From an uncultured Verrucomicrobiota bacterium (lineage in GTDB: Bacteria; Verrucomicrobiota; Verrucomicrobiia; Palsa-1439), in the NCBI GenBank assembly GCA_903825435.1, contig CAIKAP010000111.1, positions 1-58,859 on the forward strand: DNA of 58,859 nucleotides. The letters are read 5' to 3'. The notes under the pieces were generated by a model, which saw only the letters and a list, made by a program, of their open reading frames with translations, was not told the origin of the DNA and did no database searches. Below are positions 1-58,859 of the stretch, piece by piece. The translations under genes were made by a program, and so were the position numbers. Within the stretch, counting starts at the first letter, position 1, and the number at the start of each line of letters is the position of its first letter.

Positions 1-208
1 AGCCGAACCATTGCTGCAGACAGTAAATCCGCAGCATCAACCCCAGCGGGAACGGTTTGCGTCCCAGTCGCCCGTCGGCGTAGTGCAGCTCGACAAGGAC
101 TGCGAGCTGTTTCCATGGCACCATCACACTCATCTCCTTCAGAAATCGCTCGCTCTTGAGCACTTTCTTCTTCCGCCCAATTGCCGAAAAATTGAGTTGA
201 TCGTTCAT
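1..208 (-). CDS. IS5-family transposase, N-terminal part, cut by window edge
   Basis: An ATG at 206-208 on the minus strand opens a frame that runs off the window after 69 residues. It begins MNDQLNFSAIGRKKK and contains MVPWKQLAVLVELHY, then GRLGRKPFPL and MLRIYCLQQWFG. This is the conserved N-terminal region of IS5-family transposases, which precedes the DDE catalytic domain that would lie outside the window. There is no internal stop, so this part is intact. An A+G-rich stretch just before the ATG could serve as ribosome binding site. Whether the element is still active cannot be judged from the fragment. Confidence 0.85.
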   Translation of the reverse strand, partial: MNDQLNFSAIGRKKKVLKSERFLKEMSVMVPWKQLAVLVELHYADGRLGRKPFPLGLMLRIYCLQQWFG

Positions 209-260
209 CCCCCTCTTTTCTCAAAAACTCTACAGAAAGGGCGAGCCCTTCAGAGCTTCC
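1..260 (-). mobile_element. IS5-family insertion sequence, one end
   Basis: The transposase start at 208 reads off the left edge of the window. Upstream of it, at 245-260 on the minus strand, lies GGAAGCTCTGAAGGGC, whose first bases resemble the GGAAG start of IS5-type terminal repeats, so I place the element boundary near 260. The other end lies outside the window, so neither the inverted repeat pair nor a target duplication can be checked. A broken lnt gene directly borders this end. Element identity rests on the transposase; the exact boundary is a guess. Confidence 0.55.
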
Positions 261-269
261 TTTACCTTG

Positions 270-490
270 TCAACGCCAATCGAGACCGAAGCTGCCACCA
301 ATCGGCATCAGGTATTTCAGCACCGATAAAATCTTCCGCAGCGGCACGTACTCGCCAAACGGGACGAGATGAATTTTGTGGTACAGCCCCATGATTCGCC
401 CGTCGGGTTGCACCAAAGCGGCGGTGTTGAACCAATCCCTCCCCCGTCACATCCATCGTGCCGACCAGCATGGGCGAGTTGGCCAGCGCT
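270..490 (-). pseudogene. lnt: Apolipoprotein N-acyltransferase (lnt) remnant, frameshifted and truncated
   Basis: Lnt adds the third acyl chain to lipoproteins in the inner membrane through a nitrilase-fold domain. Two frames here together read ...NSPMLVGTMDVTGEG, then after a one-base shift in a run of Gs near 432-438, DWFNTAALVQPDG and GLYHKIHLVPFGEYVPL. The second part holds the lysine of the Glu-Lys-Cys triad, in the YHKIHLVPFGEYVP motif. The N-terminal membrane half, the glutamate region and the catalytic cysteine region are missing. The frame ends at a TGA at 270-272, about 10 bases from the IS5 end. An in-frame TAA precedes the fragment near 491. It cannot make a working enzyme, so an intact lnt should exist elsewhere. 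Confidence 0.8.
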
Positions 491-501
491 TAAGACAGAT
501 C

Positions 502-1395
502 CTACTTCTTACCGAAGGGCCACCATGATTTTTTCTTCGGTGGTGGTGGCGGCGGCGGTGGATTCAACTCCGCTTTGGTCAGGATGTGTTCTGCCTTGGG
601 ATAAATCTGTTCGCCACCGCTGACAGTGATGACACCCTTGTCGCTGACTAGACGTGGGCGAGACATGTAGTCGGAGAATGCGGCGCGTTGGATGATCTTG
701 GCGCGTGGGTCCACTTCGACGTAGGCGAAGGAGCGCGGCCCGTTCTGGAAGATGACGTGCAGGTGGGCGTCCTGGTCAATCTGCGCTGTCGGCTGGCAGA
801 TCGGCAGGAACATGCCGAGCAGAAGTACGCCATACACGAGTTTCGCCTGGTCGTCCTTGACGCTGACGTAGAGGCGCTCCTCCTTCTCGCTGCGATGCGC
901 CAGCAGGGCGTAGGCGCGGTACTCGTCCTTGTCGTTAGCAACAGACGGCAGGCCGACGGTCTGGTTCCACAGTTCGCGTCCTTGGAGAATGGTGAATTTC
1001 AACGGCGTTGCAACCGCCGACATGCCGTTGACGTTGACCTCGACCTGGACCCGGTAGTTGCCGCGGTTGCGCAGTTCGAACAGCGGAACGAGATCCACAG
1101 CGCGATTGACCGTCTGCCAAGCGGGAATGAGGACTATCTGCCCGATATTTACACGATCAACAGCACGGATTGCGCTGCCGTTCTGTTCGTTCACGAGGAA
1201 AGTGAGCCAAGATCGCTCGGCGGATCCGTCCACTTGGATGGTGCGGCCGGAGTTGTTATGGAGAGAAACGACGAGTGGGATGGATTCGTACAGCAGGAAG
1301 AAGTCCTTCTCCAACTGCAATCGGACGCTGAGTTGGGCGTGCAAGCTGCCTGCCACACTCGTCATTGCGATCAGAAACGCTAACAGCCGTTTCAT
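502..1395 (-). CDS. Secreted protein of unknown function with polyproline, basic C-terminal tail
   Basis: The 297-residue product starts with a clear signal peptide (about residues 1-20, ending SLHA), so it is exported. The ATG at 1395 has a good ribosome binding site (aaggag, about 6 bases upstream). The first half looks beta-rich, like a bacterial Ig-like fold (VRLQLEKDFFLLYESIPLVV, HNNSGRTIQVDG). The C-terminus is eight prolines, three lysines, then SWWPFGKK. Such a proline run normally needs EF-P for translation. I do not recognise a named family. The stop lies 11 bases from the lnt remnant, and rho ends 25 bases upstream of its start, so it may be cotranscribed with rho. Confidence 0.75.
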   Translation of the reverse strand: MKRLLAFLIAMTSVAGSLHAQLSVRLQLEKDFFLLYESIPLVVSLHNNSGRTIQVDGSAERSWLTFLVNEQNGSAIRAVDRVNIGQIVLIPAWQTVNRAVDLVPLFELRNRGNYRVQVEVNVNGMSAVATPLKFTILQGRELWNQTVGLPSVANDKDEYRAYALLAHRSEKEERLYVSVKDDQAKLVYGVLLLGMFLPICQPTAQIDQDAHLHVIFQNGPRSFAYVEVDPRAKIIQRAAFSDYMSRPRLVSDKGVITVSGGEQIYPKAEHILTKAELNPPPPPPPPKKKSWWPFGKK

Positions 1396-1420
1396 GGGAC
1401 ACTCCTTTCGCCGGGCGCGG

Positions 1421-2620
1421 TCACACCACGGCCTTGAGAAACTCCTTGTTTGTCTTAAACTTTGACAGGCCGGTCAGTAGACGCGGCAGCGCGTCGACCG
1501 GGTCCAGTTCGCTGAGGGCGCGCCGCATGCGGGCGATGGCCTCCAGTTCCTTCGGGGGATGCAGCAGTTCTTCGCGCCGGGTGCCGCTGGCGTTAATGTC
1601 CACGGCGGGCCAGTAGCGCTGCTCGGAAATCTTGCGGCTGAGGACCAGCTCGGAATTGCCAGTGCCCTTGAACTCCTGGAAGATCAACTCGTCCATGCGG
1701 GAGCCGGTATCAACGAGCGCAGTCGCGACGATGGTGAGCGAGCCGCCCTCCTCCGCTTTGCGGGCGGCGGCGAAGATGCGACGGGGCTGTTCCATGGCGC
1801 GGGCGTCGAGGCCGCCGGTCATGGTACGGCCGGTGGAGCCGATGTAGTTGTTGAAGGCGCGAGCGAGCCGCGTGATGGAATCGAGGACGATGAAAACGTC
1901 CTTGCCGTACTCAACAAGCCGTCGGGCGCGCTCGATGGCCATGCGGGCGGTGCGGACGTGGTCCTCGATGGTCTGGTCGTTGGTGGAGGCGATGACTTCG
2001 CCGCCCTTGATGGACCGACGGAAATCGGTGGTCTCTTCGGGACGTTCGTCTACCAGCAAGACGATGACGTGCGCTTCGGGATGGTTTGTCAGGACAGCGT
2101 CAGCCATGTGATGGAGGAGCGTGGTCTTGCCCGTGCGCGGTGCGGCGACGATAAGGCCACGGGTGCCCTTGCCGATGGGTGCAATCAGGTCCACGATGCG
2201 CGTGGTCATCCGGTCGGAAACGGTTTCGAGGACGTAACGCTGGTTGGGGTTGATGCTGGTCAGATCGTCAAACTTCTTGAGGTGAAAGAATTTCTCCGGC
2301 GGCTGGCCGTTGATGGTTCGAATCTCGACGAGTTGTGGGCTACCTTTGCGAGGTGGCGCAGCACGGCCTTCAATCTCGACACCGGCACGGAGACGGAAAC
2401 GACGGATCATGTCGGGTGACACGTAGATATCGTTCGGGCTGACTTGGTAGTTTCGGGCGGGATTCCGCAGAAAGCCAAAGCCTTTCTCGCCGACCTCCAG
2501 GACACCGCACGCGAGGATCTCCTGCACCGGAAGTGGTTTGGTGGGTTCGGCGGACGGCTGAGGCTGTGCTTCAACCGTTACTGGCTTCTCGGACTGTTGT
2601 TGTTCTTTTTCCACTGTCAT
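1421..2620 (-). CDS. rho: Transcription termination factor Rho
   Basis: Rho is the hexameric RNA helicase that ends transcription at rho-dependent sites. The 399-residue product has an N-terminal charged segment, a cold-shock-like RNA-binding domain ([16 protein letters not shown], about residues 40-110), and the RecA-type ATPase with Walker A APRTGKTT, Walker [13 protein letters not shown], and the family segments [15 protein letters not shown] and [10 protein letters not shown] chose the ATG at 2620 (MTVEKEQQQ). The frame extends upstream only to a TTG at 2692. The N-terminal Gln/Pro-rich extension of about 35 residues is short for this phylum. lpxA ends 82 bases upstream on the same strand. 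Confidence 0.96.
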
Positions 2621-2702
2621 TCCAGTCAACTTGACACTGCTGTCCCGTGTAGAATCCCTTAGGTTTCTTGCTTTGGTCACTATACAGCGCAACCGGCGCT
2701 GG

Positions 2703-3482
2703 TTATCTAGCGATTCCTCGTTCAGACTTACGACAGAAGTCGATGAAATGCTCGATCTCTTTGCTGGTCGGAATCTCGTTTTGCACTTTACCTAATGCGT
2801 TACCAACTGTCAACCCCGACCTGAAAACGATTTTATAGGCCTCCCGCAAAGCTCTTTGGACCTCTTCGGAGACGCCATTGCGTTCGAGACCAACCTTGTT
2901 GATGCCTCGGGCAACGGCGGGATTGCCGTCGGCGATCATGTAGGGCGGTACATCCTGCACAACCTTGGCACAACCGCCGATGATCGCCATGGTGCCGATG
3001 CGACAAAACTGATGCACAGCCGCCAAACCGCCAATGATGGCATGGTCTTCCACGGTGACGTGACCAGCCAAGGTACCGTTGTTGCTAAAAATGACGTGGT
3101 TGCCGACCAGACAGTCGTGCGCTACGTGGGAGTAGGCCAGGAAATTACTATGTGATCCGATGCGCGTCGTGCCGCCGTCGCCGGTGGCGGTATGTACGGT
3201 AACGTGTTCACGAAAGACGGTGTCGGAACCGATTTCCAGACGACAGTTTCCACCTTGCCATTTCAGGTCTTGCGTCTTCAATCCGATGCAGGCGAACGGA
3301 TAGAATTCACAGCGTGCCCCGATGGTGGTTAGTCCATCAAGGACGACATGCGAGTGGAGACGGCTTCCGTCTCCCAGCCTCACGTTCCGCCCGATAATAC
3401 AGTATGGACCAATCTCGCAGCCCACACCTAGTTTGGCTTGTGCGTCCACAACAGCCGTTGAATGAATCCGTTCGGAAGACAT
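2703..3482 (-). CDS. lpxA: Acyl-ACP-UDP-N-acetylglucosamine O-acyltransferase
   Basis: LpxA catalyses the first step of lipid A synthesis in the cytosol, moving a hydroxyacyl chain from ACP to the 3-OH of UDP-GlcNAc. The 259-residue protein shows hexapeptide repeats of a left-handed beta helix through about residue 190 (for example IGPYCIIGRNVRLGDGS). It has the catalytic-histidine segment NFLAYSHVAHDC and the C-terminal helical domain. Its length fits the family. The ATG at 3482 (MSSERIHSTAVV) is preferred over an upstream in-frame GTG at 3494. Other lpx genes are not nearby. It confirms an LPS-bearing outer membrane. Confidence 0.95.
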   Translation of the reverse strand: MSSERIHSTAVVDAQAKLGVGCEIGPYCIIGRNVRLGDGSRLHSHVVLDGLTTIGARCEFYPFACIGLKTQDLKWQGGNCRLEIGSDTVFREHVTVHTATGDGGTTRIGSHSNFLAYSHVAHDCLVGNHVIFSNNGTLAGHVTVEDHAIIGGLAAVHQFCRIGTMAIIGGCAKVVQDVPPYMIADGNPAVARGINKVGLERNGVSEEVQRALREAYKIVFRSGLTVGNALGKVQNEIPTSKEIEHFIDFCRKSERGIAR

Positions 3483-3620
3483 GACGAGGTGCACTTGTAC
3501 ACAAAGGACACGTCGCGGTCAATAAACCCTTGCATTTGCCGCATTCAATTATATCTTAATACACACGGTAGGGCCAAGAAGTCCTGAATGTTGTGAACGT
3601 TCCACAAACAAAGGTGTAAT
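3483..3620. promoter_or_regulatory. Divergent intergenic region between lpxA and the sugar transferase gene
   Basis: These 138 bases separate two divergent genes and hold the most A+T-rich stretch nearby (about 3535-3565, with ttatatcttaata). Promoters for both directions must lie here. I see TTGCCG followed 15 bases later by TAATAC on the plus strand, a weak sigma-70-like pair. A clear ribosome site (aaaggtg) precedes the ATG at 3621. Confidence 0.4.
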
Positions 3621-5132
3621 ATGATTGTGTCTCGCTCCAGTCATTGGCCCCGCAAGCAAATCCTGCTGGCAGTGGCTGATGGATTATGCGCTGCCTTGGC
3701 GGTTGTCATGGCGGTGATGTTGCGTCTTGGGCCGGTGGAAGGACTGGCGTATCTGCAGATGCACCTCACGACGATTGCAATAGCATGGACCCTTTACCTT
3801 CTCTCCTTCTACATCTGCGGTCTCTACGAGGTGCCCACCATGCAACGCGTCAGTCGCATGCTGACAACGGCGATCCTGGCAGTGGCGTTAGGTTCGCTCC
3901 TGACGACATCGGTGTTTTATGTAAACTTCTCACTGGAAATGGGACGCGGCATCTTCTTGGGGTTCGCGGGGTTTGTGTTTGCTGCCATCGTCGCCAACCG
4001 CCTATTCTATATAGCGGCCAACCGCAGCGGCTTCCTCGCGCAACGGTGCCTGATCATCGGCACCAACGGCGAAGCACGCAAGACCGTCCAACTCATCCAA
4101 CGGTACCAGCATCATGGCCTTCGCATTTTCGGAATGATCCACTGCGGCCAAAAACACGATATAATCGGGCAGTTTATCGAAAACTACCCCGTCCTCGGCA
4201 CACTCGATTCGCTGGAAAGATTTGTCCATCTCTACGATGTCGAACGCATAATCCTAGCCACTACCGCCGACGAGGAGACGCTCCTGCTCAAACGCCTTCG
4301 CTCCTTCCGCTATCGCGGCCTGGCGATTGTAGATTTCATCACGCTTTACGAGGAATTGGCTCAGGAAATCCCCATCGACTACATCAACGACGAGTGGCTT
4401 TTCCTCGCCTCCCTCAACAACTCCCGCATCCACATCCGCCGCCTCAAACGACTGACCGACATCTTCGTTGCAATCATCAGTCTCATCGTCACTGCCCCAC
4501 TAACCGCGTTGGCAGCACTGCTGATCAAACTCACATCCACCGGCCCAATCCTCTACTATCAGGAACGGCTTGGGCGCGACAGCATTCCGTTCATGCTGCT
4601 GAAGTTCCGCACTATGATCACCGACGCCGAAAGCCAGACCGGCCCCGTCTGGGCAGCCGACAACGACCCTCGCATCACGACTGTAGGCAAGTTACTCCGC
4701 AAAACTCGCATCGACGAGATCCCTCAACTCGTCAATGTCCTCCGAGGCGAGATGAGCCTTGTCGGTCCCCGTCCAGAGCGTGCCGTTTTCATTCAGAAGC
4801 TCTCAGAGAAAATCCCGTTCTACGCTGAACGGCTTTTGGTACCGCCAGGTGTCACAGGTTGGGCGCAGGTTATGGCGCCGTATGCCGCCAGCGTCGAAGA
4901 GACTCGCCGCAAGCTCCAATACGACCTCTACTACATCAAACACATGTCCTTCTTCCTTGATATCTTCATTTTCATGAAGACAATCAAAACCGTGATTTTC
5001 GGACGCGAACGCAAGAAACAAATCGCCCCAGAGCCGTCCGTCCCCCAGCACGAGGTTATCAAGACCGATACCATCTTTCTCAACTCCGCCAAGCACGACA
5101 TCTCCTCCAAAGAGAAACAGAAACTGGCGTAA
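3621..5132 (+). CDS. Polyprenyl-phosphate hexose-1-phosphate transferase (WbaP/EpsE-type)
   Basis: This inner-membrane enzyme starts exopolysaccharide or O-antigen repeat units by moving sugar-1-phosphate from a UDP-sugar to undecaprenyl phosphate. The 503-residue product has four to five N-terminal membrane segments (about residues 12-125) and a Rossmann-like CoA-binding middle domain (CLIIGTNGEARKTVQLI). It ends in the bacterial sugar transferase domain (about 275-460) with LLKFRTM, LRKTRIDEIPQL, MSLVGPRPE, PPGVTGWAQV and YDLYYI. The sugar cannot be read from sequence. No other polysaccharide genes lie beside it. The C-terminal tail after about residue 465 is polar and not conserved in the family. 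Confidence 0.92.
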   Translation: MIVSRSSHWPRKQILLAVADGLCAALAVVMAVMLRLGPVEGLAYLQMHLTTIAIAWTLYLLSFYICGLYEVPTMQRVSRMLTTAILAVALGSLLTTSVFYVNFSLEMGRGIFLGFAGFVFAAIVANRLFYIAANRSGFLAQRCLIIGTNGEARKTVQLIQRYQHHGLRIFGMIHCGQKHDIIGQFIENYPVLGTLDSLERFVHLYDVERIILATTADEETLLLKRLRSFRYRGLAIVDFITLYEELAQEIPIDYINDEWLFLASLNNSRIHIRRLKRLTDIFVAIISLIVTAPLTALAALLIKLTSTGPILYYQERLGRDSIPFMLLKFRTMITDAESQTGPVWAADNDPRITTVGKLLRKTRIDEIPQLVNVLRGEMSLVGPRPERAVFIQKLSEKIPFYAERLLVPPGVTGWAQVMAPYAASVEETRRKLQYDLYYIKHMSFFLDIFIFMKTIKTVIFGRERKKQIAPEPSVPQHEVIKTDTIFLNSAKHDISSKEKQKLA

Positions 5133-5198
5133 TTCCGCTAGATTTTCCCCTTGCGTCGAGTACCATCCTCTACCTCCAAGGAGGACACCGCATAATTC

Positions 5199-6038
5199 AT
5201 GAAAGAGTATCTCGACCTTGTTCGTCTCGTTCTTGAAAACGGCACACCGAAACAGAGCCGCACCGGAGTGGATACCATCTCCTATTTCTGCCCCTTCTAC
5301 AGCGTCAACCTTGCCAACGGCTTCCCGCTCCTCACCACTAAGGAAGTCAACTTTGCCGCCTGCCTCCGTGAACTTCTCTGGTACCTCTCCGGCGAAGACC
5401 ACATCCGCAACCTCCGCCAGCACACCAAAATCTGGAACGCATGGGCCGACGAACATGGCAACCTCGAAACCGCCTACGGCCGCTACTGGCGCCGCTTCCC
5501 GCATCCCTACCAAGACGGCCACGGCAAATGGCGCGTCCGGGAAGTGGACCAGATCCAATACATCATTGACACCCTCAAGAAAGAACCCACCAGCCGACGC
5601 CTCGTCGTCACCGCATGGGAACCCGGCAACGCCGAGACCAGCAAACTCCCACCCTGCCACTACAGCTTCGTCTTCAACGTCCAGGGCGATCACCTCAACT
5701 GCCACCTCACCCAACGCAGCGGTGACATCGCGCTCGGCATCCCGTTCAACCTCGCCTGCTACGCCACCCTCACCCAGATGATCGCCCATGAAGTCGGCCT
5801 ACAAGTTGGTCACTTCGCTCACACCATCATCGACGCCCACATCTACACCACCCGTCCCGGCAACGGCATGGAAGAATACGACCACATCCCCGGTCTCCGC
5901 GACCAACTCACCCGCGAACCGCATCCCCTTCCCCGCCTTATCATCGCCGACAAACCTTTCAACGAACTCCGCTTCGAGGACTTCCGCATCGAAGGCTACA
6001 ACCCGCACCCGAAGATCAAATTCAAAGTCGCCGTATGA
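5199..6038 (+). CDS. thyA: Thymidylate synthase
   Basis: ThyA methylates dUMP to dTMP using methylenetetrahydrofolate and releases dihydrofolate. The 279-residue protein has Arg21 in the phosphate-binding loop (SRTGVDT), the nucleophile Cys153 in KLPPCHYSF, and the dUMP contacts QRSGDIALGIPFN and HIYTT. A strong aaggagg lies about 14 bases before the ATG. It overlaps folA by four bases (ATGA), so the dihydrofolate it makes is recycled by its translationally coupled neighbour. dUMP could come from the dUTPase-like protein at 56118. Confidence 0.97.
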   Translation: MKEYLDLVRLVLENGTPKQSRTGVDTISYFCPFYSVNLANGFPLLTTKEVNFAACLRELLWYLSGEDHIRNLRQHTKIWNAWADEHGNLETAYGRYWRRFPHPYQDGHGKWRVREVDQIQYIIDTLKKEPTSRRLVVTAWEPGNAETSKLPPCHYSFVFNVQGDHLNCHLTQRSGDIALGIPFNLACYATLTQMIAHEVGLQVGHFAHTIIDAHIYTTRPGNGMEEYDHIPGLRDQLTREPHPLPRLIIADKPFNELRFEDFRIEGYNPHPKIKFKVAV

Positions 6039-6490
6039 ACATCGTCATCATCGCCGCCATCGCTCCCGACGGCACCATCGGTCACCAAGGCCGTCTTCCC
6101 TGGCATCTGCGTGAAGACCTCCAGCATTTCAAAGCTGTCACCATGGGCCACACCCTCATCATGGGACGTAAGACCTACGACTCCATCGGCAAACCCCTCC
6201 CCGGCCGCCGCAACATCGTCCTCACCCGCGGTTCCGCCATCCCCGGCATCGAATGTTTTCCCAGCCTCGACGCCGCACTCAAAGCTTCCGGCGACACGAC
6301 CATCTTCATCATCGGCGGCACCGAAGTTTACCACCAAGCATTGCCCCTCGCCGACACCCTCCTCGTCACCCACGTCCACAGCGACATCCACGGCAACACC
6401 AAGTTCCCCAACTACGACCGTACCAAATGGCATGAAGTCTCTCGCACAAAATCCACTGACTGCGACTTCGCTGAGTATCAACGCGTCTGA
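6035..6490 (+). CDS. folA: Dihydrofolate reductase
   Basis: This NADPH-dependent enzyme reduces dihydrofolate to tetrahydrofolate. The 151-residue protein has the family hallmarks: N-terminal IVIIAAIAPDGTIGHQGRLP, WHLREDLQHFK with the active-site acid, MGRKTYDSIGKPLPGR for cofactor binding, and FIIGGTEVYHQAL. It starts inside the thyA stop (ATGA), the usual thyA-folA coupling. Length is slightly short but complete. Confidence 0.96.
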   Translation: MNIVIIAAIAPDGTIGHQGRLPWHLREDLQHFKAVTMGHTLIMGRKTYDSIGKPLPGRRNIVLTRGSAIPGIECFPSLDAALKASGDTTIFIIGGTEVYHQALPLADTLLVTHVHSDIHGNTKFPNYDRTKWHEVSRTKSTDCDFAEYQRV

Positions 6491-6589
6491 CATCTACCCA
6501 CACACGACGCACTGACCTTAATGTTCTAGTTGTGAATTTCGCGGTTTTCTGTTGCACCCACCGCCTGTCGCCGCTATTTTTCTCGCACC

Positions 6590-7894
6590 TTGAACCCGCT
6601 GAAACAACTGAACATCGGCTTGGTCGGCGCCGGTGTCGTCGGCGGCGGCGTTGTGAAGAACCTCACACGCAACGCCGACCTAATCGCCGACCGACTCGGC
6701 TTGCGGCTGCATCTGAAATGGGTCTGCGACAAGGATGCCGCACGACTCGCCGCACTGCCGCTACCCAAGAGCGTCAAGACAGATGACATGCAACAGGTGC
6801 TTGGCGATCCCGACGTACCGGTGGTTGTTGAACTTGTTGGCGGCACCGGGTTCGCGAAGAAACTGATCCTCGATGCGCTCGGTCGGGGCAAGATCGTCGT
6901 CACAGCAAACAAGGCGTTGCTCGCGCACGATGGCGAGGAGATTTTCAAGGTGGCGGCGAAGAACAAGACGAACCTGTTCTACGAAGCCAGCGTTTGCGGC
7001 GGCATTCCGATCATCAAGGCGCTGCGCGAGGGATTCGTCGCCAACCAATTTCCACTCATCTACGGAATTGTCAACGGCACCTGCAATTATATCCTCAGCC
7101 GCATGAGCGAGGAGGAAAAAGATTTCGACGAAGTGCTTGCCGAGGCGCAGAAGCTCGGCTACGCCGAAGCCGATCCCGGACTAGACATCGATGGGGTTGA
7201 CTCAGCCCACAAGGCGACCATCCTCGCCTCGCTTGCGCACGGGTTCTGGACCGGCTATGACAACGCCTACGTTGAGGGGATCCGACACGTTTCGCAAATG
7301 GACATCCAAGTCGCACGCGAACTGGGCTATGCTATCAAGCTGCTCGCCATCATCAAGAGCACCAACGAGGCCGTCGAGGTGCGAGTCCACCCGACATTGA
7401 TCCCGCAGCGGCACGTGCTCGCCAGCGTCACCGGTGTGTTCAACGCCGTTGCCGTGCGCGGCGATGTCGTGGGGGACGCGATCTTCTACGGACGCGGCGC
7501 GGGTGCCGATGCGACCAGCAGCGCGGTGATCGCCGATCTCGCGGACGCCGCGTTGAACTTGCGGGACGGCAGCATTCAGCGCGTGCCGGCGTTTGTGTCG
7601 CACCGGCTGCAGCCGAAGATGCGGACAATTGACGACGTGGAGTCGCGTTACTATTTACGCCTAACTGTCGAGGACCGAGCCGGGGTGATCGCAAAGGTTT
7701 CGAAGGTGCTCGGCGACGCTGATATCAGCATCGCGTCGGTCTTGCAGCGCGAGTCGGAAACCAACCGCGTCCCGCTGATCATGATGTTGCACACGGCGAA
7801 GGACCGGGCGGTACGCGACGCGGTCACTCAGATTGACCGTCTCGATGTGGTGAAGGACAAGACGGTGGTCTTGCGAGTGGAGAGTTTTGATTGA
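6590..7894 (+). CDS. hom: Homoserine dehydrogenase with C-terminal ACT domain
   Basis: This enzyme reduces aspartate semialdehyde to homoserine, on the way to threonine and methionine. The 434-residue protein has an N-terminal NAD(P) fold (GLVGAGVVGGGVVKNL), VVTANKALLAHDG, the catalytic segment GIVNGTCNYILSRM, and PGLDIDGVDSAHKATILASL. A C-terminal ACT domain from about residue 350 (YYLRLTVEDRAGVIAKV) suggests threonine feedback inhibition. The frame opens at a TTG at 6590 with no obvious ribosome site. A start a few codons later cannot be excluded. It lies one base from lysC, so the pair forms an aspartate-pathway operon. Confidence 0.95.
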   Translation: MNPLKQLNIGLVGAGVVGGGVVKNLTRNADLIADRLGLRLHLKWVCDKDAARLAALPLPKSVKTDDMQQVLGDPDVPVVVELVGGTGFAKKLILDALGRGKIVVTANKALLAHDGEEIFKVAAKNKTNLFYEASVCGGIPIIKALREGFVANQFPLIYGIVNGTCNYILSRMSEEEKDFDEVLAEAQKLGYAEADPGLDIDGVDSAHKATILASLAHGFWTGYDNAYVEGIRHVSQMDIQVARELGYAIKLLAIIKSTNEAVEVRVHPTLIPQRHVLASVTGVFNAVAVRGDVVGDAIFYGRGAGADATSSAVIADLADAALNLRDGSIQRVPAFVSHRLQPKMRTIDDVESRYYLRLTVEDRAGVIAKVSKVLGDADISIASVLQRESETNRVPLIMMLHTAKDRAVRDAVTQIDRLDVVKDKTVVLRVESFD

Positions 7895-7895
7895 T

Positions 7896-9110
7896 ATGGC
7901 ACTGATCGTACAGAAATACGGAGGCACATCCGTCGGCAACCCCGAACGGATCAAAAACGTCGCCAAGCGCGTCCTAGAGACGCAGCAGGCCGGCAACCAG
8001 GTTGTCGTGATCGTCTCCGCAATGAGCGGCGTGACAGACAACCTGATTAAACTGGCAAAGGAAGTCCATCCTGAGCCGAACGAGCGCGAGATGGATGTCT
8101 TGCTGGCGACCGGTGAACAGACCACCATCGCATTGCTGGCGATGGCGCTCCACAGCCTCGGCGCGAAAGCCGCCTCGTTGACCGGCGCGCAGGCCGGCAT
8201 CGTCACCGACGGCGTCCACACCAAGGCCAAGATTGCTAACATCACCCCGAAACGCGTCCACGAACTCCTCGATACCGGTAATATCGTCATCATTGCCGGG
8301 TTCCAAGGTGAGACGACCGAGGGACACATCACCACACTCGGCCGTGGCGGCAGCGACCTCAGCGCCATCGCCATCGCGGCAGCGGTGAAGGCGGATGTCT
8401 GCCAGATTTACACCGACGTGGATGGCGTGTACACCGCAGACCCTCGCATCATCCCCGACGCGAAAAAGATTTCCGAAATCAGCTACGACGAGATGCTGGA
8501 AATGGCCGCACTCGGCTCCAAGGTCATGCAAGCTCGGTCGGTCGAGTTCGCAAAGAAGTTCAACGTCGTTTTTGAAGTCCGAAGCAGTTTCAACAACAAC
8601 CCAGGAACCATCGTGAAATCCGAAACCTCGAAAATGGAAGACGTCGTCATTCGCGGCGTTGCCGTTGACAAAAAACAAGCCAAGGTCACCATCGCTGGTG
8701 TACCGGATAAGCCGGGCGTAGCCGCTAAGGTCTTCAAGACCATCGCTAACGCTAACATCAACATTGATGTCATCGTCCAAAACGTCAGCGCGAAGGGCAC
8801 GACCGACATTTCGTTCACCGTCGGCGACACCGACGCCGCAAAGGCGGCGAAGGTGCTTCAGCCCGTCGTCAAAGAGATCGGCGCTCGTGAAGTCACCTCG
8901 ACTGGCAACATCGCTAAGCTCAGCGTCGTCGGCATCGGCATGCGCAGCCATCCCGGCGTCGCGGCGAAGATGTTCGAGACTCTCGCTAGTGATGGCATCA
9001 ACATCGGCATGATCTCCACTAGCGAAATTAAGATCAGCGTCATCATCGCATTGAAGGACGCTGACAAAGCGGCAGGCGCCATTCATAACGCATTCGGACT
9101 CGCAAAGTGA
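7896..9110 (+). CDS. lysC: Aspartate kinase, lysine-sensitive type
   Basis: Aspartate kinase phosphorylates aspartate at the entry of the lysine, threonine and methionine pathways. The 404-residue protein begins MALIVQKYGGTSVG and has the kinase segment GRGGSDLSAIAIA, YTDVDGVYTADPR, and two C-terminal ACT domains (about residues 265-400) that bind feedback inhibitors. The ATG at 7896 is chosen over an upstream in-frame TTG. The single-base spacing from hom indicates cotranscription. Together with hom it feeds threonine and methionine synthesis. Confidence 0.96.
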   Translation: MALIVQKYGGTSVGNPERIKNVAKRVLETQQAGNQVVVIVSAMSGVTDNLIKLAKEVHPEPNEREMDVLLATGEQTTIALLAMALHSLGAKAASLTGAQAGIVTDGVHTKAKIANITPKRVHELLDTGNIVIIAGFQGETTEGHITTLGRGGSDLSAIAIAAAVKADVCQIYTDVDGVYTADPRIIPDAKKISEISYDEMLEMAALGSKVMQARSVEFAKKFNVVFEVRSSFNNNPGTIVKSETSKMEDVVIRGVAVDKKQAKVTIAGVPDKPGVAAKVFKTIANANINIDVIVQNVSAKGTTDISFTVGDTDAAKAAKVLQPVVKEIGAREVTSTGNIAKLSVVGIGMRSHPGVAAKMFETLASDGINIGMISTSEIKISVIIALKDADKAAGAIHNAFGLAK

Positions 9111-9231
9111 AGGGCGCATCGCATGAGTGATAACCACAGCTAGAAATAGGCGGCAAAAGTTGTGAACTTCCGTTCATTATCGGCTCATACCCTGCCGCGT
9201 CCATCGCGCCGTGGTAGTAGGTGTACCTTTG

Positions 9232-9283
9232 ACCAGTATTCCTTCGCGGAATCAGAACTGGTTAAGGCAGGTTTTTTACTGCC
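9232..9283 (+). terminator. Two adjacent hairpins after lysC
   Basis: Bases 9232-9262 fold into a two-part stem: ACCAGT pairs with ACTGGT outside, and ATTCC with GGAAT around a TTCGC loop inside. Directly after it, GGCAG (9266-9270) pairs with CTGCC (9279-9283) across a T-rich loop. They could end hom-lysC transcription, but no T-tract follows. They could also be part of the IS630 remnant just downstream. Confidence 0.35.
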
Positions 9284-9353
9284 GACCGTACATGATGTAG
9301 CGGTTGGGGTTTTTCAGTCACCCACTACCATTGGGTTTCGTGTCAGCCCATGA

Positions 9354-9700
9354 GCCCAGCCACGGCGAGGCCATCGGTGGCAACCGCTCGAGGAAAGGGT
9401 TCCGGTCTTACTGCATGCCCCCACGCGCAAGTCCATCGCCCTGTTCGGTGCGATTAATCTTCGTTCGGGAAAGTTGGTGACCATGCTGGCCTCGCCCTTC
9501 AACACCAATACCTTTTGTGCTATTCTCGATTTACTGGGCCGTCACGGCCGCCGAGCGCGAAAAACATCGTGATTCTCGACACCGACGGTTACCACCATTC
9601 GGCTGTCTCACTACCAAGTCTGACATTCGACTATCTCCCGCCCTACAGTCCAGACCTCAATCCCATCGAGCGCGTTGGGAAACTATGCCTCCTTATTTAA
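9354..9700 (+). pseudogene. IS630-family transposase remnant
   Basis: Two frames joined by a shift at the AAAAA run near 9559-9563 read as a decayed IS630 transposase. The first gives TRKSIALFGAINLRSGKLVT and FNTNTFCAILDLLGRHGRR, then a stop. The second gives NIVILDTDGYHH, then LPPYSPDLNPIERVGK. The aspartate of ILDTDGYHH and the glutamate of NPIER are two members of the DDE triad. A TGA at 9351 sits where the family usually has a tryptophan-rich segment. The C-terminus after VGK is lost. Inverted repeats could not be identified. Confidence 0.8.
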
Positions 9701-9733
9701 GGCGTCTTGTATTCAAGTACAGAGGGTTTGTGG

Positions 9734-10087
9734 CTATTTTTCCACACCAGATTCGAGGAGCTGCCAGAATTTCGGGTTGTCCTGGAGGAGTTGATCCTCG
9801 GAGATCGGCAGTTTGCTGCGGAAGAAAAAGTCTTTCAGAGAGTTTTTGTGGAGGATGCAAAGGACGCGAATGATACCGTCCTGTTTCTCGAAATAGATGC
9901 GGTAGTCTTTGACGCGGTAACGGTAAATGCGTTTGCCGTTGCGGGTAATCTGGCCGAATTTCCCGTCGGCGACGTGCTCGAAATCCTGCGGCATGACTTG
10001 GAAGCCGTCAATCAATTCGATTTGCAGCGGGCGCGCCATCGCCGCCAATTCTTTCGCGCTCACGGGACTGAAAATAATCTGTAGCAT
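9734..10087 (-). CDS. RelE/ParE-superfamily toxin-like protein, no antitoxin seen
   Basis: Toxins of this fold cleave ribosome-bound mRNA (RelE) or poison gyrase (ParE). The 117-residue product begins MLQIIFSPVSAKELAAM and has the basic strand segment RNGKRIYRYRVKDYRIYFEK and LHKNSLKDFF, a RelE-type pattern. The ATG at 10087 is chosen because the frame upstream runs into the neighbouring gene's 3' end. Type II antitoxins usually precede or follow directly. Upstream is a phosphodiesterase gene ending 20 bases away, and downstream is the IS630 remnant, so neither side offers one. The C-terminal 25 residues are an unusual extension. It may be inactive or controlled from elsewhere. Confidence 0.7.
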   Translation of the reverse strand: MLQIIFSPVSAKELAAMARPLQIELIDGFQVMPQDFEHVADGKFGQITRNGKRIYRYRVKDYRIYFEKQDGIIRVLCILHKNSLKDFFFRSKLPISEDQLLQDNPKFWQLLESGVEK

Positions 10088-10107
10088 GGCCGAAGGATAG
10101 CCGAACC

Positions 10108-10773
10108 TTACCGGCGCGCAAGACAAGACTTCGCGCGGTCGGGGTAATTCGTGATGATGCCGTCAACGCCCCACTCCATCAGCCGCACGATGTCGCGCTC
10201 GCGGTTCACGGTCCAGACGAAAAGTTTCCAGCCGCGCCGATGGACGCGCTCGACGACGGCGCGCGAACGGATGAGGCGTTTGCTCGCACCGATCCCCTCG
10301 GCGTCGAACGGCAGGCGATGCGGCAGTCGTCGCGCGACGAGTGCGAAGCGCGGAATTCGCGGATTCGCTGCGGCGAAAATTTTCATGCGCGGGATCGAGA
10401 GCGAGAACACGATGACGTCGCGTTCCATGCCGCACGCTTCGATCAGCGCGGCGATTTTGCGCGGGTCGGCGCGCTTGATTTCGACGAGGACGCGCGCTTT
10501 GCCGCGACACATCGTCAACACTTCGCGCAGCGTCGGTATCGCCGGGTCGAGCCGTTTGATTTCCGCGAGCGTGGTGTCGCGCACGCGACCGTGAACACGG
10601 CAGATGCGGTGGAGCCGGTAATCGTGGAAGACAACGAGTTTGCCGTCGCTCGTTTCGTGTACGTCCACCTCTACGAAATCCACGCCGAGATCGAGCGCGG
10701 CACGGATGGCGGGCATCGTGTTCTCAACACTACGACTGCTAAAGCCGCGGTGTGCAATGATGGCGATGGGCAT
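10108..10773 (-). CDS. Glycerophosphodiester phosphodiesterase
   Basis: This enzyme hydrolyses glycerophosphodiesters from membrane lipid breakdown to glycerol-3-phosphate and an alcohol. The 221-residue protein is a compact GDPD TIM barrel with HRGFSSRSVENTMPA (catalytic His and metal ligands), VDFVEVDVHETSDG, LVVFHD and LVEIKR. It ends KLFVWTVNRERDIVRLMEWG and GVDGIITNYPD. It lacks a signal peptide, so it resembles cytosolic UgpQ rather than periplasmic GlpQ. Its 3' end is 20 bases from the toxin-like gene. Confidence 0.93.
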   Translation of the reverse strand: MPIAIIAHRGFSSRSVENTMPAIRAALDLGVDFVEVDVHETSDGKLVVFHDYRLHRICRVHGRVRDTTLAEIKRLDPAIPTLREVLTMCRGKARVLVEIKRADPRKIAALIEACGMERDVIVFSLSIPRMKIFAAANPRIPRFALVARRLPHRLPFDAEGIGASKRLIRSRAVVERVHRRGWKLFVWTVNRERDIVRLMEWGVDGIITNYPDRAKSCLARR

Positions 10774-10826
10774 GGCGGCGAGTGTACCACGCGGATTTTC
10801 GCTTTCAACTCCCGACGGTTTTCGGC

Positions 10827-11537
10827 ATGTTGTGCGCCGTGAAGTGGCTCAAACTATTACTGGCAGTTTTACTGTTGCCCGCTTGCGGCGCGTTGACGCT
10901 CGCGACGTGGGACACCGTGCGCGTTCTGTTGCCGACGGCGACGGAGAAAACTTCGCTCGCGTTCCTCGGCGGGTACGGACTCTGGCTGCTCATCTTCGTC
11001 GCGCTCCCCAAACCGACCCGCACCTACGTCCTCGGCCACGAACTGACACACGCGTTCTGGGCGCTGTTGATGGGCGCGCGCGTCGGCGGCCTCAAGGTCG
11101 GTAAAACCGGTGGCCAGGTCCAGACCAGCAAGACCAACTGGTTCATCACACTTGCGCCGTACTTCTTCCCGTTCTACGCGATGCTGTTCATCGCGCTGTT
11201 CTTCGCGGCGCACCTGATCTGGAACCTGACACCGTGGTTCTGGGTGCTATTCGCATTAGTCGGACTCGGCTGGAGTTTCCACATCACCTTCACCCTCATG
11301 CTTCTGTTCAGCGTCGCCCAGCCCGACCTGAAATCCCAAGGCTATCTCTTCTCCGCTGTCGTCATCTACCTGATGAACCTGTTGACCATGCTTGTCACCG
11401 CCACCGCGCTCTCCCCTGCCCTGCACTTCGCCGACCTCGGCGCCGCCATCTGGCAAAGCTCGCTCCTTTCCTACGGCTGGACGCTCGACAAGCTGTTCGT
11501 GCTCTGGCAGCATGTCGTCCATGCAGTCCGCCATTGA
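10827..11537 (+). CDS. Membrane protein with HELTH metallopeptidase-like motif
   Basis: The 236-residue product is mostly hydrophobic, with about six membrane segments. Near residue 68 it carries GHELTHAFWALLMG, an HExxH-type zinc site as in M50 (site-2) proteases. I do not see the second M50 motif (NxxPxxxLDG), so protease activity is uncertain. It could be a related membrane family that lost or never had the full site. I start it at the ATG at 10827 (MLCAVKWLK), where a signal-anchor begins; a GTG lies at 10782. Its 3' end overlaps the argS start by 17 bases. Confidence 0.7.
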   Translation: MLCAVKWLKLLLAVLLLPACGALTLATWDTVRVLLPTATEKTSLAFLGGYGLWLLIFVALPKPTRTYVLGHELTHAFWALLMGARVGGLKVGKTGGQVQTSKTNWFITLAPYFFPFYAMLFIALFFAAHLIWNLTPWFWVLFALVGLGWSFHITFTLMLLFSVAQPDLKSQGYLFSAVVIYLMNLLTMLVTATALSPALHFADLGAAIWQSSLLSYGWTLDKLFVLWQHVVHAVRH

Positions 11538-13200
11538 AATCATATCCGCTGCCGTTGAACACGCCCTCGGCGCGCCCGCGCTGTTGCGTCCGTGCGCCGA
11601 CCCGCAATTCGGCGATTACCAGGCCAACGGCGTCATGGCCATCGCCAAGCAAACCAAACAAAACCCGCGCGCCCTCGCCGAGAAAATAGCCACCCAACTC
11701 CAACTCGCCGACGTCTGCGAGCCGCCCACCGTCGCCGGGGCGGGTTTCATCAACTTCAAGTTGCGTCGCGAGTTCGTCGCCGCGCAAGTCACCGACGCCG
11801 CACGCGACCCGCGTCATGGCGTGCCGTCTGCATCCAAGCTGAAGATCGTCGTCATTGACTTTAGCTCGCCCAATGTTGCCAAGCCAATGCACGTCGGTCA
11901 TATTCGCTCGACCATCCTCGGTGATTGCCTCGCCCGCGTGTTGAAGTTTCTCGGACACCGCGTCGTCACCGACAATCACATCGGCGATTGGGGAACGCAG
12001 TTCGGAATGCTCATCATCGGCTGGAAGAAACACCGCGACGATGCCGCGCTCCAGCGCGATGCCATCACCGAGTTGGAACGACTTTACAAGTTCGTCAACA
12101 ACCAGTGCGAGTTGCATCCCGCGCTACGCGAAGACGTGAAGGCCGAGTTGGTCAAGCTCCAGCAAGGCGACGCCGAGAACCACGCGATCTGGCAACAAAT
12201 TATTGACCTCTCCAAACACGAGTTCGATCGGACCTACGCCCGCCTCGGCGTCAGCTTCGACCACACCTTCGGTGAAAGTTTCTACAACCCGATGCTTGCT
12301 GGTGTCGTCGCTGATTTGCGCGCGCACGACATCGCCATCGAGAGCGACGACGCAATTTGCATCTTCGTCGAAGGCAGTAAAGCTCCGCTCATTATCCAGA
12401 AGGCCGACGGCGCGTTCCTCTACGGCACGACCGACCTCGCCACGTTGAAATACCGTCTCGACAAGTGGCATCCCGACGAGATCGTCTACGTCACCGACGC
12501 CCGCCAGCAACTCCATTTCAAGCAAGTCTTCGCCGCCGCCGCAAAATGGCTGCCGAAGGTCCCCGATCTCCGTCACGTATGGTTCGGATCCATCCTCGGC
12601 GAGGACGGCAAACCGCTTAAAACGCGCTCCGGAGAGAACGTCAAGCTCGGTGAACTTCTCGACGAAGCCGAGGAACGCGCCCTCGCTGTCGTCACCGAGA
12701 AGAATCCCGATCTGCCGGAACAAATCCGGAACACAATCGCACGCGTTGTCGGCATCGGCGCCGTCAAATATGCCGACCTCAGCCAGAACCGGACGACCGA
12801 TTACGTCTTCAGTTGGGCGAAGATGCTCGCCATGAACGGCAACACCGCGCCGTACATGCAGTACGCCTACGTCCGCGTCCAAAGCATCTTCCGCAAAGCC
12901 GGTGTGGCGACGTTGGACGGCCCAATCGCTCTGGAACATCCGACCGAACTCGACCTCGCGAAACACATCCTCCGGTTCACCGAGACGCTCCAAGCCGTTG
13001 CCGACGACGACAAACCGAACTGGCTGACCGCCTACCTCTACGATCTCGCCGGCAAGTTCAGCGCGTTCTACGACAACTGTCCCGTCATCCAATCCGCCGA
13101 GCCGACGCGTAGCTCGCGCCTCCAGCTTTGCCGCCTGACCGCCGACATCATGAAGCGCGGCCTGAACCTTCTCGGCATCGAAACCATCGAACAGATGTAG
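11521..13200 (+). CDS. argS: Arginyl-tRNA synthetase
   Basis: ArgS charges tRNA-Arg with arginine. The 559-residue class I enzyme has an N-terminal Arg-specific domain, the HIGH-type motif in SPNVAKPMHVGHIRS, DNHIGDWGTQFGML, and the KMSK-equivalent GKPLKTRSGENVKL. The C-terminal DALR anticodon-binding domain starts around residue 440. The start may be the ATG at 11521 (MQSAIEI) or the one three codons earlier at 11512. Both overlap the preceding membrane protein gene. A copy of the GTTCCGG repeat lies inside it at 12715-12732, encoding PEQIRN. Confidence 0.97.
   Translation: MQSAIEIISAAVEHALGAPALLRPCADPQFGDYQANGVMAIAKQTKQNPRALAEKIATQLQLADVCEPPTVAGAGFINFKLRREFVAAQVTDAARDPRHGVPSASKLKIVVIDFSSPNVAKPMHVGHIRSTILGDCLARVLKFLGHRVVTDNHIGDWGTQFGMLIIGWKKHRDDAALQRDAITELERLYKFVNNQCELHPALREDVKAELVKLQQGDAENHAIWQQIIDLSKHEFDRTYARLGVSFDHTFGESFYNPMLAGVVADLRAHDIAIESDDAICIFVEGSKAPLIIQKADGAFLYGTTDLATLKYRLDKWHPDEIVYVTDARQQLHFKQVFAAAAKWLPKVPDLRHVWFGSILGEDGKPLKTRSGENVKLGELLDEAEERALAVVTEKNPDLPEQIRNTIARVVGIGAVKYADLSQNRTTDYVFSWAKMLAMNGNTAPYMQYAYVRVQSIFRKAGVATLDGPIALEHPTELDLAKHILRFTETLQAVADDDKPNWLTAYLYDLAGKFSAFYDNCPVIQSAEPTRSSRLQLCRLTADIMKRGLNLLGIETIEQM
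12715..12732 (-). repeat. GTTCCGG-N4-GTTCCGG repeat, copy 1 (perfect)
   Basis: CCGGAAC at 12715-12721 and 12726-12732, spacer AAAT, inside argS. The sense strand carries CCGGAAC, read as PEQIRN. Confidence 0.85.
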
Positions 13201-13228
13201 CCGAGAGCCGCGCCCGGATAGTCTGTCA

Positions 13229-13247
13229 CCCTGAGCTTGTCGAAGGG
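13229..13247. repeat. CCTTCGACAAGCTCAGG-type interspersed repeat
   Basis: The plus strand reads CCCTGAGCTTGTCGAAGGG, an imperfect palindrome and a short sequence known to be scattered through many bacterial genomes. It lies in the 72-base gap between argS and an A+T-rich two-gene island, so it may mark a junction or a rearrangement point. I see only this one copy in the window. Confidence 0.6.
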
Positions 13248-13272
13248 TCTCTGCTTCGCTACACTGCGCAGC

Positions 13273-14184
13273 ATGAAAGCAATAAGTTTGGGAGTGTTGC
13301 TGACCGGGTTCGTGCTGTTCACCACGAACCAGCACGCCACCGTCCATGCCGAGACGGAGAGAACAACTTCTCAAAGTATGCCTCGCGATAGCGGCAATGT
13401 TGCACCGAATGATTCACGTGTACGAATGCCCAACACGGAAACAACAAATCCCAAATCCATTAAGGTGATAGTAGAGCAACTACCAGCGAAAACCTTTAAC
13501 TGGCATGATTACCTACCCGCCATATTAGGCGTGCTTGTCGGTACAATCACCGCAATGGTTGGATGGTGTGTGCAGCGGTCATTGAATCGTGACAATCGCG
13601 AACAACAATGGCAGAAAGATCGTCAAGAAAAGGAAGAGCATGATTTTGGGAAATGTTCCGAGGCTATGTTCGCTATTTGCTGCATGTGGAATTCACTTTT
13701 GCATTTGAGGCCAACATTGCGCGAATACATCGACGATCCGCTACGTTGGGCAAGGTTGCCTGAAATACCACAAACTGAGGGAAGCTCACCAAGGATCGAA
13801 ATTGGCGTGCTTGCGCCAATCCTGCTCAAAACCCACAGCAACCTTCTTTTCCAGTTGTTCTTACTCCAAAAGAATTTCGATAAATATGTGAATGCCCTTC
13901 GCCTATTCTCGGAGAAGCGGAGGCAGCTTGCTGATGCCAATACTGTCGGTAAACCCACTCAATACATTGAAATCCATGTGAAGGCTCTTTCGGATTACTT
14001 ATTCAGTGGCTTCGACGAGCTAATTAGAGACCTAAGAGACAGACAAAAGGAACTTCATGAGGCCATTAAAGATCAATTCCCAAAATCCCCGGCTCCATAC
14101 TTTAAGGTAAAAGACGAGGACGGAATAAGGTCTAGTAGTGTGTCATCGGCCAACGCTGGTAAAATTCCCACCGAAAGGAATTGA
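13273..14184 (+). CDS. Membrane protein of unknown function, A+T-rich
   Basis: The 303-residue product starts at the ATG at 13273 (MKAISLGVLL) with a signal-like segment, then a polar stretch. A second membrane helix near residues 80-100 (YLPAILGVLVGTITAMVGW) is followed by a charged, probably coiled-coil region (NRDNREQQWQKDRQEKEEHD) and a mainly helical domain to the end. I recognise no family. Base composition is clearly lower in G+C than the neighbours. It ends two bases before the protease gene, so the two form an operon and may act together at the membrane. Confidence 0.7.
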   Translation: MKAISLGVLLTGFVLFTTNQHATVHAETERTTSQSMPRDSGNVAPNDSRVRMPNTETTNPKSIKVIVEQLPAKTFNWHDYLPAILGVLVGTITAMVGWCVQRSLNRDNREQQWQKDRQEKEEHDFGKCSEAMFAICCMWNSLLHLRPTLREYIDDPLRWARLPEIPQTEGSSPRIEIGVLAPILLKTHSNLLFQLFLLQKNFDKYVNALRLFSEKRRQLADANTVGKPTQYIEIHVKALSDYLFSGFDELIRDLRDRQKELHEAIKDQFPKSPAPYFKVKDEDGIRSSSVSSANAGKIPTERN

Positions 14185-14186
14185 AC

Positions 14187-15212
14187 ATGAGAATTCAACC
14201 GCTTATCGCATTTTTTGCAGTCACGTGTTTCGTGTGCGTCAGCCAAGACGTATGTTTTGGAAAATCCACAAGCGATGTGTTTCGAGAGGCGAAAGACTCA
14301 GTGGTGCTTCTAATTGCTTATGACGGAACGGGGCTTCCGTCTGCGTTGGGTTCAGGCTTCTTCGTCGAGACAAATGTCGTGGCATCCAATTATCATGTGG
14401 TTGATGGAGCCTCGGCACTCAAGGTAACGTTGCTGTCGGACGGCAAGACCTACAAAGCAAAACGCATACTGGGGTATTCGAAGAATCTCGATATGGTTTT
14501 AATTGAGATTCCGTGCGAAGGGAAACCATTACCTATATCGCCTGTCGGGGAACAACAAGTGGGGGAAAAGGTGGTTGCCATTGGAAACCCAAGAGGGCTA
14601 ACCGGCACTGTATCCGAGGGCATAATCAGCGCCATTCGGAAGGCAGGAGATTATAACTATATTCAAATCACTACACCGATATCTCCGGGAAGCAGTGGAG
14701 GTCCGCTATTAAACGCTGATGGCAGTGTCATCGGAATTACAACCGCTACTTTACGTGATTCACAGAATCTGAATTTTGCAGTGCCTGCTACTTTGATCTC
14801 AAAGCTCGACCGGACGGGAAAAGCTTGGGAACCAGTTCTACGAGATAAACTACTCACCCGTACAAAGGGGACTGAAGGAGTGCGTTTCACGTATCTTCAA
14901 GGAACCAGGTTTTCCAATGATCTCAGCCAGATGGAGTACTCGTTGGTAAATACGACGGATCACGCCATCAAGAACATCGATTACATGCTTGTATTCAAAC
15001 GTCCAAAAACCGGAGAAGTTGTTCACTACCTTAGATGTCTGGACAAGGTCGAGATTCTTCCAAAACTTGCCAAGAAACAAATCCACAGGATGAACGACAT
15101 GGAAGGTTGGTACCACGTTAAAGAAAATGTTCGTCCAGAGGTTAAAGTCGAAGTTGAATTTCGACTACTAAGTTACGAGATCATTGATACCGATCCTAAT
15201 GTGGAAAAATAG
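14187..15212 (+). CDS. Exported trypsin-like serine protease (HtrA-like, no PDZ)
   Basis: The 341-residue protein has a signal peptide (about 1-25) and a chymotrypsin-fold domain with the full triad: His70 in ASNYHVVDG, Asp102 in SKNLDMVLIEI, Ser170 in PISPGSSGGPLL. It should therefore be an active periplasmic protease like HtrA/DegP. HtrA proteins carry one or two PDZ domains. Here the last 130 residues look instead like a beta-rich domain without PDZ signature. The ATG at 14187 has a good ribosome site (gaaagga). It lies two bases after the membrane protein gene and shares its A+T-rich composition, suggesting joint acquisition. Confidence 0.88.
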   Translation: MRIQPLIAFFAVTCFVCVSQDVCFGKSTSDVFREAKDSVVLLIAYDGTGLPSALGSGFFVETNVVASNYHVVDGASALKVTLLSDGKTYKAKRILGYSKNLDMVLIEIPCEGKPLPISPVGEQQVGEKVVAIGNPRGLTGTVSEGIISAIRKAGDYNYIQITTPISPGSSGGPLLNADGSVIGITTATLRDSQNLNFAVPATLISKLDRTGKAWEPVLRDKLLTRTKGTEGVRFTYLQGTRFSNDLSQMEYSLVNTTDHAIKNIDYMLVFKRPKTGEVVHYLRCLDKVEILPKLAKKQIHRMNDMEGWYHVKENVRPEVKVEVEFRLLSYEIIDTDPNVEK

Positions 15213-15240
15213 CAAAACACCCCCCTACATTACCCTCACC

Positions 15241-15801
15241 ATGAACGGCATTGATTCACTTCACGTAGGCGACACGGTCACATTCGGACGTGACTGCGAG
15301 GTGACGCAGATTCCGATGGGCACCAAGGTCACGGTGTCGAAGGACACGCAGGCGATTGTCGGACAGACACTCGGCGGCAACGTCACACTCCAGATTGTTT
15401 CGCTCGGTCTCGTGCAGGTCGCTTTCAATCAACTCGACGCGATCCTCAAGGACGGCGTTCCCATTGCCGTGCCTGTTGCCGCCACGGCGACAGGCGAATG
15501 GCCGATTGACGAGAAGGCCATCTGGGAGGCGTTGAAAACTTGTTACGACCCGGAGATTCCGGTCAATATCGTGGACCTCGGCCTGGTGTATGACGTGAAG
15601 ATCGCGGAGGGGCGCGTGGACGTGAAGATGACGTTGACGGCAATGGGGTGCGGGATGGGGCCGGTCATTGCGATGCAGGCAAAAGACAAGTTGCTCACGT
15701 GTTCCGGCGTGAAGGAAGCGGACGTGCAGATCGTCTGGGACCCGCCATGGAACCAGAATATGATGAGCGACGAGGCGAAGAAACGGCTCGGCCTCTGGTA
15801 G
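15241..15801 (+). CDS. sufT: SufT-like Fe-S cluster assembly protein (MIP18/DUF59)
   Basis: SufT-type proteins help mature Fe-S proteins. The 186-residue product has an N-terminal small beta domain (about 1-75: LHVGDTVTFGRDCEVTQIP) and a C-terminal MIP18 domain (about 90-186). The second domain shows CYDPEIPVNIVDLGLVYDVK, TAMGCGMGPVIAMQAK with the conserved Cys, and WDPPWNQNMMSDEAKKRLG. The two-domain layout is that of SufT in suf operons, although no suf genes adjoin it here. The nuo operon nearby makes many Fe-S proteins. The ATG at 15241 is the start that fits the family. Confidence 0.9.
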   Translation: MNGIDSLHVGDTVTFGRDCEVTQIPMGTKVTVSKDTQAIVGQTLGGNVTLQIVSLGLVQVAFNQLDAILKDGVPIAVPVAATATGEWPIDEKAIWEALKTCYDPEIPVNIVDLGLVYDVKIAEGRVDVKMTLTAMGCGMGPVIAMQAKDKLLTCSGVKEADVQIVWDPPWNQNMMSDEAKKRLGLW

Positions 15802-15803
15802 GC

Positions 15804-16613
15804 TCATCCGTTCAAGTAGCCGAAGTACCAGCGTAGAAACTCGCGTCCGAAGAAGACCCACAGCAGCGCGCCGAGTGCGATGTACGGGCCGTACGGGATG
15901 CGGCTCCCCCACCCTTTGCGGCTGGTCACCACCAACATCAAGCCGACGACTCCGCCAATCAATGACGATGCAAAGATCGCGAACAACGCCGCCTTCCAGC
16001 CGAGGAAGGCGCCGATGGCAGCGATGAATTTTACATCGCCCATCCCCATCGCCTCCTTCTTGAAAATCTTTTCGCCCACGAATGCAATCACCAGCAACGT
16101 CACGCCGCCGGTGAGTCCGCCGATCAGGGAGCGCAACACCGACGCGCCGATGGTCTCGACTTCCTGCAGCGGCGGATACAACAGGCTCGCCGCGATGCCG
16201 ACAAGGATGCCGCCGTAGGTGATCTCGTTGGGGATGATGTAGTGCTCGAAATCAATGAAGGTCGAGGCAAGCAATCCGCCCACCAGCACCCAGTAGATCG
16301 GTGCGATCCACTGGAACTCGTACTTCAACCAGACTGCGAGAAACAGCGAGGCCGTCAGCAGTTCGATGAACAGGTAGCGCGGGCTAATCGACGCGCCGCA
16401 ATGCCGGCATTTGCCGCGCAGGACAATGAAGCTGACGAGCGGAATGTTGTCGTACCAGCGGATCCGCTCGTTGCAGTGCGGGCAGTGCGACGGGGGATTG
16501 ACGATGGATTCCTCGCGCGGCATCCGGTGGATGCAGACGTTGAGAAAACTGCCGACGACAGCGCCGAAAAGAAAGACGACGAAGTCAAAGTACAGCCGCA
16601 GGCCGTAGCTCAC
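15804..16613 (-). CDS. pilD: Type IV prepilin peptidase (A24 family)
   Basis: This inner-membrane aspartic protease cleaves, and usually N-methylates, prepilins and pseudopilins. The 269-residue product has the N-terminal domain FGAVVGSFLNVCIHRMP with a four-Cys zinc site (CPHC and CRHC). It has several membrane segments and the catalytic aspartates in FIDFEHYIIPNE and MGMGDVKFIAAIGAF. The GTG at 16613 overlaps the aroE stop (GTGA), so the genes are translationally coupled. The pilin genes it serves are not in this window. Confidence 0.93.
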   Translation of the reverse strand: MSYGLRLYFDFVVFLFGAVVGSFLNVCIHRMPREESIVNPPSHCPHCNERIRWYDNIPLVSFIVLRGKCRHCGASISPRYLFIELLTASLFLAVWLKYEFQWIAPIYWVLVGGLLASTFIDFEHYIIPNEITYGGILVGIAASLLYPPLQEVETIGASVLRSLIGGLTGGVTLLVIAFVGEKIFKKEAMGMGDVKFIAAIGAFLGWKAALFAIFASSLIGGVVGLMLVVTSRKGWGSRIPYGPYIALGALLWVFFGREFLRWYFGYLNG

Positions 16614-17476
16614 GCGGGTTTCTCCCCGTACACTGCCGTCCGCAGTGCGCGTCGCATCACGGCCAGAGGTGCCTTGCAGCCCGTCCAAAGTTCAAACGAC
16701 TTGATGCCCTGATGAAGCAACATGCTCAGCCCGTTCGCCGTGCGCGCGCCTGCATCCGCCGCTGTCTTCAACAGTTTTGTCTCGGCGGGACGGTAAATGG
16801 TGTCGTACACGAACAGTTGCGGCGTGAACAGGCTCGCGGGCAGGCCGAGTGTCTCGCCTTCCTTCAAGCCGACAGAGGTTGCGTTGATCATCAGGTCCAC
16901 GTCGGGTACTACCGCCGCCAACGCGTCGACGGCGAGGTTCACCGGACGACATTCCGATTTTGTCTTGGCGATCTCCGCGACAATCGGCTCGACTTTCGAC
17001 GCCGTGCGGTTGGCAACATAGACGCGCAACGCGCCGTCAAGTGCCGCCTTCACAGCAATGGCGCGACCCGCGCCACCCGCGCCCAGCACAAGGACGCGCT
17101 TGCCTTTGAAGCCAAAATTAAACTCCTCGCGGATCGCTTTGGCGATACCGTAGCCGTCGGTGTTGAAGCCGCGCAGTTTGCCGTTCTCGATGGAGACGGT
17201 ATTGACGGCGCCGAGTTTGCGGGCGTCGGCATCCACTTCGTCCACGATGTCGAGCGCGAGGATTTTGTGCGGGATGGTGAGGTTGACGCCGCGCAAAACC
17301 ATGTCGCGCGCGCCGTGCAACGCGGAGCGGAGGTTGGCGGGGTCAACGTTGAAGGCGAGATACGCCCAGTTCATTTCCAGCGCGGCGAACGCGGCGTTGT
17401 GCATCGCCGGCGACGCCGTGTGCGCAATCGGATGACCGAAGACGCCGACTAACGTGGTTGACCCGTCTATCTGCAT
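16610..17476 (-). CDS. aroE: Shikimate dehydrogenase
   Basis: AroE reduces 3-dehydroshikimate to shikimate with NADPH in aromatic amino acid synthesis. The 288-residue protein shows GVFGHPIAHTASPAMHNAAF, GVNLTIPHK with the catalytic lysine, GFNTDGYG, the cofactor loop LVLGAGGAGRAIAVK, and INATSVGL. It starts 9 bases after nuoN ends and overlaps pilD, so it appears to be transcribed with the complex I operon, an unusual position. Confidence 0.95.
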   Translation of the reverse strand: MQIDGSTTLVGVFGHPIAHTASPAMHNAAFAALEMNWAYLAFNVDPANLRSALHGARDMVLRGVNLTIPHKILALDIVDEVDADARKLGAVNTVSIENGKLRGFNTDGYGIAKAIREEFNFGFKGKRVLVLGAGGAGRAIAVKAALDGALRVYVANRTASKVEPIVAEIAKTKSECRPVNLAVDALAAVVPDVDLMINATSVGLKEGETLGLPASLFTPQLFVYDTIYRPAETKLLKTAADAGARTANGLSMLLHQGIKSFELWTGCKAPLAVMRRALRTAVYGEKPA

Positions 17477-17485
17477 GGTCGCGGA

Positions 17486-18976
17486 CTATAACCCAATGAC
17501 CAGCGTTTTGAGAAGCGCAACAATCGGCTCGGGAAAGACACCCAGAATAATGACACCCACTGCGCAGATCGCCAACGCCATATTCACGTGCCCCGGCGTG
17601 GCGATCCGTGTCTCGTCCTTCGCGGGCATGACGTAAAAGTGTTTCAGCAGGATCAGATAGTAATACAACGACACAGCGCTCATCAGAATGCCCAGCACCA
17701 CCAGCCAGAGCAGGCCGAAGTTTTGTGCGTCGCGCTCGACCGCCGCGGCGAATAGGTAGAACTTACCGAAGAACCCGCCCAGCGGCGGCACGCCCGCCAG
17801 TGACAGAATGAAAACAAGCATCAACAGCGACAGGAACGGTGCCCGTTTCGCCATGCCGTTGAAATGCTCCAAGTCGCCGCCGCCAGCGCGGGCCGAGAGC
17901 GCGGCCACGACGCCGAACGCGCCGAGATTGGTGAGCGCATACACAATCACGTAGAACAACACCGCCGTCGCGCCCGTGCTGGTCGCGGCAACGAGGCCGA
18001 TGAGGATGTAGCCCGCGTGCGCGATGCTGGAGTACGCCAGCAAACGTTTGACGTTTGTCTGGACGATGGCCGCACAGTTACCGAGTAACATGCTCGCCGC
18101 CGCCGTTATGCCTAGCACCATTGCCCAGCCCGACGAAAACGCGCCCCAGTACGCCGACCCAGCCGCACCGGCGAAGCCGATCATCAGCACTTTCACCAAC
18201 ACGAAGAAACTTGCCACCTTCGATCCCGTCGCGATAAACGCCGTCACCGGCGTTGGCGCGCCTTCGTACGCATCGGGTGCCCAGAGGTGGAACGGCACCA
18301 TCGCCACCTTGAAGCCGAGACCGACGAGCACGCACAACAAGCCGACCGCGAGCAACGGATTCGTCCCCTTCCCTGCCAGCGCCGTGCCGATGTCGCGCAG
18401 GTGTGTCGCGCCGGTCAGGCCGTAGATGTAGCTCAGGCCGAACAATAGGAACGCCGATGAAATCGCGCCGAACAGGAAATACTTCAGTGCCGCCTCCTGC
18501 GAGCGGAGCGAGTTCTTGTGGAACGCGGTGAGCACGAACAGGCTGATGCTGGTCAGTTCGAGCGCCACGAAGATTGTCAACAGTTCCTCCGAGCCGACCA
18601 GCAACAGCATCCCGATCGCACCGAACAACAGCATCGCAAAATACTCGCCGACGTGCGTGCCGATATCGTGATCCACCGAGATCAACACCGTCAACGCCGT
18701 CAGCACGATCAGCACGAACTTGAAGATGACCGTCAACGGATTCACCGCGAGCGTCTCACCCATGAGCGGCACATTCGTCAGTCCGACCTGCCACACCAAC
18801 GGCACCGCCGCCAACGCCAGCCCGATCAATGTCACCGCACCGACCAGTTGCCGCCGCGCGCCCAGATCGCGTTTGCGTCCGACGACCAAGTCGAGCGTCA
18901 ACACGCCCATCGCCACCACCGCCAGCGATATCTCGCTGCTCAAAGCGCGGAAGATTTGTGCGTAGGCCCCGCTCAT
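17486..18976 (-). CDS. nuoN: NADH-quinone oxidoreductase subunit N
   Basis: NuoN is one of the antiporter-like proton-pumping membrane subunits of complex I. The 496-residue protein has about 14 membrane helices, the conserved glutamate in LELTSISLFVL, and lysines in FHKNSLRSQEAALKYF and YEGAPTPVTAFIATGSKVASF. It overlaps the upstream nuoM by four bases and is the last nuo gene of the operon. Length is normal for the family. Confidence 0.95.
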   Translation of the reverse strand: MSGAYAQIFRALSSEISLAVVAMGVLTLDLVVGRKRDLGARRQLVGAVTLIGLALAAVPLVWQVGLTNVPLMGETLAVNPLTVIFKFVLIVLTALTVLISVDHDIGTHVGEYFAMLLFGAIGMLLLVGSEELLTIFVALELTSISLFVLTAFHKNSLRSQEAALKYFLFGAISSAFLLFGLSYIYGLTGATHLRDIGTALAGKGTNPLLAVGLLCVLVGLGFKVAMVPFHLWAPDAYEGAPTPVTAFIATGSKVASFFVLVKVLMIGFAGAAGSAYWGAFSSGWAMVLGITAAASMLLGNCAAIVQTNVKRLLAYSSIAHAGYILIGLVAATSTGATAVLFYVIVYALTNLGAFGVVAALSARAGGGDLEHFNGMAKRAPFLSLLMLVFILSLAGVPPLGGFFGKFYLFAAAVERDAQNFGLLWLVVLGILMSAVSLYYYLILLKHFYVMPAKDETRIATPGHVNMALAICAVGVIILGVFPEPIVALLKTLVIGL

Positions 18977-20463
18977 GGCATTCCTTTCAGGAAGATGTCC
19001 ACGTTCGCCTGGATCATGTCGAGCATCACCGACGGGAACAAACCGATAATCACAAGCGCAGCCATCAACATCACCGCCGCCACAATCTCGGGCACGGTGA
19101 TCGGCGGCAACGCGTGAACTTCCGCCGTGCCGTGATGTTCGTCATCTTTGCCGAAGAACACCTTGTGGATCGCGTTCAGGATATATGCCGCAGTCACCGC
19201 GATGCTTAACGCCGCTGCGACAGCCAGCCACGGACTCATCTTAAACGCACCGATCAACACCTGAACCTCCGCCACAAACCCGCTGAACCCCGGCATTCCC
19301 ATCGAAGCCGCGCCGCCAATCACAAACGTCACGCAGGCGAACGGCAGCGTCTTCGCTAGCCCGCCCAGTTCGTCAAGCTGTCGCGTGTGCGTCCGATCAT
19401 AAACCATTCGGCCGACAACGGCGAAAAGCAGGCTCGCGACGATGCCGTGCGAGAACATCTGCAAGATCGCGCCGGACATGCCGTCGCGGTTGAGCGTCGC
19501 CAAGCCGAGCAGGACGAAGCCCATGTGGCTGACGCTGGAGTAGCCGATGATGAACTTGAAATCTTTTTGCACCAGCGCCACCGCCGCGCCGTAGAGGATG
19601 CCGATGACACCGAGCCACGCGATCCACCATTGCCAGTGCGCCAGCCCCGACGGGAACACCAGCATTGCAGCACGCAGGCAGCCGTAGCTGCCGAGCTTCA
19701 TCACGACGCCCGCCAGCAACATCGAGGCCGCTGTCGGCGCCGCGACATGGCCGGTCGGCGCCCACGTGTGGAACGGCCACATACCGGCCAGCACGGCGAA
19801 CCCGACGAAGATCAACGGGAACACCCAGACCTGAATTTGTCCAGCGATGGGATGCCGGGCCAATTCAAGGATGTCGAACGTCTGTCCGCCACCCGCGAAG
19901 AACGCTGCGAGGATGCCGATGAACACCGCCGCGCTGCCGATGAATGAGTACAGCACCAGCTTCATCGCGCCGTACTCTTTCCGGGTCGAACCCCAGATGG
20001 CGATGATGAAATACTTCGGCACGATGGCCAACTCGTAGAACACGAAGAGCAGGAACAAATCCATCGCCATGAACACGCCGTACACACCGGCAATCAAGGT
20101 CAGGAAAAACGCGAAGAACTCCTTCACCCGTTCCTCGATGTTCCAACTGAAGAGGATGCCGGTCACGCAGACGATGCCATTGAGCAACACGAGCGGGAAA
20201 TTCAGGCCATCCACGGCGAGGTGATAGTGCACGCCGAGCGACGGAATCCATGCGACGTTAGCCAAGTGCCAGAAGCCGTCCTTGAGCGGCTGGTTCGCGT
20301 CGACCCAGCCGTTGTAGGCGATGTAGTTTTGCAGCCCGATGCCCAGCCCGATCACGCCGGTCAGGAGTGCGACCCAGCGGATCAGGTTCTTCGCGTTGCG
20401 CGGCAGAAGCATGATAAGCCCCGCGCCGAGGAACGTCACATAAATTGTCCAGTCAGTGCGCAT
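18973..20463 (-). CDS. nuoM: NADH-quinone oxidoreductase subunit M, second copy
   Basis: This is a second NuoM-type antiporter-like subunit, 496 residues, starting one base after the stop of the first nuoM. It shows the family motifs VFYELAIVPKYFIIAIWG, FHTWAPTGHVAAPTAASMLL and GYSSVSHMGFVLLGLA, with the Glu in the first and the conserved Lys in DFKFIIGYSSVSH. It differs widely from the other NuoM in this operon, so this is an old duplication or a distinct subunit type rather than a recent copy. It overlaps nuoN (ATGA). Confidence 0.93.
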   Translation of the reverse strand: MRTDWTIYVTFLGAGLIMLLPRNAKNLIRWVALLTGVIGLGIGLQNYIAYNGWVDANQPLKDGFWHLANVAWIPSLGVHYHLAVDGLNFPLVLLNGIVCVTGILFSWNIEERVKEFFAFFLTLIAGVYGVFMAMDLFLLFVFYELAIVPKYFIIAIWGSTRKEYGAMKLVLYSFIGSAAVFIGILAAFFAGGGQTFDILELARHPIAGQIQVWVFPLIFVGFAVLAGMWPFHTWAPTGHVAAPTAASMLLAGVVMKLGSYGCLRAAMLVFPSGLAHWQWWIAWLGVIGILYGAAVALVQKDFKFIIGYSSVSHMGFVLLGLATLNRDGMSGAILQMFSHGIVASLLFAVVGRMVYDRTHTRQLDELGGLAKTLPFACVTFVIGGAASMGMPGFSGFVAEVQVLIGAFKMSPWLAVAAALSIAVTAAYILNAIHKVFFGKDDEHHGTAEVHALPPITVPEIVAAVMLMAALVIIGLFPSVMLDMIQANVDIFLKGMP

Positions 20464-20464
20464 G

Positions 20465-22024
20465 TCAAAAGAGTCTCACCAAAGCCAGCACGGCGTCGTT
20501 GGCCGCGTCGAGCAACGGCGCCGGATAGATGCCGATCAGGAACATGAACAGCATCAACACCGCGCCGATGAACAGCTCGCACGCCGTCATATCGGGCAGC
20601 CATTGCCATTTCTCGTTGAGCGGGCCGAAACAGACTTTCTGCATCATCTGGAGCAGGAACACCGCTGTCACCACGAGACCGATGGTCGCTACGACCGTCA
20701 CGGTCGTCACGACCGGGAACGCGCCTTTGAAAATAAGGAACTCGCCGACAAACCCGTTCAACCCCGGCAAGCCGAGCGACGAGAACATCGTGATGCCAAG
20801 TACACCGGCATAGATCGGCATGATCTTTCGCAGCCCGCCGTACTCGGCCAGCGCGCGCGTGTGCGTGCGGTCGTAGATGACGCCGACCATGAAGAACAGC
20901 GCCGCCGAGCTGATGCCGTGGTTGAACATCTGGAGCACTGCGCCGTTGAGTGCCGCCGCCTTCTCGTTCAACATCTCCGGCCCCGCAGTCGCCGCAGTGG
21001 CGAAGATGCCGAGCATGGCGTAGCCCATGTGGTTGACGGAGGAGTATGCGACGAGCCGTTTGAAATCAGTCTGCGCCAGCGCCGCAAACGCGCCAAGCAC
21101 GATGCTCGCAAGCGCCAGCAGCAACAGGATATCCACGTGTGCCGCTACCTGCGACGGGAAGATCGGCAGGACGACCCGCAGGAAACCATAGACACCCATC
21201 TTCAACAGAATCGCCGCCAGCACCATCGAGCCGCCGGTCGGCGCCTGCGTGTGGGCATCGGGAAGCCACGTGTGGAACGGCCAGATCGGCACCTTGATGG
21301 CGAAGCCGACGAGCGTCGCCCAGAACAACACCGACGTGAACGTCGTGACGTTCCAGTGCCAGCCGAACCGCCCATTCACGTCGCCGACGAACACGGCGAT
21401 CTTCTTCGCGAGGTCGCCGTTGGCAGCCAACGAACGCAGTTCGACGAAGTCGAATGTGCCCGTCGCCATCCAGAGGAAGCCAAACGCCACCAGCATCCCG
21501 ATGCTTCCGGCGAGCGTGTAGATGAAGAACTTGAAGGAAGCGTAGGTCCGGTTCTCGTGTCCCCAGATCTTGATGAGGAAGAACATCGGGATCAGGCCGA
21601 GTTCCCAGTAGATGAACCAGTGGAAGAAGTTCAGCGCAGTGAACACGCCGAACATGCCGGTCTGCAGCAGCAGGAACAGGAAGAAGAACAGCTTCACATT
21701 GTCCTTCAGTTTCCAGTGCGCCAGCATCGCCAGCGGCGTGACCAACGCCGTCAGGAACACCATCGCGATGCTCAAGCCGTCCACGCCGACGTAATAGTCC
21801 ACATGCAACGCCGTGATCCACGAATGACGCTCAACAAACATCATGCCGGCACTCGGCACGAACCGCGTCCAGGCACAGAACGTCAACAGCAATGACGCCA
21901 CGCTCGCGCCGAGCGCGGCGACCTTCATCGCGCGTTCCTGCGTCTTCGGCAGCAGCAACACCACTAGCGACCCCGCCAGCGGCAGGAAGGTGATCAACGA
22001 AAGATATGGGAGGCCGGGTTTCAT
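20465..22024 (-). CDS. nuoM: NADH-quinone oxidoreductase subunit M, first copy
   Basis: The 519-residue NuoM-type proton-pumping subunit starts at the ATG at 22024 (MKPGLPYLSL), which overlaps the nuoL stop. Motifs: WELGLIPMFFLIKIWG with the conserved Glu, FHTWLPDAHTQAPTGGSMVL, and DFKRLVAYSSVNHMGYAMLG with the conserved Lys. A longer frame runs upstream inside nuoL but is only shadow. It belongs to a run of four antiporter-like subunits (L, M, M, N), one more than standard complex I. Confidence 0.95.
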   Translation of the reverse strand: MKPGLPYLSLITFLPLAGSLVVLLLPKTQERAMKVAALGASVASLLLTFCAWTRFVPSAGMMFVERHSWITALHVDYYVGVDGLSIAMVFLTALVTPLAMLAHWKLKDNVKLFFFLFLLLQTGMFGVFTALNFFHWFIYWELGLIPMFFLIKIWGHENRTYASFKFFIYTLAGSIGMLVAFGFLWMATGTFDFVELRSLAANGDLAKKIAVFVGDVNGRFGWHWNVTTFTSVLFWATLVGFAIKVPIWPFHTWLPDAHTQAPTGGSMVLAAILLKMGVYGFLRVVLPIFPSQVAAHVDILLLLALASIVLGAFAALAQTDFKRLVAYSSVNHMGYAMLGIFATAATAGPEMLNEKAAALNGAVLQMFNHGISSAALFFMVGVIYDRTHTRALAEYGGLRKIMPIYAGVLGITMFSSLGLPGLNGFVGEFLIFKGAFPVVTTVTVVATIGLVVTAVFLLQMMQKVCFGPLNEKWQWLPDMTACELFIGAVLMLFMFLIGIYPAPLLDAANDAVLALVRLF

Positions 22025-24000
22025 TTCAGATACCAGATCACCAGTAGAATCACCGCGCCCAGGCACAGGATGCGCAGGTAGCCTTGGATGCGGCCGGTTT
22101 GGAGCTTCGCGAACTCGCGCCCCGTCAACCGCACGCCCTCGCAACCGGCATCGAACCCGCCGTTGATGACGAACTCGTCGCCAACCCAGCGCACGACTTG
22201 CGACACGCCCCACGCCGTCCACGCGATACCGTGGAGGATGCCGTCAATGACACGATTGTCGAACACCCGCCAGAACTCGCCGAGCAGCATCGTCGCGCGG
22301 ATGATCGTCGCGTCGTAGAACTCGTCCACGTACCATTTCCGGTTCAGGCAGGTGAACAGCGCGCCAAGCTTCACCTCCAACGGGTCCGGTTCCTCTGCGT
22401 GCGCCATTGTCTTGCGCCCGTACATGAGCCAGCCAAGCAGGATGCCCGCCGCGCCGACTGCGACCGACAACCCCATCACGAGCGACTTGCCGTGCAGTTC
22501 CTCTTCATGAACGCCGAGATAGTGTTCGTACTTGCCGCCAAAGAAACCGAGCCCGATGGCGAACACGCTCAGCACCGCGATGGGTAACCACATATTCCAT
22601 CGCACTTCATGCGGCTCGTGGTGACCGCCCCGCCATTTCCCGGCAAAGACCATGAACATCTGCCGTGTCATGTAAAACGCCGTCAGGAACGCCGCAAACG
22701 TCGCCAGCCCCCACGCCACCTTGCTCCGCTGGAACGTCACCAGCAGCACCTCGTCCTTCGAGAAAAACCCGGCAAACGGCGGCACGCCTGCCAGCGCCAA
22801 CATGCCGATGAGATAGCACCAAAACGTGATCGGCATGTATTTCCTCAAGCCGCCCATCTTCCGCATGTCTTGCTCATGGTGCGTGCCGATGATCACGCAG
22901 CCGGAGCCGAGGAACAACAACGCCTTGAAGAACGCATGAGTCAATAAATGGAATTGTCCAGGCACCAGCCCACCCGCGCCGAGCGCCATCATCATAAAAC
23001 CGAGTTGCGAACAAGTCGAATACGCCAGCGCCCGTTTGATGTCGAACTGCCCCACCGCGATCGTTGCCGAGAACAACGCCGTGAAACACCCAACCCACAG
23101 CACCATGTCCATCGCAAACGTCGGATGCTCCGCCGAGCCGCCTGCCGTGAACAACGCGAACATCCGTCCCACCATGAACACGCCTGCCGCCACCATCGTC
23201 GCCGCGTGAATCAGCGCCGACACCGGCGTCGGACCTTCCATCGCGTCGGGCAACCACACATGTAACGGGAACTGCGCGCTCTTGCCCATCGCGCCGATGA
23301 ACAGCAGCACCGCAATCGTCGTCGCCATGCTCCAGCCAAACCATCCGTGCAGCCCAGCCAGCTTGCCCGCCTGCTCCAGCGCGCCATTGCCGCCGTCGTA
23401 CAAATTCAACGTACCGGCCTGCCAGGAGAGCATCAGGATGCCGAGGAAGAATCCGACGTCGCCGATGCGCGTCGTGATGAACGCCTTCTTCATCGCCGTC
23501 GCTGCGCTCGGCTTGAAATACCAGAACCCGATCAGCAGATAGCTGCACAAGCCGACCAGTTCCCAGCACATGAACAGCATCAACAAATTATTAGCGACCA
23601 CCAGCCCAAGCATCGCCGCCGCGAATAGCGACAGGAAACAGAAGAACCGCGTGAAATTCTCGTCGTCGGACATGTAGCCGGTGGCGTTGACGAAGATCCA
23701 GAACCCGACAAATGTCACCATCAACGCCATCGCCGCCGTCATGGGGTCGAGGATGAAGCCGAGTTGCAGCCGCGTCGTGCCGTAATCGAACCAGACGAAG
23801 TTCCAGACCGCGCGTTCCGCCTCGTGATGCCCCAGCGTGCCGACAAACGCCCGCAACGCCAACACGCACGACGCGCCCATCGCCGTCAGGCAGATACCCG
23901 CCGACAATTTCCGCGCCTTGCGCGGCAATAGCGATTGCACCGCCGCCGCCACCAGCGGCAGGAACGGGATCAGCCATTGTTGTTTGACGAGTTCGTTCAT
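22021..24000 (-). CDS. nuoL: NADH-quinone oxidoreductase subunit L with extended lateral helix
   Basis: NuoL is the distal antiporter-like subunit, which reaches back along the membrane arm with a long lateral helix. The 659-residue product shows FMCWELVGLCSYLLIGFW, FPLHVWLPDAMEGPTPVSAL and QFDIKRALAYSTCSQLGFMM. Near the C-terminus the usual order is a VDG..NG-type segment, then LQTG and a last helix. Here about 28 residues (604-632, DNA 22105-22191, including GDEFVINGGFDAGCEG) appear inserted before LQTGRIQGYLR. A longer lateral helix would suit an arm holding an extra NuoM. It overlaps nuoK (ATGA). Confidence 0.94.
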   Translation of the reverse strand: MNELVKQQWLIPFLPLVAAAVQSLLPRKARKLSAGICLTAMGASCVLALRAFVGTLGHHEAERAVWNFVWFDYGTTRLQLGFILDPMTAAMALMVTFVGFWIFVNATGYMSDDENFTRFFCFLSLFAAAMLGLVVANNLLMLFMCWELVGLCSYLLIGFWYFKPSAATAMKKAFITTRIGDVGFFLGILMLSWQAGTLNLYDGGNGALEQAGKLAGLHGWFGWSMATTIAVLLFIGAMGKSAQFPLHVWLPDAMEGPTPVSALIHAATMVAAGVFMVGRMFALFTAGGSAEHPTFAMDMVLWVGCFTALFSATIAVGQFDIKRALAYSTCSQLGFMMMALGAGGLVPGQFHLLTHAFFKALLFLGSGCVIIGTHHEQDMRKMGGLRKYMPITFWCYLIGMLALAGVPPFAGFFSKDEVLLVTFQRSKVAWGLATFAAFLTAFYMTRQMFMVFAGKWRGGHHEPHEVRWNMWLPIAVLSVFAIGLGFFGGKYEHYLGVHEEELHGKSLVMGLSVAVGAAGILLGWLMYGRKTMAHAEEPDPLEVKLGALFTCLNRKWYVDEFYDATIIRATMLLGEFWRVFDNRVIDGILHGIAWTAWGVSQVVRWVGDEFVINGGFDAGCEGVRLTGREFAKLQTGRIQGYLRILCLGAVILLVIWYLK

Positions 24001-24308
24001 CCCTTCAACGCTTTCATCTCATCCACGTCTACAGACCGATAATGCCGGTACACCGAGATCACCAACGCCAGGCCGACTGCCGACTCCGCCGCCGCGACTG
24101 CAATCGCGAACAAGGCGAACATCTGGCCCGTCAACGCGCCGTTGTGGAGGTAGTACCAAAACACCACGAAATTCAGGATCGCCGCGTTGAACATGATTTC
24201 GATGCTCATCAGCACCGCGATGGCGTTCTTCCGCGTCAACGCGCCGCACAGCCCGATGCAGAACAAGACGCCGCCGAGCATCAAATAATATCCGAGCGGC
24301 ACACTCAT
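23997..24308 (-). CDS. nuoK: NADH-quinone oxidoreductase subunit K
   Basis: The 103-residue membrane subunit forms part of the proton path near the quinone arm. It has three helices with conserved glutamates in LMSIEIMFNAAIL and VAAAESAVGLAL. The ATG at 24308 sits in the nuoJ stop (ATGA), and its own stop overlaps nuoL. Confidence 0.95.
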   Translation of the reverse strand: MSVPLGYYLMLGGVLFCIGLCGALTRKNAIAVLMSIEIMFNAAILNFVVFWYYLHNGALTGQMFALFAIAVAAAESAVGLALVISVYRHYRSVDVDEMKALKG

Positions 24309-24811
24309 CGCTTCTTCTCCTCCTCCAACGCGATGACCACCGCGCCGATCAACGCCGCCGTCAACAACACCGCCATGATCTCCAACGGCACCACCCAATC
24401 GGTCACCAGCAGCTTGCCAATCTCCTTCACGACGCCTTCCTCGGTCGCACCGTACGGCAACTTCGTCACCAATTCGCTTCGACGCACAAACACACACATC
24501 ATCCCCGCCAGCGACGACGCGAGGCCGACGCCGAGCCACCACGCGCCACCAAGCGAGCTGCGTCCGCCTTCTGTTCCGGAAATGTTCCGGGTGAGCATGA
24601 TCGCAAACAGAATCAGCACCGCCACCGCGCCGATGTAGATCAAAATCTGAGCCGCGCCCAAAAAGTCCGCCTTTAACAGGAAGAAATGCCCGGCGATACC
24701 GAGGAAGAACACCACCAGCGCCAGCAGGCAATGCACGAGGTTGCGCAGCGTCACCGCCAGCACCGCGCCGAGCACCATTATCGCAGACAATGTGAGGAAA
24801 ACGATGTTCAT
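24305..24811 (-). CDS. nuoJ: NADH-quinone oxidoreductase subunit J
   Basis: The 168-residue, five-helix membrane subunit carries the signature FLGAAQILIYIGAVAVLILF, whose tyrosine-containing helix undergoes the turnover-linked twist in complex I. It overlaps nuoH upstream and nuoK downstream by four bases each. A perfect copy of the GTTCCGG repeat lies inside (24573-24590), encoding RNISGT in a loop. Confidence 0.94.
   Translation of the reverse strand: MNIVFLTLSAIMVLGAVLAVTLRNLVHCLLALVVFFLGIAGHFFLLKADFLGAAQILIYIGAVAVLILFAIMLTRNISGTEGGRSSLGGAWWLGVGLASSLAGMMCVFVRRSELVTKLPYGATEEGVVKEIGKLLVTDWVVPLEIMAVLLTAALIGAVVIALEEEKKR
24573..24590 (+). repeat. GTTCCGG-N4-GTTCCGG repeat, copy 2 (perfect)
   Basis: GTTCCGG at 24573-24579 and 24584-24590, spacer AAAT, inside nuoJ. 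The sense (minus) strand carries CCGGAAC. Confidence 0.85.
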
Positions 24812-25962
24812 GACGTGAACCGGTAACTCCGTTTCTCAAACGTCTGTCCTGCGTTGATTTTCACCAGCGCGACAATCGCCACCGCCAGCAATACCGCCGA
24901 CTCGACCCAACCAACCAGCTTGTTCGGCGCAAAATGCCAGACCGCCATTGCCACGATGTTCACGAGCGACAACGGCAACAAAAGTTTCCACGCAAAGCCG
25001 AGCAATTGATCCACGCGCACGCGCGGCCAAGTGCCGCGCGCCCAGATATTGATGACCACGATGATGCCGAGCTTTGCAAAGAACCAGCACGCCGAGATCA
25101 GCCAGCCGAACTTTGGCAGGTCGCAGCCCGGCCCAAGATAACCGCCGAGGAACATCGTTACCGTGATGCCGCCCATCGTGATTGCAGCGACGTACTCGCC
25201 CATCTGGAACAGCGCAAATTTGAAGCCGCTGTACTCCGTGTGATAGCCCGCGACGATTTCCGACTCCGCTTCCGGTAAATCGAATGGCGTCCGCGCCACT
25301 TCCGCCATCGCGCACAATTGGAAGATGACAAACCCGACAAGCCCCCACGGCTTGCAGACGAACCAGCCGGTCAGACCGCGTTGCGCCTCGACGATGCTGA
25401 CGCTCGACAACGACCCCGACGCCATCAACACCACGACCGCAGCCAGCACCATCGGCACCTCGTAGCTCACGACCTGCGCCACGCCGCGCATCGCGCCGAG
25501 CAGCGAGAACTTGTTGTGCGATGCCCAGCCCGCCATGAACAGCGCCAGCACGCTCGCAGTGCTAACCGCCAGCGCGAACAACACGCCGATGTTCAAATCC
25601 ACCGCAATGAACCCTTTCGCCACTGGTACGACCGCGAGCACCATGAACGCCGGCACCACGACCAGCACCGGCGCAAGAAAATGCACGACCTTGTCTGCCG
25701 CGTTCGGAACAATGTCCTCCTTTGTCAGGAGCTTCAGCCCGTCCGCAATCGGCTGGAACAGCCCGACCGGCCCGACCCGGTTCGGGCCGCGACGGTTCTG
25801 GATTCGTCCGAGCGCTTTTCGCTCGACCCACGTCAGCAGCGCGAACACGGTCAGGAACACGCCCATCACGATGGCAATCGGCAGCAGAATCGCCAGTGCC
25901 AGCGCCAGCCAGTCCGGCATCGTCGGGCAGTAGTCGTGGATCAGTTGGTAGATGGCGTCCAT
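24808..25962 (-). CDS. nuoH: NADH-quinone oxidoreductase subunit H
   Basis: NuoH anchors the peripheral arm and forms much of the quinone chamber. The 384-residue protein has eight to nine helices with WVERKALGRIQNRRGPNRVG, GLFQPIADGLKLLTKED, and the acidic loop FDLPEAESEIVAGYHTEYSG. The last two are the family's most conserved cytosolic loops and are intact. It lies 3 bases after nuoI and overlaps nuoJ. Confidence 0.96.
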   Translation of the reverse strand: MDAIYQLIHDYCPTMPDWLALALAILLPIAIVMGVFLTVFALLTWVERKALGRIQNRRGPNRVGPVGLFQPIADGLKLLTKEDIVPNAADKVVHFLAPVLVVVPAFMVLAVVPVAKGFIAVDLNIGVLFALAVSTASVLALFMAGWASHNKFSLLGAMRGVAQVVSYEVPMVLAAVVVLMASGSLSSVSIVEAQRGLTGWFVCKPWGLVGFVIFQLCAMAEVARTPFDLPEAESEIVAGYHTEYSGFKFALFQMGEYVAAITMGGITVTMFLGGYLGPGCDLPKFGWLISACWFFAKLGIIVVINIWARGTWPRVRVDQLLGFAWKLLLPLSLVNIVAMAVWHFAPNKLVGWVESAVLLAVAIVALVKINAGQTFEKRSYRFTS

Positions 25963-25965
25963 GCG

Positions 25966-26931
25966 TTAGAGCTTGCCCGCCTCCTTCAACAACTTCTCCA
26001 GCATATTCTTCGTCTCTTCCTCGCCCGGCGTGCAGAGCGTGAAATCGCTGTTGGTGCCCGACGCGAGCGCGTCGGCGTATCCGCGACAATCATACCCGCA
26101 TGCCTGGCAATCGAGTTGCGCCATCGCCGCCATCAACTTGTCGGCCAGCGAACGATCCTTCGCCAACTCCATGCGCGCGGCAATATCGATCCCGGAATCG
26201 TGCCACGGCGTGCCGGTTGGCAACGGCGCCGCGCTGACATTTTGTTCCGTATTTGTTCCGGCCACCTTTTTCTTCACGACGACCGGTGGTGGCCAGACTA
26301 TTGGACCGGTGCCGATCTCGCTTTGGCAGCCCCGTTGCCACGCGCTCCGCTCGTCTTCGGTCAGGATGTCTGCTGGCGTCGGCATCGGCTTTACCGGTGC
26401 TGGCGCAGCGGCTTTCTTCACCGGTTTCCGCGTCGCGTCAACGCGGGTCGCTTCGGCGGATTTGATCTGGTGGTAATAGTCGTTCGATTTCAGGAGTTCA
26501 GGCAGGTGCGACAGCAACGTCTCGAACCGGCCGTGCGCACTGCGCTCGAAGTCGCAGTCCATCTTGATGGCGTTGGTCGGACAAACTTCGGCGCAGATGC
26601 CGCATTGCATGCAGACGCTGATGTCGATGTCGAACACGCGCGGGCGAAGGAGCGGTTTGCCGTTGGCGTCGCGTTCCATGACGATGTAGATGCATTGCGG
26701 CGGGCATTCGGTCTCGCAAACCTTGCACGCGGTGCAACGCATCTGGTCGGGCGTGCCGTCGTACACAAGGAACGGGAAGGTGCGGGAGTTCTCCGGTAAC
26801 TTCATCCGCTCTTCGGGATACTGGTAGGTAAAGAGGCGGTCTTTGCGGTTGCCGTCGAAATAGCTGGTGACGAAATTCTTCGCGGTGACGACGAGGCCGT
26901 CGATCATGCCTTTGCCGAGGAGGTTGCTCAT
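25966..26931 (-). CDS. nuoI: NADH-quinone oxidoreductase subunit I with C-terminal Fe-S extension
   Basis: The 321-residue product is about twice the usual NuoI length. Residues 1-130 are a normal NuoI with two [4Fe-4S] motifs (Cys66, 69, 72, 76 and Cys107, 110, 113, 117), which carry electrons to NuoB. A helical stretch and a Pro/Ala/Lys-rich linker (about 160-260) follow. The last 50 residues hold [17 protein letters not shown] and LCTPGEEE, giving Cys275, 278, 282 and 300. This resembles small [4Fe-4S] domains of the RnfB/CdhG type (PF04060-like). The ATG at 26931 overlaps the nuoD stop. Since nuoEFG are absent here, the extra cluster could receive electrons from a donor other than NADH; that is inference. 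Confidence 0.9.
26244..26261 (+). repeat. GTTCCGG-N4-GTTCCGG repeat, copy 3 (one mismatch)
   Basis: GTTCCGT at 26244-26250 and GTTCCGG at 26255-26261, spacer ATTT, inside the NuoI linker region. The sense strand carries the CCGGAAC orientation, read as GTNTEQN. Confidence 0.7.
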
Positions 26932-28049
26932 CGGTCCACCTCGCCCAATACGATGTCCACGCTGCCGAGAATGATGACGGTGTCGGCGACTTTCTGGCCG
27001 AGGCACATATCTTCGAGAATGGTCAGGTTGATGAAGCTTGGCGGACGAACGTGATAGCGGTACGGTTTCGCGCCGCCCTCGGAGACGAGATAGAAACCGA
27101 GTTCGCCCTTCGGTGCTTCGATGCGACCGTAACCGTCGCCTGCGGGGACTTTGAAATTGCGGAGCTTCGCCTCGGGCGCGATGAACGGGCCAGCGGGAAT
27201 GTCGCGCAAGGCTTGTTCGAGGATCTTCACCGCCTCGCGCATTTCGAGGATGCGGATCATGTAACGGTCGAACGTGTCGCCAGCCTCGCCGACGGGCACG
27301 CCGAAATCGAAGCGGTCATAGACGCCGTACTTGTCCACCTTGCGGATGTCGTACTCGACGCCGCTGGCGCGCGCGACGGGGCCGCTGACGCTGGCGTTGA
27401 TCGCGAGGTTGCGCGACAGGATGCCGACGCGCTGGGTGCGCGCAAGAAGGACTTCATTCTCGGTCATCAGCTTCTCGAACTCGTCGAGGAACGCGGGCCA
27501 ACGAGCAACGATGTTGCGCGCCATCGCGAGCGAAGCGTCGTCGAGGTCAACGCGGACGCCGCCGAAACGCATGTAGTTGCACATCATGCGGGCACCGCTG
27601 ACGGTCTCAAAGAAATCAAGGATCCATTCCCGCTCGCGCAGCGCGTACAGCACCGGTGTGAACCACGCGCCGCAATCGCTGAGCAGGAATCCGATGGCGC
27701 AGGAATGGTTCAACAGGCGCGTCAGTTCCGCCATGATGACGCGTATGTACTCGGCGCGCTCCGGGACTTTCAAGCCCGTCATCTTCTCAACAGCGAGCGC
27801 GTAGGCCCAGTTGTTGGTCATCGAACAGAAATAATCGAGGCGGTCGGTGTACGGCATCGAACCGAGCCACGTCATCTTCTCGGCGAGTTGCTCGTGGTTG
27901 CGGTGAAGGTAGCCCATCACCGGCTTCAGTTTCACGACGTACTCGCCGTCGAGCACAACGTCCATCCGGAACACGCCGTGCGTGCTCGGGTGTTGCGGGC
28001 CGAGCGAGACTTCGAGCGTCTGCGTCTGGATGATGCCGGTTGCGCTCAC
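26928..28049 (-). CDS. nuoD: NADH-quinone oxidoreductase subunit D
   Basis: NuoD forms the quinone-binding site with NuoB and descends from the hydrogenase large subunit. The 373-residue protein shows [35 protein letters not shown], and the C-terminal [15 protein letters not shown]. The GTG at 28049 overlaps the nuoC stop (GTGA). The longer frame upstream lies inside nuoC. Length is standard, with no NuoC fusion. Confidence 0.95.
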
Positions 28050-28576
28050 TTCTTGGCCTCCAGCGCGCTTGCCGGCACCGTGCCGCCGGTCTGCTTGGCG
28101 CGGGCGAGCGTTTCGGCGTGCGGCGTCGGCTCCCACTCGTAATCCATCGGCGGGACGTAATCTTTCCGCATCGGATGATCAACGAACTCGTCCCACATCA
28201 GGATGCGGCGCAGGTCGGGATGACCGTCGAACTTCACGCCGTACAGGTCAAACGCCTCGCGCTCCTGGTACTCGCAGCCGCGCCATACCGGCGTCAACGA
28301 CGGCATGCGGCATTGCTCCAGCGCACGCGGGGCGCGCACCTTGAGCGCGACCGGGCCGTGTTTCAACGCCACTGAGTAGAGATGATAGACGACCTCGATG
28401 CAGTCCTGCTTGATATAGTCCACCGCTGTCACACACGAACAGAAATCCAATTGCAGTTGCGGGTCGGTCTTGAGGAATTGCGCGACGGCCACCGCCTCCT
28501 CGCGTTCCACCAGCAACGACGACTTCGCCGCGCCAGCGGAGAGCATCTCGCGAACTTGTTCGAGGGGCGGAATCAC
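28046..28576 (-). CDS. nuoC: NADH-quinone oxidoreductase subunit C
   Basis: The 176-residue peripheral-arm subunit shows [19 protein letters not shown] and [20 protein letters not shown], the family signature. I start it at the GTG at 28576, which overlaps the nuoB stop (GTGA) like its operon neighbours. Another in-frame GTG at 28594 would add six residues. The C-terminal 30 residues are variable. Confidence 0.92.
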
Positions 28577-29172
28577 TTTTTCGGCGGCTCCCACACCTTC
28601 GGATTGGCGGGCGGCTCAAGATCGTGAGCGCCGTATTGCGGAACAGGAAACTCGGAAGGCGCATTCTTGTCGTACCAGGACACCTCGTTCAGGTGCTGCT
28701 TGGAAATCTTCTCCTGCAACGTCATCAGCGCGTGCAACAACGCCTCCGGGCGCGGCGGACAACCGGGAATGTGAATGTCCACGGGAATGTAACGGTCAAC
28801 GCCTTTCAACACATTGTAGCCGTCCTTGAACGGCCCGCCGGAGATGGCACACGCGCCCATTGCGATGACGTATTTCGGTTCCGGCATTTGATTGTAGAGC
28901 CGCACGACTTGCGGGGCCATCTTCTTTGTCACCGTACCCGACACGATCATCAAGTCCGCCTGACGCGGTGACGCGCGGAACACTTCCGCACCGAACCGCG
29001 CCATGTCGTGACGCGCCGCGGCGGCGGCGATCATTTCGATGGCACAACAAGCGAGGCCAAACTGGATGGGCCAGAGCGAGGATTTGCGGCTCCAGTTGTA
29101 CAGGAACTCGACCGGCATCACGAAGATGCCCTGCTTCTGGAGTTCGCTCTTGAGATTGGGGTCAACGGCCAT
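28573..29172 (-). CDS. nuoB: NADH-quinone oxidoreductase subunit B
   Basis: NuoB carries cluster N2, the last Fe-S cluster before quinone. The 199-residue protein has the tandem cysteines in [10 protein letters not shown], plus [11 protein letters not shown] and [10 protein letters not shown] with the other ligands. The ATG at 29172 has a ggaag ribosome site provided by the end of nuoA. A C-terminal tail of about 35 residues (ending [14 protein letters not shown]) is longer than in E. coli. Confidence 0.95.
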
Positions 29173-29174
29173 GG

Positions 29175-29543
29175 CTACTTCCAATCCAACGCGCCTTTAG
29201 CCCACGCGTACACGAATCCTTCGACCAGCAACAGCACGAACACCATCATCGCCACAAACGCCCCGAAGCTCAGCTCGCCAAACGCCACCGCCCACGGGTA
29301 CAGGAAGATGGTTTCAACGGCAAAAATCACATAGACGAGTGCATACAGGTAATAGCCGGCGCGAAATTGTATCCACGCGTCGCCTTTGCCCGCCAGACCG
29401 CACTCGTAGGTTGCGTTCTTCGTCGACGACGGTTTGCGTGGCGCCAGCAGCCGCACCAGTGCCAGCGGCACCAACGGAAACACGACTGCCACCGCGAGAA
29501 ACACAGCGACGAACAGGTACTGAGTTAAATAAGTGTCCTTCAC
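29175..29543 (-). CDS. nuoA: NADH-quinone oxidoreductase subunit A
   Basis: The 122-residue membrane subunit has three helices and the loop [19 protein letters not shown] with the conserved Cys near the quinone site, then [21 protein letters not shown]. It starts at a GTG at 29543. It is the first gene of the operon; the region upstream is divergent to queE and must hold the operon promoter. Confidence 0.94.
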
Positions 29544-29619
29544 AAGAAAAATGAAACGAGCTTAGCTAACACCGCACCCCCCCGTTGTCAAGACCGCCGG
29601 CTTCTGCTAGTTTCGCCAC
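29544..29619. promoter_or_regulatory. Divergent promoter region nuoA / queE
   Basis: Only 76 bases separate the two divergent start codons, so the promoters of the complex I operon and of queE must overlap here. It contains a run of Cs (29577-29584) and a short A+T-rich part next to nuoA. I cannot assign boxes with confidence. Confidence 0.4.
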
Positions 29620-30267
29620 GTGCCTGAGACCTTGATCGTCAACGAGATTTTCCACAGCATCCAAGGCGAGTCCACTTACGCCGGGCTGCCGTGTGTATTC
29701 GTGCGGCTTACCGGTTGCCGGCTGCGCTGCGCTTGGTGCGACACCGCCTACGCCTTCGATGAAGGCGTCGCGATGAGCCTCGACGAGATCATCTTCAAGG
29801 TCCGCGCCCACGGTTTTCCCCTCGTCGAAATCACCGGCGGCGAACCGCTTCTCCAGCCCAACGTCCTGCCGTTACTCACGCGCCTCTGCAACCTCGGTCT
29901 CACCGTCCTGCTCGAAACCAGCGGCACCGAAGACATCGCCAACGTGGACCCCCGTGTCATCAAGATCATGGATCTCAAGTCTCCGAGCAGTGGTGAGTCC
30001 GCACAGAACCGTTGCGCCAACCTCCGCCACCTCACCGCGAAGGACGAGATCAAGTTCGTCCTCGCCGACCGTGCTGACTACGACTGGGCCAAACACCAGC
30101 TTGCCGAGCACGACCTCGGGAACCGGTGCGCCATCCTCTTCTCGCCGGTTTGGGGCAAACTGCCGTTGAAGACGCTCGCCGAGTGGATTCTCGCCGACCA
30201 CCTTACCGTTCGGCTCCAGACCCAGCGGCAGAAACACATTTGGGGACCCGACACACGAGGTGTCTGA
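29620..30267 (+). CDS. queE: 7-carboxy-7-deazaguanine synthase
   Basis: QueE is a radical SAM enzyme that forms the deazaguanine core of queuosine. The 215-residue protein begins VNEIFHSIQGESTYAGLPCVFVR and has the CxxxCxxC motif CRLRCAWC followed by DTAYAFDEG and EITGGEPLLQ. It starts at a GTG with little ribosome site. Its stop overlaps the aminotransferase start (TGATG). Other que genes are not nearby. Confidence 0.94.
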   Translation: MPETLIVNEIFHSIQGESTYAGLPCVFVRLTGCRLRCAWCDTAYAFDEGVAMSLDEIIFKVRAHGFPLVEITGGEPLLQPNVLPLLTRLCNLGLTVLLETSGTEDIANVDPRVIKIMDLKSPSSGESAQNRCANLRHLTAKDEIKFVLADRADYDWAKHQLAEHDLGNRCAILFSPVWGKLPLKTLAEWILADHLTVRLQTQRQKHIWGPDTRGV

Positions 30268-31460
30268 TGTCGCTTCCTCTCCTCCGCACTCGTATTCCCG
30301 GCCCGCGTTCGCGTGCGCTTGCCCGCCAACTTCGACGGTTCGAGAGCCGCAACGTCACCTTCGTCTCCGACCGCTGGCCTATCTTCTGGCAACGCGCCCG
30401 CGGCGCGAATGTCTGGGACGCCGACGGTAATCGCTATCTCGACCTGACCGCCGGGTTCGGCGTCGCCAGCGTCGGACACACCAACCCGCGCGTTGCTGCC
30501 GCCATCCGGAACAAAACCGGAACATTGCTCCACGCGATGGGCGACGTTCACCCCAACGAACTTAAGCTCCAACTTGCCCGAGAGCTGGTGAAACTCACCT
30601 TCCGCACCAACGCCCGCGTCCTCTTCACCAATACCGGCGCCGAGGCCGTAGAGGCGGCACTAAAAACCGCCGCCATCCACACCGGAAAACCCGGCGTCAT
30701 CGCCTTTCGCGGTGCGTACCACGGCCTGACCTACGGCGCGCTTGCCGCCACCTCGCGCGAGTTCTTCCGTGCACCGTTCGCAGAACAACTCGGCAAGTTT
30801 GTCACGCACATGCCGTTTGGCCGTGTACCGACAACAGCGCGCAATTGCGGCGCTGTGCTCGTCGAGCCAATTCAAGGCCGCGGCGGGATCATCGTGCCAC
30901 CGGATGATTTCCTTCCGAAGCTGCGACGGTTCTGCGACGAGCACGGAATCCTGCTGATCCTCGACGAGGTTTACACCGGCTTCTGTCGGACGGGGCGTTG
31001 GTTTGCCTGCCAACATTGGGGCGTCGTGTCGGATTTGATTTGCGTCGGCAAGGCGCTAGGCGGCGGCCTGCCGATCAGTGCGTGCATCGGCAAGGCATCG
31101 GTGATGGACAGTTGGCCGGAGTCGCAAGGCGAGGCGATTCACACGAGCACATTCCTCGGCAACCCACTGGCTTGCGCCGCCGCCCTGGCCAGCATTGCGG
31201 AGATGAAACGACTGAAGCTAGACCGTCGCGCACGGGAGTTGGGTGTGCATATCCAGAAGCGTTTGCCGGTGCGCGGCAAGGGTTTGATGCTCGGCTTGGA
31301 AGTCGGCGACGCGACGGCGTTGTGCGAGCGCCTGCTCCAGCGCGGCATTATCGCGATACCGGAAGGCGAACGCGGCGAGGTGCTCGGCTTGACGCCGCCG
31401 TTGACGATCACGCGGCGGGAACTGGATTTCTGTCTCGACGTCATCGCGGAGTTGGTTTGA
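30267..31460 (+). CDS. Class III PLP-dependent aminotransferase
   Basis: The 397-residue enzyme moves an amino group between an omega-amino compound or amine and a keto acid or aldehyde. It shows IPGPRSRALARQL at the N-terminus (as in 4-aminobutyrate aminotransferases), FTNTGAEAVEAALK, FRGAYHGLTYGAL, LILDEVYTGFCRTG, and the PLP lysine in ICVGKALGGGLPIS. The substrate is unclear; GABA or an omega-amino acid is the default. Its place before a methyltransferase-like gene and a fatty-aldehyde gene pair raises the option of an aldehyde-derived amine. It overlaps queE and the next gene by one base each. A perfect GTTCCGG repeat lies at 30506-30523. Confidence 0.88.
   Translation: MSLPLLRTRIPGPRSRALARQLRRFESRNVTFVSDRWPIFWQRARGANVWDADGNRYLDLTAGFGVASVGHTNPRVAAAIRNKTGTLLHAMGDVHPNELKLQLARELVKLTFRTNARVLFTNTGAEAVEAALKTAAIHTGKPGVIAFRGAYHGLTYGALAATSREFFRAPFAEQLGKFVTHMPFGRVPTTARNCGAVLVEPIQGRGGIIVPPDDFLPKLRRFCDEHGILLILDEVYTGFCRTGRWFACQHWGVVSDLICVGKALGGGLPISACIGKASVMDSWPESQGEAIHTSTFLGNPLACAAALASIAEMKRLKLDRRARELGVHIQKRLPVRGKGLMLGLEVGDATALCERLLQRGIIAIPEGERGEVLGLTPPLTITRRELDFCLDVIAELV
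30506..30523 (-). repeat. GTTCCGG-N4-GTTCCGG repeat, copy 4 (perfect)
   Basis: CCGGAAC at 30506-30512 and 30517-30523, spacer AAAA, inside the aminotransferase gene. The sense strand carries CCGGAAC, read as IRNKTGT. Confidence 0.85.
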
Positions 31461-31902
31461 TGAAAGCACGCCTGCTCGTGACGCTTCAGTTGGCCGTGAT
31501 CGCGGCGCTGTTGCTGACGGGACCGTGGATTGCCCGAACCTGGCTGGCATTGGAGGCGGCAGGCTGCGGGCTGTTGTTGTGGGCGCTGGCTACGATACGG
31601 CTTCGTCAGTTACGAATCAGCCCGGAAGTCCGGCAGGCGCACAACTGGTAACGAGCGGTCCGTACCGCTGGATTCGCCATCCGATATACACCGGTGGGTT
31701 GTTAGCGATGGCTGCGTTGGTGCTGGAACAATTCACTTGGGAGCGCGCCGTGATGTGGCTGTCGTTGCTGGCGGTGCTGTTGGCGAAGCTCATCTTCGAG
31801 GAATCGCTGTTGCGCACCCGTTTCCTGGACTACGCCAGCTACTGCAAGCGCACGAAGCGGCTGTTGCCTTTCATTTTCGCGTTGATCGTCGCACTACCTT
31901 AA
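31460..31902 (+). pseudogene. Isoprenylcysteine-methyltransferase-like membrane protein gene, frameshifted
   Basis: An ATG overlapping the aminotransferase stop opens a membrane-protein frame (MKARLLVTLQLAVIAALL) that ends early after RISPEVRQAHNW. The next frame continues the family sequence GAQLVTSGPYRWIRHPIYTG, then EESLLRTRFLDYASY. Members of this family (ICMT/DUF1295-type SAM methyltransferases) read PEPRPGAQLV without a break, so one base (a G near 31636) appears lost. With that G restored the gene would encode about 147 residues with four helices. It could be a true mutation or a sequencing error, since the rest is well preserved. Confidence 0.75.
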
Positions 31903-31967
31903 ATGAGGCTTGATTCCCTGCCCGGGAAGTAGGACAGTGACTCCCGCTGTCGCGGACAACCAGCATC

Positions 31968-32966
31968 ATGAAAACCGCTCTTGAACTCCAGCAACGAATC
32001 GTCGCCTTCATCGGCGGCACGACGGACGAGTTTGACGCGCTCGCCCGGGAGGTCTTCGCCTTCCAGTTCGAGCGCAACACCGCCTACCGGGCCTTCTGCG
32101 AGCGCAAGGAACGCACACCGGGAAATATCACGAACTGGCGCGAGATTCCCGCCGTACCGGCAAGCGCGTTCCGGGAAATGCCGTTGACCTGCTTCCCACC
32201 GTCGGAGGCGGTGGCGGAATTTCACACGAGCGGCACGACGCGCAGCAACGCGGGACGCCACATCTTCAAGACGCTCGCGCTTTACGACGCCGCCATCCTG
32301 CCGAACTTCGCGGCGCACCTGTTGCCCGACGGCGCACGGATGCCGATGTTGTCGCTCGTGCCGGACGAGCCGCAATCGTCGCTGGCGCACATGGCGCGCG
32401 TGTTGATCCGCGAGTTCGGCGGCGGATTCGTGAAACGGATCGAACCGGTAGGCCATCCAGTCTGCGTGCTCGGAACCGCGTTTGGGTTCCTGAACCTCTT
32501 CGACGAGGGCACGGTACTGCGATTGCCGCCCGGCAGCCGCGCGATGGAGACGGGCGGATTCAAGGGACGCTCCCGCGAAGTCGCAAAGCCGTATTTGTAC
32601 GAGCTGTTCGAGAACCATCTCGGCATCCCGGCGACGCACATCGTCAACGAGTACGGCATGACCGAGCTCAGCTCGCAGTTCTACGACCAGACGTTTCGCA
32701 ACGGTCACCGGACCGACTTGAAACGCGCGCCATCCTGGGTGCGGGTGCGGGTGATTGATCCGCAGACCGACGACGACACGACGCCCGGTGTTCGCGGATT
32801 GCTACGGATTTACGACCTCGCGAACCTGTGGAGCGCGATGTGCATCCAGACCGAAGACCTCGGCGTGCGCGATGGCAACGGCGACGGGTTCACGCTGCTC
32901 GGCCGCGCGACCGGCGCGATGCCGCGCGGCTGTTCGTTAAACGCGGAGGCGCTGCTGGCCACGTGA
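31968..32966 (+). CDS. LuxE-like acyl-protein synthetase
   Basis: LuxE activates a fatty acid with ATP, holds it as an acyl thioester and passes it to LuxC for reduction to an aldehyde. The 332-residue protein shows the adenylate-forming core HTSGTTRSNAGRHIFK, then FGFLNLF, HIVNEYGMTELSSQFY and RIYDLANLWS, all typical of LuxE-type members. No luciferase genes (luxAB) or thioesterase (luxD) adjoin, so light production is unlikely. The stop overlaps the luxC-like start (GTGA). Confidence 0.87.
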   Translation: MKTALELQQRIVAFIGGTTDEFDALAREVFAFQFERNTAYRAFCERKERTPGNITNWREIPAVPASAFREMPLTCFPPSEAVAEFHTSGTTRSNAGRHIFKTLALYDAAILPNFAAHLLPDGARMPMLSLVPDEPQSSLAHMARVLIREFGGGFVKRIEPVGHPVCVLGTAFGFLNLFDEGTVLRLPPGSRAMETGGFKGRSREVAKPYLYELFENHLGIPATHIVNEYGMTELSSQFYDQTFRNGHRTDLKRAPSWVRVRVIDPQTDDDTTPGVRGLLRIYDLANLWSAMCIQTEDLGVRDGNGDGFTLLGRATGAMPRGCSLNAEALLAT

Positions 32967-34264
32967 ACGCGACACTCGCCATGGTCCAGGACGCAGCCCG
33001 TCGTGTGCGTCAGGCGCGCGAGGTCCTGACGGAATCGCGCAGCACAGAGGCAGTGATCAAGGCGCTGGCAAGCGCGGCGCAAAGCTGGCTCCCGCCATCG
33101 AGTCCGTGGCGGGCGCAAGCGGTCGAGCAGGCACCGTCGGTGACGGGGTTCTCGCCGGCGATGGTGAACGAGGCGATTGACCGGGCGTTTGGGGCTATCA
33201 CAGTGGAATCGCTGGGGGCGTTGTTGGACCGGGAGCTTGGTGACCGTCTCGTGCTGGACGAGTTTCGTCCGCATGGCCGTGTGCGGGCGCGTGCGTTTGG
33301 CGTGCCGTTGATCACGCACCTGTTGGCGGGCAACGTGCCGCCGCCAGGGATTCACAGCATCCTGTGCGGGCTGCTGGTGCGATCGGGGAACTTGGTGCGG
33401 ATGTCACAACGCGACACGGTGTTTCCGCGGCTGTTTGTCGAGTCGTTACGGGCGGTGGACCCGGACATGGCGGCGTGCGTGTCCGTGCTGGAATGGCCGC
33501 GCGAGGACGCGGCGTTGACACAAGTGGCGCTGGCGAAGGCGGACACGGTGATCGCACACGGCGACGACAGCACGATGGCGGCGTTGCGCCGGATGATGCC
33601 AGGGACGGCGACATTCATCGGGTACGGCCAGAAGGTGAGTTTTGGTTATGTCTGCCGGGAGGCGATGACGGCGGAACAATTGCCCGCCTTGGCAGCGGCT
33701 GCGGCGGAAGACGTGTCGGTGTACGACCAGCAGGGCTGTTTGTCGCCACACGTGATCTACGTGGAAGAGCGTGGCGCGCTCAGTCCACGCAAGTTCGGGG
33801 CCGCGCTGGGCGAGGCGATGGCGGCGTTCCACACACGGATCCCGCGCGGCACACTCTCGGTGGAGGAAGCCGCGGGTGTCAACTTGATCCGGTCGGGCTA
33901 CGAGTTTCGCGCCGCGTCAGACCGTCGGATCGCAGTTTGGGCCAGCCAGCAACCAAACGACTGGGCGGTGATCTACGACGACGACCCCTCATTTACGCCG
34001 TCGTGTTTGAACCGGGTCGTGTTCGTGAAGCCGACCGACGGTATGCCGCGGGTGCTGGAGAACATTCAACGGTTCGCCACACGCATCTCGACGGTGGGCG
34101 TGGCACCGTTGTCGGAGCGGATGACGGATTTCACGAATCGTCTGGCGAAGCTGGGTATTCACCGCGTCTGCCCGATCGGCCAGATGCAACGTCCGCCGTT
34201 GTGGTGGTATCATGACGGCAAGCCAAACCTCTCGGCGCTGGTGCGGTGGACGGAACTGGGCTAG
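32963..34264 (+). CDS. LuxC-like acyl-CoA/acyl-protein reductase
   Basis: LuxC reduces acyl-CoA or an acyl group from LuxE to a fatty aldehyde with NADPH. The 433-residue protein has an ALDH-like fold with [30 protein letters not shown], the nucleophile Cys259 in [17 protein letters not shown], and a C-terminal segment ending [13 protein letters not shown]. The GTG at 32963 overlaps luxE's stop; an internal ATG at 32981 is an alternative. Its stop codon shares the palindrome CTAG with the convergent pabA/trpG stop. Confidence 0.88.
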
Positions 34265-34833
34265 CGCATCAGTTTCAGGAAGTTTGCGAGGATTTTTTTA
34301 CCGTCCTCGGTGAGGATGGATTCGGGATGGAACTGCACGCCCCAGATCGGCAGCGTCTTGTGCCGGACCCCCATGATATCCCCTTCCGTCTTCGTCTCGG
34401 CGGTGATTTCAAGGCAGGCCGGACAAGTGTCGCGTTTGATGAGCAGCGAATGGTAGCGCGTCGCCGTGAACGGGTTCGGCATCCCGGCAAAGAGGTCGCG
34501 ACCGTTGTGGTGAATCGGCGAGGTCTTGCCGTGCATGAGACGGTTGGCACGGACGATTTCACCGCCGAAGACATGGCCGATGCATTGGTGGCCGAGGCAG
34601 ACGCCGAGCGTCGGGATCGTCGGGCCAAATGTGCGGATGATGTCGTTGGAGAGTCCCGCTTCGTTGGGCGAACACGGCCCCGGAGAAATCATCAGGCGGT
34701 CCGGGTTCAACGCGCGGATTTGGTCGAGCGTGATTTCGTCGTTGCGGAACACGCGCATCGCCGCGCCCAGTTCGCCGAGGTACTGGACAAGGTTGTAGGT
34801 GAAACTGTCGTAGTTATCTATGACCAGAAGCAT
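34261..34833 (-). CDS. Glutamine amidotransferase of anthranilate/aminodeoxychorismate synthase
   Basis: This subunit releases ammonia from glutamine for anthranilate synthase (TrpG) or aminodeoxychorismate synthase (PabA). The 190-residue class I amidotransferase has Cys79 in [11 protein letters not shown] and the His/Glu pair in GVQFHPES, plus [15 protein letters not shown]. No trpE or pabB lies here. With folD 15 bases upstream, a folate role (PabA) is plausible, but such proteins often serve both pathways. Confidence 0.93.
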
Positions 34834-34847
34834 CGAACGTCGTGCTC

Positions 34848-35741
34848 TCAGGCCAGACCGTGGCGCATTTTGGCGGCGCGGATGGTGTTAGACATCAGCA
34901 TCGCGATAGTCATCGGGCCGACGCCGCCGGGCACGGGCGTGAGCAGGCCGGCTTTTTGTTTGACGGCGTCGAAGTCGACGTCGCCCACGAGGCGGCAGCC
35001 TTTTTCGGTAGTCTTGTCCTCGACGCGGTTGATGCCGACGTCGATGACGACGGCACCGTCGCGGACCATTTCGGATTTGACGAAGCGCGCAACGCCGATG
35101 GCGGCGATGAGAATGTCAGCGCTGCGGCAAATCTCTGCGAGGTTCTTGCTCTTGGAGTGCACGACGGTGACGGTGGCATTGGCGTTGCGGGCTTTTTGGG
35201 AGAGTATCAGCGAGACGGGGCGACCGACAATGCGGCTGCGGCCAAGAACAACAACGTGCGCTCCTTCGACGACAACGCCACAACGGCCAAGAAGCTCTTG
35301 GACGCCAGCGGGTGTGCAGGGAACGAATCCGCTAGGGTCGCCGATGGCAACTTTGCCGATGTTGAGCGGATGGAAACCGTCCACGTCTTTACCGGGATCA
35401 ATGGCAGCAAAGATGGCCTCCTCGGAAATCTGTTTCGGCGTGGGCGATTGGACGAGGATACCGTGGATATTGTCCTGTTGGTTGAGTCGGGCGATGATGG
35501 CAAGTAGTTCAGTCTGCGTCGTGATAGCGGGCAACGTAATTTTCTCCGAGTGCATTCCGAGGCGAGCGCACATTTTATCTTTCGAGGAAACGTAGGCGGC
35601 GCTGGCCGGGTTGTCGCCGACGAGGACGACGGCGAGGCCGGGAGTCAGTCCGTGCTGCTGTTTGAGGCGCGCGACTTCGACAGCATTCTCGACGTTGATC
35701 TGTTCTGCGATCTGTTTGCCGTCAATCAGCTTGGCCGTCAT
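34848..35741 (-). CDS. folD: Methylenetetrahydrofolate dehydrogenase / methenyl-THF cyclohydrolase
   Basis: FolD interconverts methylene-, methenyl- and formyl-tetrahydrofolate, linking ThyA's cofactor to purine synthesis. The 297-residue protein has Tyr50 and the catalytic Lys54 in [33 protein letters not shown], the cofactor motif [17 protein letters not shown], and [14 protein letters not shown]. The ATG at 35741 has a good ribosome site (aaggga); the frame continues upstream without a start supported by one. Confidence 0.96.
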
Positions 35742-35752
35742 GAACGATTCCC

Positions 35753-36640
35753 TTACCAGACAGGTTCGATGCGTTCGACGATGATCACGGGGTAACGTTC
35801 GCCACGGCGCCAACGCAGGTTGCCGAGGATGCGCACGTGTTTGCCCTCGTACTTGTCGAGGTTCTTTTCCGCCATGTCGAGGTAGGCGACACGATACTGG
35901 CGGCGGTCGAACACCAACGTCATCAATTCATATGGCGCGAGCATCTTCTCTTCTTGTTTCTCTTGGGAATCCACCGTCTGGAAAATACCGTCCCTGACAA
36001 CGTAGTATGCCAATGTCTCCGGCTCCGACTGAAAAGCGGGTGTGGGCGCGGGCACCACCACGGGTGGCGCGATGGGAGCTGAAACAACTTCGGCAACATT
36101 GCTGATGATCGGCGGCGCGGGCGTCAACACGGGCACGGGAACGGGAGCCACTTCGAGATATTCAGAGGCAACCCAGCCGCTACATTGCAGCGTCGGCTTA
36201 ATCTGCGTCCATTCACTACCAGCCTTGACGAGGTACACCTTTTCCCCCTTGGTGAGCTTGCCAATTTCCTTGAAGTTGCTACCGGGGCCGCAACGGATGT
36301 TGATGCCGTCGCCGGTGGCTTTGCCACCAGCGATCAACTTGGAGAGGACGTAGCACTTGGCGGTGGCGGGTAAAGTGATGCGAGACCATTCCTGGGTCTT
36401 GCCAGCTTCGACGACGGACTTGGTCTCAAAGACCTTGACCTCGTCGCCTTTCTTCAGTTGAGTAACAAGTTCCGCAGTGCGGCTGGGCCGGGCGCGGATG
36501 TTGACTTTGTTGGCCTTGAGCAGGCTGGCGCCGGCAGAGGGCGCTATAGTCGAGATGGACGCGGCACCCGAATCGGCAAACGCCGCAGCGGCAACGAGCA
36601 TGACGAAACTAATCGTGCAGTAGCTGGTGAACTTCTTCAT
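35753..36640 (-). CDS. Exported bacterial SH3-domain protein
   Basis: The 295-residue product has a signal peptide (about 1-22) and two SH3-like (SH3b) domains. The first is about residues 42-105 (NKVNIRARPSRTAELV) and the second about 110-165 (GINIRCGPGSNFKEIGKL, GWVASEYLEVA). A Pro/Val-rich linker follows, then a C-terminal domain of about 80 residues that ends VIIVERIEPVW. SH3b domains often bind peptidoglycan, so a cell-envelope role is likely. The start overlaps the upstream pseudouridine synthase gene by 32 bases and has its own ggagg site. Confidence 0.85.
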   Translation of the reverse strand: MKKFTSYCTISFVMLVAAAAFADSGAASISTIAPSAGASLLKANKVNIRARPSRTAELVTQLKKGDEVKVFETKSVVEAGKTQEWSRITLPATAKCYVLSKLIAGGKATGDGINIRCGPGSNFKEIGKLTKGEKVYLVKAGSEWTQIKPTLQCSGWVASEYLEVAPVPVPVLTPAPPIISNVAEVVSAPIAPPVVVPAPTPAFQSEPETLAYYVVRDGIFQTVDSQEKQEEKMLAPYELMTLVFDRRQYRVAYLDMAEKNLDKYEGKHVRILGNLRWRRGERYPVIIVERIEPVW

Positions 36641-37319
36641 TGGTCAAATACCTCCATTGTCCTAGTTTCAAATTTCCGAGCGTCAAATTTCCAATCGCCA
36701 CGCGCACGAGTCGCTGAACGGGATGACCGACGGCGGCCATCATACGGCGGATCTGTCGTTTCTTGCCCTCGCAAATGATCAGTTCCAGTTCGCTCGCATC
36801 GCTGCTCGTACGAAGCTGCGCCACACTCTCGGCCCGGAGGCGTTCACCTTCGCTAACAATCCCGTTGAGCAATCGCGTCGTCGTTTCTTCCCCCCATACG
36901 CCGGCAACCTGTACGCAGTATTTCTTTGGCCTTTTATAGCGGGGATGCGTCAGCTGCAAGCTAAAACTGCCGTCATTGGTTAGCAAGAGCAATCCCTCGG
37001 AGTCCGCATCGAGGCGTCCAACCGTGTAAAGACGCGGCAATGTCGGCGGCAAAAGGTCCAACACGCGCTTACGTCCGTGCGTGTCGTGGCTGGTACAGAA
37101 GACGCCGCGCGGTTTGTGGAGGGCAATGTAGAGTTTGCGCTCGGCGGTAACTAGATTAGAGTCCACTGCCACTCGGTCGGCGTTGGGTTCCACCTTGGTT
37201 CCCAACTCAGTGACGAGGCGGGCGTTAACGGTAACGCGGCCTTTCTGAATGAGTTTTTCGCAGGCGCGGCGCGAGCCAACGCCCGCTTCAGCAAGAAACT
37301 TTTGCAGACGGACAGGCAC
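36609..37319 (-). CDS. RsuA/RluB-family pseudouridine synthase
   Basis: These enzymes convert one uridine of 16S or 23S rRNA to pseudouridine. The 236-residue protein has an N-terminal S4 RNA-binding domain (RLQKFLAEAGVGSRRACEKLI), the catalytic aspartate motif GRLDADSEGLLLLTNDG, then KKYCVQVAG and EGKKRQIRRMMAAVGHPV. This matches RluB/RsuA; the target base cannot be fixed from sequence. It starts at a GTG at 37319, 15 bases after the small basic protein gene. Confidence 0.93.
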   Translation of the reverse strand: MPVRLQKFLAEAGVGSRRACEKLIQKGRVTVNARLVTELGTKVEPNADRVAVDSNLVTAERKLYIALHKPRGVFCTSHDTHGRKRVLDLLPPTLPRLYTVGRLDADSEGLLLLTNDGSFSLQLTHPRYKRPKKYCVQVAGVWGEETTTRLLNGIVSEGERLRAESVAQLRTSSDASELELIICEGKKRQIRRMMAAVGHPVQRLVRVAIGNLTLGNLKLGQWRYLTNEEVHQLLHD

Positions 37320-37334
37320 GACGCGCTAGCCCGC

Positions 37335-37487
37335 CTATTCAGATTTGGTCTTAGGGAGGCCGAAGACGCGCTGGCCGTCCTTCCAACGGCCTTGTTTCTT
37401 GAGGACCTCGACGCGCTCGAAACGCTTCAGGACGTTGCGACGGGTCTTGATCTTATCGGCTGATTTCAAGCTGGAATGTAGTGACAT
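37335..37487 (-). CDS. Small basic protein of the Verrucomicrobia/Chlamydiae family
   Basis: This 50-residue protein begins MSLHSSLKSADKIKTRRNVL and continues KRFERVEVLKKQGRW, ending GLPKTKSE. It closely matches a short, Lys/Arg-rich family that I know from Verrucomicrobia, Chlamydiae and Lentisphaerae (TIGR04137) and that is thought to associate with ribosomes or rRNA. The ATG at 37487 lies 9 bases after the TPR gene. Position before an rRNA pseudouridine synthase fits a ribosome-linked role. It supports placing the window in the PVC group. Confidence 0.9.
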   Translation of the reverse strand: MSLHSSLKSADKIKTRRNVLKRFERVEVLKKQGRWKDGQRVFGLPKTKSE

Positions 37488-37496
37488 GGTGAAATC

Positions 37497-38483
37497 CTAT
37501 TTCTTGCTGGGTCGTTTCAGTTTTTCAATTTTTTCTTTGGCTGGCTTCTCGAACTCTAGATTCTTACCAGAGGTCAGGTATTTTTCAAAATGTTTTATCG
37601 CGGTGGCCGGGTCGCTTTCCTCGTTGAGGAGGCCGAGCTTAAAATAGATCAGGTGGTAATCGGGGCGCAACTGAAGGGCTTGCCGGTAGGCCTTGTCGGC
37701 CCTATCAGCCTGTTTCAACTGGCGGTAAGCGTCGCCCATGCCGCTGTAGGCGGGCGCGTATTTCTCGTCCTTGTCCACAGCTTTGCGGTAACAGACCAGA
37801 GCCGCTTCGAGATCCTTGCCGGCGGCGTAGATGTCGCCCATGGCGTTGTTGTAGTACGGGATGGACGGGTCCTCATCAAGCGCCTTTTGGAGGAACCGTT
37901 TCGCCTCCGGCAATCGTCCCCGCGTGAGGTGGAGGACCCCGAGGCTGTAGTAGGCGTCGCCGTTGTGGCGCCCGGCCTTTTCCTCAAGCTGCACGAATGT
38001 CTCCAGATGTTTCTGCGCCTCATCCATCTTCCCGGCTTCCTTGAGCAGGATGCCGTAGTTGTGGTGGGCGCGTCCGAAATCCGGGTCAGAAGCGAGCGCC
38101 TTCTCATAGGCAGCCTGCGCCTCGATGCGTTGGTTCTTCTCATCGTAACGGACACCCAGTTGTGTCCACACATCGGCGTCGTTCGGTTTCAGCTCCAGAT
38201 AACGTTTATAGGTACTGATCGCCTCATCGGGCTGGTTCAACTTCTCGCAAGCCACCGCAAGGTTGTAGAGCGCGTTAGGGTGCCGCGGGAAAATCCGCAG
38301 CGCTCGTTGGTACTCGGCCTTGGCGCGGGGCAGCGAATTCCTCTCCATGAACTCGTTGCCGCGCACGAAATACTCATTGGCCTCGCTGACCGCGCGCTTA
38401 TCTGCCTCCGTCAACTCCTCTCCCCGCGCGGCACACAACGCCATCAACGCAACCACCATCATAATAATTACATGCTTCATCAT
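37497..38483 (-). CDS. Exported TPR-repeat protein
   Basis: The 328-residue protein has a signal peptide (MMKHVIIMMVVALMALCAARG) followed by about eight tetratricopeptide repeats (for example AEYQRALRIFPRHPNALYNL and YKRYLELKPNDADVWTQLG), which bind partner proteins. It ends in a Lys-rich tail (FEKPAKEKIEKLKRPSKK). Its start overlaps the stop of the CutA-HEAT-TPR fusion by four bases, so the two are probably made together in the periplasm. The partner is unknown. Confidence 0.85.
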   Translation of the reverse strand: MMKHVIIMMVVALMALCAARGEELTEADKRAVSEANEYFVRGNEFMERNSLPRAKAEYQRALRIFPRHPNALYNLAVACEKLNQPDEAISTYKRYLELKPNDADVWTQLGVRYDEKNQRIEAQAAYEKALASDPDFGRAHHNYGILLKEAGKMDEAQKHLETFVQLEEKAGRHNGDAYYSLGVLHLTRGRLPEAKRFLQKALDEDPSIPYYNNAMGDIYAAGKDLEAALVCYRKAVDKDEKYAPAYSGMGDAYRQLKQADRADKAYRQALQLRPDYHLIYFKLGLLNEESDPATAIKHFEKYLTSGKNLEFEKPAKEKIEKLKRPSKK

Positions 38484-39973
38484 TTCGCTCCCAGTTTCTC
38501 CAATACTTGTCCTGCCTGTTTAACGACTACGCTGTCGGGAAATTCACGCGTCAATTGCTCCAGCCCCCCCCGTCCTTTCTCCCTCTGTCCCAGCGCCAGA
38601 CGGCTCAGCCCAAGACAATACAACACCTTGTCCTTCCGGGCGAACGCCGGCCAGCGCTCCAGCAACTGCTCGTAACAGTACGCCGCTTGCGCATGACGGC
38701 CTTGATGACCAAGTACCACTCCCAACGCCAGCAGCGCATCCGCCGTCCAGCCGCTGCGATTTGCCTCGTCATAGCAGATCACGTTCCGTAAATGCGGAAT
38801 CGCCAAATCCTCACGCCCCTCATCGAGGCACGTCTCCGCCACCTTCCAGTTCGCCATCACGTCCGACGGGGCGCGTTGCGCCCGACGCTGCAATTCGTAG
38901 AACGACTCCGATCCGCGCCGCGCCTGCGCCATCCGCGCCAGCAACCGCTCCTTCTCCACCATACCCACCGCACGCGCCAGTTCGACGCCCTCTCCGTCTA
39001 ACAACAACACCGTCGGCGCCCCACGCACATCGTAAAGACGCGCCTCCGCCGTGTGCGTTGCTGCGTCCACGCGCACACACACAAATCCCAGCATCCGTTC
39101 CGACACCTCCGGCGCGGCTAGCACCGCCGACTCAAATTGCCGACAATTCGACGACTCCGGCACGAAGAAATACGCCAGCACAAATTGTTTCCTCTTACGC
39201 GCCTCCTTCAGCACCGCGCCCAGCGAACGCCACCAGAAGAGTTGGACCCGCAACTTCACCAGCGATTCCACCGCCACTTCCCGCACCAATTCCGAGGCGT
39301 CCGACTTCGCAGCCATTTCCAGCCAGGGCACTGCCTCCCGTCGTCCGCTCTGACCCAACGCCAGCGCCGCCGACCAACGCACCAACGATTCCCCGTCCTG
39401 CAGCCGGCCACGCACCAGTTCCAAATCCTCATCCGTCTCGCTCACCCGCAACAAACCCGATACCGCCATCTGGCGCGCCTCCGCGCCCGGCGACGCGATC
39501 ATCGCACGAAACTGTTTCACCGCCCGCTCGCCGCCGAGTTGCGCCAATCGTTCCGCCGCCTCCACCCGCGTCTCCTCGTTACCGGAGCGCAACTGCTTCA
39601 CCGCGTCGTCAATCGCGTCCCCGCGCGACGATGTCGCCGCGCACAACAACGCCAGCGTCGCCACCGCACCGCGCAGCCATTTCAGGTAACGCCGCTCGCC
39701 ACGCGCGATCCGAACAAAAATAATTTCTGGCACATCATAGCTGTGCACCGCCTTAATCGCACGCGTCACCGCCGCCGACTTCGCCTTCGTCGTCTTGATC
39801 AACAAGAGGCACTCCGCACCACGTTCCAGTTTACCCTGCCACCAATAATGCGACTCGACACCCGCGACGATGTTTACGCACGCCGCCAGCTTCGACTTCA
39901 ACACCACTTGCGCCAGCGAACGCGCCTCGGCCTTCGAGCCGCACGTCACCATACCTACCACGTGCCCGCTCAC
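38480..39973 (-). CDS. CutA1-HEAT-thioredoxin-like-TPR fusion protein
   Basis: The 497-residue open frame joins four parts. Residues 1-95 are CutA1, a small cytosolic trimer-forming protein (MVTCGSKAEARSLAQVVL, LAACVNIVAGVESHYWW, SYDVPEIIFVRI, RYLKWL). Residues 97-115 (RGAVATLALLCAATSSRGD) look like a signal peptide or membrane anchor. HEAT repeats follow (about 118-235), then a thioredoxin-like domain with one Cys (SSNCRQFESAV, GAPTVLLLDGEG), then TPRs to the end. CutA1 normally ends right after YL.WL, so either its stop was lost or the second gene starts at a non-standard codon inside it. The GTG at 39973 overlaps the HAD gene's stop. Confidence 0.8.
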   Translation of the reverse strand: MSGHVVGMVTCGSKAEARSLAQVVLKSKLAACVNIVAGVESHYWWQGKLERGAECLLLIKTTKAKSAAVTRAIKAVHSYDVPEIIFVRIARGERRYLKWLRGAVATLALLCAATSSRGDAIDDAVKQLRSGNEETRVEAAERLAQLGGERAVKQFRAMIASPGAEARQMAVSGLLRVSETDEDLELVRGRLQDGESLVRWSAALALGQSGRREAVPWLEMAAKSDASELVREVAVESLVKLRVQLFWWRSLGAVLKEARKRKQFVLAYFFVPESSNCRQFESAVLAAPEVSERMLGFVCVRVDAATHTAEARLYDVRGAPTVLLLDGEGVELARAVGMVEKERLLARMAQARRGSESFYELQRRAQRAPSDVMANWKVAETCLDEGREDLAIPHLRNVICYDEANRSGWTADALLALGVVLGHQGRHAQAAYCYEQLLERWPAFARKDKVLYCLGLSRLALGQREKGRGGLEQLTREFPDSVVVKQAGQVLEKLGAK

Positions 39974-40554
39974 GCTGCCTCCTTGTCCACGATCTCCAGC
40001 ACCCCCGTCAACCGACGGATTACGAACTCCGCATCCTCCGCCCACGGTGGCAACGCACCACGCTCCACCAACACCACGCTACGCGCCCCCGCGTTGCGCG
40101 CGCAGAGCACGTCCCACTTGTAGTCGCCGACCATCAACAACTCGCACGGTTTTGCACCCCAGCAGCGCGCAATGTTCCGGATTGGTTCCGGCGACGGTTT
40201 GTACGGCCCGTCCTCACGGCTGACGGCGATATCGAAATTCAGTTCCAACCTATGGCAGACCAAGTCAACCGATCGACGCGAGTTGCGCGTCAACAACGCC
40301 GTCGGCAGCCCGCGCTGGCGCAGGCCGCGCAACACCGTACGCGCCCCGCAGTTCAACTTCGTCCGTGCTGCGGCCTGGTTCTCGTACTTCACGATGATGC
40401 GATGAAGCCGCGCGCGTTCCGCGCCGCGCACCAAGCCGAGATGGTCCAGCAAGTCCACGTCGCCGACGTTCGCCTCGGCCTTGATCCGGTCGAAGTCGAA
40501 ACACATCGTTGTGAGCGTGCCGTCCATATCGAAAATGACACCGTGAATAGCCAT
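39970..40554 (-). CDS. HAD-superfamily phosphatase
   Basis: The 194-residue cytosolic hydrolase has the HAD motifs in order: VIFDMDGTLTT with the nucleophile Asp, ALLTRNSR, KPSPEPIRNIAR with the lysine, and LMVGDYKWDVLCARNAG with the metal-binding acid. It resembles phosphoglycolate phosphatase-like members; the substrate is unknown. Its stop overlaps the CutA fusion start. It carries a perfect GTTCCGG repeat at 40174-40191, encoding PEPIRN. Confidence 0.9.
   Translation of the reverse strand: MAIHGVIFDMDGTLTTMCFDFDRIKAEANVGDVDLLDHLGLVRGAERARLHRIIVKYENQAAARTKLNCGARTVLRGLRQRGLPTALLTRNSRRSVDLVCHRLELNFDIAVSREDGPYKPSPEPIRNIARCWGAKPCELLMVGDYKWDVLCARNAGARSVVLVERGALPPWAEDAEFVIRRLTGVLEIVDKEAA
40174..40191 (+). 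repeat. GTTCCGG-N4-GTTCCGG repeat, copy 5 (perfect)
   Basis: GTTCCGG at 40174-40180 and 40185-40191, spacer ATTG, inside the HAD gene. The sense strand carries CCGGAAC. Confidence 0.85.
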
Positions 40555-40688
40555 GAAGTCCGCGCAGTAAACCCTAACCCGCCAGCAAAATCAATGGCGA
40601 AGCAGCGTTAAAAACGAATTGCCACAAAACATATAGCCAACCGGAACTGACTCTGTTTGAATACGTCCATCTTCAACGGAGGAACACC

Positions 40689-43600
40689 ATGCTACGAACA
40701 CTCGCTATGATTCTCGGCCTCGCCACAGCGGCGCAGGCCATCACGCCGCAACAACTGCGCTGCGAATACCGCGTCAACCCACTCGGCATTGACGAGACAA
40801 AACCGCGCCTGAGTTGGACCCTCGCCTCCGACCAGAAAGCCGATAAACAGACCGCCTACCAAGTCGTCGTCACGTCGGGACAGGAGACGCTTTGGGACAG
40901 CGGCAAGGTCGCCAGCGATGAGACCACCGCCATTGTCTACGACGGCAAACCGCTCACCACCGGCATGCGTTGCTCGTGGAAGGTGAAAGTTTGGGACAAA
41001 GACGGCACTGAGTACGCCTGGAGTGAACCCGCCGCTTGGACGATGGGCTTGCTGCAAGCGTCCGACTGGAAAGCTGAGTGGATCGGCTACGATAAAGCCC
41101 GCCAGGACATCGAGCTGCCCAACGCACCGCTTGATGGCGCGAAATGGATTTGGCACGCCGCCGACCCCAAGCCGAATCCACTGTTCGGCAGTCGTCTATT
41201 CGTCAGCAACTTCCGCCTGCCTGCCGACATCAAAATCGCTAAGGCCACTCTTTTCACCATCGGCGACGACAACTACAAGGTTGTCGTCAACACCCACGTT
41301 GTCGTCAAAGGCTGGATGTGGATGCAAATCAAAACCACTGACGTTACCGCCAACCTGCACGCTGGCGACAACAACCTCCGCGTCGAAGTCTGGATCCCCG
41401 GCAAAACCCCCACCGGGTTTCTCGCCAAGCTCGTCGTCACCACGGCCGCCGGCAAAACGATCACGCACGTTACCGATTCGTCCTGGAAAACCCTTAGAGA
41501 CCCGGGCGCCGACTGGCAGGATCGTAACCTCGACACCACCGCATGGCCCGCCGCACATGTGCTCGGTGATTACGGCATGCACCCGTGGGGCAAGCTCAAG
41601 CTCGAAGCACTTTTTCTGCCGCCAGTACCGTATCTGCGGACGAATTTCCGTACCGACAAACCAGTCAAGCACGCCATACTTTATGTCAGCGCGCTCGGTC
41701 TCGCTGATGTCCAAATCAACGGCAAGCGCGTCACTGACGATTGGTTCAACCCCGGCTGGACCGATTACGCCAAGCGCGTTTACTACCGGACCTACGACGT
41801 CACCGCGCTTGTCAAACGCGCTAACAACGATCTCGGCGTCACACTCGCCGACGGCTGGTTTAGCGGATACATCGGCTATCACCAAGCACGCAATCACTAC
41901 GGAAAACTCCCGCGTGTCCGCGTCCAGTTAAACATCGAATACGCCAACGGCACCACCGCCGTCGTCGGCACCGGCCCGAATTGGAAAGCCACCACCGGGC
42001 CGTTACTCGAAGCCGATTTCCTGATGGGCGAAACCTACGATGCGCGTATCGAGCCTCGCAATCGGGATACCGTCAACGTCGGTTGCACCGAAGTCCATCC
42101 CGCCGTCCAAGCGCACCCCTCCCCCCCTGTCGTCGTGGTGCAAGAGTTCAAGGCCACAACCATCACCGAGCCAAAGCCCGGCGTGTACGTCCTGAATTTC
42201 GGCCAGAACTTCGCCGGCGTGGCACGCCTGACGGTGCGCGGCGAGCCGGGTCAGAAAATCACGCTCCGGTATGCCGAGCGACTCAACCCCGACGGCACGA
42301 TCTACACCGCCAACCTCCGTAGCGCCCGCGCGACCGATACCTACATCTGCCGCGGCGACGACGTTGAGACGTGGACGCCACGGTTTACCTTCCACGGCTT
42401 CCAGTACATCGAGGTTACCGGTCTGAAAGAGAAACCGTCGCCTGACACCGTCGTTGGCATTGCGCTTAGTAGCGACACGCCCATCGCCGGCAACTTCCAG
42501 TGCTCCGACCCGATGTTGAACCAGCTTCACAACAACATCTACTGGACGCAGCGCGCCAATTTCATTGACATCCCGACCGATTGCCCGCAGCGCGACGAAC
42601 GCCTCGGCTGGACCGGCGACGCGCAAGTTTACATCCGCACTGCCACGCTCAACACCGACGTACAGGCGTTCTTTAACAAATGGCTCGTTGATCTTTGCCA
42701 AGACAGCCAACGCACAGACGGCCAGTTTTGGACGGTTGCCCCTTTTAAAGTCGCCATTAACGATGGCGGCCCTGCATGGTCCGACGCTGGCGTCATCTGC
42801 CCTTGGACTATTTACGAAGTTTATGGTGACCGTCGCGTGCTGGAAAAAAACTACGATGCGATGACGCGCTTCATTGCATTCTGCCAGAAGCGCAGCACAG
42901 CGGAGCTATTGCCGCCGAAACAATACCACTGCTTCGGCGACTGGCTCAGCATCAAGGCCGACACACCGAAGGATGTGATCTACGAGGCCTACTTCGCCTA
43001 CAGCACCAAGCTCGTTGCCCGCGCCGCCGAAGTCCTCGGCAAGAAGGAAGACGCCGCGAAGTACAACCAATTCTTCAACGACATCAAGACCGCGTTCAAC
43101 AAAGCCTACGTCGCCGCCGACAGTCGGATCAAGGGCAACACCCAATGCGGGTACGTACTGGCCATCGCCTTCGACCTCCTCGACGCCGACAAGGCAAAGC
43201 TCGCGGGGAAGTATCTCGTCGAAGATATCGAGAGCCGCAACAATCATCTCTCCACCGGTTTCGTCGGGACGAAGGATCTCATGTTGGCGCTCGCGAAGGT
43301 CGGTCGCAACGACGTCGCCTACCGGCTCATCCACAACGACACCTTCCCGTCCTGGGGCTTCTCCATCAAACACGGTGCAACCTCGATCTGGGAACGTTGG
43401 GACGGCTGGACCCCCGAGAAAGGCTTCCAAGCCCCCAGCATGAACAGTTTCGCCCACTACAGTTTTGGCGCAGTCTATCAATGGATCGTCGAGAACATCG
43501 GCGGCATCCACAGCGAAGCGCCCGGCTACAAGCGCATCCTCATCGCGCCGCAGCCCGGCGGCAAGCTCACCTCAGCCAAGACCAGCTATCGCAGCATCCG

Positions 43601-44321
43601 CGGCCTCATCGGAAGCGACTGGCGCATCGCCAACGGCAAGTTCATCCTCGACGTCACCATCCCCGTCAATACCACCGCCACCGTTATTATGCCGACAACA
43701 GGTATCCATGACATCGGCTCCGGCCAACATCACTTCGAGGAACCGTTCGGCGTCAAGACAACCTCAGAAGAGGAGTCATTGTTCGACGGCAAGAAACTCG
43801 GCAAATGGAAGCCTGCCGATTTCTACGGCAAAGGCAACAAGATCACCGTGGCCGACGGCGCCATCCGCATTGCCATCGGCGAGCCGATGGTCGGCATCGT
43901 CTGGAGTGGCGAACCGCCCGCGCGGATGAACTACGAAATCGAACTCGACGCGAAGCGGACCGATGGCGACGACTTTTTCTGCGGCCTAACGTTTCCTGTC
44001 GGCAAGGACCCATGCACGTTGATCTGCGGCGGCTGGGGCGGTACTGTCGTCGGCCTGTCAAGCATTGACGGCTACGACGCCTCCGAGAACCAGACCAGCC
44101 ACTCGATGAAGTTCACCAAGGACCAGTGGTACCACATCCGTCTTCGCGTTACCGAAAAGAAGATCGAAGCGTGGATTGACGACGAACAGATCATCGAACA
44201 GGAACTCGCCGAGCATTGCGTCTCCGTCCGCATGGAAGTCGAGCCGTGCATCCCGCTCGGCGTCTCGACATGGAATACCGGGGCCGCCCTTCGCAACATC
44301 AAGTTCCGTAAACTCGACTGA
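40689..44321 (+). CDS. Alpha-L-rhamnosidase (GH78) fused to a DUF1080 domain
   Basis: The 1210-residue exported protein (signal peptide about 1-18) cleaves alpha-rhamnosides of plant polysaccharides or glycosides. N-terminal Ig/CBM67-like beta domains lead to the (alpha/alpha)6 barrel with IDIPTDCPQRDERLGWTGD (general acid region) and ATSIWERWDGW (general base region). From about residue 1020 a separate domain begins ESLFDGKKLGKWK and contains DQWYHIRLRVTEKKIEAW. This is a DUF1080 fold, recently linked to 3-keto-glycoside cleavage. A strong ggagga site precedes the ATG. This fusion joins the same activities found as separate genes downstream. The gene is convergent to the next one with a 3-base gap. 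Confidence 0.92.
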   Translation: MLRTLAMILGLATAAQAITPQQLRCEYRVNPLGIDETKPRLSWTLASDQKADKQTAYQVVVTSGQETLWDSGKVASDETTAIVYDGKPLTTGMRCSWKVKVWDKDGTEYAWSEPAAWTMGLLQASDWKAEWIGYDKARQDIELPNAPLDGAKWIWHAADPKPNPLFGSRLFVSNFRLPADIKIAKATLFTIGDDNYKVVVNTHVVVKGWMWMQIKTTDVTANLHAGDNNLRVEVWIPGKTPTGFLAKLVVTTAAGKTITHVTDSSWKTLRDPGADWQDRNLDTTAWPAAHVLGDYGMHPWGKLKLEALFLPPVPYLRTNFRTDKPVKHAILYVSALGLADVQINGKRVTDDWFNPGWTDYAKRVYYRTYDVTALVKRANNDLGVTLADGWFSGYIGYHQARNHYGKLPRVRVQLNIEYANGTTAVVGTGPNWKATTGPLLEADFLMGETYDARIEPRNRDTVNVGCTEVHPAVQAHPSPPVVVVQEFKATTITEPKPGVYVLNFGQNFAGVARLTVRGEPGQKITLRYAERLNPDGTIYTANLRSARATDTYICRGDDVETWTPRFTFHGFQYIEVTGLKEKPSPDTVVGIALSSDTPIAGNFQCSDPMLNQLHNNIYWTQRANFIDIPTDCPQRDERLGWTGDAQVYIRTATLNTDVQAFFNKWLVDLCQDSQRTDGQFWTVAPFKVAINDGGPAWSDAGVICPWTIYEVYGDRRVLEKNYDAMTRFIAFCQKRSTAELLPPKQYHCFGDWLSIKADTPKDVIYEAYFAYSTKLVARAAEVLGKKEDAAKYNQFFNDIKTAFNKAYVAADSRIKGNTQCGYVLAIAFDLLDADKAKLAGKYLVEDIESRNNHLSTGFVGTKDLMLALAKVGRNDVAYRLIHNDTFPSWGFSIKHGATSIWERWDGWTPEKGFQAPSMNSFAHYSFGAVYQWIVENIGGIHSEAPGYKRILIAPQPGGKLTSAKTSYRSIRGLIGSDWRIANGKFILDVTIPVNTTATVIMPTTGIHDIGSGQHHFEEPFGVKTTSEEESLFDGKKLGKWKPADFYGKGNKITVADGAIRIAIGEPMVGIVWSGEPPARMNYEIELDAKRTDGDDFFCGLTFPVGKDPCTLICGGWGGTVVGLSSIDGYDASENQTSHSMKFTKDQWYHIRLRVTEKKIEAWIDDEQIIEQELAEHCVSVRMEVEPCIPLGVSTWNTGAALRNIKFRKLD

Positions 44322-44324
44322 GGA

Positions 44325-45110
44325 TCAGAACCGTCGGAACAAATCGGCAAAGGCCCAGAGCGCGAGCGCAACCATTCCCCAGCAGCTCACGCGGAAGAGG
44401 ATGCGTGACAACTCGTTGGCAGTTCGCAACACAACAGCATCTTCAACGTAGATTACTTCGCAGGCGCCGGGGCCGGTGTCGGTGCGGGTGGTGCTGCTGG
44501 TCCATGTGACAGCCTCGGAATCATAGCGACCACCTTTGCCGATCAGTCTGGCGTTGACCTTGATGAGCTTGCCGTGCAGTTTCACTTGGTCTCCGATCAT
44601 CACGCGATTCAACGTTCTCTCGACATCGGGTTGGCTCAAGAGAAGGTGGTTATTGGAGACTTCCGTCAGCGAGAAAGGCAACTTCTCGCGCCATTCGACC
44701 CAGCAGAACCGGCAGTCCTGAGAGAAGCGAATGGTTTTCGCCTGATGCACCTTGTAGCGAAGGTTGCTACCCCAGATCAAGCAGAGGTCCAGTGGAAAAA
44801 TCTTCTCGGAACGGTCAATGCTGAACCAACTGTAATCCATCCGCCGCACCACCAGCCCGCTGATGGTGTATTCGTACAACGGCGTGACTTCGTACTGGTA
44901 ATCGTTCCGTGTGAACCGGAACGGCTTCACCGCGGTCGCTGGTGGTGTCTGTTCCGGCTGACGAAACGCATCGGGATGAATCTCGTCCACCGTGTCGAGC
45001 CGCTCGCGCATGAACCAAGTCACCACCACCGTCGCAAGAAAACCAAGGAACAAGCATTTCCGTATCAAGATGAGTATCTTCACGACTGTTTTTGGAACAA
45101 CCACGCCCAA
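44325..45110 (-). CDS. Membrane protein of unknown function
   Basis: The 261-residue product has one membrane helix at each end (about residues 10-32 and 238-258) with a soluble, beta-rich middle that would lie outside the cytosol. The middle begins FRFTRNDYQYEVTPLYEYTI and includes a SQDCRFCWVEW segment with two cysteines. The layout recalls DUF3592-type proteins, but I do not see enough to name it. It starts at a TTG at 45110 with a good aaaggtg site; a GTG at 45083 is possible. It is convergent to the rhamnosidase gene. Confidence 0.65.
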   Translation of the reverse strand: MGVVVPKTVVKILILIRKCLFLGFLATVVVTWFMRERLDTVDEIHPDAFRQPEQTPPATAVKPFRFTRNDYQYEVTPLYEYTISGLVVRRMDYSWFSIDRSEKIFPLDLCLIWGSNLRYKVHQAKTIRFSQDCRFCWVEWREKLPFSLTEVSNNHLLLSQPDVERTLNRVMIGDQVKLHGKLIKVNARLIGKGGRYDSEAVTWTSSTTRTDTGPGACEVIYVEDAVVLRTANELSRILFRVSCWGMVALALWAFADLFRRF

Positions 45111-45151
45111 AAGTCACCTTTAGGGTGCCTCCGGTAACTACATTTCGGTTG

Positions 45152-45215
45152 TAGGCCACGTGACCTCACGTGGCGGCTTTCCTCAAGAATTCGCCGTGTG
45201 GGGTCACACGGCCTA
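45152..45215. repeat. Inverted pair of REP-like hairpins with compensatory changes
   Basis: Two 24-base copies lie in inverted orientation (45152-45175 and 45192-45215), 16 bases apart. Each folds into its own hairpin: GCCACGTGA with TCACGTGGC (45155-45174), and GCCGTGTG with CACACGGC (45193-45212). The copies differ mainly by paired substitutions in the stem (AC/GT swapped for GT/AC), which keep the fold. This is the layout of paired REP elements. Confidence 0.7.
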
Positions 45216-45220
45216 AGTTC

Positions 45221-45247
45221 GTAGAAAAAGGCGACCGATGGTCGCCT
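45221..45247 (-). terminator. Rho-independent terminator after the isomerase gene
   Basis: On the minus strand a perfect stem, AGGCGACC with GGTCGCCT around a 3-base loop (45229-45247), is followed by a run of Ts (45224-45228). It lies about 140 bases after the stop of the TIM-barrel isomerase gene (45390) and would end its transcript. Confidence 0.75.
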
Positions 45248-45389
45248 AATTTGGTTCGGATGTTGTCCCGGTGTTTGACAAGCAGCCGCTTCATGGAACC
45301 GTATGCTACCACCAAACCCTTCCGGGAACAAGCGGATTTGGCGGTGTCGAGGAGGAAGTCGGCACGGGCAGCGGAAAGCGAGTTTCGGC

Positions 45390-46271
45390 TCAGACTTCGC
45401 AGAGGCGCATCATCTTTTCCAGCGTCTCCAAGGGTTCCTTCGTCGGCGTGTACTCGTGGGAGATGTAGCCCTGGAAACCGAGGTCGGCGATGGCTTTGCA
45501 GATGGCTGGATAGTTCAACTCCTGCGTCTTGTCGAATTCGTGCCGCCCCGGATTACCGGCGGTGTGGAAATGGCCGATGTGCTGGATGTTCTGTTTGATG
45601 GTGCGGATGATGTCGCCCTCCATGATCTGCATGTGGTAGATGTCGTAGAGTAGCTTCACGCGTGGTGAGTTGACCCGCTTACAGACTTCGACGCCCCACG
45701 TCATGTGGTCGCCCATGTAGCCGGGATGGTCAACTTTGCTGTTGAGCAATTCCATGCACAACGTCACGTTCTTCTCCTCAGCCAGTCCCTTGATGTTATT
45801 GAAGAACACCACGCTGTTTTCGATGCCCTGCTCGTCGGTGAGGCCCGAGCGGTCGCCGGAAAGGACAACAATGTTGGGCGCACCGGCGATGCTGGCGGCT
45901 TTGATGGCTTCTCGCATTTTCGTATCAGTCTCGGCGTGATTAGCTTTGTCGTTGATTCCTTTTTTCATTCCACTGCCGCCATGGACCATCGTGGCGATCA
46001 GGCCGTACTTCTTCAACGTCTCGAACTCAGCCGGGCTGACGAGGTCAATGCCGTACGCGCCGAGCCGGGCAGCTTCGCGGCACTGACCGTCAAAATCGAG
46101 TTTCAGCCCTTTGAACACGCCGCGACAGACCCCTTGTTTGAGGCGGCCTTTACGCGGCGCGGCAGTGGCCACACGCGATAGCGCACCGCCAAGGAGTGCC
46201 GCGGCACCGATGCCGCCAAGTGTGCCGAGAAAAGTCCTGCGTCCAATGGTGAAGGAAGGCGCGGTTTTCAT
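45390..46271 (-). CDS. Exported hydroxypyruvate isomerase-like TIM-barrel protein
   Basis: The 293-residue protein has a Tat signal (GRRTFLGTLGGIGAAALLGG, about residues 10-29) and the AP-endonuclease-2-type TIM barrel of sugar isomerases/epimerases. Its closest pattern is hydroxypyruvate isomerase: CMELLNSKVDHPGYM, LYDIYHMQIMEGD, HFHTAGNPGRHE and GYISHEYTPT, with the metal-binding Glu, Asp and His residues. Export by Tat suggests it folds with its metal in the cytosol and acts on sugars outside the inner membrane. It fits the surrounding glycoside genes. No gene lies within 115 bases on either side. Confidence 0.87.
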   Translation of the reverse strand: MKTAPSFTIGRRTFLGTLGGIGAAALLGGALSRVATAAPRKGRLKQGVCRGVFKGLKLDFDGQCREAARLGAYGIDLVSPAEFETLKKYGLIATMVHGGSGMKKGINDKANHAETDTKMREAIKAASIAGAPNIVVLSGDRSGLTDEQGIENSVVFFNNIKGLAEEKNVTLCMELLNSKVDHPGYMGDHMTWGVEVCKRVNSPRVKLLYDIYHMQIMEGDIIRTIKQNIQHIGHFHTAGNPGRHEFDKTQELNYPAICKAIADLGFQGYISHEYTPTKEPLETLEKMMRLCEV

Positions 46272-46502
46272 GCGGTGAGAATACCATTACGATGGGAGAA
46301 TTCAAGGATGTGCCACCGGTGAGGCAGCACTGTCACTTGTTACGGTCTTGTCCTGTTGAATACCCAACTGAGTCAACAACTCGTCTGTGCTTGATTCCTT
46401 TGTGTAGCATTGCCACAGGGATACCACATGCTTTGGAAATAAAAGCAAGAAACATAGGAGGCTTTATTCCGTACGAATTTCTGACCATAGAAGTTTAATC
46501 TT

Positions 46503-47834
46503 CTAGCCGTTAAGCGTCCAGCCAGAACGATATTTACGACTGAGGAGATCGTTCGCTTCTTGGCAATTGGTAACCTTACCATTCACGCCATCGTACTCGA
46601 TCTTTTTGCCGACACGGTAGGCGACGAGGCCGAGGAGCATCTGCTCAATCATGTTGCTACTGTATTCGAAGTCGCAGGCAGTCTTGCGGCTGGGGTCTTT
46701 GCAGGCGTCGAACCACTGCTGCTGGAAGTGGCCGAGTGGCGGCAGCACGGCCTCCTTCTTGCGAGACGCGTAGTAGGTGAAGTCGGCATTGTCGCCGAAC
46801 GGCAGCACGATGCGCGATTCGAAGTCACAGATGACGTAACCTTTGGCCCCTTTGAACATTGCGCCATGATCAATCTTCTTCAGGTCGACGTACGGCTTCG
46901 GTGAGATAGGCATAACGCCACCCTGATACCAACTCACACGGATAGGGCCACGCCAGTTGTTGGCGGGATGCTCAAAGTGCGATTCGCATTTGACAGGCGT
47001 GACGTCGGGATTGAACGGCTCTCCTTTCGCTTCCGCCGATGTCGGCAAGGTGGCGTCCACAGCGTTCCAGAGCAGGTCCATCGTATGGCTGCCCATGTCG
47101 CCGATCTGACCGACACCGAAATCCCAATACATGTTCCATTGAAGACAATTCCTGCCAGAAGAACTCGAGAAATAGTCAGGATTATAGGGATGGTCGGGTG
47201 ATGGGCCGAGCCAAAGATCAAAATGAAATCCTTCCGGCGGTCGTCCTTTTGCCGGTAGATAGCTGGTACGCCGAATCTGACGGTTGCCCCAAGCGTAGCC
47301 GGCTTTTAACTCGCCGATCACACCATCGCGAATCAGTTCGCGAACACGGTTGAAGTTCTGTATCGCGTGGCGCTGCATGCCGACTTGGGTGGCGAGTTTG
47401 GTTTTCTTCGTCAGCCAGTTGGCCCGCACAACACGCGCTTCCTCGACGGAAATGGCGAGCGGTTTTTCCATGTACACATGCAGGCTACGGTTCAACGACC
47501 AGTTAGCGATGAAAGCATGTGTGTGGTCGGTAGTGCAACAGACGACGGCATCGAGACCTTTGTGGTCGAGGCATTTTCGCCAATCGACGTAAGTCTTGGC
47601 ATTCGGGAACCGCTTGAGCGCGTCGGGAAAGCGCTTTTCATTTATGTCGCAAAGCGCGACAACGTTTTCCCCTACCAACGAATCATAGTGCGCAAGCCCG
47701 CGCCCTCCGACGCCGATGAGGGCAATGTTAAGTTTGTTACTTGGCGCGGACTGGCCAGCGCGCACGCCAGTGGGAAGAATAAGCCACCCGGCTCCGGCGA
47801 TCGCAGTGGTCTTGATGAATTCACGACGGTTCAT
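46503..47834 (-). CDS. Exported Gfo/Idh/MocA-family oxidoreductase
   Basis: These enzymes oxidise or reduce sugars with tightly held NAD(P). The 443-residue protein has a Tat signal (MNRREFIKTTAIAGAGWLIL), the Rossmann motif IALIGVGGRGLAHYD, and the catalytic Lys in YMEKPLAISVEEA. The substrate domain contains GDMGSHTMDLLWNAVD with a conserved His, and DFESRIVLPFG. In related periplasmic clusters such enzymes form 3-keto glycosides that DUF1080 proteins then cleave. Here a DUF1080 gene lies one gene upstream. The ATG at 47834 is followed by the Tat motif, so the start is firm. Confidence 0.92.
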   Translation of the reverse strand: MNRREFIKTTAIAGAGWLILPTGVRAGQSAPSNKLNIALIGVGGRGLAHYDSLVGENVVALCDINEKRFPDALKRFPNAKTYVDWRKCLDHKGLDAVVCCTTDHTHAFIANWSLNRSLHVYMEKPLAISVEEARVVRANWLTKKTKLATQVGMQRHAIQNFNRVRELIRDGVIGELKAGYAWGNRQIRRTSYLPAKGRPPEGFHFDLWLGPSPDHPYNPDYFSSSSGRNCLQWNMYWDFGVGQIGDMGSHTMDLLWNAVDATLPTSAEAKGEPFNPDVTPVKCESHFEHPANNWRGPIRVSWYQGGVMPISPKPYVDLKKIDHGAMFKGAKGYVICDFESRIVLPFGDNADFTYYASRKKEAVLPPLGHFQQQWFDACKDPSRKTACDFEYSSNMIEQMLLGLVAYRVGKKIEYDGVNGKVTNCQEANDLLSRKYRSGWTLNG

Positions 47835-47918
47835 AACATTCTCCTGTGTTGTTTCTTACTAATAGTGGTGCGTGCTTATGTTGCGTGGTGCTGTCTGGGC
47901 CCGGTGCATACCAATGAT

Positions 47919-48725
47919 CTATTTCGTGTGTTCCTTGAAGAACTTTACGATGGCAGCAGGAGCATCTTCGTGGAACTTGTGGTTGCCGGGATGGATGAAG
48001 GTGACGACGGGGGCGCCGACTTTCGACGGGTAGAGCGTGCAGAATTGCCCCCACGGCTGGCCGTCGCCGCACTGGTTGAGCTTCAGGAGCGCGTCAATCG
48101 TCTGCTTCTGCCACATAAACTTGACGAGCGGATCGTTCTCGCCGGCGACGTGAATGACGGGCTTCGGTTTTAGTGACGCGAACAGTGACACGAGCAGTTT
48201 AGGTGAAGCAGCGGCAGATGGAGCGAATGCGGCAAACTTCTCGCCGCGTGCCTCCCAAAGTAGGTACGTAAAACCACCGCCATTGGAGTGGCCGGTGGCG
48301 TAAAGGCGTTTGTCGTCCACACGATAATCCTTCTTCAAACTCTCCAGCATGGCGTCGAAGAATTTCAGATCGCGGTCGCCCTGATTGCCAAGGGCGTGTT
48401 GCCAACCGGTTTTTTTGCCTTCGGGATCGGTTAAGGGGCCGGGGGTTTTGAGGCCTTGCGGATACACAACGATGGCCTCGGGCCAGCGCTCGTGATAGCC
48501 GTAAGTGCGGGCGGCGCTGTTCATGTTGCCGCCATGACCGTGAAACGCGAAGACGACAGGCGCAGCTTCGGTCTTGGCCTTGGTCTGGGCATATACGAGG
48601 GCTTCGCGGACGACGACGCCCACCGTCCATTCCCGCCGCACGGGCACATCAGCGGCGCGACCGCTGGATATTGTTACCAGCAAGAAAACGAACGCAATGT
48701 GTCTGAACATCATGTACCGTGTCAT
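47919..48725 (-). CDS. Exported esterase of the PHB-depolymerase/feruloyl-esterase type
   Basis: The 268-residue alpha/beta hydrolase has a signal peptide (ending SSGRA, about 24) and the oxyanion segment VFAFHGHGG. The nucleophile Ser is in YATGHSNGGGFTY, the Asp in VAGENDPLVKF, and the His in HPGNHKFH. This family includes feruloyl esterases and polyhydroxybutyrate depolymerases (LpqC type). Next to a rhamnosidase and DUF1080 proteins, removal of ester groups from plant polysaccharides is likely. It overlaps the DUF1080 gene by four bases (ATGA). Confidence 0.85.
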   Translation of the reverse strand: MTRYMMFRHIAFVFLLVTISSGRAADVPVRREWTVGVVVREALVYAQTKAKTEAAPVVFAFHGHGGNMNSAARTYGYHERWPEAIVVYPQGLKTPGPLTDPEGKKTGWQHALGNQGDRDLKFFDAMLESLKKDYRVDDKRLYATGHSNGGGFTYLLWEARGEKFAAFAPSAAASPKLLVSLFASLKPKPVIHVAGENDPLVKFMWQKQTIDALLKLNQCGDGQPWGQFCTLYPSKVGAPVVTFIHPGNHKFHEDAPAAIVKFFKEHTK

Positions 48726-49360
48726 GGCAGCGGGTTAACGAAAATGCCTTTATAATACGTCGTACTTTTCGGGTCGTGGCCTTGGAGTGCGAACGTACCT
48801 TCAGAGAGACGGCGACCGGGCATGCCTTTCGGCGGTTCCCAGTTATCTGGTTCGGTGAAGTCGGTAGTGACTTTGCCGTTAATCTTCAGGATGATGTGTT
48901 TACCTTCAACCTTGATGTAATAGTCGAACCACTCGTTGTCCTTGCACGGGGCGTCGTTTAGAACGTCCTTGATGGCGTAGAGGCCGCCGGTTTTTTTTAC
49001 GTCCTTGTGCGACGTGTTGACTTGGCACTCATAGCCTTTGCTCGGCCAACCTTTCCCCTGAAACTCGGTGTGAATGTAGATACCGGAGTTAGCGCCCGCC
49101 ATAGTCATTACCTTGGCTTTGCACTCGAAGTTCTTGAACTTCGCGTAGCCGTCGGGGCCGACGTAAAAGATGTGGGCGCGACCACCACTGACTTTAAGCG
49201 CGCCATTTTCGACCGTGAAACAGCCGGGCACCTCGTCGTTGGATTTCCAGCCGTTGAGAGTCTTGCCGTCGAAGATGGAGCCCCAGCCGTCACCTGCCAC
49301 GACTGCTGTTCCCGCACCCAACACTGCAAGCGCTAGCAAAGAAAGGAAGGTATGTTTCAT
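48722..49360 (-). CDS. Exported DUF1080 (3-keto-glycoside hydrolase-like) protein
   Basis: The 212-residue product has a signal peptide (about 1-22, ending AVVA) and one DUF1080 beta-sandwich domain: SIFDGKTLNGWKSND, ANSGIYIHTEFQGKGWPSKG, NEWFDYYIKVEGKHI and INGKVTTDFTEP. Members of this family have been linked to hydrolysis or elimination of 3-keto glycosides made by Gfo/Idh oxidoreductases. Start: the ATG at 49360; the frame upstream is shadow. It is coupled to the esterase gene. Confidence 0.9.
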   Translation of the reverse strand: MKHTFLSLLALAVLGAGTAVVAGDGWGSIFDGKTLNGWKSNDEVPGCFTVENGALKVSGGRAHIFYVGPDGYAKFKNFECKAKVMTMAGANSGIYIHTEFQGKGWPSKGYECQVNTSHKDVKKTGGLYAIKDVLNDAPCKDNEWFDYYIKVEGKHIILKINGKVTTDFTEPDNWEPPKGMPGRRLSEGTFALQGHDPKSTTYYKGIFVNPLP

Positions 49361-49527
49361 GGGAATACTTCTTACGCTAATCGGCTGGGGATTGTCGAGA
49401 GGTGAAATCATCCATATGATGAAGGCGTGACATTTGGCGATCCACAAAACAATGAGGAGCGCTGATTCAATAATTGGTGTGAGCCACCGTGGTATCTGTG
49501 GCACTGCGCGGACCACGGAACAATTGC

Positions 49528-51246
49528 TTACTGCGGCTTGGTAAACCGCCACGACGACTTCGCATCGCGAGCGAGCGGCAACCGACGCAGCTCGGCGCGT
49601 AGTAGCTCGATCGGAATCGGTCCGTGACACAGGATAGCGTCGTTGAACTGTTGTTCGGCCAGGTCTAGCTCGTCATGGAGCGCGCGCAGTTGGAGGCCGC
49701 CGAGCAGGTAGCCGGCTTGATAGAGGGGCGGCGCGTAGTTGATGAACCGGCGGATTTCACTGGTCGCACCGAGCCGCTCGTGGCCGACGCGCTCGACGAA
49801 AAAGGTCACCATCTCCTCCGGTTTCATCCGGCCGAGGTGGAAGTTCAACGTCACGATGACCCGTGCGGCGCGGGTCATCCGCCAGAATAACATCCCGATC
49901 CGCTCCTGCGGCGTACGCGCCCAGCCGAGTTCCCAAAACCGCAGCTCGCAGTAGAGCGCCCAGCCCTCGATGTAAAACGGCGTGCCGAAACCGTGACGGT
50001 ACTGATCGTGCCGCGCTATCTGAAAGGATTGAAGGTGATGACCAGGGATTAACTCGTGCATCACCGTCAGGTGTGTGAACGCGCGGTTGTTGCCGCGCAT
50101 CACCATCAGCTTATCCTCCTGTTTCATGTCCTCCCGCGCATAGGCCACCATCATCTGCTGACCGCCGTACGCCGCGTACGGAATCGTCTTTTGCGCCTCC
50201 GACGACATCATCGTCAACCGCCATGTCTCCTCACACAGCGCCGGCACCGTGGCGAAATGATGTTTTTTCGTGAACGCGATTGCCTCGTGTGCCGTCTTCG
50301 CCACCAGTTCGTCCTGCTCGCCCGGCGGAACGAAATCCGATTTCACCTTCGCCAGCGCCGCCTTCCAATCGTCGCCGCAACCCATCTCGCGCGACGCCTT
50401 CCGCATCTCGCTCGTGCACCACGCCAGCTCGCGTTCGCCGATGCCAATCAATTCCTCCGCCGAGTACGGCAGAAACTCGAACCGGATCGCCTCCGCCACC
50501 ACCTCCGCGCCGACCGGGTCGCCGACGAGCGGGTCCTCGTCCTTGCCTTTCTGCCCGGCGATCTCCTCGCGCAGAAACTTCGCGTACTCCTCCAGCGCCT
50601 TGCCCGCCTCATCGTACGGCGTCTTCGTCCACCACGAGAAATCCGGCTGGAACCCATTGTAAAACTCGAACCACCGCTTTAGCGCGCCGCGCATCTCGCC
50701 GACCGCGCCCGCCGCCCGCAACGCCAGCGCAGGCGCCACCTCGTCCTTCTTCGCCTTCGCCGCCTTCTCGATGCGTTCCTTCGACTCCCTCACCTGCTTG
50801 GCGACCTCGGCGACCTTGTTCGCCGCCGCGCGACTGTCCACGACATCGCCGCGCCAGCGCGCCTGTTCCAGTTCGTAGATCGCGCCACGGAACTTCAACA
50901 GCGAATCCATCTCCGCCAGCCGTTTCCGATCCCGCGCGATGGTGGCCAGCGATCGCTCCAGTTCGTTCCGCAACAACATGTAGTCCACGCACCCCGGCTG
51001 GTCGAGCGCATCGAAGTCAACCGACGCTAGCCGCGCCTGCCAATCGGTGTACAATTTCTCCAGCCGCCCAGACCGAGCCTCCGACCACGGCAGATCGTAG
51101 AAGCTGGAGATGCCGCGCTCGTCCGCCTCGAAGTTCCGGATTTGTTCCGGCATCGTCAACGGCTTCTCCGTCGACAGCTGCTGAACGGTGAAGTTTGTTT
51201 GCGGACCCACAGCCAGCAACAAGGTAAGGAGAATGGCGGCACTCAT
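49528..51246 (-). CDS. DUF885-family putative metallopeptidase
   Basis: The 572-residue exported protein (N-terminal hydrophobic segment MSAAILLTLLLAVGP) is helical and shows the family's zinc motif HELIPGHHLQ, then FYIEGWALYCE with the third ligand, and PPLYQAGYLLGGLQL near the end. DUF885 proteins resemble M32/M3-type peptidases, but substrates are largely unknown. The ATG at 51246 overlaps the isomerase stop (ATGA). A perfect GTTCCGG repeat at 51133-51150 encodes PEQIRN, the same residues as in argS. Confidence 0.88.
   Translation of the reverse strand: MSAAILLTLLLAVGPQTNFTVQQLSTEKPLTMPEQIRNFEADERGISSFYDLPWSEARSGRLEKLYTDWQARLASVDFDALDQPGCVDYMLLRNELERSLATIARDRKRLAEMDSLLKFRGAIYELEQARWRGDVVDSRAAANKVAEVAKQVRESKERIEKAAKAKKDEVAPALALRAAGAVGEMRGALKRWFEFYNGFQPDFSWWTKTPYDEAGKALEEYAKFLREEIAGQKGKDEDPLVGDPVGAEVVAEAIRFEFLPYSAEELIGIGERELAWCTSEMRKASREMGCGDDWKAALAKVKSDFVPPGEQDELVAKTAHEAIAFTKKHHFATVPALCEETWRLTMMSSEAQKTIPYAAYGGQQMMVAYAREDMKQEDKLMVMRGNNRAFTHLTVMHELIPGHHLQSFQIARHDQYRHGFGTPFYIEGWALYCELRFWELGWARTPQERIGMLFWRMTRAARVIVTLNFHLGRMKPEEMVTFFVERVGHERLGATSEIRRFINYAPPLYQAGYLLGGLQLRALHDELDLAEQQFNDAILCHGPIPIELLRAELRRLPLARDAKSSWRFTKPQ
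51133..51150 (+). repeat. GTTCCGG-N4-GTTCCGG repeat, copy 6 (perfect)
   Basis: GTTCCGG at 51133-51139 and 51144-51150, spacer ATTT, inside the DUF885 gene. The sense strand carries CCGGAAC. Confidence 0.85.
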
Positions 51247-52193
51247 ATGGTGATGATTGTTTCGAGACGTTGGTTGAGGTCGGCGAGCGGGAGGTTGCCG
51301 CTGCCTTCGATGGTGAGCCAGCCGTCGTAGCCGGTTTTGTCGAGCGCGGCGCGGACGGCGGGCCAGTTCACGTCGCCGTCGAGCGGGTCCACGAACTTAC
51401 CGGCTCCGACGGGATCGCTATTGAGTTTGAAATCCTTGACGTGGCACTTGGCGATGCGCGGGCCGAGCGCAGCGATCCATTGCTCGGACAGCGCGTACTT
51501 GACGTGGTTGCCGATGTCGAAATAGGCGCGGAGCCAGCGGCTCTGGAAGCTGCCGACGAAGTTGGCGAACACGGCGGGCTGGACCCAGAGGTTGTTCCAG
51601 ACGTTCTCGTGGGCGATGACGACGCCGCATTTTTCGGCGACGGGAATGAGTTTCTCGTACGCGGCGCGTGACGCATCAACAGCGATGTCGTGGGCTTTGA
51701 TGTAGTCGGCGTAGTCGCCATCGCCGACTCTCTTGAGGTGACCGGTTTTCTCGTCGAACTCGATCTGAAACTCGCGCGGCTTCGGCATTTTCATACCGCC
51801 GATGCGGCAGGGAACAAGGAGAATGGCGTCGGCGCCGAAAATTTGAGCGGTGCGCAGCGCGGTCTCGACGGTAGTGATGTGGTCGGCGCAGACTTTCGGG
51901 TCGTTGAACTGCGTCCAGCCGCGCATGACGCTATGGATGCGCATGCCGAGGCTGGCGGCGATTTTACGGGCGGCTGCGGCCTTTTCGGGCGCGGCATTCC
52001 ACGCGACGGACTCGATGCCGTCGAACCCGGCTTCCTTGAGCGATGCGAGCGTCTTTTCGTCAGGCAATCCGCAAATGAGCGCCTTACGGAACTTTGGTTT
52101 CTCGGTAAGAGCGCCTGGGATGCGAGTCGTCAACACGAGCGCAGCGCCAGTGGCAAGAAATTGCCGGCGACTGATGTGACAGGAAACACTCAT
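51243..52193 (-). CDS. Exported sugar-phosphate isomerase/epimerase-type TIM-barrel protein
   Basis: The 316-residue protein has a Tat-type signal (ISRRQFLATGAALVLTTRI) and an AP-endonuclease-2-type TIM barrel with FDGIESVAW, AHENVWNNLW, YFDIGNHVKY, KCHVKDFKLN and WLTIEGSG, giving the Glu/Asp/His metal site. It is a different branch from the hydroxypyruvate isomerase-like protein at 45390. Such proteins occur with Gfo/Idh and DUF1080 proteins in glycoside pathways. The ATG at 52193 begins MSVSCHISRRQF. It is coupled to the DUF885 gene. Confidence 0.87.
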   Translation of the reverse strand: MSVSCHISRRQFLATGAALVLTTRIPGALTEKPKFRKALICGLPDEKTLASLKEAGFDGIESVAWNAAPEKAAAARKIAASLGMRIHSVMRGWTQFNDPKVCADHITTVETALRTAQIFGADAILLVPCRIGGMKMPKPREFQIEFDEKTGHLKRVGDGDYADYIKAHDIAVDASRAAYEKLIPVAEKCGVVIAHENVWNNLWVQPAVFANFVGSFQSRWLRAYFDIGNHVKYALSEQWIAALGPRIAKCHVKDFKLNSDPVGAGKFVDPLDGDVNWPAVRAALDKTGYDGWLTIEGSGNLPLADLNQRLETIITI

Positions 52194-52492
52194 GATAGTG
52201 TTTCTATCACTCGCGGGTGGTTGAATCAAGCACACAAGCACGCCGCGCTTTGTTCCGAACTGTTTTTCCCCTGCAAATACCGGTGGTGCCGGTCTATTCT
52301 CCACGCATCCAACTCGCCATCCTCGCCTTCGGTCACATTGCCTTTGACGGCGTTGACGACTTTCTGCGAGAGGTCGGCGCTGGCCTTGTCGACGTCATCG
52401 CGCTTGTCCTGCCACTACGTTACCATGCCGTGTAAAGGCGATTGCCAGACGGGCTGCCAATCCCGACAGCAAGGCATGATGTTCCGCGAATC
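52194..52492. other. Intergenic region, possible protein remnant on minus strand
   Basis: I find no firm gene here. On the minus strand a frame without a start codon (about 52226-52414) reads plausibly like protein (KASADLSQKVVNAVKGNV, then EDGELDAWRID). It could be a decayed gene or the N-terminus of something lost. It also contains the promoter region for the isomerase gene. Confidence 0.2.
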
Positions 52493-53311
52493 TTATGGAC
52501 GCAAATCCCAGAGCAACCAGTCGTCGTCGGCCACGAACTTGTTCAGCTTCCGGTCCCACTTTCTCGGCAAGTTACGGTTCAGTTTATCGAGGAACGGCAG
52601 CAACGGACGCTGTGGTTTGTGACGGCGCTCGTGTTCATCGAGCGGTATCTCCTCCGTCCAGCCACAACGCTTCCGATACGCGGAAAAACCAAAACCGTCG
52701 AAGAAGTTCTCGCCACCGACCAACGGCAGATACCACAAGCTCGGAATCCCGCGCGGGTTCTCGCGGACCGGCACCTCGCGCTCCAGCTTCGCCAGCAACG
52801 CCAAGCCTTTTGCATCGTTCTTCAGATGCTCGCGTAGTTGGTGCAGCGTCGGGAATGTTACCGCCGGGCTGACAAACAGCACGGGCTTGTGTTGCAGCGT
52901 CGCCGTGATGATCTCGTGCGGCGTGCCGACGGAGTAGATGTTTGTCGGGCAATATGAAATTGTGAAATCGCTGGTGTCCACCATACGCAGATCAATGTGC
53001 AGCGTCTCCCAAAACTGCGCACCGCACTCCTCGCGCGCCTTCGCGCCGCGCGCGCCTCCCGCGTAGGTCCAGCCTTTACGGATTCGCCCCACGCTCTCCT
53101 CGTCTTCGCGTCCGTACTCGTAGAGGCCGCGTACGCCGGGTTTGTACCAGGGATCGAAGATGGTAACGCCGAAAGTCTTCAGGAAATCGCCGATCCGGTT
53201 CCGCCAACCCGTTTTCTTTTCCGCCGCTCGCGACGCGACGAAATCCATCGGCCCCGACAAATACACTCGCGCCCCACGCAACAGTCCTTTTGTTTTTCTT
53301 TGTCGCGTCAT
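52493..53311 (-). CDS. Nucleoside 2-deoxyribosyltransferase-like protein
   Basis: The 272-residue cytosolic protein begins, after a basic leader, with ARVYLSGPMDFVASR, a phosphate-binding motif of the nucleoside deoxyribosyltransferase-like superfamily. SDFTISYCPTNIYSVGTPHEI matches the region that holds the catalytic Glu (TPHE). The rest (GWRNRIGDFLKTFGVTIFDP and a C-terminal segment rich in Arg/Trp) is not conserved in the classical enzyme, so the substrate may differ. Its ATG shares one base with the trxB stop, so it ends the kinase-ANTAR-trxB operon. Confidence 0.7.
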   Translation of the reverse strand: MTRQRKTKGLLRGARVYLSGPMDFVASRAAEKKTGWRNRIGDFLKTFGVTIFDPWYKPGVRGLYEYGREDEESVGRIRKGWTYAGGARGAKAREECGAQFWETLHIDLRMVDTSDFTISYCPTNIYSVGTPHEIITATLQHKPVLFVSPAVTFPTLHQLREHLKNDAKGLALLAKLEREVPVRENPRGIPSLWYLPLVGGENFFDGFGFSAYRKRCGWTEEIPLDEHERRHKPQRPLLPFLDKLNRNLPRKWDRKLNKFVADDDWLLWDLRP

Positions 53312-54240
53312 TAGGAATTGGCGGAGAGCCAGCGTTCGGCGTCAATCGCGGCGGCACAACCGCTGCCCGCAGCGGTGATAGCCTGGCGATAGACGCGATC
53401 CACACAATCGCCGGCACCGAAGACGCCGGGGATGTTGGTGTAGGTGCCTTGGCGGCAGTTGACGTAGCCGTCGCCGTCCATCGCGATCTGGCCAGCGAAA
53501 ATCTTGGTTCTGGGAACATGGCCGATGGCGACGAAAACGCCGGCACAGGGAAGATCGCGGACGGCGTTGGTCTTGACGTTGCGAAGGAGAACGGCGGTGA
53601 CTTTGTCTTGGCTCACGTCGAGGATGTCTTGGACGACGGTGTCCCAGACCATTTCGATCTTCGGATGATGGAGGACGCGTTCGGCCATAATTTTGGAGGC
53701 GCGAAGTTCGTTGCGCCGGTGCACGAGATGGACGCGGGAGGCAAAGTGCGTAAGGTAGTGGGCTTCTTCGCAAGCGGAGTCGCCGCCGCCAACAACGACG
53801 AGGGGCTGATTGCGGAACATGGGGAGTGCGCCGTCGCAGGTGGCGCAGTAGGTGACGCCCTTGCGTTCGAGTTTTTCCTCGCTGGTGAGGCCGATGTGCC
53901 GGTGTGATGCGCCGACGGCAATGATGACGGCACGCGACTCAAAGAGTTGGTCGTCAGCCCAGAGCTTAAAGGGACGGGAATTGAAGTCCACTTTGGTGAT
54001 GTTGACGCCGTATTCGGTGGTGGTGCCGAAACGCTCGGCTTGTTGTTGCATGCGCATCATCAATTCGGTGCCGTCAATGCCTTCGAAGAAGCCGGGGTAG
54101 TTCTCGACGACGCTGGTGGTGGTGAGCAGGCCGCCGGGCTGTGCACCGGTGAGGAGGAGTGGTTTGAGATTGGCGCGTGCAGTGTAGAGGGCAGCGGTCC
54201 ATCCGGCGCACCCGGACCCGATGATGATGATGTTTTCCAT
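53311..54240 (-). CDS. trxB: Thioredoxin reductase
   Basis: TrxB passes electrons from NADPH through FAD to thioredoxin. The 309-residue protein has IIIIGSGCAGWTAALYTARA (FAD binding), the redox pair in VTYCATCDGALP, LVVVGGGDSACEEAHYL (NADPH binding), and VFGAGDCVDRVYRQAITAAGSG. The start may be the ATG at 54240 (MENIIIIG) or a TTG at 54258 that overlaps the ANTAR gene's stop. It lies in an operon with a kinase and an RNA-binding regulator, which is not a usual place for trxB. Confidence 0.95.
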   Translation of the reverse strand: MENIIIIGSGCAGWTAALYTARANLKPLLLTGAQPGGLLTTTSVVENYPGFFEGIDGTELMMRMQQQAERFGTTTEYGVNITKVDFNSRPFKLWADDQLFESRAVIIAVGASHRHIGLTSEEKLERKGVTYCATCDGALPMFRNQPLVVVGGGDSACEEAHYLTHFASRVHLVHRRNELRASKIMAERVLHHPKIEMVWDTVVQDILDVSQDKVTAVLLRNVKTNAVRDLPCAGVFVAIGHVPRTKIFAGQIAMDGDGYVNCRQGTYTNIPGVFGAGDCVDRVYRQAITAAGSGCAAAIDAERWLSANS

Positions 54241-54254
54241 GGGGGTTGTCGTAG

Positions 54255-54851
54255 TCAAGTGCGGTGGCGCGGACTGCTGGCGTTGACGCCGCTGTGGCGA
54301 GCTTGGTCGGCTTGGATGACGACGCAGGCGACCTCTGACATTTTCTTATTTTCGTTACGGGCAGCTTTTTGGAGAGCGAGATAAGCGCCTTCTTCGTCCA
54401 TGCCGGTCTGGCGCATGAGTATGCCTTTGGCGCGTTCGACTAGTTTACGGGTTTCGAGCTGCTCGTTCATCTGGCGGAGCCTCTTCTTGTTGGCCAAGGC
54501 GAGTTCGATGGCAGGAGCGAGTTGCTGGGCGGTGAACGGCTTGACGAGGTAAGCGTCCACACCGGCAAGAGCGGCTTCGCTGCCAAGGCCAGCTTCGGTG
54601 TGGGCGCTGAGGACGATGACGGCGGTGAAGTTGACTTCCTGGATGGCGCGGCTGGCAGAAAGGCCGTCCATGTTGGGCATCCGTATGTCGAGAATGACGA
54701 GGTCGGGGTTGTGTTCCTTGACAAGGGTGAGGGCTTCCTGCCCGTCAGCGCCTTCGCCGACAACCTGGTGGCCCATCTCGGTCAGGGTTTTCCGCAATAC
54801 CATCAAAGTGACACCGTCGTCGTCGGCAATTACAACTCTCAATGCTTTCAT
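54255..54851 (-). CDS. ANTAR-domain response regulator
   Basis: ANTAR regulators bind paired hairpins in mRNA leaders and block termination. The 198-residue protein has a receiver domain (acid pair Asp10/Asp11, phospho-acceptor Asp55 in LVILDIRMPNMDG, Lys in YLVKPF) and a C-terminal ANTAR domain (about 125-182: LVERAKGILMRQTGMDEEGAYL, LQKAARNENKKMSEVA). The architecture is that of PdtaR/EutV. Its partner kinase lies 34 bases upstream. The ATG at 54851 starts MKALRVVIADDD; another lies four codons earlier. I did not find the double-hairpin RNA target near it. Confidence 0.93.
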   Translation of the reverse strand: MKALRVVIADDDGVTLMVLRKTLTEMGHQVVGEGADGQEALTLVKEHNPDLVILDIRMPNMDGLSASRAIQEVNFTAVIVLSAHTEAGLGSEAALAGVDAYLVKPFTAQQLAPAIELALANKKRLRQMNEQLETRKLVERAKGILMRQTGMDEEGAYLALQKAARNENKKMSEVACVVIQADQARHSGVNASSPRHRT

Positions 54852-54885
54852 GTGCGGCTGCATCTTAGAGTCGGCTCCCTCAAAG

Positions 54886-56049
54886 TCAAGCGTCCGGCTG
54901 CTGTCGGGCAGCGATGGGGAAGCTCACAACGGCATAAGCACCGTTTTCACGGTTGGTCAGAAGGAGTTCACCCCGGAGGTTCACTTGGCCGAGTTGGCGG
55001 ACGATGTTCATGCCTTGGCCGGAGGAAGTGATGTTTTCTGGGTAGCCACCTCCGTTGTCGTAAACGGTGAGGCAGACGCTCTGGTCCTGCTGGGCACACT
55101 GCACACGCAGACGCAACGGCTCGCCTTCGGGCGGATGCCCATGCAGAAGGGCGTTGGCAACAAGTTCATTTACGATCAGAGCCAGCGGCACCGCCTGCTC
55201 AGCATCCAGCCAGAGGTGCCCCAATTCGAGTTCGACTTCCGGCGGCGTGCCGTCGGTCGGAGTCGAATCTAGCAACGTCTCGATGATGACGCGAATCAAG
55301 ACGCGGGCGTCCACCTGGTCTGGCATTTCCTCGCTGAGGAGGTTGTGGACTTGGGCGATGGCTTGAATTTCGGAGATGGCGTGTCGGAGGCGCTCGGCAG
55401 CGCGACCCTCTGATGCGACAAGTTCCAGTTGAAGGAGTCCGGAAACCATCTGGAGGTTGTTTTTGATGCGATGATGCGCCTCTTCGATCAATAGTTGGAG
55501 TAGTTTGTTCTTCTTCTCCACATCCTCAAATAGCTGCGCGTTCGTGACCCCAAGGCCAATCTGGTTGGCAATCACCTCGATGAGGTCTAGAGTCTCTGAC
55601 TCGAAACGACGGACACGATACGCGCCCAGCACGAGCAACCCGACCATCTTTCCCTGGGCCGAAATTGGGCAGAGCACCGCACTGGCAAAACCCGCACTGA
55701 CCGGTTCATGTTCCGCACCACCAACCGCAACGGTAAAATCCTCCACCACCCGCGTCGTCCCTTCCAACACCGTATCCACCAAGGCATCATCGCCACGACG
55801 AATCACCATTACTTGCCGAGTGAACGCCTCTGTCAGGCTCCGCCACGCATACAGGTGCAACGCTGCATCCTCCCCAACCCAGCGATACATCGCCCCTGCG
55901 TCCAACTGTGTCACCGCCAACACTGAGTCCAGCGCGTTGTCCGCAATCTCACGGAGATCCAACGTGCGATTTACCGCATCGGCCACGAAACGGATGGCCG
56001 TCAGACGGAAATCCCGTGATAATGGACCGCTGGCTGGCTTCTTCTCCAT
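54886..56049 (-). CDS. Cytosolic sensor histidine kinase, GAF plus HisKA_2 type
   Basis: The 387-residue protein has no membrane segment. A GAF domain (about 20-175) precedes the HisKA_2 dimerisation segment IEEAHHRIKNNLQMVSGLLQ with the phospho-acceptor His (192/193), and an ATPase domain with NELVANALLHG, YDNGGGYPENI and GQGMNIVRQLG. This layout matches PdtaS/EutW kinases that pair with ANTAR regulators. The GAF ligand is unknown; redox or nucleotide sensing would suit the neighbours. It is divergent from the dUTPase-like gene over 68 bases. Confidence 0.92.
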   Translation of the reverse strand: MEKKPASGPLSRDFRLTAIRFVADAVNRTLDLREIADNALDSVLAVTQLDAGAMYRWVGEDAALHLYAWRSLTEAFTRQVMVIRRGDDALVDTVLEGTTRVVEDFTVAVGGAEHEPVSAGFASAVLCPISAQGKMVGLLVLGAYRVRRFESETLDLIEVIANQIGLGVTNAQLFEDVEKKNKLLQLLIEEAHHRIKNNLQMVSGLLQLELVASEGRAAERLRHAISEIQAIAQVHNLLSEEMPDQVDARVLIRVIIETLLDSTPTDGTPPEVELELGHLWLDAEQAVPLALIVNELVANALLHGHPPEGEPLRLRVQCAQQDQSVCLTVYDNGGGYPENITSSGQGMNIVRQLGQVNLRGELLLTNRENGAYAVVSFPIAARQQPDA

Positions 56050-56117
56050 ATCTACTCGGCTATAATGTTACCAGAAAAGCCGTGATTTTTCATCACCTTT
56101 CCCAGATACTGTGTGTT

Positions 56118-56498
56118 ATGAGCAACCCCGACAAACTGAACGAGATTTTTCGCCTCCAAGAATCCCTCAACCTCCGCATCGGCGTGGACACCCGTCACAT
56201 GACTGACGAAGACCGTCAAAAGTGGGTTCTCAACTACTGTCGCGCGATGAGCCAGGAGATCGCCGAGTTGACCGACAGCGTCCCATGGAAATGGTGGGCC
56301 AAGTACCAGACCTTCGACAAACAGAACGCCCGTGTCGAAGTCGTTGACCTCATGCACTTCCTTATTTCCCTCGCTCTCGTGCTGGAGATGACCCCCGAAG
56401 ATTTCTACGCCGCCTATACCAAGAAACACAGCGTCAACCTTGCCCGTCAAGACAGCGGCTATGCGAAGAAAGACGATAACGACAGCCGCCACATCTAG
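56118..56498 (+). CDS. All-alpha dUTPase-like (MazG-superfamily) nucleotide pyrophosphatase
   Basis: These enzymes hydrolyse dUTP/dUDP or related nucleotides to the monophosphate and keep uracil out of DNA. The 126-residue protein shows EIAELTDSVPWKWWAK and ARVEVVDLMHFLISLAL, the two helices whose Glu/Asp residues bind magnesium in dimeric dUTPases. The start is the ATG at 56118 (MSNPDKLNEIF). dUMP from it would feed ThyA (5199). It is divergent from the kinase gene. Confidence 0.83.
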   Translation: MSNPDKLNEIFRLQESLNLRIGVDTRHMTDEDRQKWVLNYCRAMSQEIAELTDSVPWKWWAKYQTFDKQNARVEVVDLMHFLISLALVLEMTPEDFYAAYTKKHSVNLARQDSGYAKKDDNDSRHI

Positions 56499-56589
56499 AC
56501 GTTCTTACAGGCGGGAATAGTGGTTTGGATGTTACAGATGCGAAGTGACCGGAGTATTGCGTGGAAGATAGGAAAGGAAACCGAAAAAC

Positions 56590-57099
56590 TCAATAGCCCC
56601 ACTCGCGGAGGATGGGACGGATCTCGTCGAGCGTGGGTTCCTTCGGCCATGCGAGGCGTTTGTCGTCGCCGGAGTAGGAGATGTTGAGTTGGTTCGTCCG
56701 GTAATGGGCGACGCGGCTCGTCTCGTAGGTCAGGCAGATGGATTCGTTGAAGATGCCGTCAACGCTCTCGTACTTCTTCGGGCCTTGGAAGATTTCCTGT
56801 TCGTGAATCCAACGGTAGCCGTCCGTGGTCTTGCGGAAGGCGATGGTGCGCGAGGTGCGTCCGTAGAAATGCAACATCCGGTCATAGGTGCCGCCGCGTC
56901 GCGCGTGCGATTCGAGGCGGACTTCGCCGTTGGTGGGGATTGGGGTGAAACCGTATTTCAACCGGTCGAATTGTTGCGCCGCTGTCAGCAACTCTTTCAA
57001 GCGCGGATCGTCCACCTTCATCTTCTCCGGCAACAGTCCGCACGAACACAGCAGCGCCAGCGCGAGTGCGGCGATTGCTGTTCTGTGTAATCTTTTCAC
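56590..57099 (-). CDS. Lipoprotein of unknown function
   Basis: The 169-residue product starts at a GTG at 57099 overlapping the SUMF1-like gene's stop. It begins VKRLHRTAIAALALALLCSCG, a signal peptide with a lipobox (LCSC, Cys at about 20), so it is likely a membrane-anchored lipoprotein. The rest (YGRTSRTIAFRKTTDGYRWI and ISYSGDDKRLAWPKEPTLDE) matches nothing I know. A much longer frame upstream is shadow of the neighbouring gene. The pair is probably exported together. Confidence 0.72.
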   Translation of the reverse strand: MKRLHRTAIAALALALLCSCGLLPEKMKVDDPRLKELLTAAQQFDRLKYGFTPIPTNGEVRLESHARRGGTYDRMLHFYGRTSRTIAFRKTTDGYRWIHEQEIFQGPKKYESVDGIFNESICLTYETSRVAHYRTNQLNISYSGDDKRLAWPKEPTLDEIRPILREWGY

Positions 57100-57902
57100 G
57101 GCGTTTCGAGCAAAACGCGGAAGCCGATGATTTTGTGTCGGACAGGTGGATAGCCCCAACAGCGATAGGTGGAGCGTACTTTGTTCGTCGGGCTGTCGTA
57201 GGAGCCGCCGCGCAGGACGCGATTGCCTTCGGCGCCTTTGGGACGCGCGGTGCCGTCGGCGGGCGCACCGTCGTAGTTGGGCACGTAGAAGTCCTGGCAC
57301 CATTCCAAGACATTGCCGTGCATGTCGTGTAAGCCCCATGCGTTCGGTTTCTTCTGGCCGACGGGATGAGTCATACTGTCGGAGTTCTTCTCGTACCATG
57401 CGTACTCGCCAAGTTCCGTGTCGGCGCAATGCCGTTCGTTCGTGGTGCCCGCGCGGCAGGCGTATTCCCATTCGGCTTCCGTCGGCAAACGGAACTGGTT
57501 GCCCGGCGCGACCCGCTTCAACTCCGTCATGAATCGGTCACAATCGTACCATCGAATCCACTCGACCGGTTTATTGTCGCCCTTGTGATGGCTGGGGTTG
57601 TCGCCCATCAACGTCTGCCATTGCTTCTGCGTCACCTCGTACTTGCCTAGGTAAAACGGCTTTGCGATGGTCACTTTGTGCGGCGGTCTCTCGTCGTTGC
57701 CACCGTTGTTGGAGCCCATGATGAACTCGCCTGAGGGAATCAGGACAAACTCCATCGACACGCCGGCGCCGAGGTCCATGGAGAAATCCTTTTGCAACGG
57801 CACGCTGGGTCTGCGCGGCGGCGCAGCGGCGCTGTGTTTGGCCTCGCCGCAACCGGCGAGACAACAAACGATGAACATCCAAATCACAGCGTATTGTTTC
57901 AT
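57096..57902 (-). CDS. SUMF1/FGE-fold lipoprotein, probably non-catalytic
   Basis: The 268-residue protein has a lipoprotein signal (WMFIVCCLAGCGEA) and a formylglycine-generating-enzyme fold: VLIPSGEFIMGSNNGG, KYEVTQKQWQTLMG, FRLPTEAEWEYACRAGT, HDMHGNVLEWCQDFY, and RVLRGGSYDSPTNKVRSTYR. FGE needs two cysteines in the segment just after GGS(Y/W); here it reads GGSYDSPTNKVRSTYRCWG without them. It is therefore more likely a binding or scaffold protein than a sulfatase activator. It is coupled to the following lipoprotein gene. Confidence 0.87.
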   Translation of the reverse strand: MKQYAVIWMFIVCCLAGCGEAKHSAAAPPRRPSVPLQKDFSMDLGAGVSMEFVLIPSGEFIMGSNNGGNDERPPHKVTIAKPFYLGKYEVTQKQWQTLMGDNPSHHKGDNKPVEWIRWYDCDRFMTELKRVAPGNQFRLPTEAEWEYACRAGTTNERHCADTELGEYAWYEKNSDSMTHPVGQKKPNAWGLHDMHGNVLEWCQDFYVPNYDGAPADGTARPKGAEGNRVLRGGSYDSPTNKVRSTYRCWGYPPVRHKIIGFRVLLETP

Positions 57903-58090
57903 AGAATTCACTGTCGCGGGCAAAGACTAGGAACCACCGGCTCGCGTGTCAATTTGATTCACGACGAGTCGGCGCTGGTGCGATGGGATGGATTCGACGC
58001 GACCGCGTTACTTCGCGGGCGTGGATTTGGCTTCCCCGCGCGCCTGCAAACGTTGTCCGCAACGTCGCAACGCAAGGCAAGGCGGCTCAT

Positions 58091-58108
58091 GTTCCGGAAA
58101 TGTTCCGG
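58091..58108 (+). repeat. GTTCCGG-N4-GTTCCGG repeat, copy 7 (perfect, intergenic)
   Basis: GTTCCGG at 58091-58097 and 58102-58108, spacer AAAT, between genes. Confidence 0.85.
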
Positions 58109-58164
58109 CTGCGAAAAAAGCAGTCAGAAGACAGGAGACAGAAGACAGAGTCAGCAAAGGCCAT

Positions 58165-58182
58165 GTTCCGGAAGTGTTGCGG
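58165..58182 (+). repeat. GTTCCGG-N4-GTTCCGG repeat, copy 8 (one mismatch, intergenic)
   Basis: GTTCCGG at 58165-58171 and GTTGCGG at 58176-58182, spacer AAGT. It lies 74 bases after copy 7 in the same orientation. Confidence 0.7.
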
Positions 58183-58274
58183 TTTGCTGCAATGAATAGC
58201 TTTGACAGAAATGCGATGCTCGGCTTTCATAGTTTCATGCTAATGGAAAAACTAATAATAACGTTCGGCGGAAT

Positions 58275-58640
58275 ATGAGCGACCTTTCCGATTCCATCGA
58301 TATCATTGAGCGGCTCATAAAAGACCGCGCCAACGAATCCTCCATTAAGGCCCATCTAATTACGCTGAGAGACCGTGCATCTGCTATAGAAACCTTGGTG
58401 GAAAGTCTCCAAGCAAGTAATTCGTCGCTCCAAACGCGCATTGCTGATCTTGAGCAGGAAGCAGCGAAAATGTCCGCGGTAAATATGATTGCGACACCAC
58501 GCACTCAACGCGACCCATGTCCGAGTTGTGGTCAGCCACGCGGTCATCTACGGGCAACAGGCATGGACCGGGATGGGGGTAATATTGAGTCGTATTACTG
58601 TGAAGGTTGCGGCGAGAGTTATGAGAAGCGAAAGACCTAA
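58275..58640 (+). CDS. Small coiled-coil protein with C-terminal zinc ribbon
   Basis: The 121-residue product starts MSDLSDSIDIIERLIKDRA and forms an N-terminal helical, coiled-coil-like region (heptads around AIETLVESLQASNSSLQTRI). It then has a zinc ribbon with CPSCGQPRG and YYCEGCGESYEK, giving four cysteines. I know no named family. Such small ribbon proteins occur in phages and genomic islands; the lower G+C content agrees. Confidence 0.65.
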   Translation: MSDLSDSIDIIERLIKDRANESSIKAHLITLRDRASAIETLVESLQASNSSLQTRIADLEQEAAKMSAVNMIATPRTQRDPCPSCGQPRGHLRATGMDRDGGNIESYYCEGCGESYEKRKT

Positions 58641-58743
58641 CCCGATGAGCCGAATAGGATGGAGTGCGGCTGGGGCGCTGGTGATGGCGAAAGTAATTGT
58701 TTCTGTCGGTTGTCTTGAAACTTTCAATAGAAAGGAAAATTCA

Positions 58744-58818
58744 ATGAATCAGGACGTTCTTGCAAAACTTCTTTTAGTGGATGGCGATTGGAGTGGAGAT
58801 GGCGAGCCGAAGGTGTGA
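58744..58818 (+). CDS. Possible 24-residue peptide
   Basis: An ATG at 58744 with a strong gaaagga site about 7 bases upstream opens a 24-codon frame (MNQDVLAKLLLVDGDWSGDG). The same frame extends upstream to an ATG at 58645. The good ribosome site favours the short form. It could be a small protein or a leader. Little else supports it. Confidence 0.3.
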   Translation: MNQDVLAKLLLVDGDWSGDGEPKV

Positions 58819-58859
58819 AAACAGTTTTTCCAGAGGCCCTTCGGCTTACTTTTACGATG

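Follow-up and report, generated by a model that had tools for sequence, protein, structure and literature searches.

The operon described here raises the question of whether a complex I with two different NuoM subunits, a lengthened NuoL and no NADH module could pump more protons per electron pair than its canonical counterpart, and from which donor it would take its electrons. It was found in an uncultured Verrucomicrobiota bacterium of the Palsa-1439 lineage, in a stretch of 58,859 nucleotides, analysed as a whole and hereafter called the window. We consider it likely, with a probability of roughly three in four, that the operon encodes a quinone-reducing proton pump of 12 subunits, a 2M-type complex I that lacks the NADH module, with a membrane arm L-M1-M2-N and a low-potential electron donor docking at NuoI.

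Gene content of the operon and its relation to known 2M complexes

The operon comprises 12 genes in the order nuoABCDIHJKLM1M2N, all on the minus strand, from 29543 to 17486; according to the list of open reading frames and Pfam searches, it is complete and its genes are intact. It starts with nuoA (29175..29543; PF00507, E=1.9e-33), nuoB, encoding the subunit of cluster N2 (28573..29184; PF01058, E=7.7e-31), in which a tandem cysteine motif was read in the sequence, nuoC (28046..28594; PF00329, E=7.4e-40), separate from nuoD, and nuoD itself, encoding the quinone-site subunit (26928..28136; PF00346, E=1.8e-89, as well as NCBIfam NuoD models). Then come nuoI (25966..26931), nuoH (24808..25962; PF00146, E=2.2e-113), nuoJ (24305..24811), an open frame of 168 aa found as nuoJ in related operons, and nuoK (23997..24308, start approximate), which occupies the C-terminal part of the open reading frame 23997-24839 and was assigned by reading only, as a NuoK-like protein with two membrane glutamates. 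The antiporter-like genes are indeed four, as the first-pass annotation had claimed, and stand adjacent to one another, with ATGA overlaps at L/M1 and M2/N: nuoL (22021..24000; PF00361 and PF00662), nuoM1 (20465..22024), nuoM2 (18973..20463) and nuoN (17486..18976; PF00361), the last with its key residues intact in the pattern E-K-K-K. Both NuoM proteins far exceed the NDH_I_M cut-off of 263.8 bits (513.9 and 468.4 bits), NuoL and NuoN also lie above the cut-offs of their own curated models, and NuoL, M1 and M2 are under purifying selection (dN/dS 0.07-0.13). The core subunits NuoA, B, C, D, H, I, J, K, L, M and N are all encoded, while nuoE, nuoF and nuoG are absent from the operon.

The 2M complex I is known from other phyla, in which it was described by Chadwick et al. 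(2018, ISME J 12:2668), and has been reported in Nitrospira (PMC6606698), in Thaumarchaeota, where the clade is devoid of NuoEFG (PMC7300363), in Chloroflexi (PMC7117926, PMC8004040) and in Acidobacterium capsulatum (PMC11636273). According to the papers that cite Chadwick et al., this complex shares with the window operon a second NuoM between nuoL and nuoN, a lengthened lateral helix of NuoL and, in several clades, the lack of the NADH module; compared with these descriptions, the window operon differs in the additional 4Fe-4S domain of NuoI and in an M2 without the TM7 lysine. The 2M loci of Chloroflexi and Acidobacteria (Chloroflexus aggregans, Anaerolinea, Acidobacterium capsulatum) resemble it in the order L-M1-M2-N, which is common to the Chloroflexi 2M operons, although, unlike in the window, no nuoBCDI genes were seen beside the remaining genes of those Chloroflexi loci that were read. 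The clade 3 complexes of Nitrospira likewise possess the second NuoM and the long NuoL helix but differ in lacking nuoH, along with nuoE and nuoF, and in having an enlarged nuoG (PMC6606698).

Some 30 genomes, spread over many families of the class, contain the same operon with conserved gene content and order, and it is also present in Acidobacteria; the scan of genome contigs placed relatives harboring the operon in Verrucomicrobia, Opitutaceae, Spartobacteria, Acidobacteriaceae and Chloroflexi. From its position among these relatives, rather than from a marker gene, the source genome was also assigned to the Verrucomicrobiota. Contamination or a chimeric assembly was rejected, since the genus and the family of the source genome include other genomes with operons 83-91% alike in NuoL. 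NuoE, NuoF and NuoG are missing from every 2M operon read in the class. The first-pass annotation, which had noted the 2M pattern combined with a missing NADH module, was right about the absence of the module from the operon, but the combination is normal for the 2M type and not a special one. With its second NuoM, an insertion of about 26 residues in NuoL and no NADH module, the operon fits the 2M pattern, as had been suggested, and, judged by its sequence, it is a true member of this known kind, to which the NuoI domain is a family-specific addition.

Two side observations concern the distribution. A record named "Klebsiella pneumoniae isolate HRSG-E1-bin-52" (locus L089) contains a 2M operon, and as its subunits fall among those of Verrucomicrobiota and Acidobacteria, the Klebsiella name of this MAG is almost surely wrong. 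In loci L063 and L069 (of genomes G008 and G021), L and M1 are not directly followed by M2 and N; either the operon is split there, or M2 may have been lost.

The two NuoM subunits and the lysine of TM7

The two nuoM genes are different from each other, as originally noted. In trees built without any Nitrospira sequence, M1 of Verrucomicrobiota, Acidobacteria and Chloroflexi forms one group (support 100/97), and M2 of the same operons forms another, weakly supported one (82/28), adjoining the canonical NuoM of this class. The placement of both copies with the 2M operons of Chloroflexi and Acidobacteria answers the check that the first-pass annotation had proposed, a tree with known 2M subunits. 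A local tandem duplication was rejected as the origin of the pair, because M1 and M2 occupy different, well-supported regions of the tree; they are deep, old paralogues and, as each forms one group over three phyla, the pair has been kept together. A deltaproteobacterial 2M operon that includes NuoG (L164) has two NuoM proteins, both with the lysine, and its pair looks like a separate duplication.

M1 retains all four key charges (E141, K244, K275 and E428, corresponding to E144, K234, K265 and E407 of E. coli) and is expected to pump protons. In M2, E144, K256 and E399 are kept and a lysine, K150, is added in TM5, but the TM7 lysine, K234 in E. coli NuoM, is replaced by Leu225 (codon 19789..19791, from the alignment). 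The possibility, raised beforehand, that the second NuoM might lack the conserved glutamates and lysines therefore came true in part only: M1 has the full set and M2 three of the four. The replacement is not peculiar to the window. Among 110 NuoM sequences the TM7 position is occupied by lysine in 68 and by leucine in 42, and by no other residue; the leucine is found in 42/42 members of the M2 clade and the lysine in all 68 others. In a careful tree from which the TM7 column had been removed, a branch supported at 100/100 has all leucine-bearing proteins on the same side, and a single change explains the pattern. This clade includes the M2 of the Chloroflexi and Acidobacteria 2M operons, and since the former share the loss of the lysine, Leu225 does not exclude the window operon from the 2M type. 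It also includes the sole NuoM that the canonical complex I, with its 14 subunits, has in this class, for which reason the lysine-less protein is probably functional there. The neighbours of this canonical NuoM are unchanged (E-K-K-K in 8/8 NuoN and E-K-H-K-D in 8/8 NuoL). No charge replacing the TM7 lysine was found across the whole leucine clade, and a universal substitute was rejected, K150 being general only in the M2 of Verrucomicrobiota and Acidobacteria, with two further cases among the sampled Chloroflexi M2.

The mechanism reviewed in PMC10212512 makes the pair of TM7 lysine and TM5 glutamate central to every antiporter subunit, and the absence from M2 of a residue regarded as essential in current mechanisms counts against the main reading. 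One alternative to it starts from this pair: the four antiporter-like subunits would assemble, but only four protons would be translocated per two electrons, the lysine-less M2 serving as a charge relay or a spacer. The strict separation of leucine and lysine between the clades speaks in favor of it; on the other hand, the same lysine-less type probably works as the only NuoM of a canonical complex, and M2 itself preserves the TM5 glutamate, the TM8 lysine and the TM12 glutamate and evolves under purifying selection. We regard this alternative as less likely than not. One more proton per two electrons for 2M complexes is put forward as a hypothesis in the papers citing the original description, in which no measured value was found; for the complex of the window, too, more protons per electron pair, namely five per two electrons, is an unproven hypothesis. 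Given the lysine-less clade, the pumping of an additional proton cannot be deduced from a count of antiporter genes or from a long NuoL helix.

The lateral helix of NuoL

NuoL of the window (659 aa) has 78 residues between the anchors D559 of the WYVDEF motif and G636 of LQTG, against 52-53 in eight canonical NuoL proteins from its own class and 48 in the E. coli subunit, so that the alignment with the E. coli protein, advised by the first-pass annotation as a measure of the insertion, bears the insertion out. Its position had been given as residues 604-632, before LQTG, whereas the 26 extra residues fit best at 589-614 (22159..22236; the edges depend on the alignment), about 15 residues earlier. 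In E. coli coordinates, the insert falls between P552, which is at the L/M junction, and P564-N566, the closest contacts with NuoM (PMC3274701). AlphaFold2 predicts a single helix of 76 residues (555-630), followed by the last transmembrane helix (639-658), with pLDDT of about 50-60 across 601-640. A 26-residue insertion in the lateral helix of NuoL is quoted for a related case (PMC9040806).

Among the loci with a clear NuoM count, a sample drawn with an M1-like query and hence non-random, 52 combine two NuoM with a long helix and none combines two NuoM with a short one; a single NuoM goes with a long helix in 25 loci and with a short helix in 20. All 52 of the 52 NuoL proteins from clear two-NuoM operons have 76-81 residues between the anchors, so the association is not due to chance. 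As the long helix is also found in one-NuoM operons, it is no proof of four pumps, and the earlier interpretation of the insertion as a sign of an extra pump is not supported as it stood, 25 of 45 one-NuoM NuoL proteins carrying the same long helix; a similar remark has been made for Manganitrophaceae (PMC9040806). In a whole-genome search, six genomes with the long helix (G094, G098, G100, G102, G104 and G107), which are drafts with contiguous L-M-N runs, each proved to have exactly three genes of the antiporter-like type. Judging from these counts, the long helix looks necessary for a second NuoM without implying one.

It could be argued that the long helix is unrelated to the presence of a second NuoM and results from an old duplication of a segment, retained in many lineages. 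The 25 long-helix NuoL proteins with one NuoM, and the clear internal repeat of 26 residues in the lateral helix of several of them, can be cited for this explanation, and the independent changes of helix length and NuoM number on the NuoL tree are too few for a phylogenetic test; a similar repeat is seen in L164. Nevertheless, the complete absence of short helices from the 52 two-NuoM operons and the position of the insert over the region contacting NuoM in E. coli make it rather unlikely. In the window NuoL itself, an internal repeat as the source of the insertion was rejected, the repeat being not significant (p=0.45).

According to the 2M reading that we prefer, the lengthened helix would span the additional subunit, and we infer that both NuoM proteins belong to one complex, the order of the membrane arm being most likely L-M1-M2-N.

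As separate observations, long helices of 77-82 residues with a single NuoM occur in Ignavibacteria, Bacteroidetes, Marinimicrobia, Bacteriovoracaceae and others (loci L105, L107, L112, L114, L118, L123 and L133 among them), and one Chloroflexi NuoL (L103) has 100 residues between the anchors, owing to an extra loop before the long helix.

Electron entry at NuoI and the canonical complex I of the same genome

NuoI (321 aa) carries the two canonical 4Fe-4S motifs, identified by Pfam and NCBIfam models and by alignment, and a C-terminal extension in which a variable linker is followed by a domain with four cysteines (residues 245-321; 25969..26199). The domain matches NF004859, sulfite reductase alpha (E=1.6e-31), rnfB (E=2e-13) and PF04060; it corresponds to the N-terminal 4Fe-4S domain of sulfite reductase alpha (PRK06214) and of RnfB, but resides here on NuoI and is not accompanied by the flavin reductase part. 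The fusion was found in 6/8 members of the family of the source genome, with the four cysteines kept in 6/6, and was absent from every other NuoI examined; the Chloroflexi and Acidobacteria 2M loci that were examined showed no such fusion. Between two species of the genus the extra domain has a dN/dS of 0.23. Apart from NuoI, the genome contains no match to PF04060 and none to PRK06214. A sequence search of the domain against solved structures returned nothing meaningful, and the AlphaFold2 model of NuoI is poor (mean pLDDT 50.7), with only the C-terminal domain reaching about 60-89.

The tethered domain points to a low-potential donor, which we infer to be ferredoxin-like. The most likely entry point for electrons would be NuoI, supplied by a low-potential carrier (ferredoxin, for example) and assisted, in the family of the source genome, by the tethered 4Fe-4S domain; from NuoI the electrons would pass via NuoB to quinone. 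The opposite direction, with the proton motive force driving electrons from quinol to ferredoxin, is a published hypothesis for the 2M complexes of Nitrospira (PMC6606698, PMC12342949), and an extra pump would add driving force to such a reaction. For the organism studied here we find it rather unlikely, as 2-oxoacid:ferredoxin oxidoreductase domains are present in the genome, which, together with genes resembling those of a Hox-type bidirectional [NiFe]-hydrogenase, suggests that ferredoxin may also arise by oxidation. The latter genes, recognized by reading at 1232-8777 of locus L014 (contig C103), encode a maturation protease, a large subunit and HoxU-like and HoxF-like proteins.

Contig C186 encodes a separate canonical complex I that includes NuoG and a fused NuoEF, and its last genes are located on contig C49. 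Like its counterparts in the class, it differs from the 2M complex in having one NuoM, a short NuoL helix and NuoEFG. It is thus the 2M operon, and not the organism, that lacks the NADH module, and by its gene content the 2M complex, with which NuoE, NuoF and NuoG are not encoded, falls outside the NADH:quinone oxidoreductases. Although the fused NuoEF and NuoG could in principle be borrowed by the 2M membrane arm for oxidation of NADH, this is very improbable, given that their genes belong to an operon with its own NuoA-D and NuoH-J, that the NuoI proteins of the two operons are only 39% alike, and that EFG is lacking from all 2M operons of the class that were read. The canonical NuoE and NuoF are fused in one reading frame of 586 aa (L012, 3888-5648). 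Downstream of the second fragment of the canonical operon (L007, contig C49, 600-8719), a repeat array and a Cas4-Cas1-like fusion were observed, along with a large Cas12-like effector whose coding sequence is divided between two overlapping frames, recognized by reading only; the locus resembles a type V CRISPR system that may contain a frameshift.

Taken at its broadest, and as a tentative proposal to which we would give somewhat less than an even chance, the lysine-less NuoM clade to which M2 belongs may use a different proton path, both here and as the sole NuoM of the NADH-linked complex in this class, and the 2M complex of this family may receive its electrons via a new NuoI input domain acquired from a protein of the sulfite reductase or RnfB type. 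The NuoI fusion is a concrete lead to the electron donor of complexes devoid of NuoEFG. The lysine-less clade is the most interesting by-product of the analysis: the pair of TM7 lysine and TM5 glutamate is central in current models of complex I for every antiporter subunit, and a NuoM without this lysine, which is the only one in the canonical complex and has a complete NuoM as its partner in the 2M complex, offers a natural experiment to probe that role. Together with the additional domain of NuoI, an M2 of this kind makes the idea of an extra proton testable, though not assured.

Follow-up and report, generated by a model that had tools for sequence, protein, structure and literature searches.

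How a cutA gene comes to continue, with no stop codon, into what looks like an exported repeat protein, and whether the cell makes one product or two from it, is the question raised by a locus of an uncultured Verrucomicrobiota bacterium. The window, i.e., the whole stretch of DNA analyzed here (58,859 nucleotides of contig CAIKAP010000111.1), contains on its minus strand a frame (38480-39973) that is open from a GTG at 39973, preceded by AGGAGG, to the stop at 38480-38482. The 497-amino-acid product has Pfam matches to CutA1, HEAT_2, Thioredoxin_2/7, and TPR_6, each above its cut-off. From the N terminus, it consists of a CutA1 domain (residues 7 to 101; 39671-39955), HEAT repeats (residues 119 to 245; 39239-39619), a thioredoxin-fold domain with an SxxC motif (residues 246 to 352; 38918-39238), and a TPR region (residues 353 to 497; 38483-38917), all on the minus strand; structure comparison agrees with Pfam for the last three, as does alignment for the thioredoxin-fold domain. 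Between CutA1 and the HEAT repeats lies the junction (residues ~100 to 118; 39620-39676, minus strand), where the end of the CutA helix merges into the hydrophobic core of a putative signal peptide, with rule-based cleavage predicted after residue 118 (G|D). The first-pass annotation had proposed this in-frame fusion of CutA1 to a signal-like segment and a HEAT-thioredoxin-TPR protein, and the stop-free frame, the Pfam matches, and the same arrangement in 8 of 10 members of the order bear it out. A search for promoters inside the fused frame gave no excess over shuffled sequences.

The match to CutA1 (PF03091) covers profile positions 3 to 97 of 99 (1.1e-33, 115.4 bits versus a cut-off of 22.4); the score against the NCBIfam CutA equivalog NF041095 is 93.9 bits, below the 120 bits required. 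The aromatic residues of the trimer interface (trimer-interface residues of CutA are named in the excerpted text of PMC3004244) are kept in all eight fused proteins, at the equivalents of E. coli Y50, W52, Y86, Y103, and W106, with Phe for Y50 in one genome (G009). CutA is present in 10 of the 11 genomes of the order, with one copy in each, so the fused CutA is the only one that the genome has. A stand-alone CutA of ~100 to 115 residues is not encoded in 8 of 10 order members, which have no stop, and the end of the CutA helix in the fused proteins aligns with the true C-termini of split relatives (RKSVNKK, RDSVK). The function of CutA in general is still described as unsettled in excerpts of PMC8469502 and PMC3004244.

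Upstream, a gene for a HAD-family hydrolase (39970-40554, minus strand) overlaps the fused gene by 4 nucleotides (GTGA), and the gene for an exported-looking TPR protein downstream (37497-38483, minus strand) does so equally (4 nucleotides, ATGA). The coupling to a HAD phosphatase and a further TPR protein noted in the first-pass annotation is thus seen in these overlaps, and the order HAD, cutA, HEAT-thioredoxin-TPR, TPR is conserved in 10 of 10 order members. After the operon, on the same strand, come genes for an S4/pseudouridine synthase, an SH3-domain protein, and a folD-like protein (34848-37319), with homologues in the same order in most relatives. The window also carries an alpha-L-rhamnosidase gene (40689-44321), the last part of which is a 3-keto-disaccharide hydrolase domain (PF06439).

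Distribution and origin of the fusion

The lineage is a little-known one of the Verrucomicrobia, and its family and order each comprise the same 11 genomes here. The junction is readable in 10 of them; G002 was dropped, as all that it has of the locus is the end of the second gene, at the edge of a contig. Looking for the same junction in these relatives, we found the in-frame fusion in eight (G000, the genome of the window, G001, G003, G005, G006, G008, G009, and G010), spanning five genus labels. The two genes are split in G004, where cutA ends in KSVNKK*, and in G007, where it ends in RDSVK*; the second gene starts through a 4-nucleotide ATGA overlap and begins in both genomes with the identical AAATGAAC. 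Seven of the ten junction loci were recovered again as MAG contigs (six fused and one split). Relatives with a stop between the halves, which would have pointed to an assembly error or a strain-specific mutation, do exist (2 of 10), but neither error nor strain mutation can account for a fusion shared by eight genomes of five genus labels. All the genomes are draft metagenome assemblies, a setting in which a base-calling or assembly error, or a pseudogene, comes to mind; this is refuted, and deserves next to no credence, given eight separate genomes with differing DNA at the joint, junction lengths that differ in whole codons, and dN/dS far below 1.

Outside the order, the fusion was not found. 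The class-level sample comprised 188 genomes (the 11 of the order and 177 others), with a CutA match in 110 of the 177; none of these 110 matches continues stop-free past query residue 113, and none of the 78 CutA ends read is fused. In all 78, the stop lies 4 to 31 residues past the Trp (median, 8), and longer CutA matches outside the order pass through stops (e.g., G126, G176, and L082/L084). Among 12 regions with long open frames or odd spans that were rechecked, 11 stop 6 to 31 residues past the Trp; in the twelfth (L184, contig 46 of genome G174), the 3' end of cutA continues in another frame, apparently through a frameshift from assembly error or decay. In two other Verrucomicrobia (L082 and L084, near 4310-4450), the cutA stop is followed a few codons later by a reopening of the same frame into an exported-looking protein, one stop loss short of a similar joint. 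The second gene was found nowhere outside the order among the matches in the 188 class genomes, and the second protein in none of 386 other genomes of the phylum at 1e-20 (a sample that evidently does not include the other order members). No viral contigs were found, and a literature search for CutA fusions retrieved none.

The tree of the joined proteins pairs the fused G005 with the split G007 as sisters (100/100) and places the other split genome, G004, among the fused ones, a topology that forces two changes. A concatenated tree of four neighbor genes again groups G005 with G007 (99.5/98). In the rooted rpoB tree, from which G005 is absent as its assembly has no rpoB, G007 branches first and G004 next (84/86, unresolved). 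Since CutA is free outside the order and both split genomes share the same start of the second gene, two fusions (one in G005 and one in the rest) need fewer steps than one fusion followed by two re-openings. Considering that fused and split genomes interleave in the trees, the fusion probably arose twice. Neighbors with a 4-nucleotide overlap fuse easily, and the fusion is not required, since two relatives keep separate genes; hence, a single deletion might have joined the two by accident, the joint itself bringing no gain. We regard this neutral explanation as possible but rather unlikely, since the joint has been retained in eight species of five genus labels under strong purifying selection on both halves and probably arose twice, although a neutral origin is compatible with a present function.

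The junction and selection on both halves

The junction of the window reads YLKW-LRGAVATLALLCAATSSRG|DAIDD, with no stop. In all eight fused proteins, no 12-residue window is more hydrophobic than the one at the junction, and a K or R stands between Y96 and the hydrophobic core. By simple rules, on which the signal peptide and cleavage calls rest rather than on a trained predictor, all eight fused proteins have A, V, S, or C at position -3, A or G at position -1, and then D, and the -3/-1 rule is also satisfied by both signal peptides of the split genomes. The features of a Sec/signal peptidase I substrate (positive n-region, hydrophobic core, and small residues at -3/-1) are therefore found in all eight fused and both split proteins. 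The stretch from the Tyr to the Asp measures 22, 24, or 28 residues, i.e., whole-codon differences, and that from the Trp to the cleavage-type site 18 to 24 residues. The hydrophobic stretch is long and strong in G003, G008, and G010 (12-residue mean of 2.4 to 3.0), and no junction cysteine fits a lipobox by eye. An AlphaFold model of the fused protein (12 rows; pLDDT 82, pTM 0.43) has a helix at residues 96 to 113 unbroken across the joint, with low confidence at residues 91 to 120.

Selection was estimated in four fused pairs by a simple counting method, with dS partly saturated. dN/dS was 0.05 to 0.17 in the CutA part, mostly 0.06 to 0.22 from HEAT to TPR (one value was not computable), and 0.29 to 0.87 in the junction. 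Purifying selection acts on both halves of the fusion, and the junction is fast evolving, yet the hydrophobic core and the -3/-1 residues are retained.

One translation product or two

With no stop in the fused genomes, every ribosome that translates cutA there must continue into the second half. Two alternatives had been put forward in the first-pass annotation, namely, that a lost stop gives one chain or that the second protein has a start of its own, a non-standard codon within the last part of cutA. The former is supported by the lack of a stop in 8 of 10 genomes, a frame kept through a fast-evolving junction, and selection on both halves. For the latter, the sole candidate start site with a charged n-region is found at the Y-L-K-W codons that close CutA (TAC CTG AAA TGG; 39677-39688, minus strand), where a start would give a textbook signal peptide (M-K-W-L-R and the core); in E. 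coli, these very codons hold the start of dsbD, in another frame. Ribosomes starting at the Leu/Met codon of Y-L-x-W would then make, in addition to the fusion, a normally secreted repeat protein. This codon is TTG in five of the eight fused genes and ATG in one (G005), but it is CTG in G000 (the window) and G008. Moreover, TTG is not enriched over the Leu usage of the genes themselves (at least five TTG of seven, P = 0.16, leaving out G005 with its ATG), and ATG occurs at the equivalent codon in 1 of 78 free CutA genes as well. Shine-Dalgarno (SD) pairing before the Y-L codon is ordinary, with 25 to 57% of the positions in the same gene at least as strong, and in seven of eight genes it falls short of the average for synonymous reshuffles (G005 is the exception), whereas the true cutA starts pair at -4.2 to -10.9 kcal/mol. 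In G008, there is no ATG, GTG, or TTG from 15 codons before to 13 codons after the Y-L codon. As the codon, SD, and start codon tests are all negative, an internal start is neither needed nor supported; the claim of a second protein starting inside cutA found no positive support, with no SD excess and no TTG enrichment, and an internal start was rejected as the main source of the secreted part, although it may give a minor extra product. That two products are made side by side seems improbable to us.

Predicted fate of the fused protein

We propose that loss of its stop brought cutA into one frame with the signal peptide of the exported HEAT-thioredoxin-TPR protein encoded by the adjacent gene, and that translation would now yield one precursor. 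Its CutA domain would fold and presumably trimerize in the cytosol, while the outward-facing last CutA helix would enter the hydrophobic core and provide the positive n-region. The HEAT-thioredoxin-TPR part would be translocated, and signal peptidase I is predicted to cut at the retained small-x-small site. After cleavage, CutA, carrying a short hydrophobic tail, would remain at the cytosolic face of the inner membrane, and the repeat protein would be released into the periplasm, in a 1:1 ratio. Judging from sequence features, such a single precursor, with CutA inside, the repeat part exported, and the two parted by signal peptidase, is on balance probable. Against it, a signal located 100 residues into the chain, behind a very stable trimer, is an unusual export signal.

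One intact chain across the membrane, as the first-pass annotation had it, is less likely than a cleaved one, because signal peptidase-type residues are kept at -3/-1 in all eight fused proteins. Without cleavage, the product would span the membrane as a trimer, its CutA part inside and its three HEAT-thioredoxin-TPR arms outside, and be a candidate transmembrane sensor. The evidence for the fusion serves this reading equally, the strong and long hydrophobic stretch of G003, G008, and G010 would suit it, and CutA trimers are discussed as signal transducers in excerpts of PMC8469502. However, only 18 residues separate W99 from the cleavage-type site in G005, G006, and G009, too short for an ordinary membrane anchor, and all eight proteins retain the -3/-1 residues within an otherwise fast-evolving junction. 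We hence consider it unlikely, and rank the cleaved precursor before the uncleaved spanning trimer and the latter before an extra internal start. It is also conceivable, but very doubtful, that these elements act jointly. A cytosolic PII-like CutA trimer with three short membrane segments and three periplasmic arms would pass a periplasmic state (metal, thiol, or protein-folding stress) inward, and cleavage by signal peptidase would be the switch that releases the arms; that the joint evolved on at least two occasions would reflect an old functional pairing of cutA with an exported thioredoxin-fold protein, with E. coli cutA-dsbD as its unfused form.

The predicted exported part

In a Foldseek search with the model of the fused protein, CutA structures match the first part. 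The mature part modeled alone (AlphaFold; pLDDT 88, pTM 0.46) has E. coli YbbN/CnoX (3qou) as its rank 1 match, with an rmsd of 19.5 Å over 267 columns, so only the domain order and the folds agree with YbbN, while the domains are placed differently. Compared part by part (VIA-align), HEAT matches alphaRep (Z 18.9), the thioredoxin part 2lst (Z 15.3), and TPR BamD/YbgF (Z 14.8), the TPR half comparing better with YbgF and BamD. The thioredoxin part also matches the Salmonella YbbN structure 3qdn (9.3e-5). That other families are missing from the fold-match lists is no proof of their absence.

The thioredoxin-like domain had been called single-Cys in the first-pass annotation, which is right for the active-site position, with one Cys (SxxC, in eight of the nine members having the domain), but not for its surroundings, where the alignment places a second Cys nearby (FVC) in seven of nine genomes with the domain, the window included. 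In G004 (split; L162, 1062-2300), the SxxC cysteine is replaced (SETR), and in G009 (fused; L080, 4001-5143), the domain was lost by an in-frame deletion and HEAT directly joins TPR; the redox site is thus dispensable. Ser takes the place of the first active-site Cys, G004 lacks the second as well, and G009 has no such domain at all, so that protein binding, and not disulfide reduction, is the most likely activity of the exported part. Our best guess is a protein-binding, holdase-like factor of the periplasm whose SxxC thioredoxin fold is no reductase and whose architecture resembles that of the thioredoxin-TPR chaperedoxin CnoX/YbbN, preceded by HEAT repeats.

Such a fusion, which occurs naturally, is under selection, and probably arose more than once, would connect CutA with the inner membrane and with the handling of proteins or thiols in the periplasm, and a single gene is enough to test this link. 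It also shows clearly how a cytosolic protein that is normally separate can stand ahead of a signal peptide, and raises the question of how Sec and signal peptidase handle a stable folded trimer before the signal.

Comparison with known systems

With free CutA1 proteins (PF03091, e.g., E. coli CutA), the window's CutA has in common the full domain and the trimer aromatics, but it never stops. A parallel arrangement is that of E. coli K-12, where dsbD starts 25 nucleotides inside cutA (NC_000913.3, 4365018-4365042), out of frame, its ATG overlapping the TGG of the cutA YLSW codons. There, too, the gene after cutA encodes an exported protein that has a thioredoxin-fold domain and starts at these codons; however, the two E. 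coli genes lie in different frames, each with its own start and stop, whereas here there is one frame. The DsbD signal peptide from the YLSW start up to the cleavage site (MAQRIFTLILLLCSTSVFA, 19 residues) is similar in length to the Trp-to-cleavage stretch of the fused proteins (18 to 24 residues), and in an overlap of the cutA-dsbD type, a single frame change would suffice to produce such a fusion. An exported-looking frame starting inside cutA was found only in G004, G007, and E. coli among the 81 free or split ends scanned, while five other exported-looking frames listed begin at or past the cutA stop. The thioredoxin domain of the fused protein matches the C-terminal domain of DsbD (4ip1; 7.3e-9), but the exported protein is not DsbD, as it has SxxC instead of CxxC, scores 29.8 bits versus a cut-off of 330, and carries HEAT and TPR repeats; six of the 11 order genomes do have a DsbD_N domain, at another place.

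CnoX is a cytosolic protein. Like CnoX/YbbN, the protein described here has a thioredoxin fold with SxxC followed by TPRs; unlike it, it is preceded by a signal-like segment and HEAT repeats. Excerpts of PMC6282202 describe CnoX/YbbN with SXXC (in E. coli), TPRs, and a holdase role, working with GroEL and DnaK. In YqfO/NIF3 proteins, a CutA1-like/PII domain is inserted in a larger protein, according to excerpts of PMC8469502. That insertion is in a cytosolic enzyme, with no signal segment or repeat protein, unlike the fusion here. The fbcH precursor of Bradyrhizobium japonicum (cytochrome b/c1), attributed to Thony-Meyer 1989, is reportedly cut after translation at an internal signal sequence. 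It likewise has two proteins in one frame, the second with an internal signal sequence, although cleavage is only predicted in our case, and the first partner is a membrane protein in fbcH but a soluble cytosolic, presumably trimeric, protein in the fusion described here.
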